A stretch of 64,000 nt of DNA from Tautonia marina. GTDB lineage: Bacteria; Planctomycetota; Planctomycetia; Isosphaerales; Isosphaeraceae. This document shows, piece by piece, positions 1 to 64,000 of this stretch. How positions within the stretch are numbered: position 1 is the stretch's first letter; each line of letters starts with the position of its first letter. The stretch lies in assembly GCF_009177065.1 (NCBI RefSeq), contig NZ_WEZF01000024.1:1-64000 (forward strand). The letters are read 5' to 3'. The translations under genes and the position numbers were made by a program. The notes beneath the pieces are model-generated. The model worked only from the letters and a program-made list of their open reading frames with translations. It was not told where the DNA came from and ran no database searches.

Positions 1-558
1 TGGAAGGTAGCCGAGCAGGAGCAGGGCGCGGTTCATCTCGTCGCGGTCCCAGGTGATCCCCTGTCCCAGTTTGTCGTCGAGCTGGACCCAGTGGCGGCTG
101 AGCCACTCGCAGCCGAAGGAGGTGCTTTCCAGATCAAGGACGGTGTTCATGGGGTCTCGGGAGAGGTTTTGCGCGAGGCGTCGGACGGCGTGGCGCTGTT
201 GCTTTTCCCAGCGGTCGACGGCGTCGCGCGAGGACTGAGCGAGGGTGGCTTCCTCGACGGTGCGGCAGCGTTCGAGGCGGGCGTAGGCGAGGGCCGAGGC
301 GCGGATGAGGGCTTCCTCGGCCTCGGTGTCGGCACCGAGCTGCTTCGTCCAGCGATCGGCGAACGCTTGCATGAGGGCGGCCTCGGCAGCGCCGTCGGGG
401 AGCTGGGCGGTCAGTCCGTGGCGCCGGGCGTTGTGTCGGCTGCGGCGTGTGCCGCGCTCGGAGCGCGGTTCCGAGGGGCGGGGGGTGTCGGTGTGGGTGT
501 TCGGTTCCTGGGGACGGGGCGATTCATCGGGGGATGAGGAGGTCTGGTGCTGGCTCAT
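1..558 (-). CDS. Hypothetical protein, 3' end cut off by the window
   Basis: An open frame of 186 codons runs from an ATG at 558 to the window edge without a stop, so the C-terminus is missing. The first 35 or so residues are polar and Pro/Ser/Thr/Arg-rich and probably disordered. They are followed by RSRHNARRHGLTA, a basic motif that I associate with short hypothetical proteins common in planctomycetes, and then a helical, Ala/Glu/Arg-rich region including a DAVDRWEKQQRHAVRRL stretch. No catalytic motif or membrane segment is visible. The gene is divergent from aqpZ. Function unknown; coding status is supported by the unbroken frame and sensible composition. Confidence 0.6.
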   Translation of the reverse strand, partial: MSQHQTSSSPDESPRPQEPNTHTDTPRPSEPRSERGTRRSRHNARRHGLTAQLPDGAAEAALMQAFADRWTKQLGADTEAEEALIRASALAYARLERCRTVEEATLAQSSRDAVDRWEKQQRHAVRRLAQNLSRDPMNTVLDLESTSFGCEWLSRHWVQLDDKLGQGITWDRDEMNRALLLLGYLP

Positions 559-953
559 GGGGGTTGACCTTTGCAAGGGGGGCCGGGCGATGGGTCGGGG
601 GTCTGTCGCCGGGGACGGATCGCGGTTGGCGCGGGGATCGTGTCGGGCGGCCCTCGTGGTGCCTGGAATGATCGGGCGCGGCGTCGCCGCCGGGCCTGAT
701 CGAGGGCCTCGTCTCTCATTACCATCGTGGAAAATGGTCGCGCCAGTCACAAAAAGCGGGAGGAGGGGGCAATTGGCGCGGGCGGATGGTCCTGGCGGTT
801 CGCCTTCAGGGCCAAGCGCAAAAAAACCAATGAGTCAGTCGCAAAAAGACATTTTTCCTGGGATGATGCGAACGCCCTGACAGATCTGGACAGGGATGGG
901 CCTCCGCCTCCTTCAGGTGAGGCACCAATTTCTCCAACAAAAGGTCACAACGC
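559..953. other. Intergenic region between a hypothetical gene and aqpZ
   Basis: This 395-bp divergent spacer should hold promoters for both flanking genes. The first 160 bp are GC-rich; the stretch from about 720 to 950 is richer in A, with several A-runs. An AAAGG at about 942-946 is a weak ribosome-binding site for aqpZ. A 76-codon frame at 727-957 has no recognisable features and is not called. No confident promoter hexamers were found. Confidence 0.4.
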
Positions 954-1643
954 ATGAACAAATACGCGGCAGAGTTTGTAGGGACATTTTGGCTTGTTCT
1001 TGGTGGTTGCGGGAGCGCGGTTCTGGCCGCAGCGTTTCCTGACGTGGGAATCGGTCTGCTGGGTGTTTCGTTTGCCTTTGGATTGACGGTGCTGACGATG
1101 GCCTTTGCCATTGGGCACATCTCCGGTTGTCATTTGAACCCGGCCGTTTCCGTCGGGCTCTGGGCGGGGGGGCGATTCCCGGCCAAGCTGCTGTTGCCTT
1201 ACATCGTCGCGCAGGTTCTGGGAGCGATTGCGGCGGGAGGCGTTCTTTACCTCATCGCGACGGGCAAAGCGGGATTCGACGTGGCCGACGGATTCGCTTC
1301 GAATGGCTACGGTGAGCATTCGCCCGGTGGCTATTCCTTGCTGGCGGCGTTGGTGACGGAAGTCGTGATGACCATGATGTTTCTCGTCATCATTCTCGGC
1401 GCCACGGATTCGCGAGCCCCCGCCGGATTCGCTCCGATCGCCATCGGTCTGGGCCTGACCTTGATTCACCTGATCAGCATTCCCGTGACCAACACCTCGG
1501 TCAATCCTGCACGAAGCACCGGCGTGGCCGTCTACGTGGGAGGCTGGGCCTTGACTCAGTTGTGGCTTTTCTGGGTCGCTCCGATCGTCGGCGCTGCGCT
1601 CGGAGCAGGTCTCTATCGATTCATTGGTAAGTCTGAAGACTGA
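954..1643 (+). CDS. aqpZ: Aquaporin Z family water channel
   Basis: A 229-residue major intrinsic protein of the usual AqpZ length with six hydrophobic segments. Both pore signatures are intact: NPA at residues 62-64 (in HLNPAVSVG) and NPAR at 184-187 (in SVNPARSTG). The selectivity filter matches a water-specific AqpZ: Phe42, His172, Thr181 and Arg187. The protein sits in the inner membrane and lets water pass in response to osmotic change. It starts directly with [12 protein letters not shown], as family members do. It is a single gene: the upstream gene is divergent and the downstream antitoxin is convergent. Confidence 0.95.
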
Positions 1644-1676
1644 TCTGATTTGCCAAGTTCTCGGACAAAGGGGCCT

Positions 1677-1696
1677 TGAGAGACACCATTCTCTCA
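1677..1696. terminator. Weak stem-loop after aqpZ
   Basis: TGAGAG (1677-1682) and CTCTCA (1691-1696) form a 6-bp stem with an 8-base loop 33 bases after the aqpZ stop. There is no U-tract, so termination here is only a guess. Confidence 0.25.
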
Positions 1697-1717
1697 TCAT
1701 CCCGAACGGTGAGTGAT

Positions 1718-1733
1718 ACTGGTGTTCACCAGT
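1718..1733. promoter_or_regulatory. Perfect 16-bp palindrome
   Basis: ACTGGTG-TT-CACCAGT is a perfect inverted repeat with 7-bp arms. A related GTGTTCAC core recurs at about 1853-1860. It lies between the convergent aqpZ and antitoxin genes, next to the stop codon of the toxin stub. It could be an operator or a short hairpin; no role can be assigned from sequence. Confidence 0.3.
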
Positions 1734-1738
1734 GTCCC

Positions 1739-1894
1739 TCACCAGAGGCCGATCCGATGGCCTGGCTGGCCCCCTTGTTGGTGTCGTCGTCTCCAGGCCC
1801 GGCCCGGCCGGGTTCGTTGGGTGACGGGCGGGTGGCACGGGTTGTGTGACAAGTGTTCACGTGAGTTGATGGCGATGACGACGCGCCGGGTCAT
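1739..1894 (-). pseudogene. Probable truncated ParE-like toxin stub
   Basis: The antitoxin stop codon overlaps an ATG in the ATGA arrangement (1891-1894) typical of parDE operons. The frame that opens there begins MTRRVV, as ParE toxins often do, but then runs into Pro/Arg/His-rich sequence with no RelE/ParE fold motifs and stops after 51 residues, about half the usual length. I infer that the toxin has decayed or been cut after its first few codons. It could also be a chance frame. Confidence 0.3.
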
Positions 1895-2151
1895 GGCGTG
1901 GGCTTCCGGGTCAGTCGCGCGGAGAGCTTCTGCCGCCTGGCTTCCCAGAATTCCGGCGAGATCTCGATCGGAGCGCCGGAATGAAGCCCCTCGACAAGCA
2001 GGGCGTCGATGCGCTCCTCGGTTTGCCGCTTCTGGTCGGCGCGGATCAGGTCGCGGACGGACTCGCTGGCGCTGCAGTCACCGCCCTCGGTCACGCGGCG
2101 ATGGACGAGGGACTTCAATGATTCGGGAGTCGCAGTGTTCTTGGGTTCCAT
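1891..2151 (-). CDS. ParD-like (CC2985 family) antitoxin, apparently orphaned
   Basis: An 86-residue acidic protein. The middle part (SASESVRDLIRADQKRQ) matches the ribbon-helix-helix region of ParD-type antitoxins, and the C-terminal part (LLVEGLHSGAPIEIS followed by FWEARRQKL) matches the toxin-binding tail of the CC2985 subfamily. The start is the ATG at 2151; longer upstream frames run into hypF. Such proteins bind and neutralise a ParE toxin and repress their own promoter. No intact toxin follows, only the stub described at 1739-1894. A helically phased direct repeat upstream (2187-2203) is a candidate operator. Confidence 0.75.
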   Translation of the reverse strand: MEPKNTATPESLKSLVHRRVTEGGDCSASESVRDLIRADQKRQTEERIDALLVEGLHSGAPIEISPEFWEARRQKLSARLTRKPTP

Positions 2152-2186
2152 GGTGGGGAGCCTCCTGAACTGCACCGTGGCGATGT

Positions 2187-2203
2187 TGGCAATTCGTGGC
2201 AAT
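2187..2203. promoter_or_regulatory. Phased direct repeat, candidate antitoxin operator
   Basis: TGGCAAT occurs at 2187-2193 and again at 2197-2203, a spacing of exactly 10 bp (one helical turn). It lies 36-52 bp upstream of the ParD-like start, where a ribbon-helix-helix autorepressor would bind. The role is inferred from position and periodicity. Confidence 0.35.
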
Positions 2204-2264
2204 GGATTGTCACGATACGAGGTGGCTCGGGCGATCGGAACGAATGCCGGGGTGGCATCGCGGT

Positions 2265-4676
2265 TCATTGGGGGGAGGGGAGGTGGAGCCGTTGTCGGGC
2301 GGCGACGAGGGCCTGGCCGGGGGAGAGGCCGCCGTCGTTGGGGGGGAGGTGGCGGTGGGTGAGGACCTCGAAGCCATCGGCGCGGAGCAGGGAGGCGGTG
2401 CGGGTGGTGAGCAAGGGGTTCTGGAAGACGCCGCCGGTGAGGCCGAGGGTGGTGAGGGAGCGGGGGCGGGCGAGGTCGGAGGCGATCGAGGCGAGGGCAT
2501 CGGCCAGGGCGTGATGGAAGGCGGCGGCGAGGTGGGGCAGCGGGGTGCCGCGGCGGAGGTGGTGGATGAGCCACGGCCAGAGGGGGGCGGGGTCGAGCAG
2601 AATCGGGCCGGAGGGGGTGGCGGAACGCTGGGCGAAGGAGCAGGGGGGGGCATTCAAGGGAGGGGTGCCGAGGGCGGCGAGGGATTCCAGTTCGAGGGCG
2701 GCCTGGCCCTCGAAGGTGGCCGAGGATCGGACGCCCAGCAGGGCGGCGACGGCGTCGAAGAGGCGGCCCAGGCTGGTGGTGGCGACGCAGTTCAGGCCGG
2801 TTTCGAGCTGATGGCGGATCACCCGGCGTTCGGCGGGGGAGGTGGTCTGGACGCAGGGGAGGTCGTCGTCCCAGGGAATCCCGGCGGCCCAGAGGTGGGC
2901 CAGAGCGGATCGGGAGGGGTGGCGGATGGCGAGGTCGCCGCCGGGCAAGGGGATGGGGGAAAGGTGGGCGAGGCGATCGAAGCGGGCACCGTCGCCGGAA
3001 AGGAGCAGGCATTCGCCGCCCCAGATGGTGCCGTCGGGGCCGTAGCCGGTGCCGTCGCAGACCCAGGCAAGCAAGGGGGTGGAGCCGACTCGATCGTGAT
3101 CGAGCAGCAATGACGCGGCGTGGGCGTGGTGGTGCTGGACGCGGACGAGGGGACGCTTGAGGGAGGCGGCCAGGCGCTCGGCCCATCGGGAGGAAAGGGC
3201 GTCGGGGTGGAGGTCGCAGGCGATGACCTGGGGATCGATCTGAAAGAGGATTTGCATGTGATCGAGTGAGCGCTCGAAGGCGTCTTGCGTGGCCAGGTCG
3301 CCCCAGTCGCCGAGGTGCTGGCTGACGAGGGCGAACGGGGGGCGGGCCAGGCAGAAGGTCCCTTTCAGCTCGGCGCCGACGGCGAGGACGGTCGGGCCGT
3401 CGGGGATCGGCCAGGGGAGGGGCAGCGGGGCGATCCCTCGGGAGCGGCGGAGGGGGAGTGGCTGATCGTTGACGACCTGAAGGACGGAGTCGTCGCAAGG
3501 GACCTGGATCGGCCGGTCGTGCAGGAGGAAGGCGTCGGCGATCGGGGCGAGGCGGTCGAGGGCCTCGGCGTTGGCGATGGCGATCGGCTCGTCGCTGCGG
3601 TTGCCGGAGGTCATGACGAGGGGACGGTCGGCGGCGTCCTCGTGTTCATCAAAGAGCAACGAGTGCAAGGGGGAGTAAGGGAGCATGATGCCGAGTTGGG
3701 CCAGGCCGGGAGCGACGGAGGGGGCGAGGGGAGAGGGGGCGTCGTGAGCTTCGGCGCGGCGGCGGAGCAGGACGATGGGGCGATCGCGGCCGGAGAGGGC
3801 GAGGGCCTCGGCGTCGTTGACCTGGGCGAGGCGGCGGGCGTGGTCGAGGGAGGGGACCATGAGGGCAAAGGGCTTGTCGCCTCGCCCTTTGAGCGCCCGG
3901 AGGCGGGAGACGGCGGGTTCGTTGCGGGCGTCGCAGGCGAGGTGGAAGCCGCCGACCCCTTTGAGGGCGACGATCCGGCCGAGGTCGAGGGCCTGGCGGG
4001 TTTGGGTGAGAGCGGCCTCGCCGCGAGGCCAGGAGCCGGGGGAGTCGGGATGCTGGGCGGCCCGAGACGCGTCGGAGGCGGGGACGAACCAGAGGGTCGG
4101 GCCGCAACGCGGGCAGGCGATCGGCTGGGCGTGGAAGCGGCGGTCGTGGGGGTTCTCGTATTCCCGGCGGCACGCCGGGCAGAGGGGGAAGCGGGCCATC
4201 GTGGTGTGAGGGCGGTCGTACGGCAGGCGCTTGAGGATGGTGAAGCGAGGGCCGCAATCGGTGCAGTTGAGGAAGGGATAGCGGTAGCGGCGATCGGTCG
4301 GGTCGGCCAGTTCGCGGAAGCAGGCGTCGCAGGTGGCGATGTCGGGCGGGACGGGGGTGATGGGCGTGGCGTCGGCGCGGCTCGGGAGGATGGTGAAGCC
4401 AATTGCGGCGGCGTCAGGGGGGATCGCCTCGTCGGTGATCGACACGAGGGTGGCGAGCGGAGGGGCGTCGTCGCGCAGGGCGCGGCGGAAGGCGAGGAGT
4501 TGATCGGGAGGCCCCTGGACCTCGATGACGACCCCCGAGGGATCGTTGGCGACCCAGCCGGCCAGGCCGAGGCGGTCGGCCGTGGCGTGGACGAACGGGC
4601 GGAAACCAACCCCCTGGACGACCCCCTGGACGAGGAAACGGCGGCGCTGGGGGAGGTGGGGGGCGGGGAGGGACAT
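2265..4676 (-). CDS. hypF: Hydrogenase maturation carbamoyltransferase HypF
   Basis: An 803-residue protein of full family length. Order of domains: acylphosphatase domain (about 12-100, with VQGVVQGVGFRPFV); two zinc-finger halves (CDACF...CTDCG and CPACR...CPRCG, about 115-195); a YrdC-like domain (about 225-400, with LKGVGGFHLACDA and SGNRSDEPIA); and a Kae1-like domain with the metal-binding HHHAHAASLL motif. HypF converts carbamoyl phosphate and ATP to carbamoyl adenylate and transfers the group to the C-terminal Cys of HypE, the first step of cyanide-ligand synthesis for [NiFe] hydrogenase. It is transcribed away from hypCDE across a 343-bp spacer. All key motifs are present. Confidence 0.97.
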   Translation of the reverse strand: MSLPAPHLPQRRRFLVQGVVQGVGFRPFVHATADRLGLAGWVANDPSGVVIEVQGPPDQLLAFRRALRDDAPPLATLVSITDEAIPPDAAAIGFTILPSRADATPITPVPPDIATCDACFRELADPTDRRYRYPFLNCTDCGPRFTILKRLPYDRPHTTMARFPLCPACRREYENPHDRRFHAQPIACPRCGPTLWFVPASDASRAAQHPDSPGSWPRGEAALTQTRQALDLGRIVALKGVGGFHLACDARNEPAVSRLRALKGRGDKPFALMVPSLDHARRLAQVNDAEALALSGRDRPIVLLRRRAEAHDAPSPLAPSVAPGLAQLGIMLPYSPLHSLLFDEHEDAADRPLVMTSGNRSDEPIAIANAEALDRLAPIADAFLLHDRPIQVPCDDSVLQVVNDQPLPLRRSRGIAPLPLPWPIPDGPTVLAVGAELKGTFCLARPPFALVSQHLGDWGDLATQDAFERSLDHMQILFQIDPQVIACDLHPDALSSRWAERLAASLKRPLVRVQHHHAHAASLLLDHDRVGSTPLLAWVCDGTGYGPDGTIWGGECLLLSGDGARFDRLAHLSPIPLPGGDLAIRHPSRSALAHLWAAGIPWDDDLPCVQTTSPAERRVIRHQLETGLNCVATTSLGRLFDAVAALLGVRSSATFEGQAALELESLAALGTPPLNAPPCSFAQRSATPSGPILLDPAPLWPWLIHHLRRGTPLPHLAAAFHHALADALASIASDLARPRSLTTLGLTGGVFQNPLLTTRTASLLRADGFEVLTHRHLPPNDGGLSPGQALVAARQRLHLPSPQ

Positions 4677-5019
4677 TGGGAGTCGGGGGGCTCGTGCTTC
4701 GGTTTGGCTGGGGGGATGCGATCCGGGGATGGTTCCATCATGGGATCGGGTGGCAAGGGGCGGGAATGGGGTTGTGGAGCGAGGCGAGGGCCGCGCCGGG
4801 AAATCCGGGGTTTTTTGCGGGGGTGGGACGCATTGCGGCGTCGGCGAGCTGCCGTGATCGGGTATGCTGGACGATCGCGGGGCGCAGGGCGGGAGCGCGG
4901 CAGGGGGGATCGGAAACAGACCCCTTTCCCCGTGAGCGGGGAGAGGGAGATCATGATGAACGTGTGTGCGATCTTAAACAAGTCATGGATGTGAATAGAG
5001 CGAATCGAGGAGAATCTCG
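4677..5019. promoter_or_regulatory. Divergent hypF/hypC control region with a stem-loop
   Basis: The 343-bp spacer must hold promoters for hypF and hypCDE. An inverted repeat, CCCTTTCCCCG (4922-4932) and CGGGGAGAGGG (4937-4947) with a TGAG loop, has 11-bp arms with one G-T wobble and lies about 75 bases before hypC, in its probable leader. GAGGAG at 5007-5012 is a good ribosome-binding site for hypC. No clear sigma-54 or NiFe-regulator site was recognised. Confidence 0.45.
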
Positions 5020-5295
5020 ATGTGTCTTGCCGTGCCGGGTCGAGTCGATCGGATCTACGAGGAGGGAGGGACCCGCATGGGGCGGGTCGATTTCGGGGGG
5101 ATCGTCAAGGAAGTCTGCCTGGAGTTCGTGCCGGAGGTGGAGGTCGGGGATTACACGATTGTTCATGTGGGGTTTGCCCTGAGCAAGATCGACGAGGCCG
5201 AGGCGAGGGAGACGCTGGAGACGTTCCGGGCGATGGGGGTGCTGGCGGAAGAACTGGGAGAGGAAGGGGACGATCCGCATGAAGTATCTGGATGA
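5020..5295 (+). CDS. hypC: Hydrogenase maturation chaperone HypC
   Basis: A 91-residue HypC/HybG family protein that starts MCLAVPG, so the essential Cys2 is present, followed by the usual small beta-barrel ([31 protein letters not shown] as separate strands) and a C-terminal helix. HypC binds iron with HypD while the Fe(CN)2CO unit is built and then escorts it to the hydrogenase large subunit. It has a good GAGGAG ribosome-binding site and overlaps hypD by 17 bp, so translational coupling is likely. Confidence 0.96.
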
Positions 5296-6385
5296 GTTCC
5301 GGGATGGATCGGTGGCGCGCGCGCTGGTCGAGGAGATTCGGCAGGTCGTGACGCGGCCGTGGGTCTTGATGGAGGTCTGCGGCGGGCAGACGCATGCAAT
5401 TCTTCGCAATGGGATCGATCAGGTTCTTCCCGAAGCAGTCGAGCTGGTGCACGGGCCGGGGTGCCCGGTCTGTGTGACGCCGTTGGAGGTGATCGACCGG
5501 GCGTTGGCGATTGCGCAGCAACCGGGGGTGATCTTCTGCTCGTTCGGCGACATGCTGCGCGTGCCGGGGTCGTCGACGGATCTGCTCCGGGTGAAGGCGG
5601 AAGGGGCCGATGTGCGGATGGTGTATTCACCGCTGGATGCGTTGAAACTGGCGCGGCTGCATCGAGATCGGCAGGTCGTCTTCTTCGGGATCGGGTTCGA
5701 GACCACGGCGCCGGCCAACGCGATGGCGGTAACGCGAGCGAGCGAGGAGGGGCTCACGAATTTCTCGATGCTGGTCTCTCAGGTGCTCGTGCCGCCGGCG
5801 ATCGAGGCGATCTGCGCGTCGAGGTCGAACCGGGTGCAGGGGTTTTTGGCGGCCGGGCATGTGTGTACGGTGATGGGAACGGGGCAGTACCCGGCGATCG
5901 CCGAGCGGTTCGGGGTGCCGATCGTCGTGACCGGGTTCGAGCCGTTGGATCTGCTCGAGGGGATTCGGCGGGCGGTGGTGCAACTGGAGCGGGGCGAGGC
6001 TCGGGTCGAGAATGCGTACGCGAGGGTCGTTGCGGACGAGGGGAACCCGGTGGCTCGGGCCTTGCTGGAACAGGTGTTCGCGGTGACGGATCAACCGTGG
6101 CGGGGGATCGGGACGATCCCGAAGAGCGGTTGGAGGTTGGCCCCCGCGTATCGCGCGTTCGACGCGGCGGAACGGTTCGAGGTGGGAGCGATCCGGACGT
6201 TGGAATCGCCCGACTGCCGAAGCGGCGAGGTCTTGCAGGGGCTCATCACGCCGCCCGAGTGCCCGGCGTTTGGGACGGCGTGTACGCCAAGGCACCCCTT
6301 GGGGGCGACGATGGTGTCGAGCGAAGGGGCGTGCGCGGCTTATTTTCTGAACGGTCGGACGAAGGGAGCGCCCGCTCATGCCTGA
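5279..6385 (+). CDS. hypD: Hydrogenase formation protein HypD
   Basis: A 368-residue protein of normal length. Conserved motifs appear in order: [11 protein letters not shown] (about 33-43), GPGCPVCV (about 59-66), [29 protein letters not shown], and the C-terminal cysteine region [16 protein letters not shown] with CTPRHPLG, which carries the [4Fe-4S] cluster. HypD forms the scaffold with HypC on which cyanide and CO ligands are attached to iron. The ATG at 5279 lies inside the end of hypC, and the end overlaps hypE by 8 bp, giving a compact hypCDE unit. Confidence 0.97.
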
Positions 6386-7436
6386 GCCGCCGCGATTCGA
6401 CGAGTGGACCTGTCCGATGCCGTTGCGCGAGACGCCGACGGTTGTGATGGGGCACGGGGGAGGGGGGCGGCTCTCAGGCGAGTTGCTTGAACATCTGTTT
6501 TTACCGGCCTTTCGCAACGAGGCGCTGGAGGCGCGGGGGGATGCGGCCCTGGTGGCGGTGCCGGCGGGGCGCCTGGCGTTTGCGACGGATGCTCATGTGG
6601 TGCGGCCGTTGGTGTTTCCAGGGGGTTCGATCGGCGAGCTGGCGGTCTATGGCACGGTGAACGACCTGGCGATGGTCGGGGCCAGGCCGTTGCATCTGAG
6701 CGCGAGCTTCATTCTGGAAGAAGGGTTGGCGATGGAGCAGCTCGCGGCGATCGTCGGTCGAATGGCCGAGGCGGCGCGACGGGCCGGGGTGGCGATCGTG
6801 ACCGGCGATACGAAGGTGGTCGAGCGCGGGCACGGCGACGGGTGCTACCTCACGACGAGCGGGATCGGCGTGGTGCCGGAGGGGCGATCGGTGGGGCCGG
6901 ATCGGGCGAGGGCCGGGGATGCGGTGATCGTCAGCGGCACGATCGGCGATCATGGGGTGGCGATCCTGAGCGTTCGCGAGGGCCTGGCGTTCGAGTCGGC
7001 GATTGAGAGCGACTGCGCGCCGCTTTCGGAGCTGGTCGAGCGGCTCTTTGCGGCCTCGGTCGAGGTGCGGGCCCTGCGCGATCCGACCCGAGGAGGGCTG
7101 GCGGCGACCCTCATCGAGATTGCGGAGCGATCGGCGGTCGGGGTGGTACTCGACGAGGGAGCCGTGCCGGTGCGCCCCGAGGTCCGGGGGGCCTGCGAGC
7201 TGCTCGGGCTCGACCCCTTGATGATCGCCAACGAGGGGAAGCTGGTGGCGATCGTGCCCGACGCTCAGGCCGAGGCGGCGCTGGAGGCCCTGCGGAGCGT
7301 GGCGATCGGTCGGCAGGCGGTGCGGATTGGCTCGGTCGTGTCGGAGCATCCGGGGACGGTCGTGATGACGACGGCGATCGGCGGGCGTCGGGTGGTGACG
7401 CTCCCCTTGGGGGAGCAATTGCCGAGAATTTGCTGA
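6378..7436 (+). CDS. hypE: Carbamoyl dehydratase HypE
   Basis: A 352-residue PurM/AIR-synthase-like ATPase. [14 protein letters not shown] near the N-terminus and [11 protein letters not shown] in the second half are family signatures. The protein ends in PRIC: the last residue is the cysteine that takes the carbamoyl group from HypF and is dehydrated to thiocyanate using ATP. The start overlaps hypD by 8 bp. An alternative start at Met14 (6417) would remove an N-terminal tail absent from many homologues. The gene ends 20 bp from the convergent hypB end, with no terminator hairpin visible between them. Confidence 0.96.
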
Positions 7437-7456
7437 GTGGATTGGAACGGATCGGG

Positions 7457-8119
7457 TCAACGGCTCTGCGGACGCTCCTCGAGGAAGGCGAGCCAGTCGT
7501 CGAAGCCCTGACCGGTCTTGGCGGAGGTTTCGATCAGGCGGACACCGGGGCGGACGTCGAACAGGTGGGCGCGGGCGGCGTCGCGGTCGAACTCGCAGAC
7601 GTCGGCCAGGTCGATCTTGGTGATGACGACCGCATCGGCGGAATTGTAGATGCCGGGATATTTCAACGGTTTGTCCTCCCCCTCGGTGACGGAGAGGAGG
7701 GCGACCCGGCACGATTCGCCCAGGTCGTAGCTGGAGGTGCAGACGAGGTTGCCGACGTTCTCGATGAACAGGAGGTCATGCGAGGCGAGATCCCAGCCGT
7801 CGAGGTGACGCTCGATCATGTCGGCGTCGAGGTGGCAGATGCCGTGGGTCTGGATCTGACGGACGGGAACTCCTGCGCGCGCGAGGCGCTGGGCGTCGCG
7901 GTCGGTTTCGAGGTCGCCGACCAGAGCGGCGGGACGGCCGCCGCCGGCCTTGAGGGCCGAGAGGGTGCGTTCCAGCAGCAAGGTTTTGCCGGTGCCGGGG
8001 CTGGAGACGAGGTTGACGACGAAGACGCCGGCGTCCTGGAACCGGAGGCGCAAGGCGGCGGCGAGCTGGTCGTTTTTCTTGAGGAGCCCCTGGCGAAGCT
8101 CAACGATCCGGGGAGTCAT
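7457..8119 (-). CDS. hypB: Hydrogenase nickel incorporation GTPase HypB
   Basis: A 220-residue SIMIBI-class GTPase with the P-loop SSPGTGKT (about 39-46), a switch region with GDLETDRDAQRL, ENVGNLVC carrying the conserved metal-binding Cys of the G domain, and TKIDLADV as the guanine-specificity motif. HypB works with HypA to insert nickel into the hydrogenase large subunit. The N-terminal CxxCGC high-affinity nickel site and the His-rich nickel-storage stretch of some homologues are absent; the protein begins almost directly with the GTPase domain. It overlaps hypA by 4 bp (ATGA). Confidence 0.95.
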   Translation of the reverse strand: MTPRIVELRQGLLKKNDQLAAALRLRFQDAGVFVVNLVSSPGTGKTLLLERTLSALKAGGGRPAALVGDLETDRDAQRLARAGVPVRQIQTHGICHLDADMIERHLDGWDLASHDLLFIENVGNLVCTSSYDLGESCRVALLSVTEGEDKPLKYPGIYNSADAVVITKIDLADVCEFDRDAARAHLFDVRPGVRLIETSAKTGQGFDDWLAFLEERPQSR

Positions 8120-8499
8120 GAAGCGGGCTCCGATCGGGTCATGTTCTGAATTTCATCTTCAACGTCAATCGATTCGACCTCCAGCTCCTTGCCGCGCACG
8201 ATCGCGGCCGAGGCCTGATTGCACCGGGGGCAACGCAACGGAGGCGCCTCGGGCAGTTCCACGATTTGCCCGCACGGATCGCAACGGATGGCGACCGGGA
8301 CGGATTCGATTTCCAGTGCCGAGCCTTCCAGCGGGGTGTCTCGGGTGACGACCTCGAAGCAGAAGGCGAGGGCGTCGGCGGCGAGCCCGGAAAGCAGGCC
8401 GATTCGGAGCCGGACCCGCGTGACCCGGTACGGGGCCGAGCCGGCCATCGCTTCGGTGACGTGCTGCACCAGGGCCTCGGCGATCGACAGTTCGTGCAT
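8116..8499 (-). CDS. hypA: Nickel metallochaperone HypA
   Basis: A 127-residue protein starting MHELSIAEALV, which gives the nickel-binding Met1-His2-Glu3 terminus; this and the GAGGAGGTC ribosome-binding site decide the start at 8499 over a longer frame. The zinc site is two CxxC pairs, CDPC (about 73-76) and CPRC (about 91-94). HypA hands nickel to the hydrogenase large subunit together with HypB. It overlaps hypB by 4 bp and lies 56 bp downstream of an HTH regulator transcribed in the same direction. Its first 46 codons are duplicated at 9310-9447. Confidence 0.95.
   Translation of the reverse strand: MHELSIAEALVQHVTEAMAGSAPYRVTRVRLRIGLLSGLAADALAFCFEVVTRDTPLEGSALEIESVPVAIRCDPCGQIVELPEAPPLRCPRCNQASAAIVRGKELEVESIDVEDEIQNMTRSEPAS
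8362..8499 (-). repeat. hypA 5' repeat, intact copy
   Basis: This 138-bp stretch, the first 46 codons of hypA, matches 9310-9447 on the same strand without gaps and with 6 mismatches by my count (about 96 percent identity). Similarity stops at the ATG on one side and at codon 46 on the other. Confidence 0.9.
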
Positions 8500-8555
8500 A
8501 ATCGGCGTTGACCTCCTCGACATGCGTGATGGTCGGCCAACGACTCGGCTGCGGA

Positions 8556-8966
8556 TCAGCGGTTTGAGGCTCCGGATGGCTCGAGCGACCAGGCCAGCTG
8601 CAGCCCCATCGCCGTGGCCAGTCGGTCGAGCGTGGCCACGGTCGGGTTCCGGTTGAGCCCTGTCTCGATTTTGTGGATCGCCGCCCGGTCGATTCCCGAG
8701 ATCGCCGCCAGGTCAGCGTCGCTGAGGCCGAGGCGCAGCCGCTCGGCGCGTAAGGCTACCGCCAGCTCCCGAGCAGGCCAGGGGGCGGGGCCGGCTTCCT
8801 GCTGCGCACGCATTGCGGCGGCGTCTTCCTCGCTCACCTCACCCAACGCCACCAGTTCGCCCAGCGTGATTCCCGGGCGGAACCGGCGATGGATCGTTTC
8901 CTCCTCGGCCCGCTGCTCGGGCGTCCGCTCAATCTGGACGCGATGGGGCAGATCCTCACCGGTCAT
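8556..8966 (-). CDS. XRE-family HTH protein, probable antitoxin
   Basis: A 136-residue protein. Residues about 65-130 form a Cro/C1-type helix-turn-helix (LRAERLRLGLSDADLAAISGI and AAIHKIETG, with TLDRLATAMGL after it). The N-terminal half (RTPEQRAEEETIHRRFRPG) has no known domain; it may be the part that contacts the toxin. The ATG at 8966 overlaps the stop of the toxin-like gene upstream by 4 bp, so the two were once one operon. This arrangement, toxin first and HTH antitoxin second, is common for RelE/HigB/BrnT-like pairs. The next gene downstream in the same direction is hypA, 56 bp away, so the module's promoter may also feed hypAB. Confidence 0.75.
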   Translation of the reverse strand: MTGEDLPHRVQIERTPEQRAEEETIHRRFRPGITLGELVALGEVSEEDAAAMRAQQEAGPAPWPARELAVALRAERLRLGLSDADLAAISGIDRAAIHKIETGLNRNPTVATLDRLATAMGLQLAWSLEPSGASNR

Positions 8967-9248
8967 GGTGCCTGGTCCTTTGGATCGGGTTCGTAAGCGG
9001 TCACCGGCCGCAAGACCATCGGATCGGCCGCAGCAATCTCGTAGACAACAACGATCCAACGCCCGGTGAAGGTAAACCCCGCGACCAGTGGCCGGCCGCT
9101 CGATCGGCTGGTGCGCTCAAAGAGCGTCGTCAGCCAGCAACACCGACTCCACCTCGTCCGGAGAAAGCCCGTGTTCGATGACATGGTGGAGGTTGCCGCT
9201 CAGATCGTCTTCGTCGTCCCAGGCCACGAGCGCATCGGCTCGACGCAT
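8963..9248 (-). pseudogene. BrnT-like toxin gene with an in-frame TGA at a CTT-TGA site
   Basis: From ATG 9248, 43 codons give an acidic start with WDDEDDLSGNLHHVIEHGL and SPDEVESVLLADDAL, then TGA at 9119-9117. Skipping one T at CTT-TGA-G (9122-9116) continues into ERTSRSSGRPLVAGFTF and GRWIVVVYEI, ending VTAYEPDPKDQAP at 8963. Joined, the two parts make about 94 residues with the pattern of small BrnT-like toxins (W-D-x-N, H-x-x-x-H-G, SRSSGRP, GR-x-x-VVYE, VTAYE). Either a one-base insertion has killed the gene, or ribosomes shift +1 here as in prfB. No Shine-Dalgarno-like stimulator is seen just upstream, so I favour a broken gene. The family assignment is by motif memory. Confidence 0.6.
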
Positions 9249-9276
9249 CCGGAGTTCCACGATGAGGAAGGATTGT

Positions 9277-9296
9277 TGTCGTATCTCAATACTACA
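9277..9296. promoter_or_regulatory. Near-perfect 20-bp palindrome upstream of the toxin-like gene
   Basis: TGTCGTAT-CTCA-ATACTACA has 8-bp arms with one mismatch. It ends 29 bp before the toxin-like ATG, in a locally AT-richer stretch, and is the natural place for the HTH protein to bind and repress its own operon. It also contains the stop codon of the hypA fragment. Confidence 0.4.
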
Positions 9297-9447
9297 GCCA
9301 TGGCAGCGCGAAGGCGAGGGCGTCGGCAGCGGCCCCGGAACGCAGGCCGATTCGGAGCCGAACCCGCGTGACCCGGTATGGGGCCGAGCCGGCCATCGCT
9401 TCGGTGACGTGCTGCACCAGGGCCTCGGCGATCGACAGTTCGTGCAT
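9292..9447 (-). pseudogene. Truncated duplicate of hypA
   Basis: An ATG at 9447 opens a 51-codon frame whose first 46 codons match hypA almost exactly (MHELSIAEALV to ADALAF), including the Met-His-Glu nickel terminus. Five unrelated codons (ALPWL) and TAG at 9292 follow. Both zinc-binding CxxC pairs are missing, so the product could not be a working metallochaperone. Unlike intact hypA, it has no good ribosome-binding site. It looks like the remains of a duplication or of an insertion event involving the neighbouring HTH/toxin module. Confidence 0.85.
9310..9447 (-). repeat. hypA 5' repeat, truncated copy
   Basis: Second copy of the 138-bp repeat described at 8362-8499. The 810 bp between the copies hold exactly the HTH/toxin-like module. 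Confidence 0.9.
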
Positions 9448-9775
9448 GATCAAACCAGCGTTCGGGATTCGCGGAGGGCTTCGTTTCGTTGCATTCCCCC
9501 CATGGCGGCCGGGTGAGCCGGGGGCGCCGCATGGGGTACGGCGCTTGCCGCGAATCGAATTGAGGAGTGATGATATCACATGTGATGGCGGTCAGTCCTC
9601 ACCTTCCCCGGTCGTTTCAGCCCCGACCGTTCCCTGCTCAAAAAACATGTTGCAGCTGCCAGGGTGTCGCACTATTGTTTAACGCCAGTCGATGACGGCG
9701 GCGGGCCCTTTGGGTTGGTGGGCCGGAAGACACGGTTGTTCAGGCTCTTTCGAGGTTGCAACGGAGGCGGGGGAA
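9448..9775. other. Intergenic region before the DUF1549 gene
   Basis: A 328-bp spacer between the hypA fragment and the DUF1549 gene. It contains a perfect 12-bp palindrome, ATCACATGTGAT (9575-9586), in an AT-richer patch that may be part of a promoter or operator. A GGAGG at about 9762-9766 is the likely ribosome-binding site for the downstream gene. No gene is recognisable here. Confidence 0.4.
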
Positions 9776-11506
9776 ATGCGAGACCGGGTCAGCTGCGTGC
9801 TCGAGATCCCGATCGCCCTGGTGCTCACCCTGCTGATCGGGAGTTCGACGCCGACGCGGGCCGAGGAGCCGGAGGAACCCTTGCACGAGCGGATTGACCG
9901 GCTCGTGGAGGAGGCCAGCGCGGGGCCGAGGGCCGCGCTGGCGACCGACGGCGAGTTCCTCCGCCGGGTTGTGCTCGACCTGACGGGCACGATCCCCTCG
10001 GCCGAGCAGGCCCGCGCGTTCCTCGATGATCCCTCTCCGTACAAGCGGCAGCGGCTGATCGACGACCTGCTGGCGAGCCCCGGCTATGCGCGGCGGATGC
10101 AATACGTCTTCGACACCATGCTCATGGAGCGCCGCCGCGATCAGCACGTCCCGCGGGCCGACTGGGAAACGTTCCTGTACCGGGCCTTTGCCGAGAATCG
10201 GCCCTACGATCAGCTCGTCCGGGAGATTCTGGCCGCGGATGGTTCCGAGGCCCCCTCGGAACGGGCCCCCGCGAAGTTCGTCCTCGACCGCGGGGCCGAT
10301 CCCGATCTGGTGACCCGTGACCTCGGCCGGATCTTCCTCGGCCGCGATCTGCAGTGCGCCCAGTGCCACGACCACCCCCTGGTCGAGGATTACCTGCAAG
10401 CCCACTACTACGGCCTTCGGGCCTTCCTCGACCGCACGAGCCTGTTCACCGAGCCGGGATCGGGCCGGGTGATGCTGGCCGAGACGGCCGAGGGGGAGAC
10501 GACCTTCCAGTCGGTCTTCCGCAAGAGCGTGACCCACTCGACCGGCCCCCGGATTCTCGACGGCGCCTCGGTCGCCGAGCCGGAATTGCCCGAGGAGGAG
10601 CGTTACGTCGTCGCCCCGGAGAAGGACGTCCGTTCGGTGCCAACCTTCAGCCGCTTCGAGCAGCTCGCCGAGGCGCTGGCCTCCGATGAGGTCGAGCCGT
10701 TCGCCCGCAACGCCGCGAACCGCCTCTGGGCCCTCGTGATGAAGCGAGGGATCTACCACCCGCTCGACCTCGACCACTCGGACAACCCGCCGTCGCATCC
10801 CGAACTGCTCGACCTGCTGACGGCGGAGTTCCGGGCGATGGATTATGATCTCAAGGCATTTCTGCGCGAGCTGGCCCTGACCCGAACCTACCAGCGCTCG
10901 AGCGAGCCGCCCCCGGGCAGCGACGAGGCGGCCAGCGATCCGAGCCGCTTCGCCGTGGCCCTGCTCGCCCCGCTTTCTCCCGAGCAACTGGCCTGGAGCC
11001 TGATGCGCGGATTGGGGGTGGTCGAGCCCCAGGAACGGGCCGTCGAGGCTCAGCTCGATCATGCCGAGGCGTTTCTCTGCGAGGTTTGCCGGGACGATCC
11101 TGATCGTGCGCAGCGCCGCCCCTGGGTCGTCGAGCAGGAGGTCCAGGCGAAGCTCGCCGGCAACGTCACCACCTTCGTGCGCTACTTCGGGGCCACCGAG
11201 GGGCAGCCCGACGATGCCGTCGAGGCGAACGTTCATCAGGCCCTTTTTCTCAGTAACGGCGGACCGGTCCAGAACTGGGTCCAGCCCTCCGGCAGCAACC
11301 TGACCGCCCGCTTGCAGGCGATCGACGATCGGGACGTGCTGGCCGAGCAGCTCTACCTCAGTCTGTTGAGTCGTCGGCCCTCGGCCCAGGAGCGGGCCGA
11401 GGTCGTCGCCTTGCTTGAGGCACGCGGGGCCGACGGGCGATCGGCCGCAATCCGGGATCTCGCCTGGGCGTTGATCACCTCGGCCGAGTTTCGCTTCAAC
11501 CACTGA
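9776..11506 (+). CDS. Secreted DUF1549/DUF1553 protein
   Basis: A 576-residue protein. The start at 9776 (MRDRVSCVLEIPIALVL) gives a clean signal peptide ending near TRAEE and follows a GGAGG site; an in-frame start further upstream would spoil it. DUF1549 follows (RIDRLVEEAS, RRVVLDLTGTIPS, FLDD, YDQLVREIL) and then DUF1553 (NRLWALVMKRGIYHPLDLDHSDNPPSHP). RDLQCAQCHDHP carries a CxxCH motif usual in this family and able to bind haem. These proteins are highly expanded in planctomycetes and found next to DUF1501 genes; their biochemical role is unknown. The N-terminal cytochrome-like domain of longer relatives is lacking. Confidence 0.92.
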   Translation: MRDRVSCVLEIPIALVLTLLIGSSTPTRAEEPEEPLHERIDRLVEEASAGPRAALATDGEFLRRVVLDLTGTIPSAEQARAFLDDPSPYKRQRLIDDLLASPGYARRMQYVFDTMLMERRRDQHVPRADWETFLYRAFAENRPYDQLVREILAADGSEAPSERAPAKFVLDRGADPDLVTRDLGRIFLGRDLQCAQCHDHPLVEDYLQAHYYGLRAFLDRTSLFTEPGSGRVMLAETAEGETTFQSVFRKSVTHSTGPRILDGASVAEPELPEEERYVVAPEKDVRSVPTFSRFEQLAEALASDEVEPFARNAANRLWALVMKRGIYHPLDLDHSDNPPSHPELLDLLTAEFRAMDYDLKAFLRELALTRTYQRSSEPPPGSDEAASDPSRFAVALLAPLSPEQLAWSLMRGLGVVEPQERAVEAQLDHAEAFLCEVCRDDPDRAQRRPWVVEQEVQAKLAGNVTTFVRYFGATEGQPDDAVEANVHQALFLSNGGPVQNWVQPSGSNLTARLQAIDDRDVLAEQLYLSLLSRRPSAQERAEVVALLEARGADGRSAAIRDLAWALITSAEFRFNH

Positions 11507-11622
11507 GCCCCTGAACCGCCGTTTCCGAACACCGGTTGCCCGCGGCGACGCAACGAGACGCTGATCCAATTCGATCCGATCCGGGCTGCGATCCCCCCCC
11601 AATCACTCACGGAGTTCTTCGC

Positions 11623-12915
11623 ATGTGGTGCCCTTACTCGTGCCGGTCGGTCGAGCACGCGGTCTCTCGCAGGGCGTTCCTCGGCGGGGTCGCCGCTGCG
11701 GGGCTTGGGACGGTGGCCGGGTTTGCCGGTCGGCCGATGACGACCCTCGCCAGCGACCTTCAGCGCTCCGGTCGGCAGATTCTCGTCATCTTCCTGGCCG
11801 GCGGTTCGAGTCAGCTCGAAACGTGGGACCCGAAACCGGGGACCGCCACGGGGGGACCGTTTCGGGCGATTGAGACCTCGGTGCCGGGGGTCCGCATCTC
11901 GGAACTCCTGCCCCGAACCGCCCCCTTGATGCACCACCTGGCCTTGCTGCGCGGCCTGAACACCGCGGAGGATGACCACGGCAAGGGGAGTTATCTGATG
12001 CACACCGGCCGGCGCGAGATGCCGGGGCAGGAGCATCCGCACCTCGGATCGCTCGCCGCCCGGTTCCTCGCGCCGGAGAAGGACCCGCTGCCTGGTTACA
12101 TTCACATCACTCCCGGCGGCGGCGGCCTGAGCGGGAAGGACGCGGCCTTCCTCGGTCCCAAGTACGGGGCCCTGGTTCTCGGGAACGGCCAGGCTCCGGC
12201 CCATACCGAGCGTCCGGGAGCGATTGCCGACGCCGAGGATCAGGCGAGGCACACCTTGCGGATGCAACTCGATCACCGCTTTGCCCTGCGGCGGCGGACC
12301 GCCGAGACCGAGGCGTACACGAACTCGTATGAACAGGCGCTCCAATTGATGGAGCGCCGCGAGCTGTTCGATGTCTCCCGGGAACCGGAGCGCGATCAGG
12401 AGCGTTACGGATCGCATGACTTCGGCCGGCATTGCCTGCTCGCCCGCCGGTTGCTCGATGCCGGGGCGACGTTCGTGAAGGTCACCCACTCGAACTACGA
12501 CACGCACAACGAGAACTTCGACTTCCACCTGGAACAGGTTGGCGAGTTCGACATTTCGTTCTCTGCGCTGCTCGGCGATCTGGCCGATCGGGGGATGCTC
12601 GATCGAACGCTCGTCGTCGTGATGTCCGAGTTCGGCCGAACCCCTCGGATCAATCAGTACTATGGCCGGGACCACTGGAGCAAGGCCTGGTCGGTGGCGC
12701 TGGCCGGGGCCGGCATCCAGCGCGGGGTGGTTGTGGGGGAAACGAACGCCGACGGCACCGAGGTGACCGACGGTCAGGTCGGGGGCCACGACCTGTTTCA
12801 CACCTATCTTCGGGCCGTGGGGATCGACCCGGTCGTGGACGAGTTCTCGGTCAACGGCCGCGACTTCCAGATCGCCGACCCGTCCTCGTTCGCCATTGAG
12901 GACCTGCTGGCATGA
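11623..12915 (+). CDS. DUF1501 protein with Tat signal
   Basis: A 430-residue DUF1501 member of the alkaline-phosphatase/sulfatase-like superfamily. The N-terminus has a twin-arginine signal (VSRRAFLGGVAAAG), so a folded, possibly metal-containing protein is exported. Typical stretches follow: LAGGSSQLETWDPKPGT, LLRGLNTAEDDHGKGSYLMHTG, FVKVTHSNYDTHNENF, VVMSEFGRTPRIN, GRDHWSKAWSVALAGAGI and GGHDLFHTYLRAVGI. It follows its usual partner, a DUF1549/1553 gene, by 116 bp and overlaps the WD40 gene by 4 bp (ATGA). The start at 11623 is chosen to place the Tat motif near the N-terminus. Confidence 0.92.
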   Translation: MWCPYSCRSVEHAVSRRAFLGGVAAAGLGTVAGFAGRPMTTLASDLQRSGRQILVIFLAGGSSQLETWDPKPGTATGGPFRAIETSVPGVRISELLPRTAPLMHHLALLRGLNTAEDDHGKGSYLMHTGRREMPGQEHPHLGSLAARFLAPEKDPLPGYIHITPGGGGLSGKDAAFLGPKYGALVLGNGQAPAHTERPGAIADAEDQARHTLRMQLDHRFALRRRTAETEAYTNSYEQALQLMERRELFDVSREPERDQERYGSHDFGRHCLLARRLLDAGATFVKVTHSNYDTHNENFDFHLEQVGEFDISFSALLGDLADRGMLDRTLVVVMSEFGRTPRINQYYGRDHWSKAWSVALAGAGIQRGVVVGETNADGTEVTDGQVGGHDLFHTYLRAVGIDPVVDEFSVNGRDFQIADPSSFAIEDLLA

Positions 12916-14012
12916 CCCGCCGCTTCCCGGACGAACCGGCCGCTCCGGCCCCCGACCCCGCCCCGACCCCGGAACCCTGCGAGGCTTCCGGGGCCGACCC
13001 GACTCAGACGCACGTGGCGAGGGAACTGACCCACGATCGTCCGCTCATCTGCTGTGCCTTCGATCCGACCGGGAGGTTTGTCTTCGCCGGGTCGGAGGAC
13101 CTCACCGTGCGCCGGTGGGATCTCGACGCCGCCGAGGAGCCCACGGCGGTCCCTTTTGCGGCGCATGAGAGCTGGGTCTTCGACCTGGCCTTGACCCCCG
13201 ACGGTCGCACGCTCCTGAGCGCCGGCGGGGATGGCCGGCTGCTCTGGTGGCCGGCGGCGGCCGAAGGGGAGCCGGTCCCCGATCGGCAGGTCGAGGCGCA
13301 CGACGGCTGGGTCCGAGGGGTCACCGTCAGCCTCGATGGGAGGCTCGCGGCCTCGTGCGGTAACGATCGTCGGATCAAGATCTGGTCGATTGAGGACGGG
13401 TCGCTTCTGCACGACCTGACCGGCGCGCACGACAAGCCGATCTATGCCGTCGGCTTTCATCCCGACGGCGAATCCCTCGTCTCGGCCGACCTGGAAGGAC
13501 GGATCGTGGTCTGGGAGGTCGGGTCCGGGCTGCTCCGACACCGGCTCGATGCCTCATCGCTCTACTCGTACAACGCTGGGCAGCAGGTCGATTACGGCGG
13601 GGTCCGCGACCTTGCCTTCAGCCCCTCGGGCGACCGGCTCGCCTGCGCCGGCCTGCTGAACGCGACTAACCCGCTGGGTGCGGTCAATGATCCGGCGGTG
13701 GTCCTGTTCGACGGGCTCCGAGGCGAGCAGATCGGCCTGCTGAAGGCCCAGGGGGGGTTGAAGGGGGTCGCCTGGGGAGTCCGGTTCCACCCTGACGGAT
13801 TTCTCGCCGTCGCCGTGGGAGGCTCCGGCGGCGGACACCTGTTGTTCTATCGTCCCGATCAGCCCGACGAGGAGTTTCACCGCTTCTCCCTTCCGAACAC
13901 GGCCCGCGCGCTCGACCTGCATCCGGACGGTCTCCAACTGGCCACCGCCCACCACGACGGCAAACTCCGGCTCTCCCGAATGCAGCCGCAAGCGCAACCC
14001 GAGGCCTCCTGA
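12912..14012 (+). CDS. WD40 repeat protein
   Basis: A 366-residue protein made of about seven WD40 blades, enough for one propeller; examples are CCAFDPTGRFVFAGSEDLTV, FDLALTPDGRTLLSAGGDGR, VTVSLDGRLAASCGNDRRIK and VGFHPDGESLVSADLEGRIV. The N-terminus is a Pro-rich linker without a signal peptide. The ATG overlaps the end of the DUF1501 gene by 4 bp, so the two are translationally coupled and the propeller probably works with the exported pair, although its own location is unclear. Such trios recur in planctomycetes; the function is not known. Confidence 0.9.
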   Translation: MTRRFPDEPAAPAPDPAPTPEPCEASGADPTQTHVARELTHDRPLICCAFDPTGRFVFAGSEDLTVRRWDLDAAEEPTAVPFAAHESWVFDLALTPDGRTLLSAGGDGRLLWWPAAAEGEPVPDRQVEAHDGWVRGVTVSLDGRLAASCGNDRRIKIWSIEDGSLLHDLTGAHDKPIYAVGFHPDGESLVSADLEGRIVVWEVGSGLLRHRLDASSLYSYNAGQQVDYGGVRDLAFSPSGDRLACAGLLNATNPLGAVNDPAVVLFDGLRGEQIGLLKAQGGLKGVAWGVRFHPDGFLAVAVGGSGGGHLLFYRPDQPDEEFHRFSLPNTARALDLHPDGLQLATAHHDGKLRLSRMQPQAQPEAS

Positions 14013-14293
14013 CCACGTCTCACCCCTCACGGCTCGGCTGAACGATCCGGCGCCGCGGCCGGCCGATCCTCGGGAGGATCGCGGATTCCGGATCGTGGGG
14101 GGGAGCTGCGCCACCCGCGGATCTCTCGGCGTGTGGAGGAGCAAACGCTCGCGATCCCCCTGGAAATGCGGAACAATCGAGGGAGTTCACGCGGATTGCG
14201 ACCGGACGGGTCCGATCCGGGTTCGAGTCCGAACCTCGACCCGGGCGGCGCGAGCAGGCCGTCACCGACGCGTCCGGACTGGGGGGGCGAGCG

Positions 14294-17287
14294 ATGATCC
14301 TCGAAGGATGTCCCTCGGAGCCTCGCTTGATTGCCTACCTGCTGGGTGATCTGGCCGAGGCCGAGTCGGAGCAGATCGCCGAGCACGTGGAGGGCTGCCC
14401 GGCCTGCGAGGCGGCCGCCGATCGCCTGGAGCGGCTGACGGACTCGGTCGTCGCCGCCGTCCGCAGGGGCGGACGAGAGGGAACGGCGGGGGGCCCCGGG
14501 ATGCTCTGGGGCGGCTCGGCTCGAATCCCGGAACGGCGGTCGGGGGGAATCCGAGAGGAGGCCCCCCCGGAGGTTCCGGGCTTCGAGGTGCTCGGCCTGC
14601 TCGGTCGGGGGGGGATGGGGGCCGTCTTCGAGGCCCGACAGCTTCGACTCGGCCGGAAGGTCGCCCTGAAGGTGGTGACCATTGGGGAGGCGTCGGCGTA
14701 CGACCGCTTTCGTGCCGAGGCCGAGGCGATCGCGGCCTTGAGGCACCCGAATATCGTGCAGATCTTTGAGGTGGGCGAGTCGTCGGGGAGGCCCTACGTC
14801 GCGCTCGAGCTGATCGAAGGAGGCTCGCTCGACCGGGTTCTTGCCGGTCGGCCGCTGCCTGCTCGACGAGCGGCCGAGCTGTCCCGGTCCCTGGCGCTGG
14901 CCGTCGGGCACGCCCACGCCCGGGGGATTATCCATCGAGACCTGAAACCGGCGAACATCCTGCTCGCCCCGCCGGCCGAGCCGGGCGGTCCCCCCGTGCC
15001 GAAGGTCACGGACTTCGGCATCGCCAAGCGGATGGAGGAGGCCGGGGGGCCGACCCGGGAGGGCGACCTGCTCGGCACGCCCGCCTCGATGGCTCCGGAG
15101 CAGGCGACCGGCGACCTGGACCGGATCGGCCCGGCGACCGACGTCTACGGGCTGGGCGTGATCCTCTACGAGATGCTCACCGGCCAGGTGCCCTTCCGGG
15201 GGACCGACGCGATCGAGACCCTGCTCTTGATCCGGACCCAGGAGCCGGTCTCGCCCCGGCGGCTCAACCCGAAACTGCCGAGAGACCTGGAGACAATCTG
15301 CCTGAAATGCCTGGAGAAGGAGCCGGCCCGCCGCTACGCCTCGGCCGAGGCGCTGGCCGAGGACCTGCGCCGCTACCTCTCGTCCGAGACGATCACCGCC
15401 CGCCCGGCCACGGGGCTGGAACGGGCCGGTAAGTGGGCCCGCCGTCGGCCGTCGGCCGCGACGGCGCTGGGGGTCTCGGCCGTCGCCCTGCTCGCCCTGA
15501 TCGCGGGCGGAGCGTATTACAATGCCCGGCTCCGAAGTGCCCTGCAGGAGACCCGGGAGGCCAAGGACGAGGCGGTCGAGAGCCTCGCCAGCTCCGAATC
15601 GAGCTATCAGCTTGCCCGGCGAGCCGTGGACCGGTTCCTGATCCAGATCAGCGAGTCCGTCCTCTTCGAAGAGCCGGGGATGCTCGCTCTGCGCAATGAG
15701 CTGCTCGGCGAGGCCCGGGACTTTTTCCAGGAATTCATTGAGATCCGCGAGGATGATCCCCGAGCCACCCGGGACCTGGCCAGGGCGCTGACCAGCTACG
15801 GCGTGATTCAGTGGCGATTCGGCGAGCTTGACGAGGCCATCACCGGGCTTCAGCGGGCCGTTGATCTGCTCGTCACGCTCGACGATGGGCGAGGGCTGGA
15901 GCCTGAGGAGCGGGCCGAACTGGCGAGGGCGCTCTGGCACCTGGGTCAGGTCCGCGAGTTCGCCGGGCGTCGCGACGCGGCGATCAGCACGATCGAGCGG
16001 GCGATCGTCGAGGGGGACGCGGTCCTCCGAGCGGCCCCCCAGGCCGTCGAGACGCTGATCGACCTGGCTGAGGCCAGAACGTTCCTTGCCGGCTTCGAGC
16101 GGGATTCCGGCCGATACGAGGCGAGTCAGGCCTTTCTGGATGCCGCCGCGAGGCGTCTCCAGACAATTCCCGAGGCGTTCGATTCGAGGAGACTTGAGGA
16201 CGCCTGGCTCGGGATCTTCAACCTGGAAGGGCAGATTGCCTGGTATCGCGGTGACTTCGACGCGTCCCTGGAGGCGCACGGGAAGGTGTTGGAGCGGTCC
16301 CGGACACGGCTCCAGCAATTCCCCGGGTCAAGTCACTGGAGAGACCGGGTCGCCGGAGCATTGAACAACGTCGCCTCGTGTGAGATGAAGCTCGGCCGAC
16401 TGGAGCACGCCGCCGAGATGATGGAGGAGTCGTTGCAACTTCACCGCGAGCTGGCCATGTACGAGCCGGAATCGGTCGAAACGGCAACCCAGCTGGCCGC
16501 CTCGCTGGGCAACCTGGCCGCCATCCGGGATCGACTGGGCCAGCCCGACAAGGTCGAGGAGGTCCTGCGCGAGGCGGTGGCGATCCAGCAAAGCCTCGCG
16601 GACGCGGCCCCCGGCAATACGATGTGGGCCTACCACCTGGCGGCCAGCCACGGCAACCTCGGCAACGCCCTGCTGGGCAGCGGGCGGCACGAGGACGCGC
16701 TCGAGGAATTTCGACGGTCGGTCGAGGTCGCCTCGGACGTGCTCGATCGGCAGCCGCAGAACGCGATGATCCGCAACGTGGTCCGCAACGGGGCCTGGGG
16801 CGAGGCCGATTGCCTGGTCGCCCTGGGAAGGCCGGGGGAGGCCGTCTCCGCCTTCGACCGGGCGTTCGAGGTTGCGGACGGATACGCCCGCAAGGAGATC
16901 CGGGCCTTCCGGGCGGCGGCCCTGGCCAGGGACGGAGCGTTCGATCGGGCGCTGGCCGAGGCGATCACCGTGATCCAGGAGGCCGAGGGGGACAAGCCCT
17001 TGCGCCTGCTGGCCGCCGAGGCGATCGCGTCGCTGACATCCCTCAAACGCACCCCCCGGGCCGGTGAGATGGCCAGGCTCGCGCTGCAAATCGTCTCGGA
17101 CCTGAACGCCGAGGGGTTGCTGAGCCGGGCCGACCTGATGCGGGGCGGTCTCGAACCGCTCCGCAATCATCCCGCGTTCCGGGATCTCCTGCTCGATGTC
17201 GGCTTCCCGGCCGATCCCTTCGCCCGCCGACCCGGATCGGATCTTGAGATTGCCGGTTCGGGGAGGCTCGATGAGCCTGCCCCCTGA
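14294..17287 (+). CDS. PKN-type Ser/Thr kinase with zinc-finger-like N-terminus and TPR-like repeats
   Basis: A 997-residue protein. Residues 6-37 carry Cys6, His31, Cys35 and Cys38 in a zf-HC2-like arrangement (AEHVEGCPAC) as in anti-sigma factors. The kinase domain covers about 97-360: glycine loop GRGGMGAVF (104-112), Lys126, HRDLKPAN (214-221), DFG (240-242) and APEQ (267-270), so it should be active. One membrane span follows at about 388-410 (GVSAVALLALIAGGAYY). The rest is helical with TPR-like repeats and is predicted to lie outside the cytoplasm. The preceding 281-bp gap has no sigma-factor gene, although this architecture often follows one; an ECF sigma gene lies across the convergent surface-protein gene. 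Confidence 0.92.
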   Translation: MILEGCPSEPRLIAYLLGDLAEAESEQIAEHVEGCPACEAAADRLERLTDSVVAAVRRGGREGTAGGPGMLWGGSARIPERRSGGIREEAPPEVPGFEVLGLLGRGGMGAVFEARQLRLGRKVALKVVTIGEASAYDRFRAEAEAIAALRHPNIVQIFEVGESSGRPYVALELIEGGSLDRVLAGRPLPARRAAELSRSLALAVGHAHARGIIHRDLKPANILLAPPAEPGGPPVPKVTDFGIAKRMEEAGGPTREGDLLGTPASMAPEQATGDLDRIGPATDVYGLGVILYEMLTGQVPFRGTDAIETLLLIRTQEPVSPRRLNPKLPRDLETICLKCLEKEPARRYASAEALAEDLRRYLSSETITARPATGLERAGKWARRRPSAATALGVSAVALLALIAGGAYYNARLRSALQETREAKDEAVESLASSESSYQLARRAVDRFLIQISESVLFEEPGMLALRNELLGEARDFFQEFIEIREDDPRATRDLARALTSYGVIQWRFGELDEAITGLQRAVDLLVTLDDGRGLEPEERAELARALWHLGQVREFAGRRDAAISTIERAIVEGDAVLRAAPQAVETLIDLAEARTFLAGFERDSGRYEASQAFLDAAARRLQTIPEAFDSRRLEDAWLGIFNLEGQIAWYRGDFDASLEAHGKVLERSRTRLQQFPGSSHWRDRVAGALNNVASCEMKLGRLEHAAEMMEESLQLHRELAMYEPESVETATQLAASLGNLAAIRDRLGQPDKVEEVLREAVAIQQSLADAAPGNTMWAYHLAASHGNLGNALLGSGRHEDALEEFRRSVEVASDVLDRQPQNAMIRNVVRNGAWGEADCLVALGRPGEAVSAFDRAFEVADGYARKEIRAFRAAALARDGAFDRALAEAITVIQEAEGDKPLRLLAAEAIASLTSLKRTPRAGEMARLALQIVSDLNAEGLLSRADLMRGGLEPLRNHPAFRDLLLDVGFPADPFARRPGSDLEIAGSGRLDEPAP

Positions 17288-17315
17288 ACCGCTCCCCAAA
17301 CCCGAGACGAGAGGA

Positions 17316-20300
17316 TCAGCCGATTCGGAGGAGCTTCGAGAGCCCCCTCACGTCGGCCTCGGGGTCGTCCTCGTCCCCGTCGTCGAACCATCCCTGGGGG
17401 ATCGCCGCCGGCGAGACCATCGAGCCGTCCTGGTTGGCGAGGTGCCGGAGCGCCTGGGAGAGCAGATCGTCGTCCCTTTCGGGCCGCTTGGGTTCCCGGA
17501 GCTCGGGCGTGACGGGGCTCGCCGATCCCCCTGAGTCCACCGCGACCGGCCCGAGCGGCCCGGCGACGGGGAGGGGCAGGGGGGTCGGACGGGGCGGAGT
17601 GCTTCGAGTGATCGCGAGCGCCCCCGATCCCCAGGAGGTCGACAGGGGAGCGAGGGTTCGCGTGGTTTCGAAGGCGCCGATGTCGGCGCGAGCGCCTTGC
17701 GGGCGAGGCTGGCCGCGCTGGTCGGTGGGCGGGGCGAGGGCGTCGATCGCGGCGTCGATCGCCGGGCTCACGAAGTCGGCCGGGGCGTGCGTCGGGGTCG
17801 GCCCGCCGTGGAAGGCCAGGGGGAGCAGGGAGGGGTTGAGTCCGGTGAGGTTGGTTGCCCGGTTGAGCCCCCCGCCGAAGCCCACGAGGTTGCCGACGCT
17901 GCCGGACGAAACCGGCTTGCCGCCGATGTCCTCCCGATCCGCCAGCCACCAGTTGTCGGAGACGATCGAGTTGATGAGCGAGGCGGAGACGGAGGCCCGG
18001 TTGCCATTGAAGAGGCCGTTGCCGGCGCCAAAGGCGACGTTCCTCGTGACCGTGGCGTGCCGGAGGCTCAAAAGGCCGTCGTTGTAAAGCCCGCCGCCGT
18101 CTCCGGTGGCGAAATTGCCGCTGATCGTGGCGTTGGTCAGCGCGGCCGTACCGTCGAGGTTGACAAGGGCGCCGCCGCGTTCGGCCTGGTTGGTGTGGAG
18201 GGTCGAGGCGATCACGAGCAGCGTCCCGCCCTCGGGGTGAGTGGTCGCGATCGTGCCGTCGTTGAAGACGCCGCCGGCCTGGTGGGTCGCGCGGTTGTTG
18301 CGGACGATCGAGCGGTTGAGGGTGACAAGGCCCCCTCGATTGTCGATCGCCCCGCCCCGGTCGCCGGCGACGTTCTGTTCCAGGATCGAGTCGACGAGGC
18401 TCAGCGTGCCGCCGTCGTTGCCGATCGCTCCACCGCTGGCGCCGGCGGCGTTGCCAGAGACGGTCGAGCCGACCAGAACCACCGTTCCGTGGTCATTGAA
18501 GATGCCGCCGCCGTCGGCGTCGGTGCCGGCGACCGTGTTGGCGACGACGATCGAGCGGACCAGCGACAGGTCCCCGGCGTTGAAGATCGCCCCGCCGGAG
18601 CGGGCCTGGGAGCCGGCTCCGCCTCGGAGCGACCCGCCCGTGAGGGTCAGCTCCTCCAGCCGGGCGGTCGTTCCGGGGAGGACCCGGACGACCCGAGCCT
18701 GGCGGTTCGCGTCGAGGGTGATCCGGCCATCGCCGAGGATCGTGACCGGCCCGGAGTGGTCGTCCAGCAGCAGCTCGCCGGTGAGCAGGACCCGCCCCTG
18801 GAGGCTCGGGGCGAAGGTGATGACGTCCGAACCCGGCTGGCTCGCCGAGATGGCAATCGCCTCCCGGAGACTGAGCCGCCCGTCGTGGGGATCGACCGCA
18901 TCGACGAGGGTTGTCACGAGCACGACCCCGGCCTCGACCGATCCAGCATCCGGCGCGCCGATGGTGCGCCGGGCCCGTCCTCGCTGATCGATTGCCGTGG
19001 TCGAGCCGGTGGCGAGGCCAATCACCGGGCTGTCGGGCAGCGGCGCGTGGGTCAGGGTCGGCCCGCCGTTGTCGGCCAGGGGGCCGAGGCGAGGGTCGGT
19101 CACGCCCACGAGGTTCCCCGCAGGGATCTGGGTCGCCTCGACCGTCCCGTAGAGGTTCCCCGAGCCCAGAAGCGTTCCGAGCGAGGTTTCGATGTCGTCG
19201 TGCCTCCGGGGGCTGCCCGCGGTGTTGCCCGAGATGATCGAGCCGGAGACGGTCGCCCGGTTCGTGTTGGAGAGGCCCGCGCCGACCCCCCAATCCTCCC
19301 GGGTGGAATGATTTCCGGTGACGGTCGAGTGGGTCATCGTCAGGAGGCCATCGTTGGCGATCCCGGCTCCAAAGAAGCCCGAGGTGTTGCCGCTGATGGT
19401 GGCGTTGGTCAGCATCAGGCTGCCGCCGTTGGTAATCCCGCCGCCGGAATTCCCGCTGATGGTGGACCGTTCCACCGTCAAGGACGCGTTCCAGGCGTTG
19501 ACGAGGCCCGTGCCGGAGACGCCGCGAACGGTGCTGTCGACCAGGGTCATCCGTCCCTCGTTGCGGATCCCGGCGTCGGCGTTGGCCCCCGAAAGTCGCA
19601 CCCGGGTCAGGTCCATCTCCCCCTGGTTGAGGATCGCGACGCTCGACCGAGCGATCCCCGGCCCCGCGGCCGTCAGTTCGAGGTCGAGGAGCGAAACCCG
19701 AGTTCCTGGGGTGATCTGCACGAGCCTGCCACCGGTCCCCCTTCGAAGGGTGATCCGGCCGTCGCCGGCGATCGTGATCGGGTCGGCATCGTCCAGGAGC
19801 AGGGAGGGGCCGAGCAGGATCGTTCCCCGCAGACCTTCGGCGAAGGTCACGGTGTCCGCGCCGTCGCGCGTCGAGGCGTATTCGAGGGCCTCGACGAGGC
19901 TGGTCTGATCATCGAAGGGGTCGCGGACGTCCGCCAGGGTCGTGACGACCGTGCTTGCCGGCTCGCCTTCGACGGCGCCGATGTCGGGCGCGTTGCCCCT
20001 TGGCCTCGCATTGCCGTTCTGGTCGTACTCCGCGTAACCGGGCAGGGCCGCGTCGATGGCACGGGAACCGTTGACCGGTGCGTAGAGGAAGGTGTCTCCC
20101 GAAGCGGACTGGTACATCACCTTGATTTGCGGATCCTCGGTTCCGAGGATGATATTATCTTCATCCGAGACCAAGCCCCGAGCAATCCCCACCATGTTGC
20201 CGACGCTGCCGGCCTCGAAGGGTTTGCCGGCCAGGTCGTCGTCGGTCCGGCCGTCGAAGAAGCGGACAGGCCCCCGGACATTGTCGGCGACGATCGCGTT

Positions 20301-22361
20301 GATCAGCACGATGCGGCTGCCGGCCCCTGCGTTGAAGATGCCGCCGCCGATCCCGGAGCCGTTCGCGTCTCGGTCGGCGCTGTTCGCGGTGAGGGTCGTG
20401 TGAATCAGCTCCGCGAGGCCCCGGTTGAAGAGTGCCCCGCCGGACCCGTCGGCGTTGTTGGAGACGAGCGAGGCGTTGGTCATCCTCAGGGTTCCGGCGT
20501 TGAGGATGCCGGCGCCGAGGTCGGCCTTGCCCTCGATCACCGAGAGGCCCGAGAGGGTCAGGCTCGCCCCCGCATGGACCTCGAAGACCCGGAACTGGCC
20601 CCCCCCGCTGAGGAGGACCCCGGGGCCGGTCGGCTCGATCGTCAGGTCGAGGTCGACGAGGTCGAGGTCGCCGCTGGCGATGTGGTCGGCGGGGTTGATG
20701 CGGCCGTCGTGACGACCACTGGTCTCCAGGGTGTACACGCCGGGGGCCAGGCTGATCGTCTGCGCCGTCTGCCCGGTCGAGGCAGCCAGGAACTGGGCCT
20801 GCCAGATCGCCTGGCGGAGGGTCCCGGCCCCCATGGCCACATTTTGGTTGTCGTCGGTCCGGGTGACTTCAAGGCTGGGGATGAAGCCGGCGCCGATGAT
20901 GAACTCCTCCAGCGCGAAGGTCGTCTCGTGGGTCTCGAAGGTCTTGGAGAAGAGGGGGATCGCCAGGAGGTCGTGCGAGAGGTCCCACTCCTCCGACCAG
21001 ACGGGACCGGCCGTAACGTCCGCGAGGCTTCCGACCGGTGTGTCGATCGAAAACTCGGCCTTCAGGGCCTCGACATCCAGGCCGAGCGCGGCCTGAAGGC
21101 CGATGACGTTCTGGACATCGAGGTGGAAGGACGCCTCGGGTCTGACCCGGATCGGCCGGCCCTCGAACGCGACGGCGACCTGCGCGCCGGGCTCGAACGC
21201 GATCGACGCAACGCCGAGGTGCTCGACCGGCTGGCCGCCCGGCTCGGTCACGGTGACGTCGACGAAGGCCGGCCGGCCGTCGAGGTCTTCGAAGCGGTAG
21301 GTCAGCGTGCCGTCCGGGGTCGTCTTGAAGTCCTGGAAGACGTGAAGCTCCGGGCCTCCCGTGGCCTCCAGAGCCGTCAGCGTCGCCGCCACCTCGAAGC
21401 CGGCCTCGCCGGCGCTGAAGCCGATCGGCCCGAGCGGGCCGAACATGTTCGTCAGGACCAGGTTGTTCTCCATCAGGGTCGTTTGCACGATCGAATCGCC
21501 CGAGAAGGAATCGGGCCGGCGGGTGGACATGTCGACCGTTCCGTCGGGCGCCATCCCGGCCGAGGCGAGCCGGATCGAAGGCAGCGCCTGGCGCATCTCC
21601 CCCAGGCTCCGGCCCGCCTCCAGGAAGCTGGCCCCGACGTTGACCGACAGCGCCGCCGACCGGCTGTTGCCGTCGACCGTGACGTCGATCCCCATGCTCG
21701 CAGGCGGGGCGATCGGCACCGAAAGTCCGACCGTGCCCTCGACCTCCCGGCCGAAGAGCTTCAGGTCGCCCCGGCCATCCCGGTTGTACGAGGCGATTTC
21801 CTGGTTGACGTTGATCGAGGGGAGCTGCCAGGTTTGCTCGAAGACGTCGTCGTAGGACTGAGTGAACGGGTTGTAAGCCTCAACCCGGCCGGACACCGAC
21901 CCGCTCAGTTCGAAGATGAACGCGGCGGATCCGCCCAGCGACGGCGAGGTGGTGTCGACCTGGGCACCGAGATAGGTCAGGCCCGTCTGGATGGGAACCG
22001 GGCCGAAGGCGGTGGGCTCGACCCAGTCGTTGCGGAAGTCGAGTTCGTAGTGCGCGTCGAAGCTGCCGGGGTCGGCGTACCCTCCCACCTCGAAGCCGAT
22101 GCGTCCGTTGGCGGAGACGGCCCCCGTCCCCCGGTAGACTCCCAGGTTGAGGGAGGTTGAGTCGGACTCGTTGCGGAACTCGGCGCCCAGGAAGCTGCTG
22201 GCCTCCCGGGCCTGGGAATCCCCGGGGCCAAACTGGCTGGCGTTGGCGATCCGGTAGCTGTAGGAGGACAGCAGGAGTCGTTCTTCCAGGGGGGTGAGGG
22301 AGAGGAGGGCCCGCCGTCGCCACGGCTTGCGGGCCGCCGAGTGCCAGGTCTTGCGCGTCAT
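17316..22361 (-). CDS. Giant secreted beta-helix surface protein, choice-of-anchor Q type
   Basis: A 1681-residue protein. LTPLEERLLLSS at residues 22-33 is a form of the N-terminal LEPxLEERLLLS motif that marks large exported proteins of planctomycetes. Residues to about 500 are beta-rich and of unknown fold. Three right-handed beta-helix modules follow, rich in SxISGNxAxxxGGGI-type rungs (SGNSGGGITNGG, SGNAAGASGGAIGN). Each ends with a choice-of-anchor Q signature, DIGAVEGE (about 790), DAGSVEAG (about 1137) and DIGAFETT (about 1557), and each next module begins with a VVTTLxDxxDPxD block. It probably acts at the cell surface in adhesion or polysaccharide contact. It lies 155 bp downstream of an ECF sigma gene in the same direction. 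Confidence 0.88.
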   Translation of the reverse strand: MTRKTWHSAARKPWRRRALLSLTPLEERLLLSSYSYRIANASQFGPGDSQAREASSFLGAEFRNESDSTSLNLGVYRGTGAVSANGRIGFEVGGYADPGSFDAHYELDFRNDWVEPTAFGPVPIQTGLTYLGAQVDTTSPSLGGSAAFIFELSGSVSGRVEAYNPFTQSYDDVFEQTWQLPSINVNQEIASYNRDGRGDLKLFGREVEGTVGLSVPIAPPASMGIDVTVDGNSRSAALSVNVGASFLEAGRSLGEMRQALPSIRLASAGMAPDGTVDMSTRRPDSFSGDSIVQTTLMENNLVLTNMFGPLGPIGFSAGEAGFEVAATLTALEATGGPELHVFQDFKTTPDGTLTYRFEDLDGRPAFVDVTVTEPGGQPVEHLGVASIAFEPGAQVAVAFEGRPIRVRPEASFHLDVQNVIGLQAALGLDVEALKAEFSIDTPVGSLADVTAGPVWSEEWDLSHDLLAIPLFSKTFETHETTFALEEFIIGAGFIPSLEVTRTDDNQNVAMGAGTLRQAIWQAQFLAASTGQTAQTISLAPGVYTLETSGRHDGRINPADHIASGDLDLVDLDLTIEPTGPGVLLSGGGQFRVFEVHAGASLTLSGLSVIEGKADLGAGILNAGTLRMTNASLVSNNADGSGGALFNRGLAELIHTTLTANSADRDANGSGIGGGIFNAGAGSRIVLINAIVADNVRGPVRFFDGRTDDDLAGKPFEAGSVGNMVGIARGLVSDEDNIILGTEDPQIKVMYQSASGDTFLYAPVNGSRAIDAALPGYAEYDQNGNARPRGNAPDIGAVEGEPASTVVTTLADVRDPFDDQTSLVEALEYASTRDGADTVTFAEGLRGTILLGPSLLLDDADPITIAGDGRITLRRGTGGRLVQITPGTRVSLLDLELTAAGPGIARSSVAILNQGEMDLTRVRLSGANADAGIRNEGRMTLVDSTVRGVSGTGLVNAWNASLTVERSTISGNSGGGITNGGSLMLTNATISGNTSGFFGAGIANDGLLTMTHSTVTGNHSTREDWGVGAGLSNTNRATVSGSIISGNTAGSPRRHDDIETSLGTLLGSGNLYGTVEATQIPAGNLVGVTDPRLGPLADNGGPTLTHAPLPDSPVIGLATGSTTAIDQRGRARRTIGAPDAGSVEAGVVLVTTLVDAVDPHDGRLSLREAIAISASQPGSDVITFAPSLQGRVLLTGELLLDDHSGPVTILGDGRITLDANRQARVVRVLPGTTARLEELTLTGGSLRGGAGSQARSGGAIFNAGDLSLVRSIVVANTVAGTDADGGGIFNDHGTVVLVGSTVSGNAAGASGGAIGNDGGTLSLVDSILEQNVAGDRGGAIDNRGGLVTLNRSIVRNNRATHQAGGVFNDGTIATTHPEGGTLLVIASTLHTNQAERGGALVNLDGTAALTNATISGNFATGDGGGLYNDGLLSLRHATVTRNVAFGAGNGLFNGNRASVSASLINSIVSDNWWLADREDIGGKPVSSGSVGNLVGFGGGLNRATNLTGLNPSLLPLAFHGGPTPTHAPADFVSPAIDAAIDALAPPTDQRGQPRPQGARADIGAFETTRTLAPLSTSWGSGALAITRSTPPRPTPLPLPVAGPLGPVAVDSGGSASPVTPELREPKRPERDDDLLSQALRHLANQDGSMVSPAAIPQGWFDDGDEDDPEADVRGLSKLLRIG

Positions 22362-22516
22362 CGCCGGGGTCTCCGTCGGGTGATCCGCCTTGAGGCTGGG
22401 TCTTGGGCTCGCCGGCCCCTCGCCGGGAACGCTTCCCCCTCACCCGACTTGATCGTTCGACGTGTGACACCATTTCGCGCGGTGACGGCCTCCCGGAGGC
22501 TCGCGGCGTCCTCGGG

Positions 22517-23128
22517 CTACGCGATCAGGTCGCCGACCTCCTGTCTGAGCCGGCGGAGGACCCGGCTCTTGGCCTGCCGGACGGCGGCCGTGCTCACGCC
22601 CAGCGCGGCGGCGACGTCGGCCGTTGCGTGGCCCTCGACGGTCACCCGCCAGAAGGCGTCCCAGGTTTTGCCCTCGAACTCGGAGCGGACCAGTCCCAGC
22701 GCCCTCCGGTAGACGCCGTCGAGTTCTCGGCGCTCGTCGGGGTCGTCGATCGGGTCGGTCTCGGCCGGCGGTTCGGGATGCTGCTGCAAGGCCCGACCGG
22801 CCGCCGTACCTCCCTCGGCCTCGGCCGGCCGCCGGCCCCGGGCTCGGTGCCAGTCGAGCACCTTGTTCCGCGTCACCCCCCGCAACCAGCCCCGGAAGCG
22901 GTCTCCCGCCCGGTCTCGTCGGAAGTCGCCGATACTCGACGCCACCGCCCGGAAGACCTCCTGGGTCACGTCGTCAAGTTCACCCTCGGCAACCCCCCCC
23001 CGTCGGCACCAGTACCGGACCAAAGGGGCGTAGAGGTGGATCAGGCGGTTCCAGGCCTCCTGATCGTCGGCTCGGACCCGATCGAGCAGGGTCATCGACG
23101 TCGGACGAGCATCCTCCACGACGGTCAC
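22517..23128 (-). CDS. ECF-family RNA polymerase sigma factor
   Basis: About 203 residues. Region 2 is clear (ADDQEAWNRLIHLYAPLVRYWC, then DDVTQEVFRAVASSI and FRGWLRGVTRNKVLDWHR), as is region 4 (AFWRVTVEGHATADVAAALGV and AVRQAKSRVLRRLRQEV). The linker between them is longer than usual and Pro/Glu-rich, as in planctomycete sigma factors. The GTG at 23128 is chosen because it leaves a short N-terminal tail; the ATG at 23095 is also possible. No anti-sigma gene is adjacent. It is followed in the same direction by the giant surface protein, which is a plausible target. Confidence 0.88.
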   Translation of the reverse strand: MTVVEDARPTSMTLLDRVRADDQEAWNRLIHLYAPLVRYWCRRGGVAEGELDDVTQEVFRAVASSIGDFRRDRAGDRFRGWLRGVTRNKVLDWHRARGRRPAEAEGGTAAGRALQQHPEPPAETDPIDDPDERRELDGVYRRALGLVRSEFEGKTWDAFWRVTVEGHATADVAAALGVSTAAVRQAKSRVLRRLRQEVGDLIA

Positions 23129-23557
23129 CCTCGCCAAGATCCGAATGCCCCTCGATGGCCGACAGAACCCTCGATCGAGATCGCCTTGTGGCGGCCGATC
23201 GTTTCTCGACCGTGGCTCGATGGTACCGCGGTCTCGGCACATCGCGATAGACGATGCACCGGAGGGAAGCCATTGATTCTGGTGGGATCAGGAAATTTAG
23301 GCAATTTGAGCGTCGCTCTTCCCTGGGTTGCTGATAGAATGGATCTCAGATCGCCGGTCACGCCGGTGCAATGTCAATGGTTCGATGCGACCGCTCCTTC
23401 TCGACACAGGGGCTCCCGGGCCGGGCTGGGCCGCGTCGGGTGCCCTGACCCGGTCATCGGGCTCAATTGCACCCGGCGATGAGACGGGCACGGCCGACCC
23501 CCTTGGCCCGGGGGCGGCGGGCGGCCAATCGCACCCTTCGGCCTGAGAGGTCCGACC
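23129..23557. promoter_or_regulatory. Divergent spacer between the sigma factor and chemosensory operon
   Basis: This 429-bp region should hold the promoters of both units. The stretch about 23268-23350 is the least GC-rich part and is the likeliest promoter site. GAGAGGTCC just before 23558 is a moderate ribosome-binding site for the first chemosensory gene. No gene or clear operator was recognised. Confidence 0.35.
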
Positions 23558-24397
23558 ATGAGCGACACGACGGGCCTCGAGGATTCCTCCCTCGAGGAGC
23601 TGTTTCGGTCTGAGGTCGAGTCGCACCTGGAGGTGCTGGGCGCCGCGCTGCTGGACCTGGAACAGGCGCCCGGCGACCCGTCTCGCGTGGACGAGATGAT
23701 GCGGGCGGCGCACTCGATCAAGGGGGCGGCCCGCGTGGTCCGCGTGGAGGCGGCGGTGCGCGTTGCCCACGTCATGGAGGATTGCTTCCTCGGGGTCCAG
23801 GACGGGGCCCTGACGCTCTCGCCCACCGACGTGGACGTCCTGCTGCGGGGCGTGGATTTGCTGGGCAAGATCTCGGAGGCGACGAGGACCCCCGGCGAGG
23901 ACCTTTCGAGCCGGTTCGACGAGGCGGTTCGGTCGTTCGTCCTCGAGGTCAACGCCATCCTCGCCTCGCGGGGACGACCGTTGACGACCCCTTCCGGGCT
24001 TGCATCCAGCCCTCCCCGCGAGGCGGTGGCGGCCGATGTTCCCGCCCCCGATCCCCCCCTCGTCATGCCGCCCGCCGAGGCGACCACCATGCCCGTCGCG
24101 ACGACGATCGCGTTCCCCGGGTACCTCGACGCGGGGGCGGCCGAGGAGATCCGCCTGCGGTTCCTCTCGGCCGTCGGGCGCGGGTGCGACGCCGTGCGGC
24201 TCGACCTGCGGGCGACCAAGGACCTCGACGTGCAGGGCCTGGCGCTGCTGGCCGCTCTCCCCCGGCATGTCGCCCGACACGGCCGCCCGAGGCTCCGGAT
24301 GGCCGGGGTGTCGGCGGAGATGGAGGCGGTGCTCCGCGTGACGGGGCTGGGCGGGGCGTTCGACCTGCGAGGCGTCCAGGCACCCCGGGACTCGTGA
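23558..24397 (+). CDS. Hpt-STAS fusion protein, first gene of the chemosensory operon
   Basis: A 279-residue protein. Residues about 8-120 are a histidine phosphotransfer domain with the phosphorylatable His in MRAAHSIKGAARVV (about residue 53). After a Pro-rich linker comes a STAS-like domain (about 185-275: VATTIAFPGYLDAGAAEEI, AVRLDLRATKDLDVQGLALL). In anti-sigma antagonists the segment DSSG carries the phosphorylated Ser; here it reads DVQG, so the usual Ser site is missing. There is no kinase domain, so it must be phosphorylated by a partner, most simply the CheA three bases downstream. It may act as an adaptor or phosphate relay linking the array to a different output. Confidence 0.85.
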   Translation: MSDTTGLEDSSLEELFRSEVESHLEVLGAALLDLEQAPGDPSRVDEMMRAAHSIKGAARVVRVEAAVRVAHVMEDCFLGVQDGALTLSPTDVDVLLRGVDLLGKISEATRTPGEDLSSRFDEAVRSFVLEVNAILASRGRPLTTPSGLASSPPREAVAADVPAPDPPLVMPPAEATTMPVATTIAFPGYLDAGAAEEIRLRFLSAVGRGCDAVRLDLRATKDLDVQGLALLAALPRHVARHGRPRLRMAGVSAEMEAVLRVTGLGGAFDLRGVQAPRDS

Positions 24398-24400
24398 GCG

Positions 24401-27400
24401 ATGAAGATCCCGACGGACGAGTTCGTGATCCAGGCGCGTGAGCACCTGGCGGCCCTCGAGCACATCCTCCTGTCGCTGGAGGGTCCGGTCCTCGGCGCGG
24501 CCTCCCGGGAGCGGGTCGACCGCTGCCTGAGAATCGTCCACTCCATCAAGGGGGACGCCGGCTTCCTCGGGTTCACGGCGATCCGGACGCTGGCCGACGC
24601 GATGGAGACGGTCCTCGAGACGTTGCGCGATCCGGGCGGGCATCCCCCGAACCCGGCCGCCGTCGAGCGGCTTCTGCTGGCCCGCGATCGGCTGGCGGCC
24701 CTTGTGGATGACCTCGAGAGCGGTCGCGAGGCGGATCTCGGGGGGCTCCTCGACGAACTCGAGCGGGTCGCCCGGCAAGGGGTGGGCGGCCCTGAGGGTT
24801 GGGACCTCGACCTCCGCGAGGTGGATCGCCTCCAGTCCGGCCGCCTCGCCGGCTTCTTCGCAGCGTTCGAGCGGCTTGGCCGGGTGTCGTCCCCAGCGGT
24901 CGTCCTCGACGCCGAGGATCTCTCCGGCGGCCTCCCCTCGGGGCCCGTCCGCTTCCGGGTCGCGCTCGCGTCGGAGACGCCTCGGGAGGAGATCCGGCGC
25001 GCGCTCGGGCTGCCGGAAGTCGCCGGGCCGGAGGGCAGGGGGGCCGTCGTCCCGCTGGCGGTCGACCTGGCCGAATGGTCGCGTTCCCGTGGCCAGTCGC
25101 TGGCGACGCTGCTCGCCGATCTCGACCGATGGGGGCGCGTTGAGGGGGCCAGCCTGGAGTTCGAGCAGGACGACCTGGGCAGGGGCCTGACCCCGGGGCC
25201 CGTCGTGTTGCGTGGGCAGTTCCGGACCGCGATGCCGGAGGACGACGTGGCGAGACGCCTCGCGTTTCCCATCGCGGCCGAGCCCCCCGAGGCGGTGGAC
25301 CCGCCGCCCGCGCCCGCAACGGGGGTCGAGCCGCCGCTCGCCCCGGCCGCCGGGGGGGCCGTCGCGGCGGCGGAGCCGGAGCGGGCCTCGCTCCGGATCA
25401 ACGTCGAGCTGCTCGACCGCCTGATGACGCTGACCAGCGAGCTGACCCTCATCCGCAACCAGTCGCTGCTGGCCTTTGATTTGGACGACGACCGGGTCCG
25501 CCCCATCGTGCAGCGGCTCGACGCGGTCACCTCGGCGTTGCAGGAGACGGTCCTCCGCTCCCGGATGCAGCCGATCGGCAATCTCTTCGGCAAGTTCCCC
25601 CGGGTGGTCCGGGACCTGGCCCGGCAGCTCGGCAAGCAGGTGGAACTCCGTCTGGTCGGTCGGGACGTCGAGCTCGACAAGACGATCCTCGAACAGCTCT
25701 CCGACCCGCTCACCCACCTCGTCCGCAACAGCGTCGACCACGGCATCGAGCCCCCCGACGAGCGGGTCGCGAGGGGCAAGCCGCCGGTCGGCCGCATCGT
25801 CCTGTCGGCATCGCACGAGGAGGGCCGGATCCGCATCGAGATCCGCGACGACGGGCGGGGGCTCGATCCCCAGTCCATCCGCGACAAGGCGCTCGCGATG
25901 CGGCTGAAGACCGAGGCCGAGCTCGACCGCATGGCGGATCGCGAGCTCTCCATGTTGATCCTGGTCCCGGGGTTCTCGACCGCCCGGGCCGTGTCGGACG
26001 TGTCGGGCCGGGGGGTCGGCATGGACGTGGTGAAGACGAACATCGAGCACCTCGAGGGGACGCTGGCGATCGACTCGCGGCCGGGAGCCGGCACGGCGAT
26101 GATCCTCCGGCTGCCGCTGACCCTGGCGATCATCCCCTGCCTGATCGTCACTGTGGGGGGGGAGCGTTACGCCGTCCCCCAGCGGGACCTGGAGGAGGCC
26201 GTCTGCCTGCATCCCCGGCTGGCCGGTCGGGTCGTCCGGGCGTTCGACACCGAGGTCTATCGGCTTCGAGGGCAGCTCTTGCCGATCGTGCGGTTGGCCG
26301 ACGTGCTCCGCCGCCGGAGGCCCCCCGGGGCTGATGCTGATGCTGATGCCGGGGCCGGGGGCGATCGGGGAGAGGAGACGGGAGGGACAGGGCAGGCGAT
26401 CGCGTACATCCTGGTGCTGCGGTCGGCCTCGCGGCGGTTCGGGCTGGTGGTCGACGAGGTCCGGGGCACGGAGGAGGTCGTCGTCAAGCCGATGCACCCG
26501 GCGATCAAGCCGATCGGCATCTTCTCCGGCGCGACGATCATGGGGGACGGCCGGGTCGCGCTCATCGTCGACGTCGCCGGCATCGTTGAGCACGCCCGGC
26601 CGGGCTTCGAGCCGGCGGCGGAGACCGCCGCCGAGGCCGCGCGAGGCCCGGACGCATCGAAGGCGGTCCAGCCCCACCGCGTGCTCCTGTTCGAGCATGG
26701 CCCCCACGAGCAGTTCGCGCTGCCACTGCTCCAGATCCGTCGGGTCGAGATGGTCGACCTCGACCGGGTCGAGCGTGTCGGCGAGCACGAGTACGTGGCC
26801 GTGGACGGCGTGTCGATGCGGCTGCTCCGGCTCGATCGGGTGATGGGGGTCTCGGCCCCGCCCCCGTTGGCGGCGGGAGCCGGGCGGGTGCCCCTGATCC
26901 TGCCGAAGTTCGTCGCCCAGCCGATGGCGATTCTCGCGAGCCGGATCGTGGACACCGAGGCCTTGGCGGTCGAGTTGCAATCCCACCCGGAGCACGACCG
27001 AGGGATCCTCGGGTCGGCCATCGTCCGCGGCCGGATGACGCTCTTCGTGGACATCTTCCGGCTGTCGGCCCAGCTGTTCGGCACGCCTCCCTCGCCAGGC
27101 CCGGCACGCGGGGAACGCCCCCGACGGCTGCTCCTGCTGGACGACACCCCGTTCTTCCTCGAGGTGGTGCGACGCTACCTGTCGGAGGAGGGGCACGAGG
27201 TCGAGACCGCCGTCAACGGCCTGGACGGCCTGGCCCGCCTCGCGGACGGCCCACCGTTCGACCTGATCGTCTCGGACATCGAGATGCCGGTCATGGACGG
27301 CTGGGAATTTGCCCGCGAGGTGCGACGACGCGGAGTTCCCACCCCCTTGCTCGCTCTGACCTCCCTGAGCGGGGCTGCCTACGAGGCGAGGGCCAGGGAG

Positions 27401-27493
27401 TGCGGCTTCGACGACTACGAGGTCAAGCTCGACCACGACCGGCTCGTCCGGAAGGTCGCGGCGCTCCTGGGTGGCCGGGAGGCCGGCGCATGA
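24401..27493 (+). CDS. cheA: Hybrid chemotaxis kinase CheA with C-terminal receiver
   Basis: A 1030-residue protein. Order: Hpt/P1 with His47 in IVHSIKGDAGFLG; a long variable region; P3 dimerisation helices (VELLDRLMTLTSELTLIRNQ); P4 ATPase with LTHLVRNSVDHGIEPPDER (about 440) and a DDGRGLD box; P5 CheW-like domain (YAVPQRDLEEAV); a second CheW-like domain (about 755-890); and a receiver (about 905-1025) with Asp959 in VSDIEMPVMDG. A CheA-REC hybrid of this kind resembles WspE/FrzE-type kinases of alternative chemosensory systems rather than classical flagellar CheA. The kinase probably phosphorylates its own receiver, the upstream Hpt partner and CheB. It overlaps cheW by 4 bp. Confidence 0.95.
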   Translation: MKIPTDEFVIQAREHLAALEHILLSLEGPVLGAASRERVDRCLRIVHSIKGDAGFLGFTAIRTLADAMETVLETLRDPGGHPPNPAAVERLLLARDRLAALVDDLESGREADLGGLLDELERVARQGVGGPEGWDLDLREVDRLQSGRLAGFFAAFERLGRVSSPAVVLDAEDLSGGLPSGPVRFRVALASETPREEIRRALGLPEVAGPEGRGAVVPLAVDLAEWSRSRGQSLATLLADLDRWGRVEGASLEFEQDDLGRGLTPGPVVLRGQFRTAMPEDDVARRLAFPIAAEPPEAVDPPPAPATGVEPPLAPAAGGAVAAAEPERASLRINVELLDRLMTLTSELTLIRNQSLLAFDLDDDRVRPIVQRLDAVTSALQETVLRSRMQPIGNLFGKFPRVVRDLARQLGKQVELRLVGRDVELDKTILEQLSDPLTHLVRNSVDHGIEPPDERVARGKPPVGRIVLSASHEEGRIRIEIRDDGRGLDPQSIRDKALAMRLKTEAELDRMADRELSMLILVPGFSTARAVSDVSGRGVGMDVVKTNIEHLEGTLAIDSRPGAGTAMILRLPLTLAIIPCLIVTVGGERYAVPQRDLEEAVCLHPRLAGRVVRAFDTEVYRLRGQLLPIVRLADVLRRRRPPGADADADAGAGGDRGEETGGTGQAIAYILVLRSASRRFGLVVDEVRGTEEVVVKPMHPAIKPIGIFSGATIMGDGRVALIVDVAGIVEHARPGFEPAAETAAEAARGPDASKAVQPHRVLLFEHGPHEQFALPLLQIRRVEMVDLDRVERVGEHEYVAVDGVSMRLLRLDRVMGVSAPPPLAAGAGRVPLILPKFVAQPMAILASRIVDTEALAVELQSHPEHDRGILGSAIVRGRMTLFVDIFRLSAQLFGTPPSPGPARGERPRRLLLLDDTPFFLEVVRRYLSEEGHEVETAVNGLDGLARLADGPPFDLIVSDIEMPVMDGWEFAREVRRRGVPTPLLALTSLSGAAYEARARECGFDDYEVKLDHDRLVRKVAALLGGREAGA

Positions 27494-27978
27494 CGGAGGC
27501 CCCGATGGCATCGCCCCGCCTGTTCTGCACGTTCCGCCTGGCCGGTGGCCTCTTCGGCGTCGACCTCCTCGACGTCAAGGAGATCACGGCGGAGACGACC
27601 ACCACCCGGGTCGCCCACGCCCCGGACGAGGTGCTCGGCCTGGTCAATATCCGGGGCCACATCTATCTGGCCCTGGACCTTCGCCGGCTGCTGGGTCTGC
27701 CGGCCTCGGGCGTCGCCGCCGAAAGCCGCCTGGTGCTGTTCAAGCCATCGGTCGGCGCCGCGTTCGGCGTGATGGTCGACGAGATCGCCGACATCCAGGC
27801 CGCCGACCCGGGCCTCATCGACCCCTTCTCCCGCGCCGACCTGCCGGGCGACGGGCCGGGGGCGGTCCGCGTCGAGCTGATCGAGTCCGTCATCCGGCTG
27901 GCCGACGAACTGCTGGTTGTCCTGGCCCCTCGGCGTTTCCTCCCGGTCGTCGAGCGGGCCCTGGCCGGCCCTGCCTGA
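27490..27978 (+). CDS. cheW: CheW coupling protein
   Basis: A 162-residue CheW. The core runs through [48 protein letters not shown] and [11 protein letters not shown], as in all CheW proteins, which bridge CheA and chemoreceptors at the membrane. The ATG at 27490 overlaps the cheA stop (ATGA) and was chosen over an in-frame upstream start inside cheA. The C-terminal part is slightly longer than in E. coli CheW. Confidence 0.94.
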
Positions 27979-28018
27979 CCGATTCCCCCAATCGCCCACG
28001 ACTCCCGGGTCCACCACC

Positions 28019-30259
28019 GTGAAGAACCTCAGACTCGCCCAGAAGATGTCGGTCCTCTCCCTGATCCTGATGGGATCCATCGTCGTGGTGGCAGGCGTCG
28101 CCGTGACGCAGCTGTCGTCGCTCGACGCCCAGGTCCGACAGCTCGTGGATCGTACGATCCTGAAGCGTCAGACGCTGGCCGACCTCCAGTCCCGGTTGTT
28201 CCTGTCCATCCGCGCCCAGAAGAATGCGATCCTCGCGCCGGACGACGAGCGGTCGCGGAGCTACGCCGCGGAGTCGCGTTCCGTGCTGGACGACGTCCGC
28301 AGCGAGCTCGAACGGATCCGGGGGCTGACCTCGGGCGACGGGGCCGGCAGCCAGTCGGCGGCGGTCGAGGCGCTCGACAAGGCGATTGATGCGTACGAGG
28401 TGGTCAATGAGGAGAGCCTCGACCTTGCCGTCCAGAACACCAATCTCAAGGCGAGGACCCTCCTGGGCGGCGACTACCGGCGCCAGGCCGACCTCATCGC
28501 CTCGCTCCTCCGCGCGCGGATCGGAGCGATCATCTCCGGGCCGCCCCCGGAGGCCGACGACCTTTCCCGGCTCCGGTCGTTCGTGGAGGCCCTCGCCGCG
28601 CTGCTGGAGATGCATCCCGCCGTCGTCCGGCACATCGAGTCATCGAGCCCCGAGGAGATGACTGCCCAGGCGACCAAGCTCGCCGAGCTCCAGGGCCGGG
28701 TCCAGGCCGGGCTGGAGGCTGCCGGGGAGCCCTCGGCCGCCCCGTCGGAAGGCCGCGATGCCTTCGCCGAGCTGAAGGCCATCCAGGCGAGCATCATCGG
28801 GCTCTCGGAGACGGACTCCAACAACCGGTCCACGGCCCTGTCGCTCGCCGAATTGAAGGAGGCGACGGACGAATGTGCGGCGCGCATCTCAGAGCTCGGC
28901 GACCTCTTCGCACGGGAGGCCGCCGACGGTCGGGCGAGCAGCGCGGCCGCCTACTTCGTCGGCCTCGCCTGGATCATCGGCGTCGCGCTGGCCGGCCTGG
29001 TCTTCGGCGGGGCACTCGCCGTGTTCGTCACGCGCTCCGTCGCCGGACCGGTCCTGGAGGTCCGCGACCTGACCCGGTCGATGGCCGACGGCGACCTGCG
29101 TTCCCGCGTCTCGCTCCGCCAGCGCGACGAGGTCGGGCAACTCTCCGATGCGACCAACTCCCTCGCGGACGCCTTCACCACCATCGTGGCCGAGATCCGG
29201 GGCGTCTGTGAAGGGATGGCCGCCTCGGCGGGGGAGCTCTCCGGGGTCTCGAACCAGCTGGTCTCTCAGAGCGAGCACGCCTCGATGAAGGCGACGAGCG
29301 TGGCGAGCGCCTCGGAACAGCTCACGACGAACATCGGCACGATGGCCTCGGCGGCCGAGCAGATGAGCGCCAGCGTGGCGTCGATCAGCTCGGCCAGTGA
29401 GGAGATGAGCATCAATGTGGGCACGATCTCGTCGGCCGCCGAGCAGACTTCGACCAACGTGGACTTCGTCTCCCAGGCGGTGGGCGAGATCTCCAGCTCG
29501 TTCGCCGATGTGCTCAAGGACGTCCAGCAGGGGTCGGACATCGCCGGCGAGGCCAGCCGGATGGCCGACTCGGCGACCGAGACCATTCAGCTCCTGAACC
29601 GCTCCGGCGCCGAGATTAGCAAGGTCACCGAGGCGATCAAGATGATCGCCTTGCAGACGAACCTGCTGGCGCTGAACGCCACGATCGAGGCGACCTCGGC
29701 CGGCGAGGCGGGGCGGGGCTTCGCCGTGGTCGCGCACGAAATCAAGGAGCTGGCCAACCAGAGCGCCAAGGCGGCCGAGGACATCGCTCGAAAGATCGAG
29801 GGGGTGCAGGAGGACACGAGGCGGGCCGTCCAGGTCATTCAGGGCGTCTCCCAGATCATCAAGGACATCAACGCCTCTTCGGGTAGAATCACGGTGTCGG
29901 TGGAGAAGCAGACCCGGGCGGCGAGCCTGATCTCCCAGAACGTGTCGGAGGCGAGCAAGGGGGTCGGCGACATTGCCCGGTCGATCTCCGAGGTGGCCAA
30001 GGCCGCCGGAGACATGGCCCGCAACGTGGCCGAGGCTGCCCGGGGAGCCACCGAGGTCTCCCGCAACGTGGCCGAGGCCGCAAAGGCCGCCAGCGGCATC
30101 TCCTCGGACATCCACGGCGTCAGCCAGGCGTCGCGATCGACCAACGACTCGGCTTCCCTGGTCCATACCTCCGCCGAGCAGCTCGACCGGACCAGCACCC
30201 AGCTCAGGACCCTGATCGGCCGGTTTAAGATCAACACGGGAGGGGCCGCGGGCGCATGA
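28019..30259 (+). CDS. Methyl-accepting chemoreceptor
   Basis: A 746-residue chemoreceptor. The GTG at 28019 gives [19 protein letters not shown], a normal short cytoplasmic tail before the first membrane span (about 10-30). A helical periplasmic sensor of about 280 residues follows, the second span at about 314-338 ([19 protein letters not shown]), a HAMP domain, and a long coiled-coil signalling domain. The hairpin tip reads [20 protein letters not shown], the universal receptor-CheA contact. The flanking arms are made of Ser/Ala-rich repeats such as [20 protein letters not shown] and [21 protein letters not shown]. It ends in an ATGA overlap with cheB. The ligand cannot be read from sequence. 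Confidence 0.93.
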
Positions 30260-31359
30260 TCTCCGAGCCGCTTCGCATCCTGATTGTCGACGACTCTCGC
30301 ATTTTCCGCTCCGCCCTTGAGGACGCGCTGGCCGGGCAGCCAGGCGTCCGGGTGGTGGGCTCGGTCTGGAGCGGCGAGAAGGCGGTCGCCTTCGTCCGCG
30401 ACACGCCTCCCGACCTGGTCACTCTGGACCTGAACATGCCCGGCCTCGGCGGCCTGGACACCCTCAGCGAGATCCGCCGGCTGAACGCCTCCCGCCCCGA
30501 GCTTCCCCCCGTGGGAGTCCTGCTCGTCAGCGCCCTGACCGAGCACGGGGCGGCGGTCACGGTCGAGGGCCTGGCGCGGGGGGCCTTCGACTTCATCCGC
30601 AAGCCCGACGGCCCGGACGACCGCTCGAACGCCGCGTCCCTGAGGCAGCAGCTCGCCGAAAAGATCGCCCTGTTCGCCCAGCGACGGCGGGGGTCGACGC
30701 TCTCACGCTCCCCCTCGCCCCCCCCGGGCCGCCCGCACCGCGCGGCGGCCCTCGCTGACCGTCCCGGCCGGTTCCGGGCGGTCGCCATGGGATCCTCCAC
30801 GGGAGGACCCGAGGCGCTTGCGCTGCTGCTGCCCGGCCTGACGGCCCACTCGACGGCCCCGCTGTTCATCGTCCAGCACCTGCCGCGGGGCATGACGCGC
30901 TACTTCGCCGAGAGCCTCGGCCGTAAGTGCTCGTACGAGGTCGTCGAGGCCGAGGACGGCGCGCCGGTCGGGCCCCGGACCGCTTACGTCGCACCCGGGG
31001 GCCGGCACATGACCCTCCGGGGGCAAGATGACCGGGTGACCATCGCCCTGAACGACCAGCCGCCCGAGAATGGCTGCCGGCCCTCGGCCGACGTCCTCTT
31101 CCGCTCCGCCGCGGCGGCCTACCGCCACGCCGTCGTCGCCGTCGTTCTCTCGGGCATGGGGACCGATGGCGCCCGGGGGCTCGGGCCGCTGAAGCGGAGT
31201 GGCGCCTACGTCATCGCCCAGGACGAGGCGACCAGCGTCGTCTGGGGCATGCCCGGGGCCGCGGTCGCCACCGATCTGGTCGACGAGGTCCTCCCTCTGG
31301 AGGCCATTGGGCCGGCGGTCGCCTCCCTGCTGGCCGGCGGGACACGGCCATGCGGCTGA
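30256..31359 (+). CDS. cheB: Protein-glutamate methylesterase CheB
   Basis: A 367-residue CheB. The receiver domain (about 6-130) has acidic pocket Asp12/Asp13, phosphorylation site Asp58 in TLDLNMPG and the Lys in IRKPDGPDD. After an Arg/Pro-rich linker, the esterase domain (about 173-365) has the catalytic Ser in [12 protein letters not shown], His in QHLPRGMT and Asp in [10 protein letters not shown]. It removes methyl groups from the receptor and is activated by phosphate from CheA. It overlaps the chemoreceptor by 4 bp and cheR by 10 bp. Confidence 0.95.
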
Positions 31360-32207
31360 GCCCTGAGGCGTTCGACGCAATCCGGAAGGCCGTCCACGAG
31401 CTTTGCGGCATCGTGATCGCCGAGGAGAAGCACTACCTGGTTGTCTCCCGCCTCGAGCCCGTCCTGACGCGGCTCGGCCTGCCCTCCTACGAGGCCTTCG
31501 TCCAGGCGCTGGGGCGGCCGGACGCAACGCCCCTGCGCGAGCTGCTCATCGAGGCCATCACGACCCGCGAGACCTCGTTCAATCGGGACGGCCACCCCTT
31601 CGAGGAACTCCGGCGGTCGATCCTCCCCGAGCTCTCGCGCCGCCTCCTCGCCCGCCGCGCCGCGCCCGCCCCGTCGCTCCCAAGGTGCCGCATCTGGTGC
31701 GCGGCCGCGGCGACTGGCCAGGAGGCCTACAGCGTGGCAATGGCCATCTCGGACTTCCTGGCGAGTCGGCCGGGAATCGGGCTGACCCTCGGGGACTTCC
31801 CGATCCTGGCGACCGACATCTGCCAGGGGGCGCTGGCGATCGCCCGCGCCGGCCGATACTCGGCCGAGGAGGTCCGCCGCGGGGTCTCCGAGGACCAGCG
31901 AGCCCGGTACTTTTCCCCGGACCGTGACGGCTGGTTCGTCGCCGAGCCACTCCGACGCGCGGTCGAGTTCCGCCGCCTCAACCTCGTCCTGCCGCTGCCC
32001 AACCTGGGGACGTTCGACCTGATCCTGTGCAGGAACCTCCTGATCTACCTCGACGACGTCGCGCGCCGTCGCCTCTGCCTGGGCCTCCACCAGGCACTCA
32101 ATCCTTCCGGCCTCCTGATCATCGGCGCCGCCGAGAGTCTCTACGGGGTGACGGATGCCTTCGCGACGGAGCGATTCGGCAGCACCATCGCCCATCGGAA
32201 GACGTAA
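31350..32207 (+). CDS. cheR: Chemoreceptor methyltransferase CheR
   Basis: A 285-residue S-adenosylmethionine-dependent methyltransferase. The N-terminal helical domain is followed by ITTRETSFNRDGHPFEEL, the SAM-binding RIWCAAAATGQEAYSVAMAI, ILATDICQGALAIAR, and FDLILCRNLLIYLD. These are the standard CheR motifs; in the SAM loop Ala-Ala-Ala-Thr-Gly replaces the more usual Ala-Cys-Ser-Thr-Gly. No TPR extension is present, unlike WspC. It is the last gene of the operon and overlaps cheB by 10 bp. Confidence 0.94.
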   Translation: MRLSPEAFDAIRKAVHELCGIVIAEEKHYLVVSRLEPVLTRLGLPSYEAFVQALGRPDATPLRELLIEAITTRETSFNRDGHPFEELRRSILPELSRRLLARRAAPAPSLPRCRIWCAAAATGQEAYSVAMAISDFLASRPGIGLTLGDFPILATDICQGALAIARAGRYSAEEVRRGVSEDQRARYFSPDRDGWFVAEPLRRAVEFRRLNLVLPLPNLGTFDLILCRNLLIYLDDVARRRLCLGLHQALNPSGLLIIGAAESLYGVTDAFATERFGSTIAHRKT

Positions 32208-32655
32208 CCGTGTCGCTCCCTCCTCGGAGTGGGGGGCACCCGGGCTCAGCAGGCACGGCCCCCGATCAGACATCGGCATGGCCTCTCGTCGCGAGGAACT
32301 GACCGGTTCTTCGGCCGCGAGGTCACTTGTTCGCTGCACGACAATCGGTGACGAACGTCGCAAGCATGATTGCCCTGAGTGGCATAACCTCCATTATCAG
32401 ACGGTACGGCGACCCAGGCGGAGTTATCGCAACCCCGCCCCGTGGCCACAATCGACCGGCAGGCCGCGGCGACGGGACCGCGCCCAGCCCGGACCGGCCA
32501 ACCGGTGTGAGCGGCGGCCCTCTGACGCGTCGGAAATCGGCCTGGCCGACGCGCCGAGTTCGGCGGCCAAGGCCGTCAGGTTGCGGAGCGCCCGGCGTCG
32601 ACGCTGCGGAAGCGCTCCGGAGGCCCCCGCCGGAGTGCTGAGGGACGAAACCGCC
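32208..32655. other. Intergenic region between convergent cheR and the LamG protein gene
   Basis: A 448-bp spacer. The part at about 32330-32420 is less GC-rich than its surroundings. Small frames exist on both strands, for example 67 codons at 32246-32449 on minus, but none shows a domain, good start or convincing composition. No strong terminator hairpin was seen. It may contain remains of lost genes. Confidence 0.35.
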
Positions 32656-35085
32656 TTACGAAGGATCTTCTCGGTCGACCCGACGATCCGCCCGAGGCGG
32701 GGTGCCTCGGGCCGGGGACGGATCGACACCGAGGCGAGCGAGCACGTTCCGCATCAAGGTCCCCCAGCGCAGGTCGACGGACAAGGCCCAGCCGGCGGCG
32801 ATCGCCCCGGCGTGGAAGACCTTGCCGCCCTGGGGACGTTCCCAGTAGATCACCTCGGCTGAGGTGCCGTCGATCGGATCCGACCGCCGGCCGAAGTAGT
32901 CCAGGGACATGCCGTTGGCCGGGTCACGGATGCCCCGGGCCAGGGTGGTGATGCCGGGGGGCTCCTCGGGGAGTTCCGCCCCGTCGGGGACAGGATGATG
33001 CGTCATCTCCAGCAAGGTCGCGAGCCGGACGTCCGCCTCGTGGCCGACCGCCCTCGGCTCGCCTCCGCCGGGGGCATGGCCGAAGGTCTCGCCGGGCTCC
33101 AGGCCGACCGGCTCGGGCTCGTGGAAGAGGGGATGATCGGTCGCGTCGGCCCGGTAGACGCCGAAACTCCCGCGGCCGGTGCCCCACCAGCCGAGGCACT
33201 CCAGGCCAATGACCTCCCAGGCCGGGTAGCCGCATTCCCTCATCAGGCTGCCACGCTTCCGGTCGTGGCTGTGCCAGAGTTCCCCGATCGGCGCGTCGGT
33301 CCGGCCGCCGATGCTCGGGTCGTACTTCCGGCACTCGACCACCGACCCGTCGTCGCTGAAGCTCACCCGCCAGAACATCGTGTTGCCCGAGAGCACGATG
33401 GCCCCCCCGCCATTGGTCAGGAAGCGATCGACCCCCTCAAAGGCCGGGATCGACCAGTACTCGCTGTGCCCGTTCAGGACCAGGACGCGGTAATCGCGGA
33501 GCATCTCGGGGTTGCGGTGCAGGTCGAGGTCGGTCACGAGGTCGTAGGAATACCCCTGCTCGTCGAGCCAGACGTGGGTGAAGCGCTCGCCCCGCATCAG
33601 GTGACTGTAGCCGACCTCGGGGGGGCTGTACAACACATCGGGACCGGCCACCGGCCAGGGCATGTTCATGCCAAGCTGATAGGTCGGCTGCCCGGCGTGG
33701 TGGTCCCGGTAGAAGCAATAGGCCGGGGCCTGCTCGACGCTGTTGGTCAGCCCACCCGTCCCCCATGACTGCGGTCCCGAGGCGTTCCTGGCGAACGGCG
33801 TTCCCCCGTAGGCCAGCCAGGTGCTCGTCGAGCAGAGGACCAGGATCGGCGCCGGCGGGCTCGACGCGGCTCGGCGGACGAGGAAGGTCACGTCGTACTG
33901 ATGGGGTTCTCCGTCAAGCTCGAACCGGAAGCGGCCGACGTAGAGGCCCGGTCGGGCCGTCTCGGGGATGGTCGCCTCGTGGGTCACGGACCATCGGCAA
34001 TCATAGAGGTCATCCGACGCGAGCCTGAGGCCGTGGCCCCTGGAGGGATCCTGGGCGGGATCGTACGAGCCGAAGCGAGGGATGGCCGAACCGTCGAACC
34101 TCGGGCCGCCGATCATCCAGGTGCCGTGATTGATGATCCGCCCGTCGCGGGCCTGGTCGCCGCGGTCCGCGACGAGGTCGCCGTTCTCCTCGTCGAGCGG
34201 CCAGTGGGCAAGAACCGTCGCCGGATCCGGGGGCTCGGTCGATCGGCGGTCGAAGCGTTCCCGGATCGCGGCCGGGGCCGGCGGGGTCCGATGAATCGTC
34301 GGCCCCGCCAGGTCGCCTTCGAGGAAGACGTCGGCCACGCCTCCCGAGCCCATCGCGCCGAGCCTCAAGGGGGCGCTTCCCGGCCTGACCGGCCCCTCGA
34401 TCGCCTGCTCGGCGACTCGTCGGCCATCGACCCAGAGCGTCTGCTGGCGTCCGTCCCAGGTGCCGACGACGTGATGCCACTGCTTCGGCTCCAGGGCGGG
34501 GCCGGTCAGGAGGCGGTCGGCCCGGAAGGCGCCGCCGTCGCCGAGGGAGAAGACGGCCCGGCCCTGCGCGTCGATCAAGAGCCCGAGGCCGCAGGAATCA
34601 GGTTCATTGAACTGGGTGATGAGCCCCTGCTGCCGGGCCGTCGGCCAGGGCCGGACCCAGCATTCGAGGGCGATGGAGTCGATCGCCTCGTCCGGAGGCA
34701 AGTGACGCTCGACGTGAACATAAGAACCAGGGTGGATCGGCTGAGGACTCGCCGGGAAGTCGCCGGTCACCTCCAGAACCTCGTCGCTGGAGCGGTCGTC
34801 GATGTCCGGGCCGAGCCGGCAGATGGACAGCTCAAAGGGGACGGTGCTGCTGACCCGAAACCGGATGGGATCGCCCACAGCGATGCTCTTCTCGGCGTAG
34901 GCGTGCAGGCCGGGAAGATCGAGGGGGCGATGAGGGGGGATCACGCCGCGGTCGGGGGCCGGTCGACAAGGCTCTCCTTCGGCCCGGACGGGAGTACCGC
35001 CGACGGCCGAGGCGCCGAGGAGTCCCGCGGCAGACTGGACGATGAACTCGCGGCGGCTCTCGGTCGAAAGGGGCGGTTTCTTCAT
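32656..35085 (-). CDS. Tat-exported LamG plus N,N-dimethylformamidase-like protein
   Basis: An 809-residue protein starting MKKPPLSTESRREFIVQSAAG, a twin-arginine signal; this decides the start over a frame reaching 35310. A first beta-domain is followed by a LamG/concanavalin-type domain (about 140-310: HVERHLPPDEAIDSIALECWVRPW, VDGRRVAEQAIEG). The C-terminal half matches the large subunit of N,N-dimethylformamidase: APILVLCSTSTWLAYGG, NMPWPVAGPDVLYS, HLWLDEQ-like and VLNGHSEYWSIPAFEGVDRF, WGTGRGSFGVYRA. Dimethylformamidase hydrolyses amides; the substrate here is unknown and may be carbohydrate- or peptide-linked. It lies 124 bp downstream of the DUF1559 gene in the same direction. Confidence 0.82.
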   Translation of the reverse strand: MKKPPLSTESRREFIVQSAAGLLGASAVGGTPVRAEGEPCRPAPDRGVIPPHRPLDLPGLHAYAEKSIAVGDPIRFRVSSTVPFELSICRLGPDIDDRSSDEVLEVTGDFPASPQPIHPGSYVHVERHLPPDEAIDSIALECWVRPWPTARQQGLITQFNEPDSCGLGLLIDAQGRAVFSLGDGGAFRADRLLTGPALEPKQWHHVVGTWDGRQQTLWVDGRRVAEQAIEGPVRPGSAPLRLGAMGSGGVADVFLEGDLAGPTIHRTPPAPAAIRERFDRRSTEPPDPATVLAHWPLDEENGDLVADRGDQARDGRIINHGTWMIGGPRFDGSAIPRFGSYDPAQDPSRGHGLRLASDDLYDCRWSVTHEATIPETARPGLYVGRFRFELDGEPHQYDVTFLVRRAASSPPAPILVLCSTSTWLAYGGTPFARNASGPQSWGTGGLTNSVEQAPAYCFYRDHHAGQPTYQLGMNMPWPVAGPDVLYSPPEVGYSHLMRGERFTHVWLDEQGYSYDLVTDLDLHRNPEMLRDYRVLVLNGHSEYWSIPAFEGVDRFLTNGGGAIVLSGNTMFWRVSFSDDGSVVECRKYDPSIGGRTDAPIGELWHSHDRKRGSLMRECGYPAWEVIGLECLGWWGTGRGSFGVYRADATDHPLFHEPEPVGLEPGETFGHAPGGGEPRAVGHEADVRLATLLEMTHHPVPDGAELPEEPPGITTLARGIRDPANGMSLDYFGRRSDPIDGTSAEVIYWERPQGGKVFHAGAIAAGWALSVDLRWGTLMRNVLARLGVDPSPARGTPPRADRRVDREDPS

Positions 35086-35209
35086 CGGTGGAGATCCTCT
35101 CGGGAGCGGCCCAGGGAGAGTAGGACCCGACGCGACCCCTCGATCGCCGAGCCGAGCGGTTCGCGATCGAGGGGGTGTGTCGCGTCGGGACGATCGGCCT
35201 CGGGGCCGA

Positions 35210-36175
35210 TCAGAACTGGTCGGCGGAGACGACCTCGCCCCCCTTGCGGGTGCTGATCGACCGGTAGACATCCCGGGCGATCGTCTCCTTGACGAAGGAG
35301 ACCCGGCCATCCCCCCAGAGGAACTGGGCGCCGCCCGGATGGGCGCTCCGGAAGCTGATCTGATTCGGCCAGTTGGCGAAGGGCTGGTTGACCGCCGGCC
35401 GGTAGTTGAGCGGCGGAGAGGTGCTGGAGTAGGTGCCGGCGCCGAGCGACCAGGTCTTGAAGTCGTCGTAGGACGGCAAGACCTCGCCGACGACGATGGT
35501 GTTGCTGGTGCCGTCCCGGATGCTGCTCAGGGTCACCGGCTGGAGGATCGAATGCCGCCAGAAGGTGCCGGTGCACTCCTTATACCCGTAGGCCGAATAG
35601 TTGTGGCAGTCGGGCAAGCCGCCGAAGAGCGAGCCGTTGCCGAGGTTATGCGGCCCCATCACCCCGGCATAGTTGGTCGGCGAGAAGGGGACGCCGAAGA
35701 GGCCCCAAACATTGTCCTGAAGCTCTTGACCATCCGGGTCGGAGGGGCACTGGTAGAGATTGATCCGAAACTGGATCAGGGTCCGATTCCCGATGTTGGC
35801 GATGCCGAGCCCGGACTGGAAATCGCCGTCGAAATTGAACTGGTTGTAGACGTTGTTCTGTTCGACGAAGGGAAAGATCCCCAACATCCAGCTCATCCCG
35901 TTGGAGACGAGCCCCGGAGCGAGTGACTCGGGAAAGTGAGGCGTGCTGACGGGAAGGCAACCGTGCGTGGATTCGTAATTATGGATGCCCAGCCCGATCT
36001 GCTTGAGGTTGTTCGAGCATTGCGAGCGGCGGGCCGCCTCCCGGGCACTTTGCACGGCCGGCAACAGCAGCGCGATCAAAACGCCGATGATGGCGATGAC
36101 CACCAGCAGCTCGATGAGGGTGAAGGCCGACTTCGAGCGTCGGAAATTCGACGAGACACTTTTGCGTGAATTCAA
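35210..36175 (-). CDS. DUF1559 pseudopilin-like protein
   Basis: A 321-residue protein. The N-terminus has a type IV pilin/type II secretion signal, KSAFTLIELLVVIAIIGVLI, which would be cut before Phe and then act as a membrane anchor. The body has the DUF1559 features AREAARRSQCSNNLKQIGLGIHNYE, IRDGTSNTIVVGE and the C-terminal H-X9-DG motif (HPGGAQFLWGDG). I place the start at TTG 36175, which has a GGAGA site seven bases upstream; an ATG at 36259 would add 28 poorly conserved residues. These proteins are massively expanded in planctomycetes; their role is unknown. It is likely co-transcribed with the upstream lipoprotein. Confidence 0.9.
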   Translation of the reverse strand: MNSRKSVSSNFRRSKSAFTLIELLVVIAIIGVLIALLLPAVQSAREAARRSQCSNNLKQIGLGIHNYESTHGCLPVSTPHFPESLAPGLVSNGMSWMLGIFPFVEQNNVYNQFNFDGDFQSGLGIANIGNRTLIQFRINLYQCPSDPDGQELQDNVWGLFGVPFSPTNYAGVMGPHNLGNGSLFGGLPDCHNYSAYGYKECTGTFWRHSILQPVTLSSIRDGTSNTIVVGEVLPSYDDFKTWSLGAGTYSSTSPPLNYRPAVNQPFANWPNQISFRSAHPGGAQFLWGDGRVSFVKETIARDVYRSISTRKGGEVVSADQF

Positions 36176-36255
36176 GAGAATGTCTCCGTGTTCAGGGGAG
36201 GGCCGGTCCTCCGCGGCCGAGCCTCTCGGCCGATTCGGGCCCGCCCGGATTGCCG

Positions 36256-36699
36256 TCAATCTGTGAGTTCAATGTCGAACTGGTTCACGCCGGGTTCGAC
36301 GTCAATTGCAAGCGGAGTATCCAACTCGTTCGCGTAGCGATCCGGGATGAGCAATTCCGGGATGATCAGGCTCTTCTCCTCCTCCGGCCGGAGTGGCCTT
36401 CGGCTGTGGACGGTGACCTTGTGGCGGCCGACGGCCGCCCCTTCGAAGTCGGCGGTCCTCATCTGGTAAGAGCCGTCCGAATGGATCTCCCCGACCGCCG
36501 ACGGGCCACCGACTCCCTCGGTCGGGATGAAGACAACCTGACCGTGATCGACCGGATTCCCGTTGTAAGTGACCGTCCCCTGGACCGTTGCCAGATTGAG
36601 GCCACTTTGGTCTCCGCAACCGGCGATCACCACCATCACGAGGCTGGCGAACGCCCACGACACGACGCGTGACCTGATACCAATTCGAACTCTCCTCAT
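36256..36699 (-). CDS. Small lipoprotein with carboxypeptidase-regulatory-like domain
   Basis: A 147-residue protein. The start at 36699 (MRRVRIGIRSRVVSW) gives a normal signal peptide with lipobox VIAGC at Cys28. The rest is one beta-sandwich of the transthyretin/carboxypeptidase-regulatory type (VQGTVTYNGNPVDHGQVVFIP, AVGEIHSDGSYQM, VGRHKVTVHSRR). Lipoproteins of this kind very often sit beside DUF1559 genes in planctomycetes, as here (80 bp upstream of the TTG start). It is probably anchored in a membrane facing the periplasm. Confidence 0.85.
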   Translation of the reverse strand: MRRVRIGIRSRVVSWAFASLVMVVIAGCGDQSGLNLATVQGTVTYNGNPVDHGQVVFIPTEGVGGPSAVGEIHSDGSYQMRTADFEGAAVGRHKVTVHSRRPLRPEEEKSLIIPELLIPDRYANELDTPLAIDVEPGVNQFDIELTD

Positions 36700-36896
36700 G
36701 GTGCCGTCCCGCTCGCTTCTCAAGGTTTGGCCATTGCCGAGGCCCGCTCGTCCTTGCGCATTGGCATTGCCGACGAGGCCCGAGTTGCGCCGGGACCTCA
36801 TCGGTTCGTCGTTGCACACCAAGACGCGTTGCTGTATAGAAATTGTTGGTCTATCGATTGACGATACGGACCATCCGTTTTGTGAATACCATCATG

Positions 36897-36925
36897 TCTC
36901 TAGCCGTGCCAGAAGATTGAGTCAA
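36897..36925 (-). promoter_or_regulatory. Candidate sigma-70-type promoter for the lipoprotein/DUF1559 unit
   Basis: On the minus strand TTGACT (36925-36920) is followed after 17 bases by TAGAGA (36902-36897), in an AT-rich 160-bp spacer between divergent genes. The distance to the lipoprotein start is about 200 bases, so a long leader would result. This is an eyeball match only. Confidence 0.3.
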
Positions 36926-36982
36926 ACATTTTTTTGAGAGTGATCATCATTTTCCGATCAACTTGGTTTCGAATCATTCAGC

Positions 36983-39952
36983 ATGTTCCGATTTAAAGCA
37001 TCGAAAAAGCTTGGCATTTTTCTCTTTTTTGTCGTCAGTGCAGCCGCCGGCTTCGCGATCTGGTGGCATTCGCAGACGGTACATCTCCGGACCGAGCTGG
37101 AGCGGGCGAGGGCCGAACTGGACGCCGGGCGGATCGCGTCGGCCCGCGGCCGGCTGGTCAGGCTCTCCGGGACCTGGGCGGCCAACGGTGAGGTGGACTA
37201 CGTCCTCGGGATGAGCGAGCACGCCCTCGGCAACGTCGAGGCGGCCCTCAGGGCCTGGCGACGGGTCCCGCACGGTTCCCCGTTTGCCGGGCAGGCGGCC
37301 CTCGGTCGGGCCATCGTCGAGATGGATCGGGGGCGCTTGGCCGAGGCCGAGGCCGCCGCCGTCTCGGGATTGGTCCGGTCGGGGCCTTCGGCCCCGGGGC
37401 TCCGCCAGTTCCTGGTGGAGTTGCTCTGGCATCAGGACCGGCTGGAGGAGGCCCGATCGCTGCTCGAAGCGAACTGGAAGGAGTACGAGGAGGCGGAGGG
37501 AGCCGACTCCTCCCCAGCCATCACGACCCTGAGGCGCCATCTGGTGCTCGACCTCAACCCGTTTTCGGTCGAGAGGGCCCAGACCGTGCTTGATCGCTCA
37601 GGTCAGGCGGCGCCGGACGACGATCGGGTCTGGCTCGGTCAGGCGAACCTGGCCATCCGGGACGGTCGGTATGAGGAGGCATTGCGATGGCTCGACGCCT
37701 GCCTGGAGCGTCGCCCGGATGATCCGGCCGTCTGGCGATCTGCCCTGGAACTGGGGCTCGCATCGCATCGGCTTGAGCTGACTCGGGAAGCCCTGAATCA
37801 CCTTCCGGCCGCGGGGGTATCACCCTGCCTGGCCCCTCGGATCGAGGCCTGGAACGCCGCCCGGCTGGGCGACGCCGAGGCGGAGCGCCGGGCGCTGGAT
37901 CGGTTGCTTGACACCTGCCCGGGAGAATTGCCGGCACTGGATCGGCTCGCCGAGCTGGCCGTGACGTCCGGAGACCTCGACCGGGCCTCCCGACTGCGCC
38001 GCCGCAAGGCGGAACTCGACGAGGCGATGCATCGCTACCGAACGCTGTCCGGTGACGACCTCCGGGCCAACGCCGCGTCGATGGCCGCGTTGGCCGAATC
38101 CCTGGGCCGGCACTTTGAGGCGAGGGCCTTCTGGGCGGTCGTCCGGGAGCGGGAGCCGGGGCACCAGGAGGCCCGCCGCGCCCTCGATCGCCTTGGTCCC
38201 GTCCCCCGTCCCGAATCAGGGAACGCGATGCTGGCGGAACGGCTGCCCTCGCTCGTCGGCGGCTCCAGCGCGGGGGATCGGGGATCGCGCCGGACGGCTC
38301 AATCGATCCTCCTGGACGGTCTCCGGTTCGAGGACGATGCCCGTCGCGCTGAACTTATCTTTACCTATCGAAATGGTCAATCGAATCAGCACCACCTTCC
38401 CGAGACCATGGGGGGCGGCGTCGCGCTGCTCGACTTCGACGGTGACGGCTGGCTCGATGTCTACGCCGTCCAGGGGGGGGACTTCCCCCCGGTCGCCGGG
38501 TCGGATCGATCCGGCGGAGACCGGCTCTTTCGGAACCGGGGTGATGGCACCTTCGAGGATGTGACCACCGCCGCCGGCATCGCCGCGTTCGAGCAAGGGT
38601 ACGGCCACGGGGTCACGGTCGGCGATTATGATAACGACGGGCATCCCGACCTGTTCATCACCCGATGGCGCTCGTATTCGCTCTACCGCAACAACGGCGA
38701 CGGGACGTTCGAGGACGCGACCGAGGCCGCCGGCCTCGGGGGGGATCGCGGCTGGCCGACCTCGGCCGCCTTCGCCGACTTCGACGGCGACGGCCATCTT
38801 GACCTCTACGTCTGCCACTACCTCGATTGGAATGAGCAGGATCCCGAGGTCTGTCCCTTGCCCGACCTCCCCGACTCAAACGGCTATTGCAACCCTCTCC
38901 TGTTCGAGGCGCAGGCCGATCACCTCTTCCGCAACGTCGGCGGCGTCTTCGAGGACGTGACCGTCGAGGCTGGGCTTGCCGATGTCGTCGGCCGGGGGCT
39001 CGGGGTCGTCGCCGCCGACCTCGACGGCAACGGTTTGATGGATCTTTATGTCGCCAACGATCTCTCGGCCAATTTCCTCTTTCTGAATCAGGGAACGCTG
39101 ACGTTCGAGGAAGCAGGGCTCCGGGCCGGGGTCGCCGCGAACGCCGAGGGGGGCTACCAGGCGGGCATGGGGGTCGCCTGCGCCGATCTCGACGGCGACG
39201 ACCTGCCCGACCTCTTCGTCACGAACTTCTACGGCGAGGCGACCACCGGCTATCGGAACCTCGGCGGCGGGTTCTTCGCGGATCGAACAGCCGACGCCGG
39301 CCTCGCTCGCGCCACTCGCCATCGGCTAGGCTTCGGCATCGCGCCGATCGACGCGGAGAACGACGGGAGCCTCGACCTGATCCAGGCAAATGGTCACATC
39401 AATGACCTTCGCCCCCTCTTCCCCTATGAGATGCCGGCCCAGCTCCTGATCGGCGACGGGAGCGGCCGGCTGGTCGATGCGTCCGAGCACGCGGGGGTTC
39501 CCTTCCAGGTGGGCCACGTCGGCCGGGGGCTGGCCGTCGGGGATCTCGACAATGACGGTCTGCTCGATGCGCTGCTCATCCCTCAGAATGCCCCCCTGGC
39601 GGCCCTGCGCAATCGGACCACCGGGGCCGGCCACTTCGTGACGTTCCAGCTGGTCGGCGGCCCCTCGAACCGAGACGCCATCGGGGCCAAGGTCTCGATT
39701 GAGGCCGGAGGTGATCGCCAGACCCGTTGGAACGTGGGCGGTGGCAGCTACCAGTCGGCATCGAGTCCGAATCTCCACTTCGGCGTGAGGGACGCCACGC
39801 ACATCGATCTCCTCGAAATCTCCTGGCCGTCGGGCCGGATCGACCGTCACCGAGACCTTTCCGCCGATACGGGCTATCGGATTCGGGAAGGGGCCGCATT
39901 GCCGGACCCATTGCCAGGCCGCTCCGATGCCTCGGCTGGCCCCCAGTCTTGA
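36983..39952 (+). CDS. TPR plus FG-GAP plus ASPIC/UnbV protein (CRTAC1-like)
   Basis: A 989-residue protein. A membrane anchor at about 9-27 (LGIFLFFVVSAAAGFAIWW) is followed by about 380 residues of TPR-like helices. FG-GAP/VCBS repeats come next, with Asp-rich calcium loops (DFDGDGWLDVYAV, DYDNDGHPDLFIT, DFDGDGHLDLYVC, DLDGNGLMDLYVA, DLDNDGLLDALLI), and a C-terminal ASPIC/UnbV domain (RWNVGGGSYQSASS, EISWPSGRID). The propeller probably lies outside the cytoplasm, anchored by the N-terminal span. The family is common in planctomycetes; its molecular role is unknown. It is divergent from the lipoprotein across an AT-rich spacer and has no obvious ribosome-binding site. Confidence 0.9.
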   Translation: MFRFKASKKLGIFLFFVVSAAAGFAIWWHSQTVHLRTELERARAELDAGRIASARGRLVRLSGTWAANGEVDYVLGMSEHALGNVEAALRAWRRVPHGSPFAGQAALGRAIVEMDRGRLAEAEAAAVSGLVRSGPSAPGLRQFLVELLWHQDRLEEARSLLEANWKEYEEAEGADSSPAITTLRRHLVLDLNPFSVERAQTVLDRSGQAAPDDDRVWLGQANLAIRDGRYEEALRWLDACLERRPDDPAVWRSALELGLASHRLELTREALNHLPAAGVSPCLAPRIEAWNAARLGDAEAERRALDRLLDTCPGELPALDRLAELAVTSGDLDRASRLRRRKAELDEAMHRYRTLSGDDLRANAASMAALAESLGRHFEARAFWAVVREREPGHQEARRALDRLGPVPRPESGNAMLAERLPSLVGGSSAGDRGSRRTAQSILLDGLRFEDDARRAELIFTYRNGQSNQHHLPETMGGGVALLDFDGDGWLDVYAVQGGDFPPVAGSDRSGGDRLFRNRGDGTFEDVTTAAGIAAFEQGYGHGVTVGDYDNDGHPDLFITRWRSYSLYRNNGDGTFEDATEAAGLGGDRGWPTSAAFADFDGDGHLDLYVCHYLDWNEQDPEVCPLPDLPDSNGYCNPLLFEAQADHLFRNVGGVFEDVTVEAGLADVVGRGLGVVAADLDGNGLMDLYVANDLSANFLFLNQGTLTFEEAGLRAGVAANAEGGYQAGMGVACADLDGDDLPDLFVTNFYGEATTGYRNLGGGFFADRTADAGLARATRHRLGFGIAPIDAENDGSLDLIQANGHINDLRPLFPYEMPAQLLIGDGSGRLVDASEHAGVPFQVGHVGRGLAVGDLDNDGLLDALLIPQNAPLAALRNRTTGAGHFVTFQLVGGPSNRDAIGAKVSIEAGGDRQTRWNVGGGSYQSASSPNLHFGVRDATHIDLLEISWPSGRIDRHRDLSADTGYRIREGAALPDPLPGRSDASAGPQS

Positions 39953-40046
39953 GGACGTTCGGCAGCCGCTCCCACGCCTGCCAGGAGGCCCGATCGTGCG
40001 GGTCTGGAGGCGGGGCCGGAGCCTTGGGAGGAGATGGGGTGAGGGG

Positions 40047-43000
40047 TCAGGAGGCCCGCTTCGAGGTGGTCAAGGCCTCGGCGTCGGGACCAACGAGGCG
40101 CAGGGTGGGTTGGTCGTCGGACGGGAGGCCGGCGTCGGTCAGAATGCGGTCGATTTCGCGGGCAACGACGCGGGTCGAGAAGTGTTCCTCGATGTTCCTC
40201 TGGCCGTGTTCGGAGAGGGTTTGCCAGAGGTTCGGGTCACGGTAGGCTCGGACGACGGCCTCTGCAAAGGAGGCGGAGTCATCGGCGATCAGCACGTCGC
40301 GGCCGTCAACCAGGTGCATCCCCTCGGCAGCGATCGAAGTGACGACCACCGGAACGCCGAAGGCCATGCTCATATTCACCTTCCCCTTGACACCGGCCCC
40401 GTACCGCAAGGGGGCGACCGAGAGCCGGCATCGACGGAAGAAGTCGGTCACGTCCGGAACGAATCCGGTGATGATCACGTCGTCGCATGCCAGGTCGCGA
40501 ACCTGTTCGGGCGGGTGGCTGCCGATGATGGTGAAGGTCACGCCGGGCAGGCGGCGGCGGACCTCGGGGAAGACGGTCCGGACGAAGAACTCGACGGCGT
40601 CCACATTGGGCGGGTGGTTAAAGCCGCCGATGAAGACAATCCCCTTGCGCTCGGCGTAGCCGGGGATCGCGCTGTGGGGCTCGTGGATGAGGGTGACGAC
40701 CCGGGTGTCCAGTCCCGGCCGGAGATCCCGGAGGAGGTCGGCCTCGGTGGGGCTGACGACGACGGTGTAGTCGCTGGCTTCGGCCAGGGCCAGCTCCTGG
40801 GCCTTGCGGGCCTCGGCCGCCTCGGCCAGGGCCGGATCGCCCAGGAGGGCCGCCTCGCGCGCTTCCCGGACGAAGTGCAGGTCGACCGTGTCGAAGGCGA
40901 TCTTCGCCCGAGGGGCCAGCAGGCGGACGTCATCGAGGTGCTGGGCGACGATATCGGGGCGGCAGATCCAGGCCAGCATGTAGCGGTGCCCATGCCGCTC
41001 CAGGTACTCGCGCACCGAGGCGATGTAGGGGTGGTGCAGCACCTTCACGCCGATCCGCTGGAGAGCTTGGGTGTAGCCGGGGGAGGCGTGCAAGTTCTGG
41101 GGGATGAACGTCACGGCCAGGCCCCGGCTCCGGAGGATCTGGAGCATCCGGAACATCCGGAGCGATCCGGCGTCCTGGTCGGGCGTTGGCACGATGTGAT
41201 CGATGACCAGGACGCGGTTGCTCGGGGCGACGCGCTCGTACGGGTCGCCGGCGTCGCCGGGCGGGTGGTGGGCCAGCACCTCGGCCCACTTCTGCCGAAA
41301 TTTTTTCTGGTTGGTGACCTGATGCGCCTTGACCCCGGCGCTCAGGTCCGTGCCCGAGGAGAGCCCCTCGAAGTGGACAACGACCGACAGCGGCTGGTAG
41401 ATGACCCGAAGACCCTGTTTGCGGACCCGAAAGGCCAGGTCGGTGTCCTCGTAATAGGCCGGGGCGAAGTGGGAGTCGAAGCCGCCGAGCTCGTCGAACA
41501 GAGCGCGACGGATGAGGATCGAGGCGCCGGAGCAGTAGTCGCAGTCCCGGGCGTAGGAGTACTCCGGGTCGTTCGGGTCGCCGCCGCGGCCGAAGTTCCA
41601 GCCGCTGGCGTCTCGCCAGATGATGCCGCCGGCCTCCTGGAGCCGGCCGTCGGGGTAGATCAAGCGGGAGCCGGCGAGCCCGGCGTCGGGTTCCTCGCGG
41701 AGGGTCCGGACCAGTTCCTCGAGCCAGCCGGGAGTGACGACCGTGTCGTTGTTCAGGAAAGCCAGGAACTCGCCGCGGGCCTGAGCGGCCCCGGCGTTGC
41801 ACGAGCCGATGAAGCCGAGGTTCCTGGCGTTGCGGATCGCCACCACCCCGGGCACCAGGGCCAGCGCCTGGGGGGTTGGATCGGTGGAGGCGTCGTCGAC
41901 GACGATCACCTCGTAGGTCACGCCGGCGACCTGAGCGCGGATCGACTGCAGGCAGGCAACCGTCTCCCGGTAGTGATTGTGGACCGGGATGACGATCGAG
42001 ACGGTCGGCCGGTCGGTCGACGAGAAGGCCAGGCCCGAGCGGGCCAGCTCGGCGAGGACGCGGCGGTCCTCCCGGGCGGTGTCGATCCGGCGCTTCAGGC
42101 CCCGGAGCGGTTCGCGGACCGGCCTGGGCAGCCTCCGGGCGGCGGCCAGAGGGGCACCGAGGAGCCGGGCGCGGGCCCGTCGGGCCATCGGGCCGACCGC
42201 CCGGGCTGGCCGGCTGTACCGCCAGAATCGGGAGCCGATCAGCTCGGCCAGCGTGGCCTCAAGCTGCTGCCGGGCGGACTCGGCCCGGTGGTAGGCCTGC
42301 ACGGCCTCGGCGTGGGCGGCCTGGGCGGCCTCCATGTGCTCGGTGAAGATCCGGTGCACGGCCTGCCGGTCAGCGAGGGCCGCCTCGCGCTCGGCCTCGG
42401 TCCGGGCCAGGTCGGCAGCCAGCGCCGAGAGCCGGGCCAGGTCGCGGTCACGCTCAGCCGAGAGCCGGCCTCGCTCCCTCCGCAGCCAATCCCGCATCGC
42501 CTCGGCCTCGAGCAACTGGGAGGCCAGGGTCTCCAGCTCGTCCCGGAGTCGCTGACGCTCGGCCTCGAGGGGCTCTTCGGCCTGGCGACGCCTGGCCTCA
42601 AGGGCCTCTTTGGCCTGGCGACGTTCGGCCTCGAACTGCTGCCGTTCCCGGGCCATCCGATCCTGCTGGGCGTTGAGTGCCTGTCGGGTCTGGTTCAGCT
42701 CGCTGGCCATCGCCTCGATCTGGGCCCGGGCCTCGGCCTCGCTGCGGTCCTTCTCTCGGGCAATCCCCCGGGCGGACTCCTCGGCGGCCCGGAGTTCCGC
42801 CTCGGCGCGCTCGATCCGGATTCGGGCGTCGGCGACGACCGGACCGTAGGCGAGCTCCGCCCGGTCGACCTGCACGCGAAGTCGGTCGAAGGTTTCGATC
42901 GGCTCCTGAGTGTCGCCACGGGCGAGCCGTCGCAGGGTCGCGTAGGCGGACTTGACCCAGCTGACGACCTGGGCATGGTCCCTCAGCTCGCTCCCGCTGG

Positions 43001-43694
43001 CGCGGTTGTGCCGGAGCGCTTCGGAGAGAAACGCTTCGATCTCGACGCTCGCCCGGTGCGAGCTGCCAGGCCAGGTCAGGCCAAGCTGATGACCGAGGCG
43101 ATCGGTGACCCCCTTCCAGTCCGCGAGCAGGTGATCGTACGCGATGAAGGCGCGGGGGAAGCCCCTTGAATCGCGCTCGGCGTCGAGGACGTGGCGCAGC
43201 CAGAGCAGGGTGGACTTGGCGATCGGGAAGCCGTCCCGGCGCTTCAGCGAGGCGGCGACCTCCAGCGGATTGCGGACCGGAATGGCGAAGTGAGGGCGGG
43301 CCCCGACCCGCTCCAGCACGAGCAGCCAGAGGGGCAGGAATCGGCAGATTCTCGGATCCTTCAGGACGATCAGCGGCGCGTCGTGGTAGTTCCTGAGGAC
43401 CAGCGCGGCGAGCCGATCGGCGTACTGCTCGGCCGCACGGCTGCCGAACCAGTGCCTGGGGAACTCGGCGACGTCGTCCCAGCTTGAGCCGACCGACCGG
43501 AGCAGTTCGTCGTGGGTATCGACGATCTCGACCGGCTCCCAGAAGCCCGTCTCGTTGCTGTTGGGGTGCGGCTGCATCAAGTGCTCGGGCAGCTCCGCCC
43601 CGAGCAGGCCGAGCACCCGAGTCAGCGCCGAGGTTCCCGAGCGGTGCATGCCGAGCACCAGGAGGGCGTTTCGGGGCGAGCGGTCCTGACTCAT
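40047..43694 (-). CDS. Sulfotransferase-coiled coil-GT2-GT4 fusion enzyme
   Basis: A 1215-residue protein beginning at ATG 43694. Residues 1-260 are a sulfotransferase with the PAPS-binding loop VLGMHRSGTSALTRVLGLLG. Residues about 265-520 are an Arg/Glu/Ala-rich coiled coil (KEALEARRRQAEEPLEAERQ). Residues about 560-800 are a GT2 glycosyltransferase (VSIVIPVHNHYRETV, VVDDASTDPTP, FLNNDTVVTPGWLEEL). The C-terminal part (about 870-1215) is a GT-B/GT4-type domain (FIGGFNHPPNVDAVEFFV, GAGVKGKVNMSMAFGVPVV). It probably adds and sulfates sugars of a surface glycan. It is divergent from the HAD-UbiA gene. Confidence 0.9.
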   Translation of the reverse strand: MSQDRSPRNALLVLGMHRSGTSALTRVLGLLGAELPEHLMQPHPNSNETGFWEPVEIVDTHDELLRSVGSSWDDVAEFPRHWFGSRAAEQYADRLAALVLRNYHDAPLIVLKDPRICRFLPLWLLVLERVGARPHFAIPVRNPLEVAASLKRRDGFPIAKSTLLWLRHVLDAERDSRGFPRAFIAYDHLLADWKGVTDRLGHQLGLTWPGSSHRASVEIEAFLSEALRHNRASGSELRDHAQVVSWVKSAYATLRRLARGDTQEPIETFDRLRVQVDRAELAYGPVVADARIRIERAEAELRAAEESARGIAREKDRSEAEARAQIEAMASELNQTRQALNAQQDRMARERQQFEAERRQAKEALEARRRQAEEPLEAERQRLRDELETLASQLLEAEAMRDWLRRERGRLSAERDRDLARLSALAADLARTEAEREAALADRQAVHRIFTEHMEAAQAAHAEAVQAYHRAESARQQLEATLAELIGSRFWRYSRPARAVGPMARRARARLLGAPLAAARRLPRPVREPLRGLKRRIDTAREDRRVLAELARSGLAFSSTDRPTVSIVIPVHNHYRETVACLQSIRAQVAGVTYEVIVVDDASTDPTPQALALVPGVVAIRNARNLGFIGSCNAGAAQARGEFLAFLNNDTVVTPGWLEELVRTLREEPDAGLAGSRLIYPDGRLQEAGGIIWRDASGWNFGRGGDPNDPEYSYARDCDYCSGASILIRRALFDELGGFDSHFAPAYYEDTDLAFRVRKQGLRVIYQPLSVVVHFEGLSSGTDLSAGVKAHQVTNQKKFRQKWAEVLAHHPPGDAGDPYERVAPSNRVLVIDHIVPTPDQDAGSLRMFRMLQILRSRGLAVTFIPQNLHASPGYTQALQRIGVKVLHHPYIASVREYLERHGHRYMLAWICRPDIVAQHLDDVRLLAPRAKIAFDTVDLHFVREAREAALLGDPALAEAAEARKAQELALAEASDYTVVVSPTEADLLRDLRPGLDTRVVTLIHEPHSAIPGYAERKGIVFIGGFNHPPNVDAVEFFVRTVFPEVRRRLPGVTFTIIGSHPPEQVRDLACDDVIITGFVPDVTDFFRRCRLSVAPLRYGAGVKGKVNMSMAFGVPVVVTSIAAEGMHLVDGRDVLIADDSASFAEAVVRAYRDPNLWQTLSEHGQRNIEEHFSTRVVAREIDRILTDAGLPSDDQPTLRLVGPDAEALTTSKRAS

Positions 43695-44009
43695 GAGCGG
43701 GCCTCCTGCAACCAACGCGACCGGCCGGGCATCGGGTCGCTCGCCCGGCCGACTCGGAGGGGGGACTTTAGCAAAGCCGCCGGGGTGGTCAACCGGAATC
43801 CGATGACCGCGCACCGCTGTTGGGCGCGCGGCCGGGCCATCCGTGGGAACCATCACGACGTCGTTCCTTGCTGAGGCGGATCCCAATCGACCGGGCCGGG
43901 GCAAGGTGACCTTGACCGGTCGCCGATCTTGGTATCTAAAGCCTTTTGCACGACGCCGCGCACGGACGTGCGGCGTGTCGTTTTGAGAGCCGGGGTCGGA
44001 CGCTTGAGC
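43695..44009. promoter_or_regulatory. Divergent control region of the glycan locus, with promoter and leader hairpin
   Basis: On the plus strand TTGACC (43912-43917) and TCTAAA (43935-43940) are 17 bases apart, or TATCTA (43933-43938) with 15; this is the best sigma-70-like match seen in the window. Just downstream, ACGCCGC (43953-43959) pairs with GCGGCGT (43970-43976), with an alternative inner stem CGCAC/GTGCG, followed by TTTT at 43981-43984. A hairpin plus U-run in the leader of the HAD-UbiA gene could act as an attenuator. Confidence 0.45.
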
Positions 44010-45479
44010 ATGATTGCCAATACCAGGGCGACCACGCCCCACGAGCGATTCGTGCCCCAGAGCGCTCGCGTCCTGTGCGTGGACCTCGACGGCACGCTGA
44101 TCCGCTCGGACCTGCTGTGGGAGGCGTTCGCCGTGCTGCTGCGGACCCGCCCCTGGGACCTCTGGCGGGTGCCCTTCTGGCTTCTCTCCGGTCGAGTCCG
44201 GCTGAAGACCCAGCTCGCCGACCGGGCACCGGTCGACGTGGCGAGGCTACCGTACCACACGGAACTGGTCGACTACCTGCGAGCCGAGCGAGGTCGGGGC
44301 CGTCGGGTCGTCCTGGCGACCGCGGCCGACCCCGGGGTGGCGAGGGCCGTTGCCGACCACCTCGGAATCTTCGACGAGGTCGTTGCCGGCGACGGCTCGG
44401 TCAATTTGAAGGGCGAAGCGAAGCGGGCCGCCCTCGACGCCCGGTTTGGCTCGGGGCAGTACGACTACGTCGGCGACCACCGGGTGGATCTGCCGGTCTG
44501 GGAAGGGGCGGTCGAGGCGATCCTCGTGGCGCCGGGGACGCGGTTGGAGCGGAGGGCTCGGGGACGGGCCCGGGTGGGCCGGGTCTTCGAGGGTGGGCGA
44601 CGGCCGGTGCGGGACTGGATGCGACAGCTCCGGGTCCACCAATGGGCCAAGAATTTGCTGATCTTCGTGCCGCTGTTGGCGGCGCACCAGCTGGGAAACC
44701 CGGGGCTGGTGCTGGCGTCGGTCATGGCCTTCGTGGCGTTTTCCTTCGGGGCCTCGGCGATCTACATCGTCAACGACCTGATCGACCTGCCGTCGGATCG
44801 GGTCCACCCGGTGAAACGCAACCGCCCGCTGGCCTCGGGGGTGATCCCGATTCCCTCGGCCATCCCGGTTGCCGGCGCCTTGCTGGCGGCGGCGCTGGGG
44901 ATCGGCCTGATGCTGCCGGCCCCCTTTACCGCATTGCTGGTCCTGTACCTCATCCTCTCACTGAGCTACAGCCTGTACCTGAAGCGGAAGCTCATGAAGG
45001 ACGTGATCTGCCTGGCCGGGCTGTACACGCTCCGGGTGCTTTGCGGCGGGGCGGCGACGGGGATCGTCATCTCGACCTGGTTGCTGGTCTTCTCGCTCTT
45101 CTTCTTTTTGGGGCTCTCCTTCCTGAAGCGGTACAGCGAGCTGAGATCGGCGCTGGGCCGCCGGGGGCGGTTGCCGGGTCGGGCATACCACGGGGACGAC
45201 TACGCGATGATCGGCTCGCTCGGGCCGGCGTGCAGCTACCTGGCGGTGCTCGTCATCTGCCTCTATCTGAACGACCCGGCCAGCGTCGCGCTGTACCGCC
45301 ACCCCCGCTGGCTGCTGCTGATCTGTCCGCTGCTGCTCTACTGGACCTCCCGGATCTGGATCCTCGCGCAGCGGGGGAAGATGCACTCCGACCCGGTGGT
45401 GTTTGCGCTGAAGGACCGCCAGAGCCTCGCGACGGGGGTGCTGACGCTGGCGATTCTCGCGGCGGCGACCTTCCTCTGA
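44010..45479 (+). CDS. HAD phosphatase-UbiA prenyltransferase fusion
   Basis: A 489-residue protein. The N-terminal half is a HAD hydrolase with DLDGTL (Asp25 and Asp27), VLATAADPGVARAVADHLG and YDYVGDHRVDLPVW. The C-terminal half (about 215-489) is a UbiA-type integral membrane prenyltransferase with about eight or nine spans and the Mg-diphosphate motif NDLIDLPSDRVHPVKRNRP. The latter resembles decaprenyl-phosphate phosphoribosyltransferases (Rv3806c-like) that make lipid-linked ribose/arabinose donors. In that pathway a phosphatase removes the 5-phosphate next, so the fused HAD may do step two. This would supply lipid-linked pentose for the glycan locus; the pathway is inference. Confidence 0.88.
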   Translation: MIANTRATTPHERFVPQSARVLCVDLDGTLIRSDLLWEAFAVLLRTRPWDLWRVPFWLLSGRVRLKTQLADRAPVDVARLPYHTELVDYLRAERGRGRRVVLATAADPGVARAVADHLGIFDEVVAGDGSVNLKGEAKRAALDARFGSGQYDYVGDHRVDLPVWEGAVEAILVAPGTRLERRARGRARVGRVFEGGRRPVRDWMRQLRVHQWAKNLLIFVPLLAAHQLGNPGLVLASVMAFVAFSFGASAIYIVNDLIDLPSDRVHPVKRNRPLASGVIPIPSAIPVAGALLAAALGIGLMLPAPFTALLVLYLILSLSYSLYLKRKLMKDVICLAGLYTLRVLCGGAATGIVISTWLLVFSLFFFLGLSFLKRYSELRSALGRRGRLPGRAYHGDDYAMIGSLGPACSYLAVLVICLYLNDPASVALYRHPRWLLLICPLLLYWTSRIWILAQRGKMHSDPVVFALKDRQSLATGVLTLAILAAATFL

Positions 45480-45500
45480 GCCGATCGACCGTCACGACCC

Positions 45501-45523
45501 GGGACGGGACGGGACGGGACGGG
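45501..45523 (+). repeat. GGGAC tandem repeat, potential G-quadruplex
   Basis: Five GGG runs separated by AC form a perfect 23-base GGGAC repeat on the sense strand, between the stop of the HAD-UbiA gene (45479) and the methyltransferase start (45573). Such spacing is ideal for a parallel G-quadruplex in DNA or mRNA. Confidence 0.75.
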
Positions 45524-45572
45524 CTGAACCTGTGCAGGACCACGTTCCAAGGGAGCTGGGGGAAGCAGACTG

Positions 45573-46268
45573 ATGACGGCCTCCGAGTTTTCGAAGACCG
45601 CGGCGGCGCTCTATGCCTCGACGACGGGGTTTCGCCGCCAGATGGCGGTTTACCGGCCCTACATCTGCCCCTTCGAGCGGGTCGCGGAGTGCGTGGACCC
45701 CGGGTCCCGCGTCCTGGACGTCGGCTGCGGCCAGGGGATGCTCCTGGCGCTTCTGGGCGTGTCGGGCCGGTGCTCGGAGGGCGTCGGGTTCGACTCGGAC
45801 GCCGACGCCATCGCCGTCGCCCGGGAGATGGCAACGCACTATGAGGCGCAGGGGCACCCCGGGGCCCTCCGCTTTGAGCACCTTCCCGTCTCCGCTGCCT
45901 GGCCCGAAGGACGGTTCGACGTGGTGACCATCGTTGACGTGATGCACCATGTTCCCCGGGACCAGCGGCCCTCAGTCCTCCAGCTTGCCTTCGAGGCGCT
46001 GCGGCCGGGCGGCCGGCTCATTTACAAGGACATCGGGCACCGGCCGCGATGGCGGGCGCTGGCGAACAACTGCCACGACCTGCTGGTCGCTCGGGAGTGG
46101 GTCCGGTACACGCCGATCACGCAGGTCCGCCTCTGGGCGGGAGAGCTCGGCTTCGCGTCGTCCGATCCGCAGCGCATCAATCGACTCTGGTATGCGCACG
46201 ACCTGGCGGTCTTCACGAAGCCCGGGCCGGACGCGGTCCGAGGCCCCCTGATGGCCCGGTCGGCCTGA
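45573..46268 (+). CDS. Class I SAM-dependent methyltransferase
   Basis: A 231-residue protein with the SAM-binding motif VLDVGCGQGMLLALLG (about 50-65), the acidic motif II GVGFDSDADAI, and DVVTIVDVMHHVP with LRPGGRLIYKDIG. It is soluble. The family does not reveal the substrate; position in the glycan locus, 93 bp after the HAD-UbiA gene and 38 bp before a membrane protein, suggests sugar, lipid carrier or quinone-like methylation. GGGAG before the ATG serves as the ribosome-binding site. The C-terminal LWYAHDLAVFTKPG is a typical final strand. Confidence 0.88.
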   Translation: MTASEFSKTAAALYASTTGFRRQMAVYRPYICPFERVAECVDPGSRVLDVGCGQGMLLALLGVSGRCSEGVGFDSDADAIAVAREMATHYEAQGHPGALRFEHLPVSAAWPEGRFDVVTIVDVMHHVPRDQRPSVLQLAFEALRPGGRLIYKDIGHRPRWRALANNCHDLLVAREWVRYTPITQVRLWAGELGFASSDPQRINRLWYAHDLAVFTKPGPDAVRGPLMARSA

Positions 46269-46306
46269 CCCGGACGCTCAACGCAAGACAGTCGGAGGGA
46301 GCTGCG

Positions 46307-48520
46307 ATGGGAGAGACACTCTTTGCCCTGGCGAACCTCGGCGTGCTGATGGCCGCCTCGATCGTCGGGTGGCGGGTTTGGCGGGGCGGGCCGCCGTCGA
46401 ACTCGTGCTGGCTGCTGACCGTCGCGGCGTGGTGCCTGGTGATGGGCCACTCGGCCATGCTTGGCCTGGGCGTGGCCGGGCTGCTCGTTCCGGCCTCGGT
46501 GGCGATCTTCGGGGTCGTCGTCGCGGCGGTCGCGATGGTCTGGAATCGCCGCCTCCGCATGCGCGCCCCCGAAGGTCCGACGGGGCCCTCCCGCCCGGCG
46601 GCCGAGCCGTGGGGCCTGGCCGACTGGATTGCCTTGCTGGCGCTGGCGATCGTCGGTTCCTCGCTCTTTTTGACCGAGGTCTGGCGGTTCTCCGGCTTCG
46701 AGATGTGGGACGACTTCTACTACCACATGACGATCAGCGCGAGCTGGCTCATCGACCGTTCGATCATCGGCCAGGACCTCGAAAGCATTTACGGCTATCA
46801 CTACTTCTATCCGAGTAGTGGAGACCTAATCGCGACCTGGTTTCTGGTGCCCTTCGGTGTGTCCGACCGGGCCGAAACGCTGGCCTGGGTCGGGACGACG
46901 GGCTTTTTGTACTGGGCGCTGGCCACGCTGGCCGCCGCGGAGGCGCTGCGGCGGGTGGGGGCTCCGCTGTCGATGCGGCTGCTGCCCGGTCTGCTGCTGG
47001 GGGTCGCTCCCCGGGCCCAGTACATCATGACGATGTTCGCGGATGTGGACCTCGGGCTGGCGGCGGTGGTCTCGGCGGCGCTGGTGTTCGCCATCCCGAC
47101 GCGGGAGGACCGCGACGACCGCCGGGGGGTCCGCCTGGAGACCTGGATCGCCGGCCTGCTGGCGGGAATCGCGGTCGGGATGAAGGTGACCGGCGTCCTC
47201 GGCGCCTCGGTCATTGTCCTGCTCTGCATCGCCCGGGAGGCCCGCGCCATCGGTCGGGAGGGGGAGCGGGTCGGCGTGGCGGGTCTCGGCCGAGCGGCGG
47301 GAACGGTCCTGCTCATCTTCCTGGCCAGCGGCCTGGCGACCGGGGCGTTCTGGTATTTGCGGAACATCGCGCTGACCGGGAATCCGCTGTTCCCGGCGAA
47401 ACTGCTCGGCTGGGAGGGCCTCACGTTCGAGCAGACGAGGCTCACCGAGTTCGCCCAGACCTACGGCCTCAAGACGACCCTGCTCGCCTCGCTCCGGCAC
47501 TTCGGCGACTGGCCCGTGTCGCTCGGCCTCTTGGCCGCGATCGGGTTCGTGCTGGGGGGGGCGGCGGCGGCGCGGCGGCTCTGGTCCTCTCGGGGAGAGC
47601 CGGGAGAGCGGTTCTGGATCGCCGGGGCGCTGGGGATCGCCGCCCTCACGGTCGTGGTGTACCCCACCCTGCCCTTCTCCGCCGGCAACCCACCGACCTT
47701 CGTCGTCGGCGAGATTCACAGCAGTAGCTTCCGCTACGTCACGATCCTGCCGCTTCTCGGCTGGACCGCGCTGGCCGCCGGGCTGACCGTCGTTCTGCGA
47801 TCGTCCGCCGTGGCCGGTCAGGCCGCCGTGGGGCTCGTGGCGGTCGCCCTCGTGGCGTTCCGCCCCTGGGCCGCGCCCTTCTACTCGGGAGATTGGGTGA
47901 TCGTCGCCTCGCTGCTCGGCGCGTTCGTGCTGACGGCGATTGCCTCGACATGGCGGGGCGGGGGGTGGTCCGCGCTCGGCAAGAGGGGGCTTGAGTTGCC
48001 CCGAGTCGGCCTGGTGTCCGTGATTGCGGTCGCTCTGCTCGTGCCGGCGTGCCTCCTGCTTCGCCACGAGGAGAAGGCAAGGATGGTGGAGGCCGTGATC
48101 GACACCAATCCGTACGGCGGGAAGGTCTGGGAACACCTCGACCGGATGCCCCGCTCCAGGCACATCGCCGTGTTTGGCCGGAAGTTCACCTTCCCCCTGT
48201 TCGGGAGGAACTACCAGCACCGGCCGATCAGCACCAACGAGAACGGCGCCCTGTTCCCGACGCCGTCGAGTCACGGTGGCATGGATGCCTGGGGGGCCCC
48301 GGCGAACGACCTGGCCGATCGGCTGATCGACTCGGGGGTCGACACGGTCCTGATCCTCCGGGTCGATCACGTCGGCGAGGAGTTCGGCTGGCCGGCCCAG
48401 AAGGCGTTTCTGGAAGGTTCAGGGCTTGCGAGGACCGTCTACCAGGACGATTTCGCGGTCCTTTACCGCCTGGATGAAGGGACCATCGCCGAGCGGCGAT
48501 CCGAAGCCCTCCCCCGTTGA
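46307..48520 (+). CDS. Multi-span membrane protein, probable GT-C-like glycosyltransferase
   Basis: A 737-residue protein with about a dozen hydrophobic segments. The start at 46307 (MGETLFALANLGVL) has a GGAGG site and is preferred to a longer frame that overlaps the methyltransferase. Segments such as WDDFYYHMTISASWLIDRSI, GYHYFYPSSGD, MFADVDLGLAAVVSAALVF and FWYLRNIALTGNPLFPAK recall polyprenol-dependent GT-C enzymes, with an acidic pair (Trp-Asp-Asp) in the first large loop. The last 140 residues form a soluble domain. I would expect it to transfer a sugar from a lipid carrier outside the membrane, consistent with the adjacent UbiA fusion, but no close family is recognised. Confidence 0.75.
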   Translation: MGETLFALANLGVLMAASIVGWRVWRGGPPSNSCWLLTVAAWCLVMGHSAMLGLGVAGLLVPASVAIFGVVVAAVAMVWNRRLRMRAPEGPTGPSRPAAEPWGLADWIALLALAIVGSSLFLTEVWRFSGFEMWDDFYYHMTISASWLIDRSIIGQDLESIYGYHYFYPSSGDLIATWFLVPFGVSDRAETLAWVGTTGFLYWALATLAAAEALRRVGAPLSMRLLPGLLLGVAPRAQYIMTMFADVDLGLAAVVSAALVFAIPTREDRDDRRGVRLETWIAGLLAGIAVGMKVTGVLGASVIVLLCIAREARAIGREGERVGVAGLGRAAGTVLLIFLASGLATGAFWYLRNIALTGNPLFPAKLLGWEGLTFEQTRLTEFAQTYGLKTTLLASLRHFGDWPVSLGLLAAIGFVLGGAAAARRLWSSRGEPGERFWIAGALGIAALTVVVYPTLPFSAGNPPTFVVGEIHSSSFRYVTILPLLGWTALAAGLTVVLRSSAVAGQAAVGLVAVALVAFRPWAAPFYSGDWVIVASLLGAFVLTAIASTWRGGGWSALGKRGLELPRVGLVSVIAVALLVPACLLLRHEEKARMVEAVIDTNPYGGKVWEHLDRMPRSRHIAVFGRKFTFPLFGRNYQHRPISTNENGALFPTPSSHGGMDAWGAPANDLADRLIDSGVDTVLILRVDHVGEEFGWPAQKAFLEGSGLARTVYQDDFAVLYRLDEGTIAERRSEALPR

Positions 48521-48625
48521 GGCGGGTCGTTGGACCGGGAACGCCGGGGCAGCTTCGATCCGGCCCGCGTGCGACCAAGGGGCCGCCGATCCCCGAGCGA
48601 CGGCCCGCCTCGAGGGGATGGATCG

Positions 48626-49492
48626 TCAGCGGATGAGGTGGAAGTAGGACGGGGCGGGCCCGAGGTGGCCAAGCTCGTAGCTCCAGTGGACATGGAGGCC
48701 GACGTCCGCGAAGCCGGCCTCGCGGAGCTGCGCGAGGGCTTCCCAGCCGAAGTCAGTGAAGACCAGGGAACCCTCCTCCGAGAGCGGGTTGCCGTGATAG
48801 GCCGGCTCCTCAAGGTGGTGGAGCTGGCCGTCCCGGATCTCGGCCCGTCGGCGGTTGTGATCCCTCGACACGTCAAAGGGGATCGTCAGGAAGGCCTGGC
48901 CGCTGGGGCGGAGGATCCGGGCCATCTCCTGCATGCAGCGGAACGGGTCGTTGACGTGTTCGAGGACCTCGTTGCTGACAACCACGTCGAACGAAGCATC
49001 CTCGAAGCTCAGCCGCTCCGCGTCCTCGTGGCGGATGCCGTCACGGACGGAGCCACCCTGGAGGTCGGGCCCGAGGTACTCGCTGCCGACAATCCGGCAG
49101 TCGGGGAAGTGTTCGAGAAACCAGCGGAAGATCGGCGTGATCTGCTCCATCAGGTAGGCCGAGGAGCAGGGCTCGCCGGCCCCCCGGAGAAGCTCGGCGA
49201 CCTGGCCCGCGATCATGCGCTGGCGGTTGTTGAGATGGCAGCCCGGGCATTCGAGGCGCTCCCGCCAGTTCGGCCTGGCGCCCTCGCCGTCGTTGCTGCC
49301 ACCGAAGCGCCAGTCGACGAGAAAGTCGACCGGGCGTTCGCAGCAGAGGCAGTAGCCAGGGACGGCGAACTGGTCGGCCTCCCGGTGCTGCTCGGCGAGG
49401 TATTGTTCCAGGTGACGATGCCGGGCGAAGGCCGGGCCCCCGACCAGGGCCAGGAACTCGTCGCGGCTCCCGACTCGGATCACGCCGTCCAT
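48626..49492 (-). CDS. SAM-dependent methyltransferase with N-terminal Cys4 motif
   Basis: A 288-residue protein. Two cysteine pairs, CLCC and CPGC (about 46-85, the second in LECPGCHLNNRQRM), probably bind zinc before the methyltransferase core. The core has DCRIVGSEYLG in place of a classical GxGxG loop, then SFEDASFDVVVSNEVLEHV, MARILRPSGQAFLTIPF and a C-terminal GWEALAQLREAGF. This layout is seen in methyltransferases of polysaccharide clusters. The start at 49492 is preferred over a frame reaching 49594. It is convergent with the membrane protein and divergent from the sugar dehydrogenase-like gene. Confidence 0.85.
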   Translation of the reverse strand: MDGVIRVGSRDEFLALVGGPAFARHRHLEQYLAEQHREADQFAVPGYCLCCERPVDFLVDWRFGGSNDGEGARPNWRERLECPGCHLNNRQRMIAGQVAELLRGAGEPCSSAYLMEQITPIFRWFLEHFPDCRIVGSEYLGPDLQGGSVRDGIRHEDAERLSFEDASFDVVVSNEVLEHVNDPFRCMQEMARILRPSGQAFLTIPFDVSRDHNRRRAEIRDGQLHHLEEPAYHGNPLSEEGSLVFTDFGWEALAQLREAGFADVGLHVHWSYELGHLGPAPSYFHLIR

Positions 49493-49927
49493 GGCACAGG
49501 TCTCCACAAAGGGGCCAGGGCAAGGGGCACGGCGCGGCCGGGTCCTCCCCGGACGGACGGTCCCTGCGAGGGACAGAGCGTAATGCCGGGGCAAGGTTTT
49601 GCAACCCGAGTTCGGGAGGATGGAGACGCCGGGGCCTGCTCCGGGGCAGGATCCGATCCGCGAGCGCCTTCACACGTTTGGATGTGTCACTCTCTCCCGA
49701 GGTTTCGACAGGCCAACGGGATCAAGCTTCGGGAGCCACCGAGCCGATAGAAAAATCGGTGCGACCCGACCCGTCGGCCTCGTCGGAAGGTTAGGATGCT
49801 TCCGGGGAGAGGCCCGTCTGGTGATCGGCCCTCGCATGTGGAACGCCGCAGCAGTCCGGGACCGAACCGGGGGGGCGTGGTGATCGGCCACGCGAGAACA
49901 AGAGACCCGCTGCCGAGTACCTTCGTG
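49493..49927. other. Divergent spacer before the secreted sugar-dehydrogenase-like gene
   Basis: A 435-bp spacer that should contain two promoters. Near 49735-49765, CACCGA and TCGGTG arms flank an A-run (a short stem-loop is possible). An in-frame but poorly composed extension of the downstream gene reaches back to 49796 and is not accepted. No gene is recognised. Confidence 0.3.
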
Positions 49928-52900
49928 ATGCAACTGACCAACACGATTCTTGGGCGTGGAATCCGTCGCCGCCCGGTGGGGAAGCGACGCGACGCGCGGG
50001 TGCGCCTCGAAGCGCTGGAGGACCGGATCGCCCCCGCGGGCCTGCCGCCCGGTTTCGCTCAGATCGAGGTGGCCACCGGCCTCTCGAACCCGACGACGCT
50101 GCAGTTTGGGCCGGAGGGGGAGCTCTACGTCGCCGAGCAGTGGAGCGGAGAGATCAAGGTGATCCGCGACGGCGTGATTCAGCCGGACCCCTTGATCCGG
50201 CTGGACGTCGCCAACCAGGGGGAGCGCGGCCTGATCGGCTTCACCTTCGATCCCGGCTTCGCCTCCCACGGGCACGACGACGGCCAGGACGGTGGCGAGC
50301 ACTCCCACACCAACTTCCTGTATGTGCATTACACCGTCCCGGGGACCCCGGCGCACAACCGGGTCAGCCGCTTCATGATGGTTGACGGCGCGGTCGCCGG
50401 CCCCGAACAGGTTCTGCTGGAGATCGACCCGCTCGGCCCGGCGACCATCCACAACGGCGGCTCGATCGTGTTCGCGCCCGACGGCACGCTCTTCATCGGC
50501 GTCGGCGACAACAGCGTGGGCGAGAATGCCCAATCGCTGGAGAGCCTGCACGGCAAGGTCCTGCGGATCAACCCCGACGGCACCATCCCGGACGACAATC
50601 CGTATGTCGGCATCTTGCCGGGCAAGTACGCCTCGATCTGGGCCTCGGGCCTGCGCAATCCGTTCCGCCTGTCGATCCACCCCGAGACCGGCCAGGTGAA
50701 CATCGGCGACGTGGGGCAGTGGGACTGGGAGGAGATCAACCTCGGTGTCCCCGGCGCCAACTACGGCTGGCCGGACGTCGAGGGGCCCTCGGAACCGGGA
50801 GACCTCCGCTTCAGCGACCCGATCCACGCGTACTCGCACACCCCCGGGGATCCCTTGATCGGCTGCGCCGTTTCGGCCTCGGTCTATTACCTGCCTGAGC
50901 AGCCTTCGTTTCCGGCCGAATACGTCGGCGACCTGTTCTACGCCGACTACTGCAACGGCATCCGGATCCTTGAGGAAGGGACCCACGAGCCGCGCTGGTT
51001 CGACCGAGAGCCCAACTTCGTCACCGACCTGGCCGTCGGCCCCGGCGGCGATCTCTACTACGTTTCGCTCGGCGACTTCCGACACGACGGCACAACCTTC
51101 GACAACGGCGCGGTCTACCGGATCACCTACACCGGCAGCGACGAGCCGGTCGTCTCCCGACCGCCGGCCGACCAGATCGTCTCCGCCGGCGAGCCGGCGC
51201 GCTTCTCGGTTGTACCTTCCGGCGCTCCCCCCTACGCGTTCCAGTGGCTCCGGGACGGCGAGCCGATCATGGGGGCGACCGGAGATCGCTACTCGATTGA
51301 CGCCACGACCCCGGCCGATGACGGCGCTGTGTTCTCCGTCCGGATTACCAACGAGCACGGCGTTGTCGAGTCCGAGGCGGCAACGCTGACGGTCGTCCCG
51401 TACGATCGCCCCGAGATCACCTTCTCGGCGCCGACGCCCGAGAGCCGCTACGTCGCCGGCGTCCCGTTCGAGTTCGCGGCCGAGGCCGTCGCCGGTGACG
51501 GCACCCCCCTCGGGCCGGAATCCTTCACCTGGTGGATGAACTTCCACCACGACGAGCATTATCACCCGCTGATGGCACCGACCGGAGGAATGGCCGAGGG
51601 CTCGGCCGTCGTGCCGGCGGTCGGGGAAACCAGCGACAACGTCTGGGTCCGCATTCACGTCCGGGTGACCGACGCCAACGGGCTCACGACCGAGGCCGAG
51701 TACGACCTCCACCCCGTCAAGGCCGAGGTGACGCTCCGGGGAGTCCCCGAGGGGCTCGGCGTCGTCTTCGACGGCACCCCGACGCCGATGCCGCTGTCGT
51801 TCGTCGGCGTGGCCGGGGTCGAGCGCACCGTGACGGTCCCGGACACGATCGACCTCGGCGGGACGACCTGGATCTTCGACACCTGGTCGGACGGCCGGCC
51901 GGCCGTGTCGAGCCTGGCCACGCCCCGGACCGACGCGGTTTTGACGGCGGTCTACCGGGTTGACGGCGGTGAACTGGGGGCCGGCACCGGGCTGAGAGGG
52001 CTCTACCTCGGCCCCAATCGATCCGAGGAAACGGCCGTCCAGCGGGTCGACCCCGTCGTCGCGCTCGGCGGGCCCGGCGCGTTCGAGGGGATCGCCACGG
52101 CCCGATGGACCGGGCGGCTGCTCCCTCAGTTTGACGAGCCCTACACCTTCCAGGTCCGCGCGGAGGGGGGAGCCCGGCTCTGGATCGACGGCGAGCTGGT
52201 CCTTGAGACCTGGGGGGCGACCGGGGAGACGACCGCCTCCTCGACCCCCGTGCCGCTCGATCCGGAGCATCCGGCCGAGATCCTCCTCGAATACCGCCGA
52301 GGGCTCGGTGACGGCGGGATCGACCTGCTCTGGTCGAGCCCCTCAACCCCCCTGTCGATCGTCCCGAGCCGCCAGACGGAGCCGGCCGATCCGGTCCCTC
52401 CCGGAGGGATCGGGCCGGGGCGGGGGCCCATGACGGTCGACTTCGACGGCGACGGCACCGACGACCTCGTCTTCTACGACCCGGCCGACGCCTCCTGGAC
52501 GATCGAGCTGGCCGACGGCCAACGGCTCACCCGCCAGTTCGGCATGGCCGGTGTCGATGTGCCGGTCCCGGCCGACTACGACGGGGACGGCCGGGCCGAC
52601 CTGGCCGTCTTCCGACCCGAAAGCGACCTGGTCCCCGGCGCCGCCCACTGGCTGGTGGCCCTCTCCGGCGGCGGGGTCATCAACCAGCCCTTCGGCGCCG
52701 CCGGCATGGATCTGCCGGCCCCCGGCGACTACGACGGGGACGGCCGGGCCGACCTGGCCGTCTTCCGACCCGAAAGCGACCTGGTCCCCGGCGCCGCCCA
52801 CTGGCTGGTGGCCCTCTCCGGCGGCGGGGTCATCAACCAACCCTTCGGCGCCGCCGGCATGGATCTGCCGGCCCCCGGCGACTACGACGGGGACGGCCGG

Positions 52901-53215
52901 GCCGACCTGGCCGTCTTCCGACCCGAAAGCGACCTGGTCCCCGGCGCCGCCCACTGGCTGGCGGCGCTCTCCGGCGGCGGGGTGATCAACCAACCCGTCG
53001 AAGGGGCCGGGAGGGATCTGCCGGCCCCCGGCGACTACGACGGGGACGGTTGGGCCGACCTGGCGGTCTTCCGTCCGTCGGAGTCATCGGCCTCCATCTT
53101 CCTGTCCCGGATCGAGCGGGCTCGTTTGGCGTCACTGGACCCGATGGGTCCGGAGGCCCAGCCCGTGACCTCTCCAGCGTTGACCCTCTGGAAGAAGCTC
53201 AGGGGCCGCGTCTGA
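49928..53215 (+). CDS. Secreted PQQ sugar-dehydrogenase-like protein with Ig, PA14 and FG-GAP repeats
   Basis: A 1095-residue protein. RLEALEDRIAPAG at residues 26-38 is the LExLEDR export motif of planctomycete giants. Residues about 40-400 are a glucose/sorbosone dehydrogenase-type propeller (GLSNPTTLQFGPEGELYVAE, IHNGGSIVFAPDGTLFIGVG, WASGLRNPFRLSIHPETG, PGANYGWPDVEG). An Ig-like domain, a linker domain, and a PA14 domain (GLRGLYLGPN, RLWIDGELVLETWG) follow. The C-terminal FG-GAP region has Asp-rich loops (DYDGDGRADLAVFRP) in near-identical 51-residue units. It probably oxidises or binds sugars outside the cell. The start is placed by the motif position. Confidence 0.88.
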   Translation: MQLTNTILGRGIRRRPVGKRRDARVRLEALEDRIAPAGLPPGFAQIEVATGLSNPTTLQFGPEGELYVAEQWSGEIKVIRDGVIQPDPLIRLDVANQGERGLIGFTFDPGFASHGHDDGQDGGEHSHTNFLYVHYTVPGTPAHNRVSRFMMVDGAVAGPEQVLLEIDPLGPATIHNGGSIVFAPDGTLFIGVGDNSVGENAQSLESLHGKVLRINPDGTIPDDNPYVGILPGKYASIWASGLRNPFRLSIHPETGQVNIGDVGQWDWEEINLGVPGANYGWPDVEGPSEPGDLRFSDPIHAYSHTPGDPLIGCAVSASVYYLPEQPSFPAEYVGDLFYADYCNGIRILEEGTHEPRWFDREPNFVTDLAVGPGGDLYYVSLGDFRHDGTTFDNGAVYRITYTGSDEPVVSRPPADQIVSAGEPARFSVVPSGAPPYAFQWLRDGEPIMGATGDRYSIDATTPADDGAVFSVRITNEHGVVESEAATLTVVPYDRPEITFSAPTPESRYVAGVPFEFAAEAVAGDGTPLGPESFTWWMNFHHDEHYHPLMAPTGGMAEGSAVVPAVGETSDNVWVRIHVRVTDANGLTTEAEYDLHPVKAEVTLRGVPEGLGVVFDGTPTPMPLSFVGVAGVERTVTVPDTIDLGGTTWIFDTWSDGRPAVSSLATPRTDAVLTAVYRVDGGELGAGTGLRGLYLGPNRSEETAVQRVDPVVALGGPGAFEGIATARWTGRLLPQFDEPYTFQVRAEGGARLWIDGELVLETWGATGETTASSTPVPLDPEHPAEILLEYRRGLGDGGIDLLWSSPSTPLSIVPSRQTEPADPVPPGGIGPGRGPMTVDFDGDGTDDLVFYDPADASWTIELADGQRLTRQFGMAGVDVPVPADYDGDGRADLAVFRPESDLVPGAAHWLVALSGGGVINQPFGAAGMDLPAPGDYDGDGRADLAVFRPESDLVPGAAHWLVALSGGGVINQPFGAAGMDLPAPGDYDGDGRADLAVFRPESDLVPGAAHWLAALSGGGVINQPVEGAGRDLPAPGDYDGDGWADLAVFRPSESSASIFLSRIERARLASLDPMGPEAQPVTSPALTLWKKLRGRV
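52574..53032 (+). repeat. Three tandem 153-bp repeats encoding FG-GAP units
   Basis: Units start at 52574, 52727 and 52880, and the opening of a fourth is at 53033. Units one and two differ at a single base by my reading; unit three differs mainly in its last third. Each encodes 51 residues from DYDGDGRADLAVF to DLPAPG. Synonymous sites are also identical, so the duplication is recent or kept uniform by recombination. Confidence 0.95.
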
Positions 53216-53289
53216 GCCCCCGGGCCCCGGAGGCCGTCGGCTGATCCGGGGCCGGCTGGTCCCCCCTCACGATGCTCCTGACCGTGACC

Positions 53290-53318
53290 CCGCGGCTTCG
53301 GCTCGCCCGAAGCCGCGG
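53290..53318. terminator. Strong stem-loop after the sugar-dehydrogenase-like gene
   Basis: CCGCGGCTTCGG (53290-53301) and CCGAAGCCGCGG (53307-53318) form a perfect 12-bp stem with a 5-base loop, 75 bases past the stop codon. No U-run follows, so it may be a processing or stability element as much as a terminator. The rest of the 461-bp gap (53216-53676) shows no gene; it must hold the promoter of the kinase-WD40 gene. Confidence 0.6.
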
Positions 53319-53676
53319 CCGGCCAAGGAGCAAACCGGCACCGATGCGGGGATCGGCCGGCGGAGGAGGAACCCCGCACACCGCAAGTCTCACGGCGCGG
53401 CCGCCGATGCAGGCGGCGTCCATCCAACAATGAAGACGCTCACGATCCATCACGTCTTGCGGTTGCGAACCAGGCGGGCGATGTTGCCCGCGCTCGCGTG
53501 GGCGAGCTCGCCCCCGAGGAGGGGGAAGAACCGCTGACCTCCAGGTGATCGAACAGCAAACGGCCCCGTCCCCACCCGGCGCGATCGTGATTTCGAAGGC
53601 TTCCCTGTAAGCTCGACACCTGACACGGTCTGAAGCTCGGTGGTGATGACGAGCGTTTTGTCCGGGAGAGCTCCTG

Positions 53677-56600
53677 GTGTCTTCCCCCCGATCGTGCCCG
53701 AACTGTGGCGAGACGCTGCCTGCCGGGGTCCTCGATGGCCTCTGCCCGGCCTGTGTCATGAGGCAAGTGCTCGACGAGGACACCCACCTCGGACAAACGG
53801 TGGCCGGCGCGATCGCGACCGAGGCATTCGCCGCGCCCACTTCGGACTGGGGACCCGAACGGCAGAATCCGGATCCTTCGGCCTCTCCCAAGGTCGAGGG
53901 TTCGGGGGCCGAGGAAGGTAGGTCGATTCCCCCCGATCGGCTCCACTACTTCGGCGACTTTGAGTTGATCCGGGAGCTGGGACGCGGCGGGATGGGGGTG
54001 GTCTTCAAGGCCAGGCAGGTGAGCCTGAACCGGCTGGTCGCGGTCAAGATGATCCGATCGGCCGTGCTGGCTGGTGAGGAGCAACGCCGGCGCTTTCGGA
54101 ACGAGGCCGAGGCGGTCGCCACGCTCGATCATCCCCACCTGGTGCCGATTTTCGAGGTCGGCGAGCACGACGGCCACGCCTACTTCGCCATGAAGCTCAT
54201 CGGCGGCGTGGGGCTCGATCAGTGCCTGGACACGTTTGTGAACCGGTTTCCCGACGTGGCCCGGATGGTCGCCACGGTGGCCGAGGCGGTCCACCATGCG
54301 CACCAGCGAGGCATTCTGCATCGGGACCTGAAGCCGGCGAACATCCTGATCGACGCTGAGGGGGAGCCCCACGTCACCGACTTCGGCCTGGCCAAGCGGA
54401 TCGAAGGCGACAGCGCCCTGACGGGTACCGGAGCCGTGGTGGGAACGCCATCGTACATGGCCCCGGAGCAGGCGTCGGGACGTCGGGGGGCCGTGACCAC
54501 GGCGACCGACGTGCACGGCCTGGGAACCGTGCTCTACGCTTTGCTGACCGGTCGGCCGCCGTTCGCGGGCGATTCGGTGGTGCAGACGCTGGAACAGGTC
54601 CGCGAAACGGTGCCGGAAGCGCCGTCGAAGCTCAACCGCCGGGTGCCTCGGGACCTGGAGGTGATCTGCCTGAAGTGCCTGGAGAAAGCGCCAAAGCATC
54701 GGTACGACTCGGCGCACAACCTGGCCGACGACCTGCGGCGGTTCGTCAACGGCGAGCCGATCCGGGCGCGTCGGGTGGGGCTGGCGACCCGGCTGGCAAT
54801 GTGGTGCCGACGACGGCCAGCCATTGCGGGACTCTCGGCCGCGGCGGTCGGCCTCGCCGCGCTGGCGGCGGTGCTGGCGGTGGTCTCCGCCGTGCAGACG
54901 GCCAAGGCGCTCGACGCGGAACAGGAGGCCAGACGCCGCGAGCAACGCCTGCGGGCCGAGACGCAGCAGGAGCGCGATCGCCTGGCGTATCAGCTTGCTC
55001 TGATCCACGCACAGCAACTCGCCGATGCCTACCAAGGGGCCGACATGGCCAGGCTCGGCGATTTGCTGGCGGCCCTGGTGCCCGAGCCGGGTCGAGTCGA
55101 TCTGAGGGGCTGGGAGTGGTTTTACTTCAACGGACTCGCCAACGCCGATCTGATGACGGTCGGCCAGTTTGTCGAGACGGTGGCGTGGAGTCCCGATGGT
55201 CGCTTGCTGGCGGCGACACGGGCCAATCCGGCCTTGCGGTCGGAGGTCGGGTTCCTTGCGCTCTTCGATGCGACGACGGGGGAGATGGTCGCGGAGCTTC
55301 GGGGGCAGACCGGTGGGATTTACGACGCGTCGTGGTCGCCGGACAGCCGGTTCCTGGCGACGGCCGCCGAGGATGGGACCGTCTGCGTCTGGGACGTGAT
55401 CGCACACAAGGCGGTTCGGACGCTGGGAGGGGGCGGGCCGTCGAAGGCGGTCTGGTCGGTGGCGTGGAGTCCCGACGGCTGCCGGATCGCCGCCGTCGGA
55501 GGGCTGCTCGATGGGAAGATCCGGATCTGGGAGGCGGCGACGGGAACCTTGCAGGCGACACTCGACCCCGACGACGCGGGAGGGAGCCATGACGCCGCCT
55601 GGTCCCCCGACTCCCGACGGCTGGCGACGGCGCATGCACCCGGGACTGTGATTGTCTGGAACGTGGATGAGCACGTCGAAATTCAGCGATTCGTTGATCC
55701 AGGTCAGGACACCCTGGCGGTGAGCTGGTCTCCGGACGGGAAACGGCTGGCCTCGGCCGGGGAAGACGGCGCGATCCGGGTGAGGGATCTTGCGTCCGGT
55801 CGAGCGCTTCAGCGCCTCTCGGGACACGACGGGCCGGTCCGGGATCTGGCGTGGAGCCCCGACCGCTGGCGGCTGGCCTCGGCGAGCGACGACCGGACGG
55901 TTCGAGTCTGGGACCTCTCGGACGGTGCGGCGATCGTGACCCTGCGCGGGCACCAGCGGGGGGTGAACGCCGTGGCCTGGAAGCCCGACGGCTTGCGGCT
56001 GGCCTCGGCGAGCACCGACGGGCGAGTGAAGCTCTGGGACCCGTTCGAGTCGCCCGAGGCGCAGGTCCTCGACGACGACTCCGGGGCCGTGACCGCGATG
56101 GCCTGGGCACCGACGGGGCAGCGGCTGGCCTCCTCGACTCGGGGAGGGTTTTCGAGGGAACGAGTCCGGCTCTGGGACGTGGAGGGCGGGACGGTCGATC
56201 GTCATCTGGCAGGGCCGGAAGGAATCGTCAACGCGATCGCCTGGTCGCCTGAAGGCCGGAGGATCGCGGCATCGCTCCACGATGTGTTCACCAAGACCTA
56301 TCACCTTGTCGTCTGGGATCTGTCGGCGCGGGGTCCCGGTCGCAGCATCCCCCTGGACGACGGGCCGGTCCGGGCCGTCGCCTGGGTCTCCGAGGAGCGG
56401 CTGGTGGCGGTCCTGGGTGAGGCGCTGCGAAGCTGGAGCCTCGGGGCGGACGGGCCGGTGGCCGGCTCGATGATTCCCCTGAACGCGGGTCAACGGTCCC
56501 TCGCCGCCCTGGCTCCCTTCGGAGAACGCCTGGCGATGGCCGGGAGAGATCGCTCGGTGCAGATCCTCGACCCGGCTTCGGGCCGGGTGCTCCGGGTCCT

Positions 56601-57021
56601 GGAGCCGCGCGACGAGGGGACGCTCCGCCTGATGGTCTGGGACGCGCCAGGCCATCGGCTGGCCTTGCTCACGCCGCGGCCGTCGGTGGGCTTCGCGCCC
56701 TCGGGGGATTCGCGGCCGGACGTGCTCCGGATTCGGTCGATCGAGGAGGGTGACGCGGAGATCGTGATTCCCCTTTACGGCGATCCGGTGGCGGCCGTGG
56801 CCTGGCATCCGGGCGGACGACGGCTCGCCACGGCGAGCGCCGACGGGACCGTGGCCCTCTGGGACGTTCCCACTGGCCAGCCGGTCCTTCGCCTCTCGGG
56901 GCCGGAGGAACCGACCGCCCTGGCCTGGTCGGGCGACGGCCGACGGCTGGTGGTCGCAGGCTCGGAGGGCCGCCTGAAGGTCTGGACCGCATCGGGCGTT
57001 GAGGAGTCCTTCGTTCGTTGA
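53677..57021 (+). CDS. PKN-type Ser/Thr kinase fused to WD40 repeats
   Basis: A 1114-residue protein. A GTG start is supported by GGGAGAG six bases upstream. The N-terminus is a zinc ribbon (Cys7, Cys10, Cys23, Cys26 in CPNC and CPAC). The kinase domain covers about 93-360: GRGGMGVVF (102-110), Lys124, HRDLKPAN (215-222), DFG (235-237) and APEQ (262-265), all consistent with activity. A single membrane span lies at about 383-405. About 14 WD40 blades fill residues 495-1110 ([44 protein letters not shown]), sufficient for two propellers outside the cytoplasm. It precedes the STN-like lipoprotein by 42 bp and probably shares an operon with it. Confidence 0.93.
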
Positions 57022-57063
57022 TTGGCGTTGATGGTGATTCCCCGCTTACGCAGGAGACGAGAG

Positions 57064-59241
57064 ATGATCTACCCCGTTCGATCCTTCCACGCCGGTCTTT
57101 TTTTGATCAGCGGGCTGATGCTTGCCGGCTGCGGCGGCAACGAGCCGGCCGTGGCGCCCCTCGATCCCTCGACGACGGCGGCCCCTCCGGGAACCGCTCC
57201 GCCTCCCCCGCCGCCGATGATGGGGGCGCAGGCCCCAGGCGCGGCGTCGGCCCCAATGGCTCCCGCGCCGTCGCAGGGGATCGCTCAGGAAATGATGCCC
57301 GGCGAGGAGCTGCAGCCGGGGTTCCCGGCAAGCCCCTCGCCCGCCCCGGACATGCCGGTCCCGGACGACCTCCCCGGCGACGATCCGAAGGAGGTCGCGC
57401 GCCTCTTCCTCGGGACCGAGGACGAGGCGACCAAGCAAGCTCTGATGACTGAAAAGGCCCGACGTGCCCAGCAGGAGCACAACATCACGCTGCAACCCGA
57501 TCCCAACAGCCCGTTCGAGATCGGCGAGGCCACGACCGACGGCGACTCGGCCGAGGTTGCCATCCGGGTAGAAGGACCGACCGGCCGCCTGGAGGGCGGG
57601 AGCCTCCGGCTGCGGCGTGAAGACGGTGAATGGCGTGCGCATGCCATGGTCGTCGCCGCGACGGCGGAGCACCCCGAGATGACCATGGACTTTGAGAACC
57701 CGATGGCCATCTTCGGGGAGCTGGGGGCGATGTTCTCCGAGCTGGAAGACGCGATGGAGGGGTTCGACCCCTTTGCCGAGGGCGAGGACGACGCTGCTGC
57801 TGATGCCGCCCGGGCCGCCGCGACCTTCGAGGCGATCGAGGCGGTTGATCTTGAGGCATTTCGCCAGTCGTTCACCGTGGACCTGGCCCTGGACGGTCGA
57901 CCGGCAGGCGCGGTGATCGCCGAGCTGGCCGCGCCGATCGGCCTGGAGCTGGACCGCTCGAAGGCCCCGGCCGAGGCCCTCGATCAGCCCGTGACCCTGA
58001 CCGCCGAGGGCCTGACCCGGCTGGAGGCGATCGAGCGCGTCTGCGAGGCGGTCGGGTTGTCTGCAACCTATGGAAGCGACCCGGCCGAGGGGTTCCTGGG
58101 CTCCTTCGAGGGGGATGCCGTGACACCGGTTGCCGGCCCTCGCCCCTGGCCGGTGGCCTTCGCCGGGCCGTTTCTCATTGAAGTGACCGGCGTGGAGCAG
58201 CAGCCGAGCGGGACGGGGACGCTCGGCCTCCGCGTGCTTGGCGTGGGGCTGCCCCCGGCGATCACCGCGATGATGGCGGCCGATCCGTTCCATGAGCCGA
58301 TCGCGATTCGAAGCATTTCCGGTCCTGGGAACCAGGAACTGCTTCCTGATGACCGATTCCCGGTGACACTCGGCGCCTCGGAGCTTCCCGAGGGGGTGGT
58401 GGATGTGACGCTGGATGTTCCCCTGGTCGGCCTGCTCCGCAGTGTCTCCGCGATCACCGAGGTGGTTGGCCAGGTCGAGATTCCGGTTCCGACCGAGATC
58501 GTGAGGATGAGTTTCGATCCGATCGAGCCCGGCGCGGTTCGCGAGGAGGAGGGGCTGAGGGTGTCGCTTCGGGGCGAGATGCCCCATCAAGCGACGCTCG
58601 AACTCGAGCGATTAGACGAGAGCGATCCCGACATGAAATGGCACCGTTATGTGTTTTTGCTCGGGCGGGACCGGGGCGGCGATCCTGTCGAGATGGAGAT
58701 TGGAGGAGGAGGCGGGGACGAAAAGGAATACTCCGCGTTTCTCAGCATCCGTGGTGAACCCGTCGCAATGGACCTGAAATTCGCCAAGGAGGTCGAGCCA
58801 CTGGTCACCGACGTCCGCCTGGAGCAGATCCCCTTAAAGGAGTTCGGCCGGATGCCCGAGGCCATCGCGGCGTTGGAGTTCGCCGGCGAGGAGGCTCCGG
58901 TGTCGGCCGAGCTGGTCGCGTTCCTGGAGAAGGAGCAGGAGCAGCAGCCGTCGCCGTTCCGGAACTCGGGGCCGGCGTACACGCTCCGGATCGTCAATCA
59001 TGCGAACAAGGATGTGCGACGACTGGTCCTGGAGGTCACCTTTTTCGATGCCTCCGGGAAGGCCGTCGGCCATGCGCCGCCCTTGAATTTCACCTACGAG
59101 CCCCACCTGGTCCAGCAGCAAGACGAGCGGGAGATGACGCAGTCCGGGTTCTTCGTGCCCGAGCAGGCGGCCTCGGCCACGTTCCGCGCGCGGGAGGTCG
59201 GCTTCACCGACGGGACAGTCTGGAAGGCGGAGGAGGAGTGA
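57064..59241 (+). CDS. Large lipoprotein with STN-like domain
   Basis: A 725-residue protein. AGGAG seven bases upstream supports ATG 57064. The signal peptide ends in lipobox LMLAGC (Cys23), then a Pro/Met-rich linker of about 60 residues. Residues about 275-350 (FTVDLALDGRPAGAVIAELAAPIGLEL, VTLTAEGLTRLEAIERVCEAVGL) resemble the secretin/TonB short N-terminal (STN) fold used to engage envelope machines. The remaining beta-rich parts match no family that I know. It probably sits in the periplasm, anchored to a membrane, downstream of the kinase-WD40 gene. Confidence 0.75.
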   Translation: MIYPVRSFHAGLFLISGLMLAGCGGNEPAVAPLDPSTTAAPPGTAPPPPPPMMGAQAPGAASAPMAPAPSQGIAQEMMPGEELQPGFPASPSPAPDMPVPDDLPGDDPKEVARLFLGTEDEATKQALMTEKARRAQQEHNITLQPDPNSPFEIGEATTDGDSAEVAIRVEGPTGRLEGGSLRLRREDGEWRAHAMVVAATAEHPEMTMDFENPMAIFGELGAMFSELEDAMEGFDPFAEGEDDAAADAARAAATFEAIEAVDLEAFRQSFTVDLALDGRPAGAVIAELAAPIGLELDRSKAPAEALDQPVTLTAEGLTRLEAIERVCEAVGLSATYGSDPAEGFLGSFEGDAVTPVAGPRPWPVAFAGPFLIEVTGVEQQPSGTGTLGLRVLGVGLPPAITAMMAADPFHEPIAIRSISGPGNQELLPDDRFPVTLGASELPEGVVDVTLDVPLVGLLRSVSAITEVVGQVEIPVPTEIVRMSFDPIEPGAVREEEGLRVSLRGEMPHQATLELERLDESDPDMKWHRYVFLLGRDRGGDPVEMEIGGGGGDEKEYSAFLSIRGEPVAMDLKFAKEVEPLVTDVRLEQIPLKEFGRMPEAIAALEFAGEEAPVSAELVAFLEKEQEQQPSPFRNSGPAYTLRIVNHANKDVRRLVLEVTFFDASGKAVGHAPPLNFTYEPHLVQQQDEREMTQSGFFVPEQAASATFRAREVGFTDGTVWKAEEE

Positions 59242-59322
59242 TGGGCGAGCGTTTCCGAGAGGAGTCCCGTTCCGGGAGCGAACGGTGCCCGCCGGCTCGG
59301 CGTGCGTGAATCGTGTCAGGTT

Positions 59323-59354
59323 CCCGCTCCCCCGAGGACGAACGGGGGAGCGGG
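59323..59354. terminator. Bidirectional stem-loop between convergent genes
   Basis: CCCGCTCCCCCG (59323-59334) and CGGGGGAGCGGG (59343-59354) form a perfect 12-bp stem with an 8-base loop. It lies between the convergent ends of the lipoprotein gene (59241) and the cellulose-synthase-like gene (59376), the right place for a shared terminator, although no U-run is present. Confidence 0.6.
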
Positions 59355-59375
59355 TGGGAGCGGGCGAGGACCGCG

Positions 59376-61328
59376 TTAGCCGAGGCATCGGGCGAGGAGG
59401 CGGCGGGTCATCTGGGGGACGGACAGGGGAGTGCGCTGGGCGTCGAGGCCGATGGAATAGATCCACTGCAAGAGGCTGTCGCGCTCGCGGTCGTCGGCCA
59501 GGTCGAAGCGGAGGCCGAGGGTTTCGCCTCGGGTGCGGACGACGGTGGCGCGGAGGGTGCCGCCACCGGCCAGGTGCAGGAACAGGGATCGAGGAACAGC
59601 CTGATCTGAGGGCCAGAACAGACCGGCTCCGGTGGCCGAGACGTTGTGGAGCGAGGCAAGGCACCAGGAGCCGTCATCTCCTTCGCAGAGGACCGAAGCG
59701 CGGGTCCGGTAGCGCTCGGCCGCTCGAAAACGGCCGCGGTCGCGACCGGCGAGGATGGCCAGGATGAGAGCCCCGGCGTTGACCGCCGAGAAGACCGAGG
59801 CGGCCGCGCGGTGCTCGGGATCGACGATCACCCGGGTTTCGGGCCAACTGTTGACTAAGAGGCCGAGCATGGTCAGCAGCAGGAGCGTCAGCGCGCTGCC
59901 CCGGGCGAACTGGTCGGCCCCCTGCCCTGCTCCGCTCCCCTTGGGAGTGACCCGGAAGGGCGCGCCGAAGGGCTTGATCAGGGTCGAGAGGATCGTCGGC
60001 ACCAGACGGAAGCTGAGCAGGAGCGAAAACCCGGTCGAGAGCAACGGAAGATAGCGCCCGGCCGAGATCCAGATCATCGGGGCCATCAAGGCGATGAGCA
60101 CGGGAACCTGATAGCGGATCAGGTCCTCAAGGTTCGCATGGGCCAGGGGGGCAAGCCCCGTCCAGAGGTAGACGATCGGGATGAAGACGGCGAACAGTCG
60201 TACCGGCGTCTGCACGAGCCAGTCGATCGGGAAGAAGAAAAGGCGCTGAATCAGGCTCAGCCCTGGCCCGAGGACGCCGTCCTTCAGAAAGAGAAGCTGC
60301 AAGCCACCGCGGCACCAGCGCTGCCGCTGGACGAACATCCCCTTAACGCTCTCGGGAGACAGCCCGAACGCGAGGGGCTCATTGAGATATCGCGTGATGA
60401 AGCCTCTGCGCAAGAGCATGAGCGAGGAGAGGATATCTTCGGTGACCGACTCGGTCGGGATGCCGCCGATCGCCATCAGAGCCGATCGGCGCTGGATGCT
60501 GGCCGATCCGCAGCAGAAACCGCAGTTCCAGCCGTCTCGGCTCGGCTGGACGATGTCGAAGAAGAGACGCTGCTCGTTGGGAGCCTGGTCGCCGAGGCCG
60601 AGGTTCATCTCGAAGATGTCGGCGTTGAGGAAGTGGTGCGGCAGCTGAACGATGGCGATGGTCGGATCGTCGAAGAAGCCGACGGTCCGCATGAGAAAGT
60701 CGCGTCGGGGCGCGAAGTCGGCATCGAGGACGACGAACAGCTCGGCATCGGTCTGGGAGAGGGCGTGGTTGATGTTGCCGGCCTTGGCGTGGCGGTTGTC
60801 GGGGCGGGTGAGATACTCGACCCCCTGGGCCTCGCAGAAGTCTCGGAGCCACGGGCGGCGGCCGTCGTCGAGGACCCAGACGGTGAAGTACGGGTAGTCC
60901 ATCCCCTTGGCCGCGAGAATCGGCCCCTCAACCACCTCGATCCCCTCGTTGTAGGTGCAGAGAAAGACATCGACGCGCGGTAATTCCGAAGGAGGGAGCC
61001 GCCTCAGGCGGCGCTCGTGGGCGTCGGCCTCTGAGGAATGGTCGCTGGTCCGGGTGAGCATCAAGTACGTGACGGCGCAGTTGAGCAACGCGGCCAGCTC
61101 GAACACGAAGACGAGCCAGATCCAGAGACCGGCCCAGGTGGTCGGATCGGTCGGCCGGACGGTCTGGGTGAACCGCCAGTCGAGATAGCGCAGGGTGATG
61201 CCCAGGGCCAGGCTCAGCACCAGCACGCGAGCCCAGGTCCGCTGGCGAGGCAGCGAGGGAAGGACGGCCAGGCAAAGGCCGGTTACCAGGAGGGCCGTCG
61301 CCCATTCACTGCCGCTCACAGGGGTCAT
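59376..61328 (-). CDS. Cellulose-synthase-like GT2 glycosyltransferase with PilZ domain
   Basis: A 650-residue membrane enzyme. After N-terminal spans, the cytoplasmic GT2 domain shows CTYNEGIEVVEGPI, VLDDGRR, VLDADFAP (the DxD site), TED and QRQRW, the processive synthase signature. More spans follow (about 345-500). The C-terminal 110 residues are a PilZ domain with RYRTR (RxxxR, about 537) and NVSATG (the NxSxxG element), so cyclic di-GMP binding is expected. It resembles BcsA/Alg8-type exopolysaccharide synthases. It is downstream of an HlyD-like gene by 42 bp on the same strand. The polymer is unknown; no bcsB, bcsC or bcsZ is seen. Confidence 0.92.
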   Translation of the reverse strand: MTPVSGSEWATALLVTGLCLAVLPSLPRQRTWARVLVLSLALGITLRYLDWRFTQTVRPTDPTTWAGLWIWLVFVFELAALLNCAVTYLMLTRTSDHSSEADAHERRLRRLPPSELPRVDVFLCTYNEGIEVVEGPILAAKGMDYPYFTVWVLDDGRRPWLRDFCEAQGVEYLTRPDNRHAKAGNINHALSQTDAELFVVLDADFAPRRDFLMRTVGFFDDPTIAIVQLPHHFLNADIFEMNLGLGDQAPNEQRLFFDIVQPSRDGWNCGFCCGSASIQRRSALMAIGGIPTESVTEDILSSLMLLRRGFITRYLNEPLAFGLSPESVKGMFVQRQRWCRGGLQLLFLKDGVLGPGLSLIQRLFFFPIDWLVQTPVRLFAVFIPIVYLWTGLAPLAHANLEDLIRYQVPVLIALMAPMIWISAGRYLPLLSTGFSLLLSFRLVPTILSTLIKPFGAPFRVTPKGSGAGQGADQFARGSALTLLLLTMLGLLVNSWPETRVIVDPEHRAAASVFSAVNAGALILAILAGRDRGRFRAAERYRTRASVLCEGDDGSWCLASLHNVSATGAGLFWPSDQAVPRSLFLHLAGGGTLRATVVRTRGETLGLRFDLADDRERDSLLQWIYSIGLDAQRTPLSVPQMTRRLLARCLG

Positions 61329-61370
61329 GAGAGGAGGCCCTTGGTCGGTCGGATCGCACGGGGAAAACGA

Positions 61371-62822
61371 TCAGCGAGGGGTCCAGACCACGGCCGAGCT
61401 GCCGATCAGATAGCGATTGGCCGGATCGGCGCCCGAGGGCTGGTCGTCGAGGGCGATGATGGCCCGGAACATGCCGATCGGGACCGCATCGCGGCTGGGT
61501 TCGCCGACCGTTTCCGGGTCGACCGCGGTGGGGTCGGCAACGTGGAAGACGCGGCCGGAGAGGATCTGGGACGAGCCGATCAGGCGGGCCTTGACCGGCG
61601 CTCCGGGGCGAATCCGGGCGGCGTCGGCCTCCTTGAAGATGGCCTCGATGCTCAGGTGGCCGGGGTCGACGATCTCCAGGGCAGTGGTGCCGGGAGCGAC
61701 CTCGCTGCCGGCATCGAGCGTCGAGGACCAGACGACGCCGCTCCTGGGAGCCTTGATGGCGACCCGGTTCTGCTCCAGGTGCCGCTGTTCGCTGGCGAGC
61801 CGGGTGTCGAGCTCCAGGAGTTTGCCCTGCAGTTCCTCCAGGTGGGCCCGAAGCCCGGCCTGCTGGATCTCGATCTCGTCGCAGCGCTGCAGGGAGGCAA
61901 CCCGGTCCTGGCCGCCGTCGGCGTCGCCGACGAAATAGCCGCGCTGGGCGGCCTCGAGCTGAACGTCAAGGCGAGCGGCGGTTTGCCGGGCTTCCTCCAG
62001 CTCGTTGCGGGCGACGGCCACGGCATACTCGGCCCGGGTGCGTTCGATGTCGGACGAGGCGGCCCGGATCGAGGCCCGGCCGTGCACCTGAAACTCGTAC
62101 TCGGCCTCCTTGAGGCGCGACTCGGCCGCCTGGATGATCGCCTCCTGCTCGTCGGCCTGCTTTCGGGCCCGGGCGATCCGGGCCTCCTGGTAGTCGAGGA
62201 AGTGCTGATTCAAGGTGGCTTTGATGGCGTCGAGGTCGGCGATCTGGGTTTCCAGGGCGGCGATGGATCGTCGGATCGCCTCGGCCTCTCCTTCGATTCG
62301 ATCCAGAGGGCGACGGTCAGGGGAAGCGGCCGACACGTCGAAGAGGTGCTGCCCCCGGCTCACCTCGGTCCCGACTTCCGGGGGCAAGCCCTCCACCACC
62401 CCTTGCTGATGTATCCGGACGGTCGTCAGCGGAGCGGTCACCGAGGCCCGGACACTCGTTCGGTAGAGAACCAATGGCGCCAGGAGCCAGACCCCCTCGG
62501 CCAGGATCGCCCCGCCGATGAGCCAGCGGAGGAGCCGTCCCCAGGACTTCCGCCGGGGAGCGGGAGGCGACGATGTCGGCGACGATCGGGGGCCTTGCAA
62601 CTCGCGAGGCACCAGCAACGTCGTACTCGATTCCAGGCGATTGCGAGAGGCTTCCATGAGCAACTGGTCGGCCGCGAAGCCCACCCTCGATCGAGTCCAG
62701 CCGAGCAAAGGACCCCGCGACCTTCGCGGGATTCCCGTGGGAACCGGCAACTCCCGCATCGGAGCGCACTGAGGACGCCCCGAGGTCGTCGTCGACCTCC
62801 CCCCTCGACCGGGAGCCAGCAT
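61371..62822 (-). CDS. HlyD/Alg44-like periplasmic adaptor
   Basis: Up to 483 residues. A membrane span at about 96-116 (LLRWLIGGAILAEGVWLLAPL) is followed by a biotinyl-lipoyl-like half (TTVRIHQQGVVEGLPPEVGT), a long alpha-hairpin (about 160-330) with coiled-coil composition, the second lipoyl half (VAIKAPRSGVVWSSTLDAGSEV) and a beta-barrel. It is a membrane fusion protein probably helping export the polymer made by the adjacent PilZ synthase, as Alg44 does with Alg8. The true start is uncertain: ATG 62822, 62759 and 62657 are all possible, with no good ribosome-binding site. The first 90 residues are cytoplasmic and polar. Confidence 0.87.
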   Translation of the reverse strand: MLAPGRGGRSTTTSGRPQCAPMRELPVPTGIPRRSRGPLLGWTRSRVGFAADQLLMEASRNRLESSTTLLVPRELQGPRSSPTSSPPAPRRKSWGRLLRWLIGGAILAEGVWLLAPLVLYRTSVRASVTAPLTTVRIHQQGVVEGLPPEVGTEVSRGQHLFDVSAASPDRRPLDRIEGEAEAIRRSIAALETQIADLDAIKATLNQHFLDYQEARIARARKQADEQEAIIQAAESRLKEAEYEFQVHGRASIRAASSDIERTRAEYAVAVARNELEEARQTAARLDVQLEAAQRGYFVGDADGGQDRVASLQRCDEIEIQQAGLRAHLEELQGKLLELDTRLASEQRHLEQNRVAIKAPRSGVVWSSTLDAGSEVAPGTTALEIVDPGHLSIEAIFKEADAARIRPGAPVKARLIGSSQILSGRVFHVADPTAVDPETVGEPSRDAVPIGMFRAIIALDDQPSGADPANRYLIGSSAVVWTPR

Positions 62823-62896
62823 CCACTCAGGAATCCTAGGTCACAGTTCCGAGGGCCTGGGAGAACCGCCCGAGGCGATTCGGAGGGGAGCTCGGC

Positions 62897-63529
62897 TCAG
62901 GCCCGGTAATGATCGAGGAACAGGGAAACGGCGGACGTGATGATCCGTCGGCGCTCGTCCGGCTCCGGGTTCGGCCCGAGCCCGAAGATGGGGGGCCAGA
63001 GCATGAAGCCTTCCACCAGGGCGCAGAGCTGGTTGGCGGAAAACTCGGGATCGTTCGGTTTCAAGCGGCCGTCGGCCGTGGCCTGCTCGATCCAGCGAAT
63101 CAGGCGGGCCATGAACCGCTTCTCATCGCCGATCGTGTCGCGGGCCAGTTGCGGGGTCCGCAGGAATCGGGAGAGCGAGACACGGACGAGCCCCTGGAAA
63201 CTCTCGGAGGTGATCAGCTCCCCCACCTTGAGGCAGTAGCTGACCAGTTGCTCGGCCAGGTCCCGATCCGCCTCGTAAGGGAACTCCGGCAGGGCCTCGG
63301 TCTGGGCGATCAACTCCTGAACGATCGCCTCGAACAGCGCGTCCTTGCTCTGAAAATGGTTGTAGACGGTCCGCTTGCTCACCCCGGCCCGTTCGGCAAT
63401 CCGGTCCATGCTCGTGGTGTCGAAGCCACTCGTCGCAAACTCCTCGACCGCCGCGTCGAGAATCGCTGCGCGCTTGCGATCCGTCAGGCGACCAGAAGCA
63501 GCCGGCGGGAGGGAAACGCCTTCCGACAA
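62897..63529 (-). CDS. TetR-family transcriptional regulator
   Basis: A 210-residue protein. Helix-turn-helix at about 20-65 (AILDAAVEEFATSGFDTTSM, IAERAGVSKRTVYNHFQSKD), then an all-helical ligand domain with an AefR-type C-terminus. It begins at a TTG with GGAG eight bases upstream (63529); a downstream start would cut into the conserved helix. It is the first gene of a minus-strand run that includes the HlyD-like and PilZ synthase genes, and it is divergent from an RND-type adaptor gene. The palindrome at 63545-63572 lies between both starts, so it probably represses itself and the adaptor gene. Confidence 0.92.
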   Translation of the reverse strand: MSEGVSLPPAASGRLTDRKRAAILDAAVEEFATSGFDTTSMDRIAERAGVSKRTVYNHFQSKDALFEAIVQELIAQTEALPEFPYEADRDLAEQLVSYCLKVGELITSESFQGLVRVSLSRFLRTPQLARDTIGDEKRFMARLIRWIEQATADGRLKPNDPEFSANQLCALVEGFMLWPPIFGLGPNPEPDERRRIITSAVSLFLDHYRA

Positions 63530-63544
63530 TTTCTACACTCCAGG

Positions 63545-63572
63545 GTTTACTTTCGAGGAGAGAAAAGTAAAC
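63545..63572. promoter_or_regulatory. Palindromic operator between TetR and the RND adaptor gene
   Basis: GTTTACTTT (63545-63553) and AAAGTAAAC (63564-63572) are perfect 9-bp inverted arms with a 10-base centre, a 28-bp site as bound by TetR dimers. It lies 16 bp before the TetR start and 54 bp before the adaptor start. Its AT-rich arms stand out in this GC-rich sequence. Confidence 0.75.
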
Positions 63573-63625
63573 TACACCGAGCAGTACACACGATCCGCCC
63601 TCCTTTCGAACAGCGGGTGAAACGG

Positions 63626-64000
63626 ATGACCGCTCGCATCATGATTGTACCCGATCGCGGAGCGATCCCCATGGGGGGATTACTGGTCTTGCTGGCGATC
63701 GCAGGGTGTTCGGAGGCTCCGGCGTCAGTCGAGGGAGCGAAGCCGCCGAGGCCGGTGTCCACGATGGTTCTGGGAGAATCGAGCCCCAGCGTGCCATCGG
63801 TGGTGACGGCCGCGGTGGTTTCGTGGAAGACCGAACAACTGGCGTTTGAGGTCGGCGGGCGGGTGAGCCAGGTGATCGAGCCGAACGAGCGGGTTGAGCC
63901 GAAGGTGGATTCGGAAGGGGGGGAACCGACGCTCGGAACTCCCCTGGCCCGCCTGGAGGATGAGCGGTTTCGGATCGCCGTCGAGGCGGATCGGGCGGCG
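63626..64000 (+). CDS. RND-type efflux adaptor (membrane fusion lipoprotein), 3' end cut off
   Basis: The first 125 codons of an open frame running off the window. The signal peptide ends in lipobox LLAIAGC (Cys28). The mature part begins like a periplasmic adaptor of an RND efflux pump: VVTAAVVSWKTEQLAFEVGGRV, IEPNERV and ARLEDERFRIAVEADRA, the first lipoyl strand set and the start of the alpha-hairpin. A pump gene would be expected next. It is probably repressed by the divergent TetR protein through the shared operator. Confidence 0.85.
   Translation, partial: MTARIMIVPDRGAIPMGGLLVLLAIAGCSEAPASVEGAKPPRPVSTMVLGESSPSVPSVVTAAVVSWKTEQLAFEVGGRVSQVIEPNERVEPKVDSEGGEPTLGTPLARLEDERFRIAVEADRAA

Follow-up and report, generated by a model that had tools for sequence, protein, structure and literature searches.

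A sulfotransferase, a coiled coil and two glycosyltransferase modules on one chain in Tautonia marina: a candidate single-chain glycan assembler

Methyl, methyl-phosphate and Kdo groups are the worked-out caps for glycan chain length. The terminator of WbbB from Klebsiella O12 we take to be a Kdo transferase. WbbB carries all of its polymerase modules, a coiled-coil ruler and the terminator on one chain, with three glycosyltransferase (GT) modules that founded families GT99, GT102 and GT103 (PMC11231755). The same paper describes Klebsiella pneumoniae O7 ORF6, which works in an ABC exporter pathway, as one chain with an N-terminal terminator (a methyltransferase-kinase with a CBM), a coiled coil and two C-terminal polymerase modules, both GT2 (PMC11231755). 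For Escherichia coli O9a, the published description places the WbdD capping enzyme, a methyltransferase-kinase, at the N-terminus and a coiled coil that recruits the polymerase in the C-terminal region 460-708; the polymerase WbdA is a separate protein, and the cap halts polymerisation and is required for export (PMC3482155). WsaE of the Geobacillus S-layer combines a terminal methyltransferase with two rhamnosyltransferase activities in one protein, yielding a methyl-capped polyrhamnan for which an ABC exporter was proposed, and the description consulted does not mention a coiled coil (PMC3898925). In characterised systems, the coiled coil carries a chain terminator at its far end (PMC11231755). 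The text of PMC11231755 contains no word beginning with 'sulf', and we found no sulfate chain terminator or coiled-coil-linked sulfotransferase for O-antigen in the titles and abstract openings of the open-access papers listed.

We analysed a 64,000-nucleotide stretch of Tautonia marina, hereafter the window, for which a preliminary description had placed a sulfotransferase, a coiled coil, a GT2 and a GT-B domain on one chain. Reading frame, domain search and structure model bore this out. The frame translates into 1215 residues and a stop with zero internal stops, and codon-position GC favours the minus strand. By codon-position GC, an antisense ORF of 1080 aa (39927-43169) was dismissed as a high-GC shadow. 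The possibility had been raised that translation begins after the N-terminal domain; the start codon is an ATG at 43694, ahead of that domain and preceded by AGGAGG, with a methionine at the same place in the same-genus homologue L034. A longer version from a GTG (1331 aa) was rejected on the patchy similarity to L034 upstream of this methionine and on the Shine-Dalgarno sequence at the ATG. The main features are as follows.

40047..43694, minus strand: four-part coding sequence, 1215 aa, sulfotransferase, coiled coil, GT2 and GT4-type GT-B (ORF and domain search)
43702..43707, minus strand: Shine-Dalgarno AGGAGG, 7 nt 5' of the ATG (read from the sequence)
43002..43673, minus strand: sulfotransferase domain, residues 8-231 (Pfam, AlphaFold2, PDB fold matches)
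42234..42902, minus strand: continuous helix or coiled coil, residues 265-487 (model helix and periodicity)
42030..42233, minus strand: basic segment with SRFWRYSRPAR motif, residues 488-555 (sequence; 20 R/K and 5 D/E in 68 residues)
41352..42011, minus strand: GT2 (GT-A) domain, residues 562-781, with VDD, NND and YED motifs (Pfam and alignment)
40152..41219, minus strand: GT4-type GT-B domain, residues 826-1181, lacking the glutamates of the usual EX7E (Pfam and fold)

The window protein has the layout of the known systems, with a modifying enzyme distal on an extended coiled coil and GT modules at the opposite end, and shares the single-chain order of O7 ORF6; it differs from ORF6 in its sulfotransferase, its GT2 plus GT-B pair, and in that no exporter was found in the window and the next 16 kb. 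Since far-end enzymes elsewhere are terminators, a capping role suits the sulfotransferase better than sulfation in general. The preliminary description stands as regards architecture, sulfotransferase motifs and likeness to coiled-coil rulers. We put it at about even that the protein belongs to the terminator, coiled-coil and polymerase kind of glycan assembler, all on a single chain, in which the sulfotransferase would cap the chain and the rod would time the capping.

The head was identified as a sulfotransferase by its fold and the following conserved motifs.

43629..43652, minus strand: loop GMHRSGTS, residues 15-22, which we take to be the 5'-PSB (R18-S22 identical throughout sets of 13 and of 44 sequences)
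43350..43361, minus strand: K112-D-P-R115 motif, with K112 presumably the candidate catalytic Lys by comparison with TPST (K112 and P114 shared by all of 13 sequences)
43248..43274, minus strand: segment R141-x-P-...-S149, which we take to be the 3'-PB (R141, P143 and S149 invariant)

Across 44 head sequences G15, H17, R18-S-G-T-S22, R141, P143 and S149 are invariant and K112 is conserved at >=90%, so the absence of PSB and PB residues, which had been named as evidence against a sulfotransferase, was not what we found. The AlphaFold2 model of the head is of high confidence (block means mostly 91-98), and its best solved match is the tyrosylprotein sulfotransferase TPST1 (Z 15.6, 214 residues, rmsd 4.0), followed by the sulfotransferase domains 4gox (Z 14.5) and 4gbm (Z 13.8); these share the fold with the head at 12-19% identity, and their acceptors, going by entry titles and recall, are presumably peptides or polyketides. 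The first 33 VIA-align rows are all sulfotransferases, and the first adenylate kinase appears at Z 9.5. The call rests on motifs and fold because the match to PF13469 (E 1.3e-4, 22.7 bits) is below the curated cut-off of 27, as is that of the L034 head; the relatives L143 (27.9) and L111 (32.0) pass it. When the PDB was searched by sequence with a 13-sequence head profile, the only sulfotransferases to come up were weak hits, 2.3e-5 at best, alongside some unrelated proteins, and no NCBIfam match to the protein exceeded its cut-off among the 25 matches listed. The sub-threshold PF13469 score, together with the fact that we know of no activity for this sulfotransferase subfamily, would suit a rod-linked scaffold whose head has lost or changed its chemistry and, for example, transfers no sulfate but binds the glycan or some other enzyme. 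We regard this as improbable, since different phyla have kept K112 along with the PSB and PB residues, the pattern of an active enzyme. The genome encodes an APS kinase, and the head probably uses PAPS.

The coiled coil appears in the structure model as one helix of 223 residues, close to the 'about 250' given earlier, with a hydrophobic periodicity of 3.55 residues that was reached by 0 of 2000 shuffles; fully helical, the rod would span ~33 nm. No transmembrane segment was found in the protein, only the basic segment 488-555, most of which has low model confidence and which is possibly membrane-facing. Across nine independent pairs of relatives, the two coils of a pair are 1-94 residues apart in length. 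The window protein and L034 are one residue apart (204 and 203 residues between anchors), while L113, L132 and L119 have coils of 177, 106 and 86 residues with heads 70-80% identical; given these differences, we rejected the argument that a constant coil length proves a ruler. Length steps of whole heptads, seen in 4 of the 9 independent pairs (binomial 0.029, post hoc test), are suggestive only. In 19 of 81 head rows the head is not followed by a proline-free stretch of 100 residues, in some cases because the contig ends. The wide spread among the close relatives L113, L132 and L119 speaks for a different reading, which we judge unlikely though well ahead of the scaffold: that the sulfotransferase decorates repeat units during synthesis and the coil is a tether or oligomerisation rod with no control of length. 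Bacterial polysaccharides often carry sulfate on internal sugars, and the failure to find an exporter near the gene also counts in favour of a tether; the head swaps and the exporter link described below fit capping better.

In the tail, the GT2 domain matches PF00535 (E 9.4e-29, residues 566-735) and its acidic motifs VDD, NND and ED line up with those of relatives. The GT4-type domain matches PF13692 (E 6.9e-26, residues 1017-1153) and TarM (Z 31.3); structural matches for the tail cover this GT-B half alone, the GT2 assignment coming from sequence. EX7E is a GT4 feature, and it is absent from the window protein, which has KGKVNMSMAFG at the expected place. Among five sequences reaching the motif, only L111 has Glu at the second position.

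The head family was seen in Pseudomonadota, Planctomycetota, Myxococcota, Acidobacteriota, Cyanobacteriota and Nitrospirota. A survey of planctomycetes, proposed as a check, did not support a conserved four-part order: a scan of 392 genomes with the head profile at 1e-15, a threshold that would miss more divergent heads, turned it up in 2. L057 (G304) and L059 (G187) are cut by contig ends, and five further matches, whose ORFs span 366-516 aa, stand outside this count. The second case, L063, has the same order with just a 21-bit match to the GT4 profile. Many sulfotransferase heads stop after the coiled coil, as do some O7 ORF6 orthologues (PMC11231755), and two same-genus relatives have head and rod only. 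In one of these, G001, the head is 79% identical and different GTs follow, which would suit unrelated genes fused by chance or of late, with no bearing on mechanism. We consider such a fusion very improbable, as the same order with a similar GT2-GT4 tail recurs in five other lineages (L071, L085, L111, L143 and L145), besides L063 with its weak GT4 match, and a quick tree forces at least four changes. A split version of the tail in G001 was rejected: the next genes (L034 6769-8661, GT2; 5345-6787, GT-B) differ from the window tail, the GT2 being 26% identical over part and the GT-B without a match.

Other heads precede a periodic helix and this kind of tail on plasmids. L155 (Gluconobacter), L156 (Pseudodesulfovibrio) and L158 (Methylocystis) have a GT4-type tail like that of the window protein, but their head is a methyltransferase instead of a sulfotransferase; Pfam recognises a GT2 in L155 and L156 but not in L158; in L154 the head is a GT2. 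Such swaps make up 4 of 6 plasmid relatives examined out of 20 listed. Modules have been exchanged between proteins, one GT2-GT4 tail being joined to several heads. Methyl and methyl-phosphate are known caps, and these swaps count for capping. Most of the 20 listed records bear just 'glycosyltransferase' or a similar one-domain name, which makes such proteins easy to overlook.

Next to the window gene lie three genes.

43929..45479, plus strand: HAD phosphatase and UbiA fusion, divergent, polyprenyl-phosphate phosphoribosyltransferase type
45573..46268, plus strand: class I methyltransferase
46307..48520, plus strand: putative GT-C of 737 aa, about 12 hydrophobic segments

No Wzm or Wzt was found in the window and the next 16 kb, a span that stops 32 kb short of the contig end; the two Wzm/Wzt exporters found are encoded on other contigs (C19 and C28). 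The head family is associated with ABC glycan exporters. First, Wzm occurs in 20 of 80 named head loci; the other 60 show no Wzm, many of them having short flanks. Counting strong Wzt matches too, 25 of the 80 have one or the other. Second, Wzt is the immediate upstream neighbour, in the same orientation, at 8 of the 80 named loci and 3 of 12 planctomycete loci. Third, 34 matches to Wzt_C (2 below cut-off) were found in 29 of 79 genomes, and 12 of them, in 12 of these 29 genomes, fall inside the sulfotransferase locus. In a 13-genome Wzt_C subset the head locus holds Wzt_C in 7, whereas of the 144 other GT2 matches listed, 2 lie no more than 7 kb from Wzt_C. Lastly, Wzm is present in the locus of 4 of 6 other four-part proteins (L071, L085, L145 and L063); the short Wzt ORFs of L063 and L085 (267 and 326 aa) showed no cap-reading domain.

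In the assembler that we propose, the GT2 and GT4-type modules, in the cytoplasm near the membrane, would extend a lipid-linked glycan with two alternating linkages, the basic segment probably keeping them at the membrane. The rod would hold the PAPS-dependent sulfotransferase away from the polymerase. Once the chain reached the head, sulfate would be placed on its non-reducing end, blocking extension and marking the chain as finished for export. Sulfation would accordingly be terminal and not internal, the sulfate would stop the chain, and the coil would act as a ruler. More tentatively, and at somewhat less than even, we suggest that sulfate is a previously unrecognised chain-terminating cap: the head family would measure and seal ABC-exported glycans, the exporter's carbohydrate-binding domain would read the sulfate, and sulfotransferase, methyltransferase or glycosyltransferase heads, like the polymerase tails, would be swapped as cassettes. 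If true, this would be a new terminator chemistry, and sulfated chain ends would be predicted in many uncharacterised bacteria.

The preliminary description assigned a sulfotransferase, a coiled coil, a GT2 domain and a GT-B domain to one chain, suggesting an assembly line or length-measuring device for a sulfated surface glycan. All four domains were indeed found in one protein, encoded by the following gene:

40047-43694, minus strand: four-part coding sequence, a single 1215-residue reading frame

The ATG at 43694 is preceded by AGGAGG at a distance of 7 bases, and a Met stands at the matching place in the same-genus homologue L034 (genome G001). The GT2 (PF00535, 9.4e-29) and GT4-type group 1 (PF13692, 6.9e-26) matches were well over their Pfam cut-offs. 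Because the sulfotransferase match (PF13469, 1.3e-4) was under its cut-off, this N-terminal head was examined on its own and was identified by motifs and fold. The head was aligned with 12 planctomycete relatives and, in a second set, with 43 heads of named genomes. In both alignments the R18-S-G-T-S22 loop, R141, P143 and S149 were invariant; K112 was invariant with the planctomycete relatives and at least 90% conserved with the named-genome heads. An AlphaFold2 model of residues 1-560 was confident for the head (block means mostly 91-98), whose closest solved structures were tyrosylprotein sulfotransferases (Z 15.0-15.6), followed by two other sulfotransferase domains (Z 14.5 and 13.8); the first non-sulfotransferase match was adenylate kinase (Z 9.5). 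The top Foldseek matches were likewise sulfotransferases. The genome encodes an APS kinase and therefore can probably make PAPS.

Behind the head, residues 265-487 form a single unbroken helix in the same model, with a hydrophobic repeat every 3.55 residues that was reached by 0 of 2000 shuffles. This rod is followed by SRFWRYSRPAR and a region rich in basic residues (20 R/K versus 5 D/E over 68 residues). A similar motif, S-x-S-W-R-x-T-x-P-x-R, comes next in 31 of the 81 rows for named head proteins. A simple hydropathy scan predicted no transmembrane segment in the protein. In the GT2 domain the acidic motifs are intact, and the last domain has a clear GT-B fold (Z 31.3). EX7E glutamates are usual in GT4-type GT-B domains; by alignment they are absent from this one, and among five aligned GT-B sequences reaching the motif, one of its glutamates is present only in L111.

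To follow the four-part order across planctomycetes, 392 genomes sampled from the phylum were searched with the head at a threshold of 1e-15, giving 16 matches in 15 genomes, 11 of which were read in context. Conservation of the order across the phylum was not supported: among these 11, it was found only in the window protein and, distantly and with a weak GT4 match, in L063 (genome G400). In L058 a GT2 lies far downstream of the head; another of the proteins (L064:6199-9546, genome G252) has head and coil with the glycosyltransferases reversed, a weakly matching GT-B ahead of GT2; and the remaining matches read had no glycosyltransferase by the profiles used, two of them ending at a contig edge. 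In the window's own genus, the G001 and G003 reading frames comprise head and coil only. A scan of species genomes gave at least 579 confirmed relatives, and among the best 80 of these, five had the full order with glycosyltransferases close to those of the window protein:

L071, Thiocapsa: full four-part order, with an additional WbsX domain afterwards
L085, Thermoanaerobaculia: full four-part order, truncated at the contig edge
L111, Xanthobacteraceae: full four-part order
L143, Pseudomonadales: full four-part order, with an additional WbsX domain in between
L145, Deltaproteobacteria: full four-part order

The head tree held 93 rows, 59 without a recognised glycosyltransferase, 9 cut by contig ends and 9 with two GT2 domains. 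This quick tree, for which SH-aLRT was the only support measure, requires seven state changes for the seven four-part proteins, counting L063. At least four of the changes are forced by starred branches, and the proteins are no more clustered than under label shuffling (mean 6.9 changes). Given this scatter and the recurrence in other lineages, the fusion is real and recurrent but modular. L107, a sulfotransferase-headed protein from a record titled Klebsiella pneumoniae MAG, groups among alphaproteobacterial rows at an open fork; the title may be a mislabel.

On plasmids (637 records with matches), the top matches of the window protein fall on its GT2-GT4 tail. Six relatives from the 20 matches listed were examined. 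L155, L156 and L158 are headed by a methyltransferase and L154 by a GT2; the head of L157 is of unrecognised type, and none was recognised in L153. In L154, L155, L156 and L158 the tail is preceded by a long region of coiled-coil periodicity. The coil of the Pseudodesulfovibrio methyltransferase-coil-GT2-GT4 protein (L156:4285-7914) is a near-perfect tandem repeat, so recombination could alter its length.

Parts of the ABC glycan exporter Wzm/Wzt were searched with the window genome's own proteins as seeds. Of 80 named loci, many of them with short flanks, 20 contain Wzm, and the count is 25 when those with a strong Wzt are added. The head gene has a Wzt directly upstream in the same orientation in 8 of the 80 named loci and in 3 of the 12 from planctomycetes. 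Among these is L063, whose locus reads Wzm, Wzt (a short frame, 267 aa), four-part protein. Across 79 genomes, the Wzt carbohydrate-binding domain (Wzt_C) gave 34 matches (2 under cut-off) in 29 genomes; 12 matches, in 12 genomes, were within the sulfotransferase locus when checked against local reading frames. In 13 control genomes with Wzt_C, chosen knowing the Wzm/Wzt survey, Wzt_C lay within the head gene's locus in 7. Among the best 150 of 251 GT2 matches there, 5 were within 7 kb of Wzt_C, 3 of them in sulfotransferase-headed proteins; excluding all 6 GT2 matches in such proteins left 2 of 144. The window gene is an exception to this association: neither Wzm nor Wzt was found in the part of the contig searched, the window and the next 16 kb, and two exporters were found on contigs C19 and C28.

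The divergent neighbours at 43929-48520 look like a portion of a three-component system for pentofuranose side chains (compare PMC11127046). They are an HAD phosphatase-UbiA polyprenyl-phosphate phosphoribosyltransferase fusion (NF006088, 1.6e-186), a methyltransferase and, as candidate GT-C, a polytopic protein of 737 aa; no flippase was recognised among 18 window reading frames scanned. A further methyltransferase follows on the same strand (48629-49594), and a 41% identical homologue from a different genus of this family (L035:10660-11667) adjoins a GT2-GT4 gene without a sulfotransferase head. Elsewhere are a chemotaxis-type cluster (23558-32207; Hpt-STAS, CheA-like kinase with receiver, MCP, CheB, CheR) and a candidate c-di-GMP-controlled exopolysaccharide locus (59376-63529), where a PilZ-domain GT2 synthase adjoins an HlyD-type protein and a TetR regulator.

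O-antigen systems of Klebsiella and E. coli, as described in PMC11231755 and PMC3482155, place the terminator at the far end of the coil and the polymerising glycosyltransferases at the membrane end; coil length sets chain length, and the cap halts growth and is required for export. O7 ORF6 carries a methyltransferase-kinase, a coil and two GT2 modules on a single chain, and O12 WbbB every module on a single chain; the window protein shares this layout, but with a sulfotransferase in place of the terminator. Among the open-access papers listed in literature searches, none was seen to give a sulfotransferase the role of chain terminator on a coiled coil. In the main rival reading, the sulfotransferase would be tethered and would decorate repeat units but measure no length. 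Between anchors, the coil spans 204 residues in the window protein versus 203 in L034 (60% identity, several gaps); the remaining eight independent pairs, whose heads are 64-84% identical, differ in coil length by 7 to 94 residues. These differences would fit either rulers of differing set length or an absence of constraint; they amount to whole heptads in 4 of 9 independent pairs (p 0.029, post hoc). The protein would work like the O-antigen terminator proteins but is not classed with them, because no exporter was found near its gene and chain termination by it is putative; we put the chances that its head terminates chains at about even.
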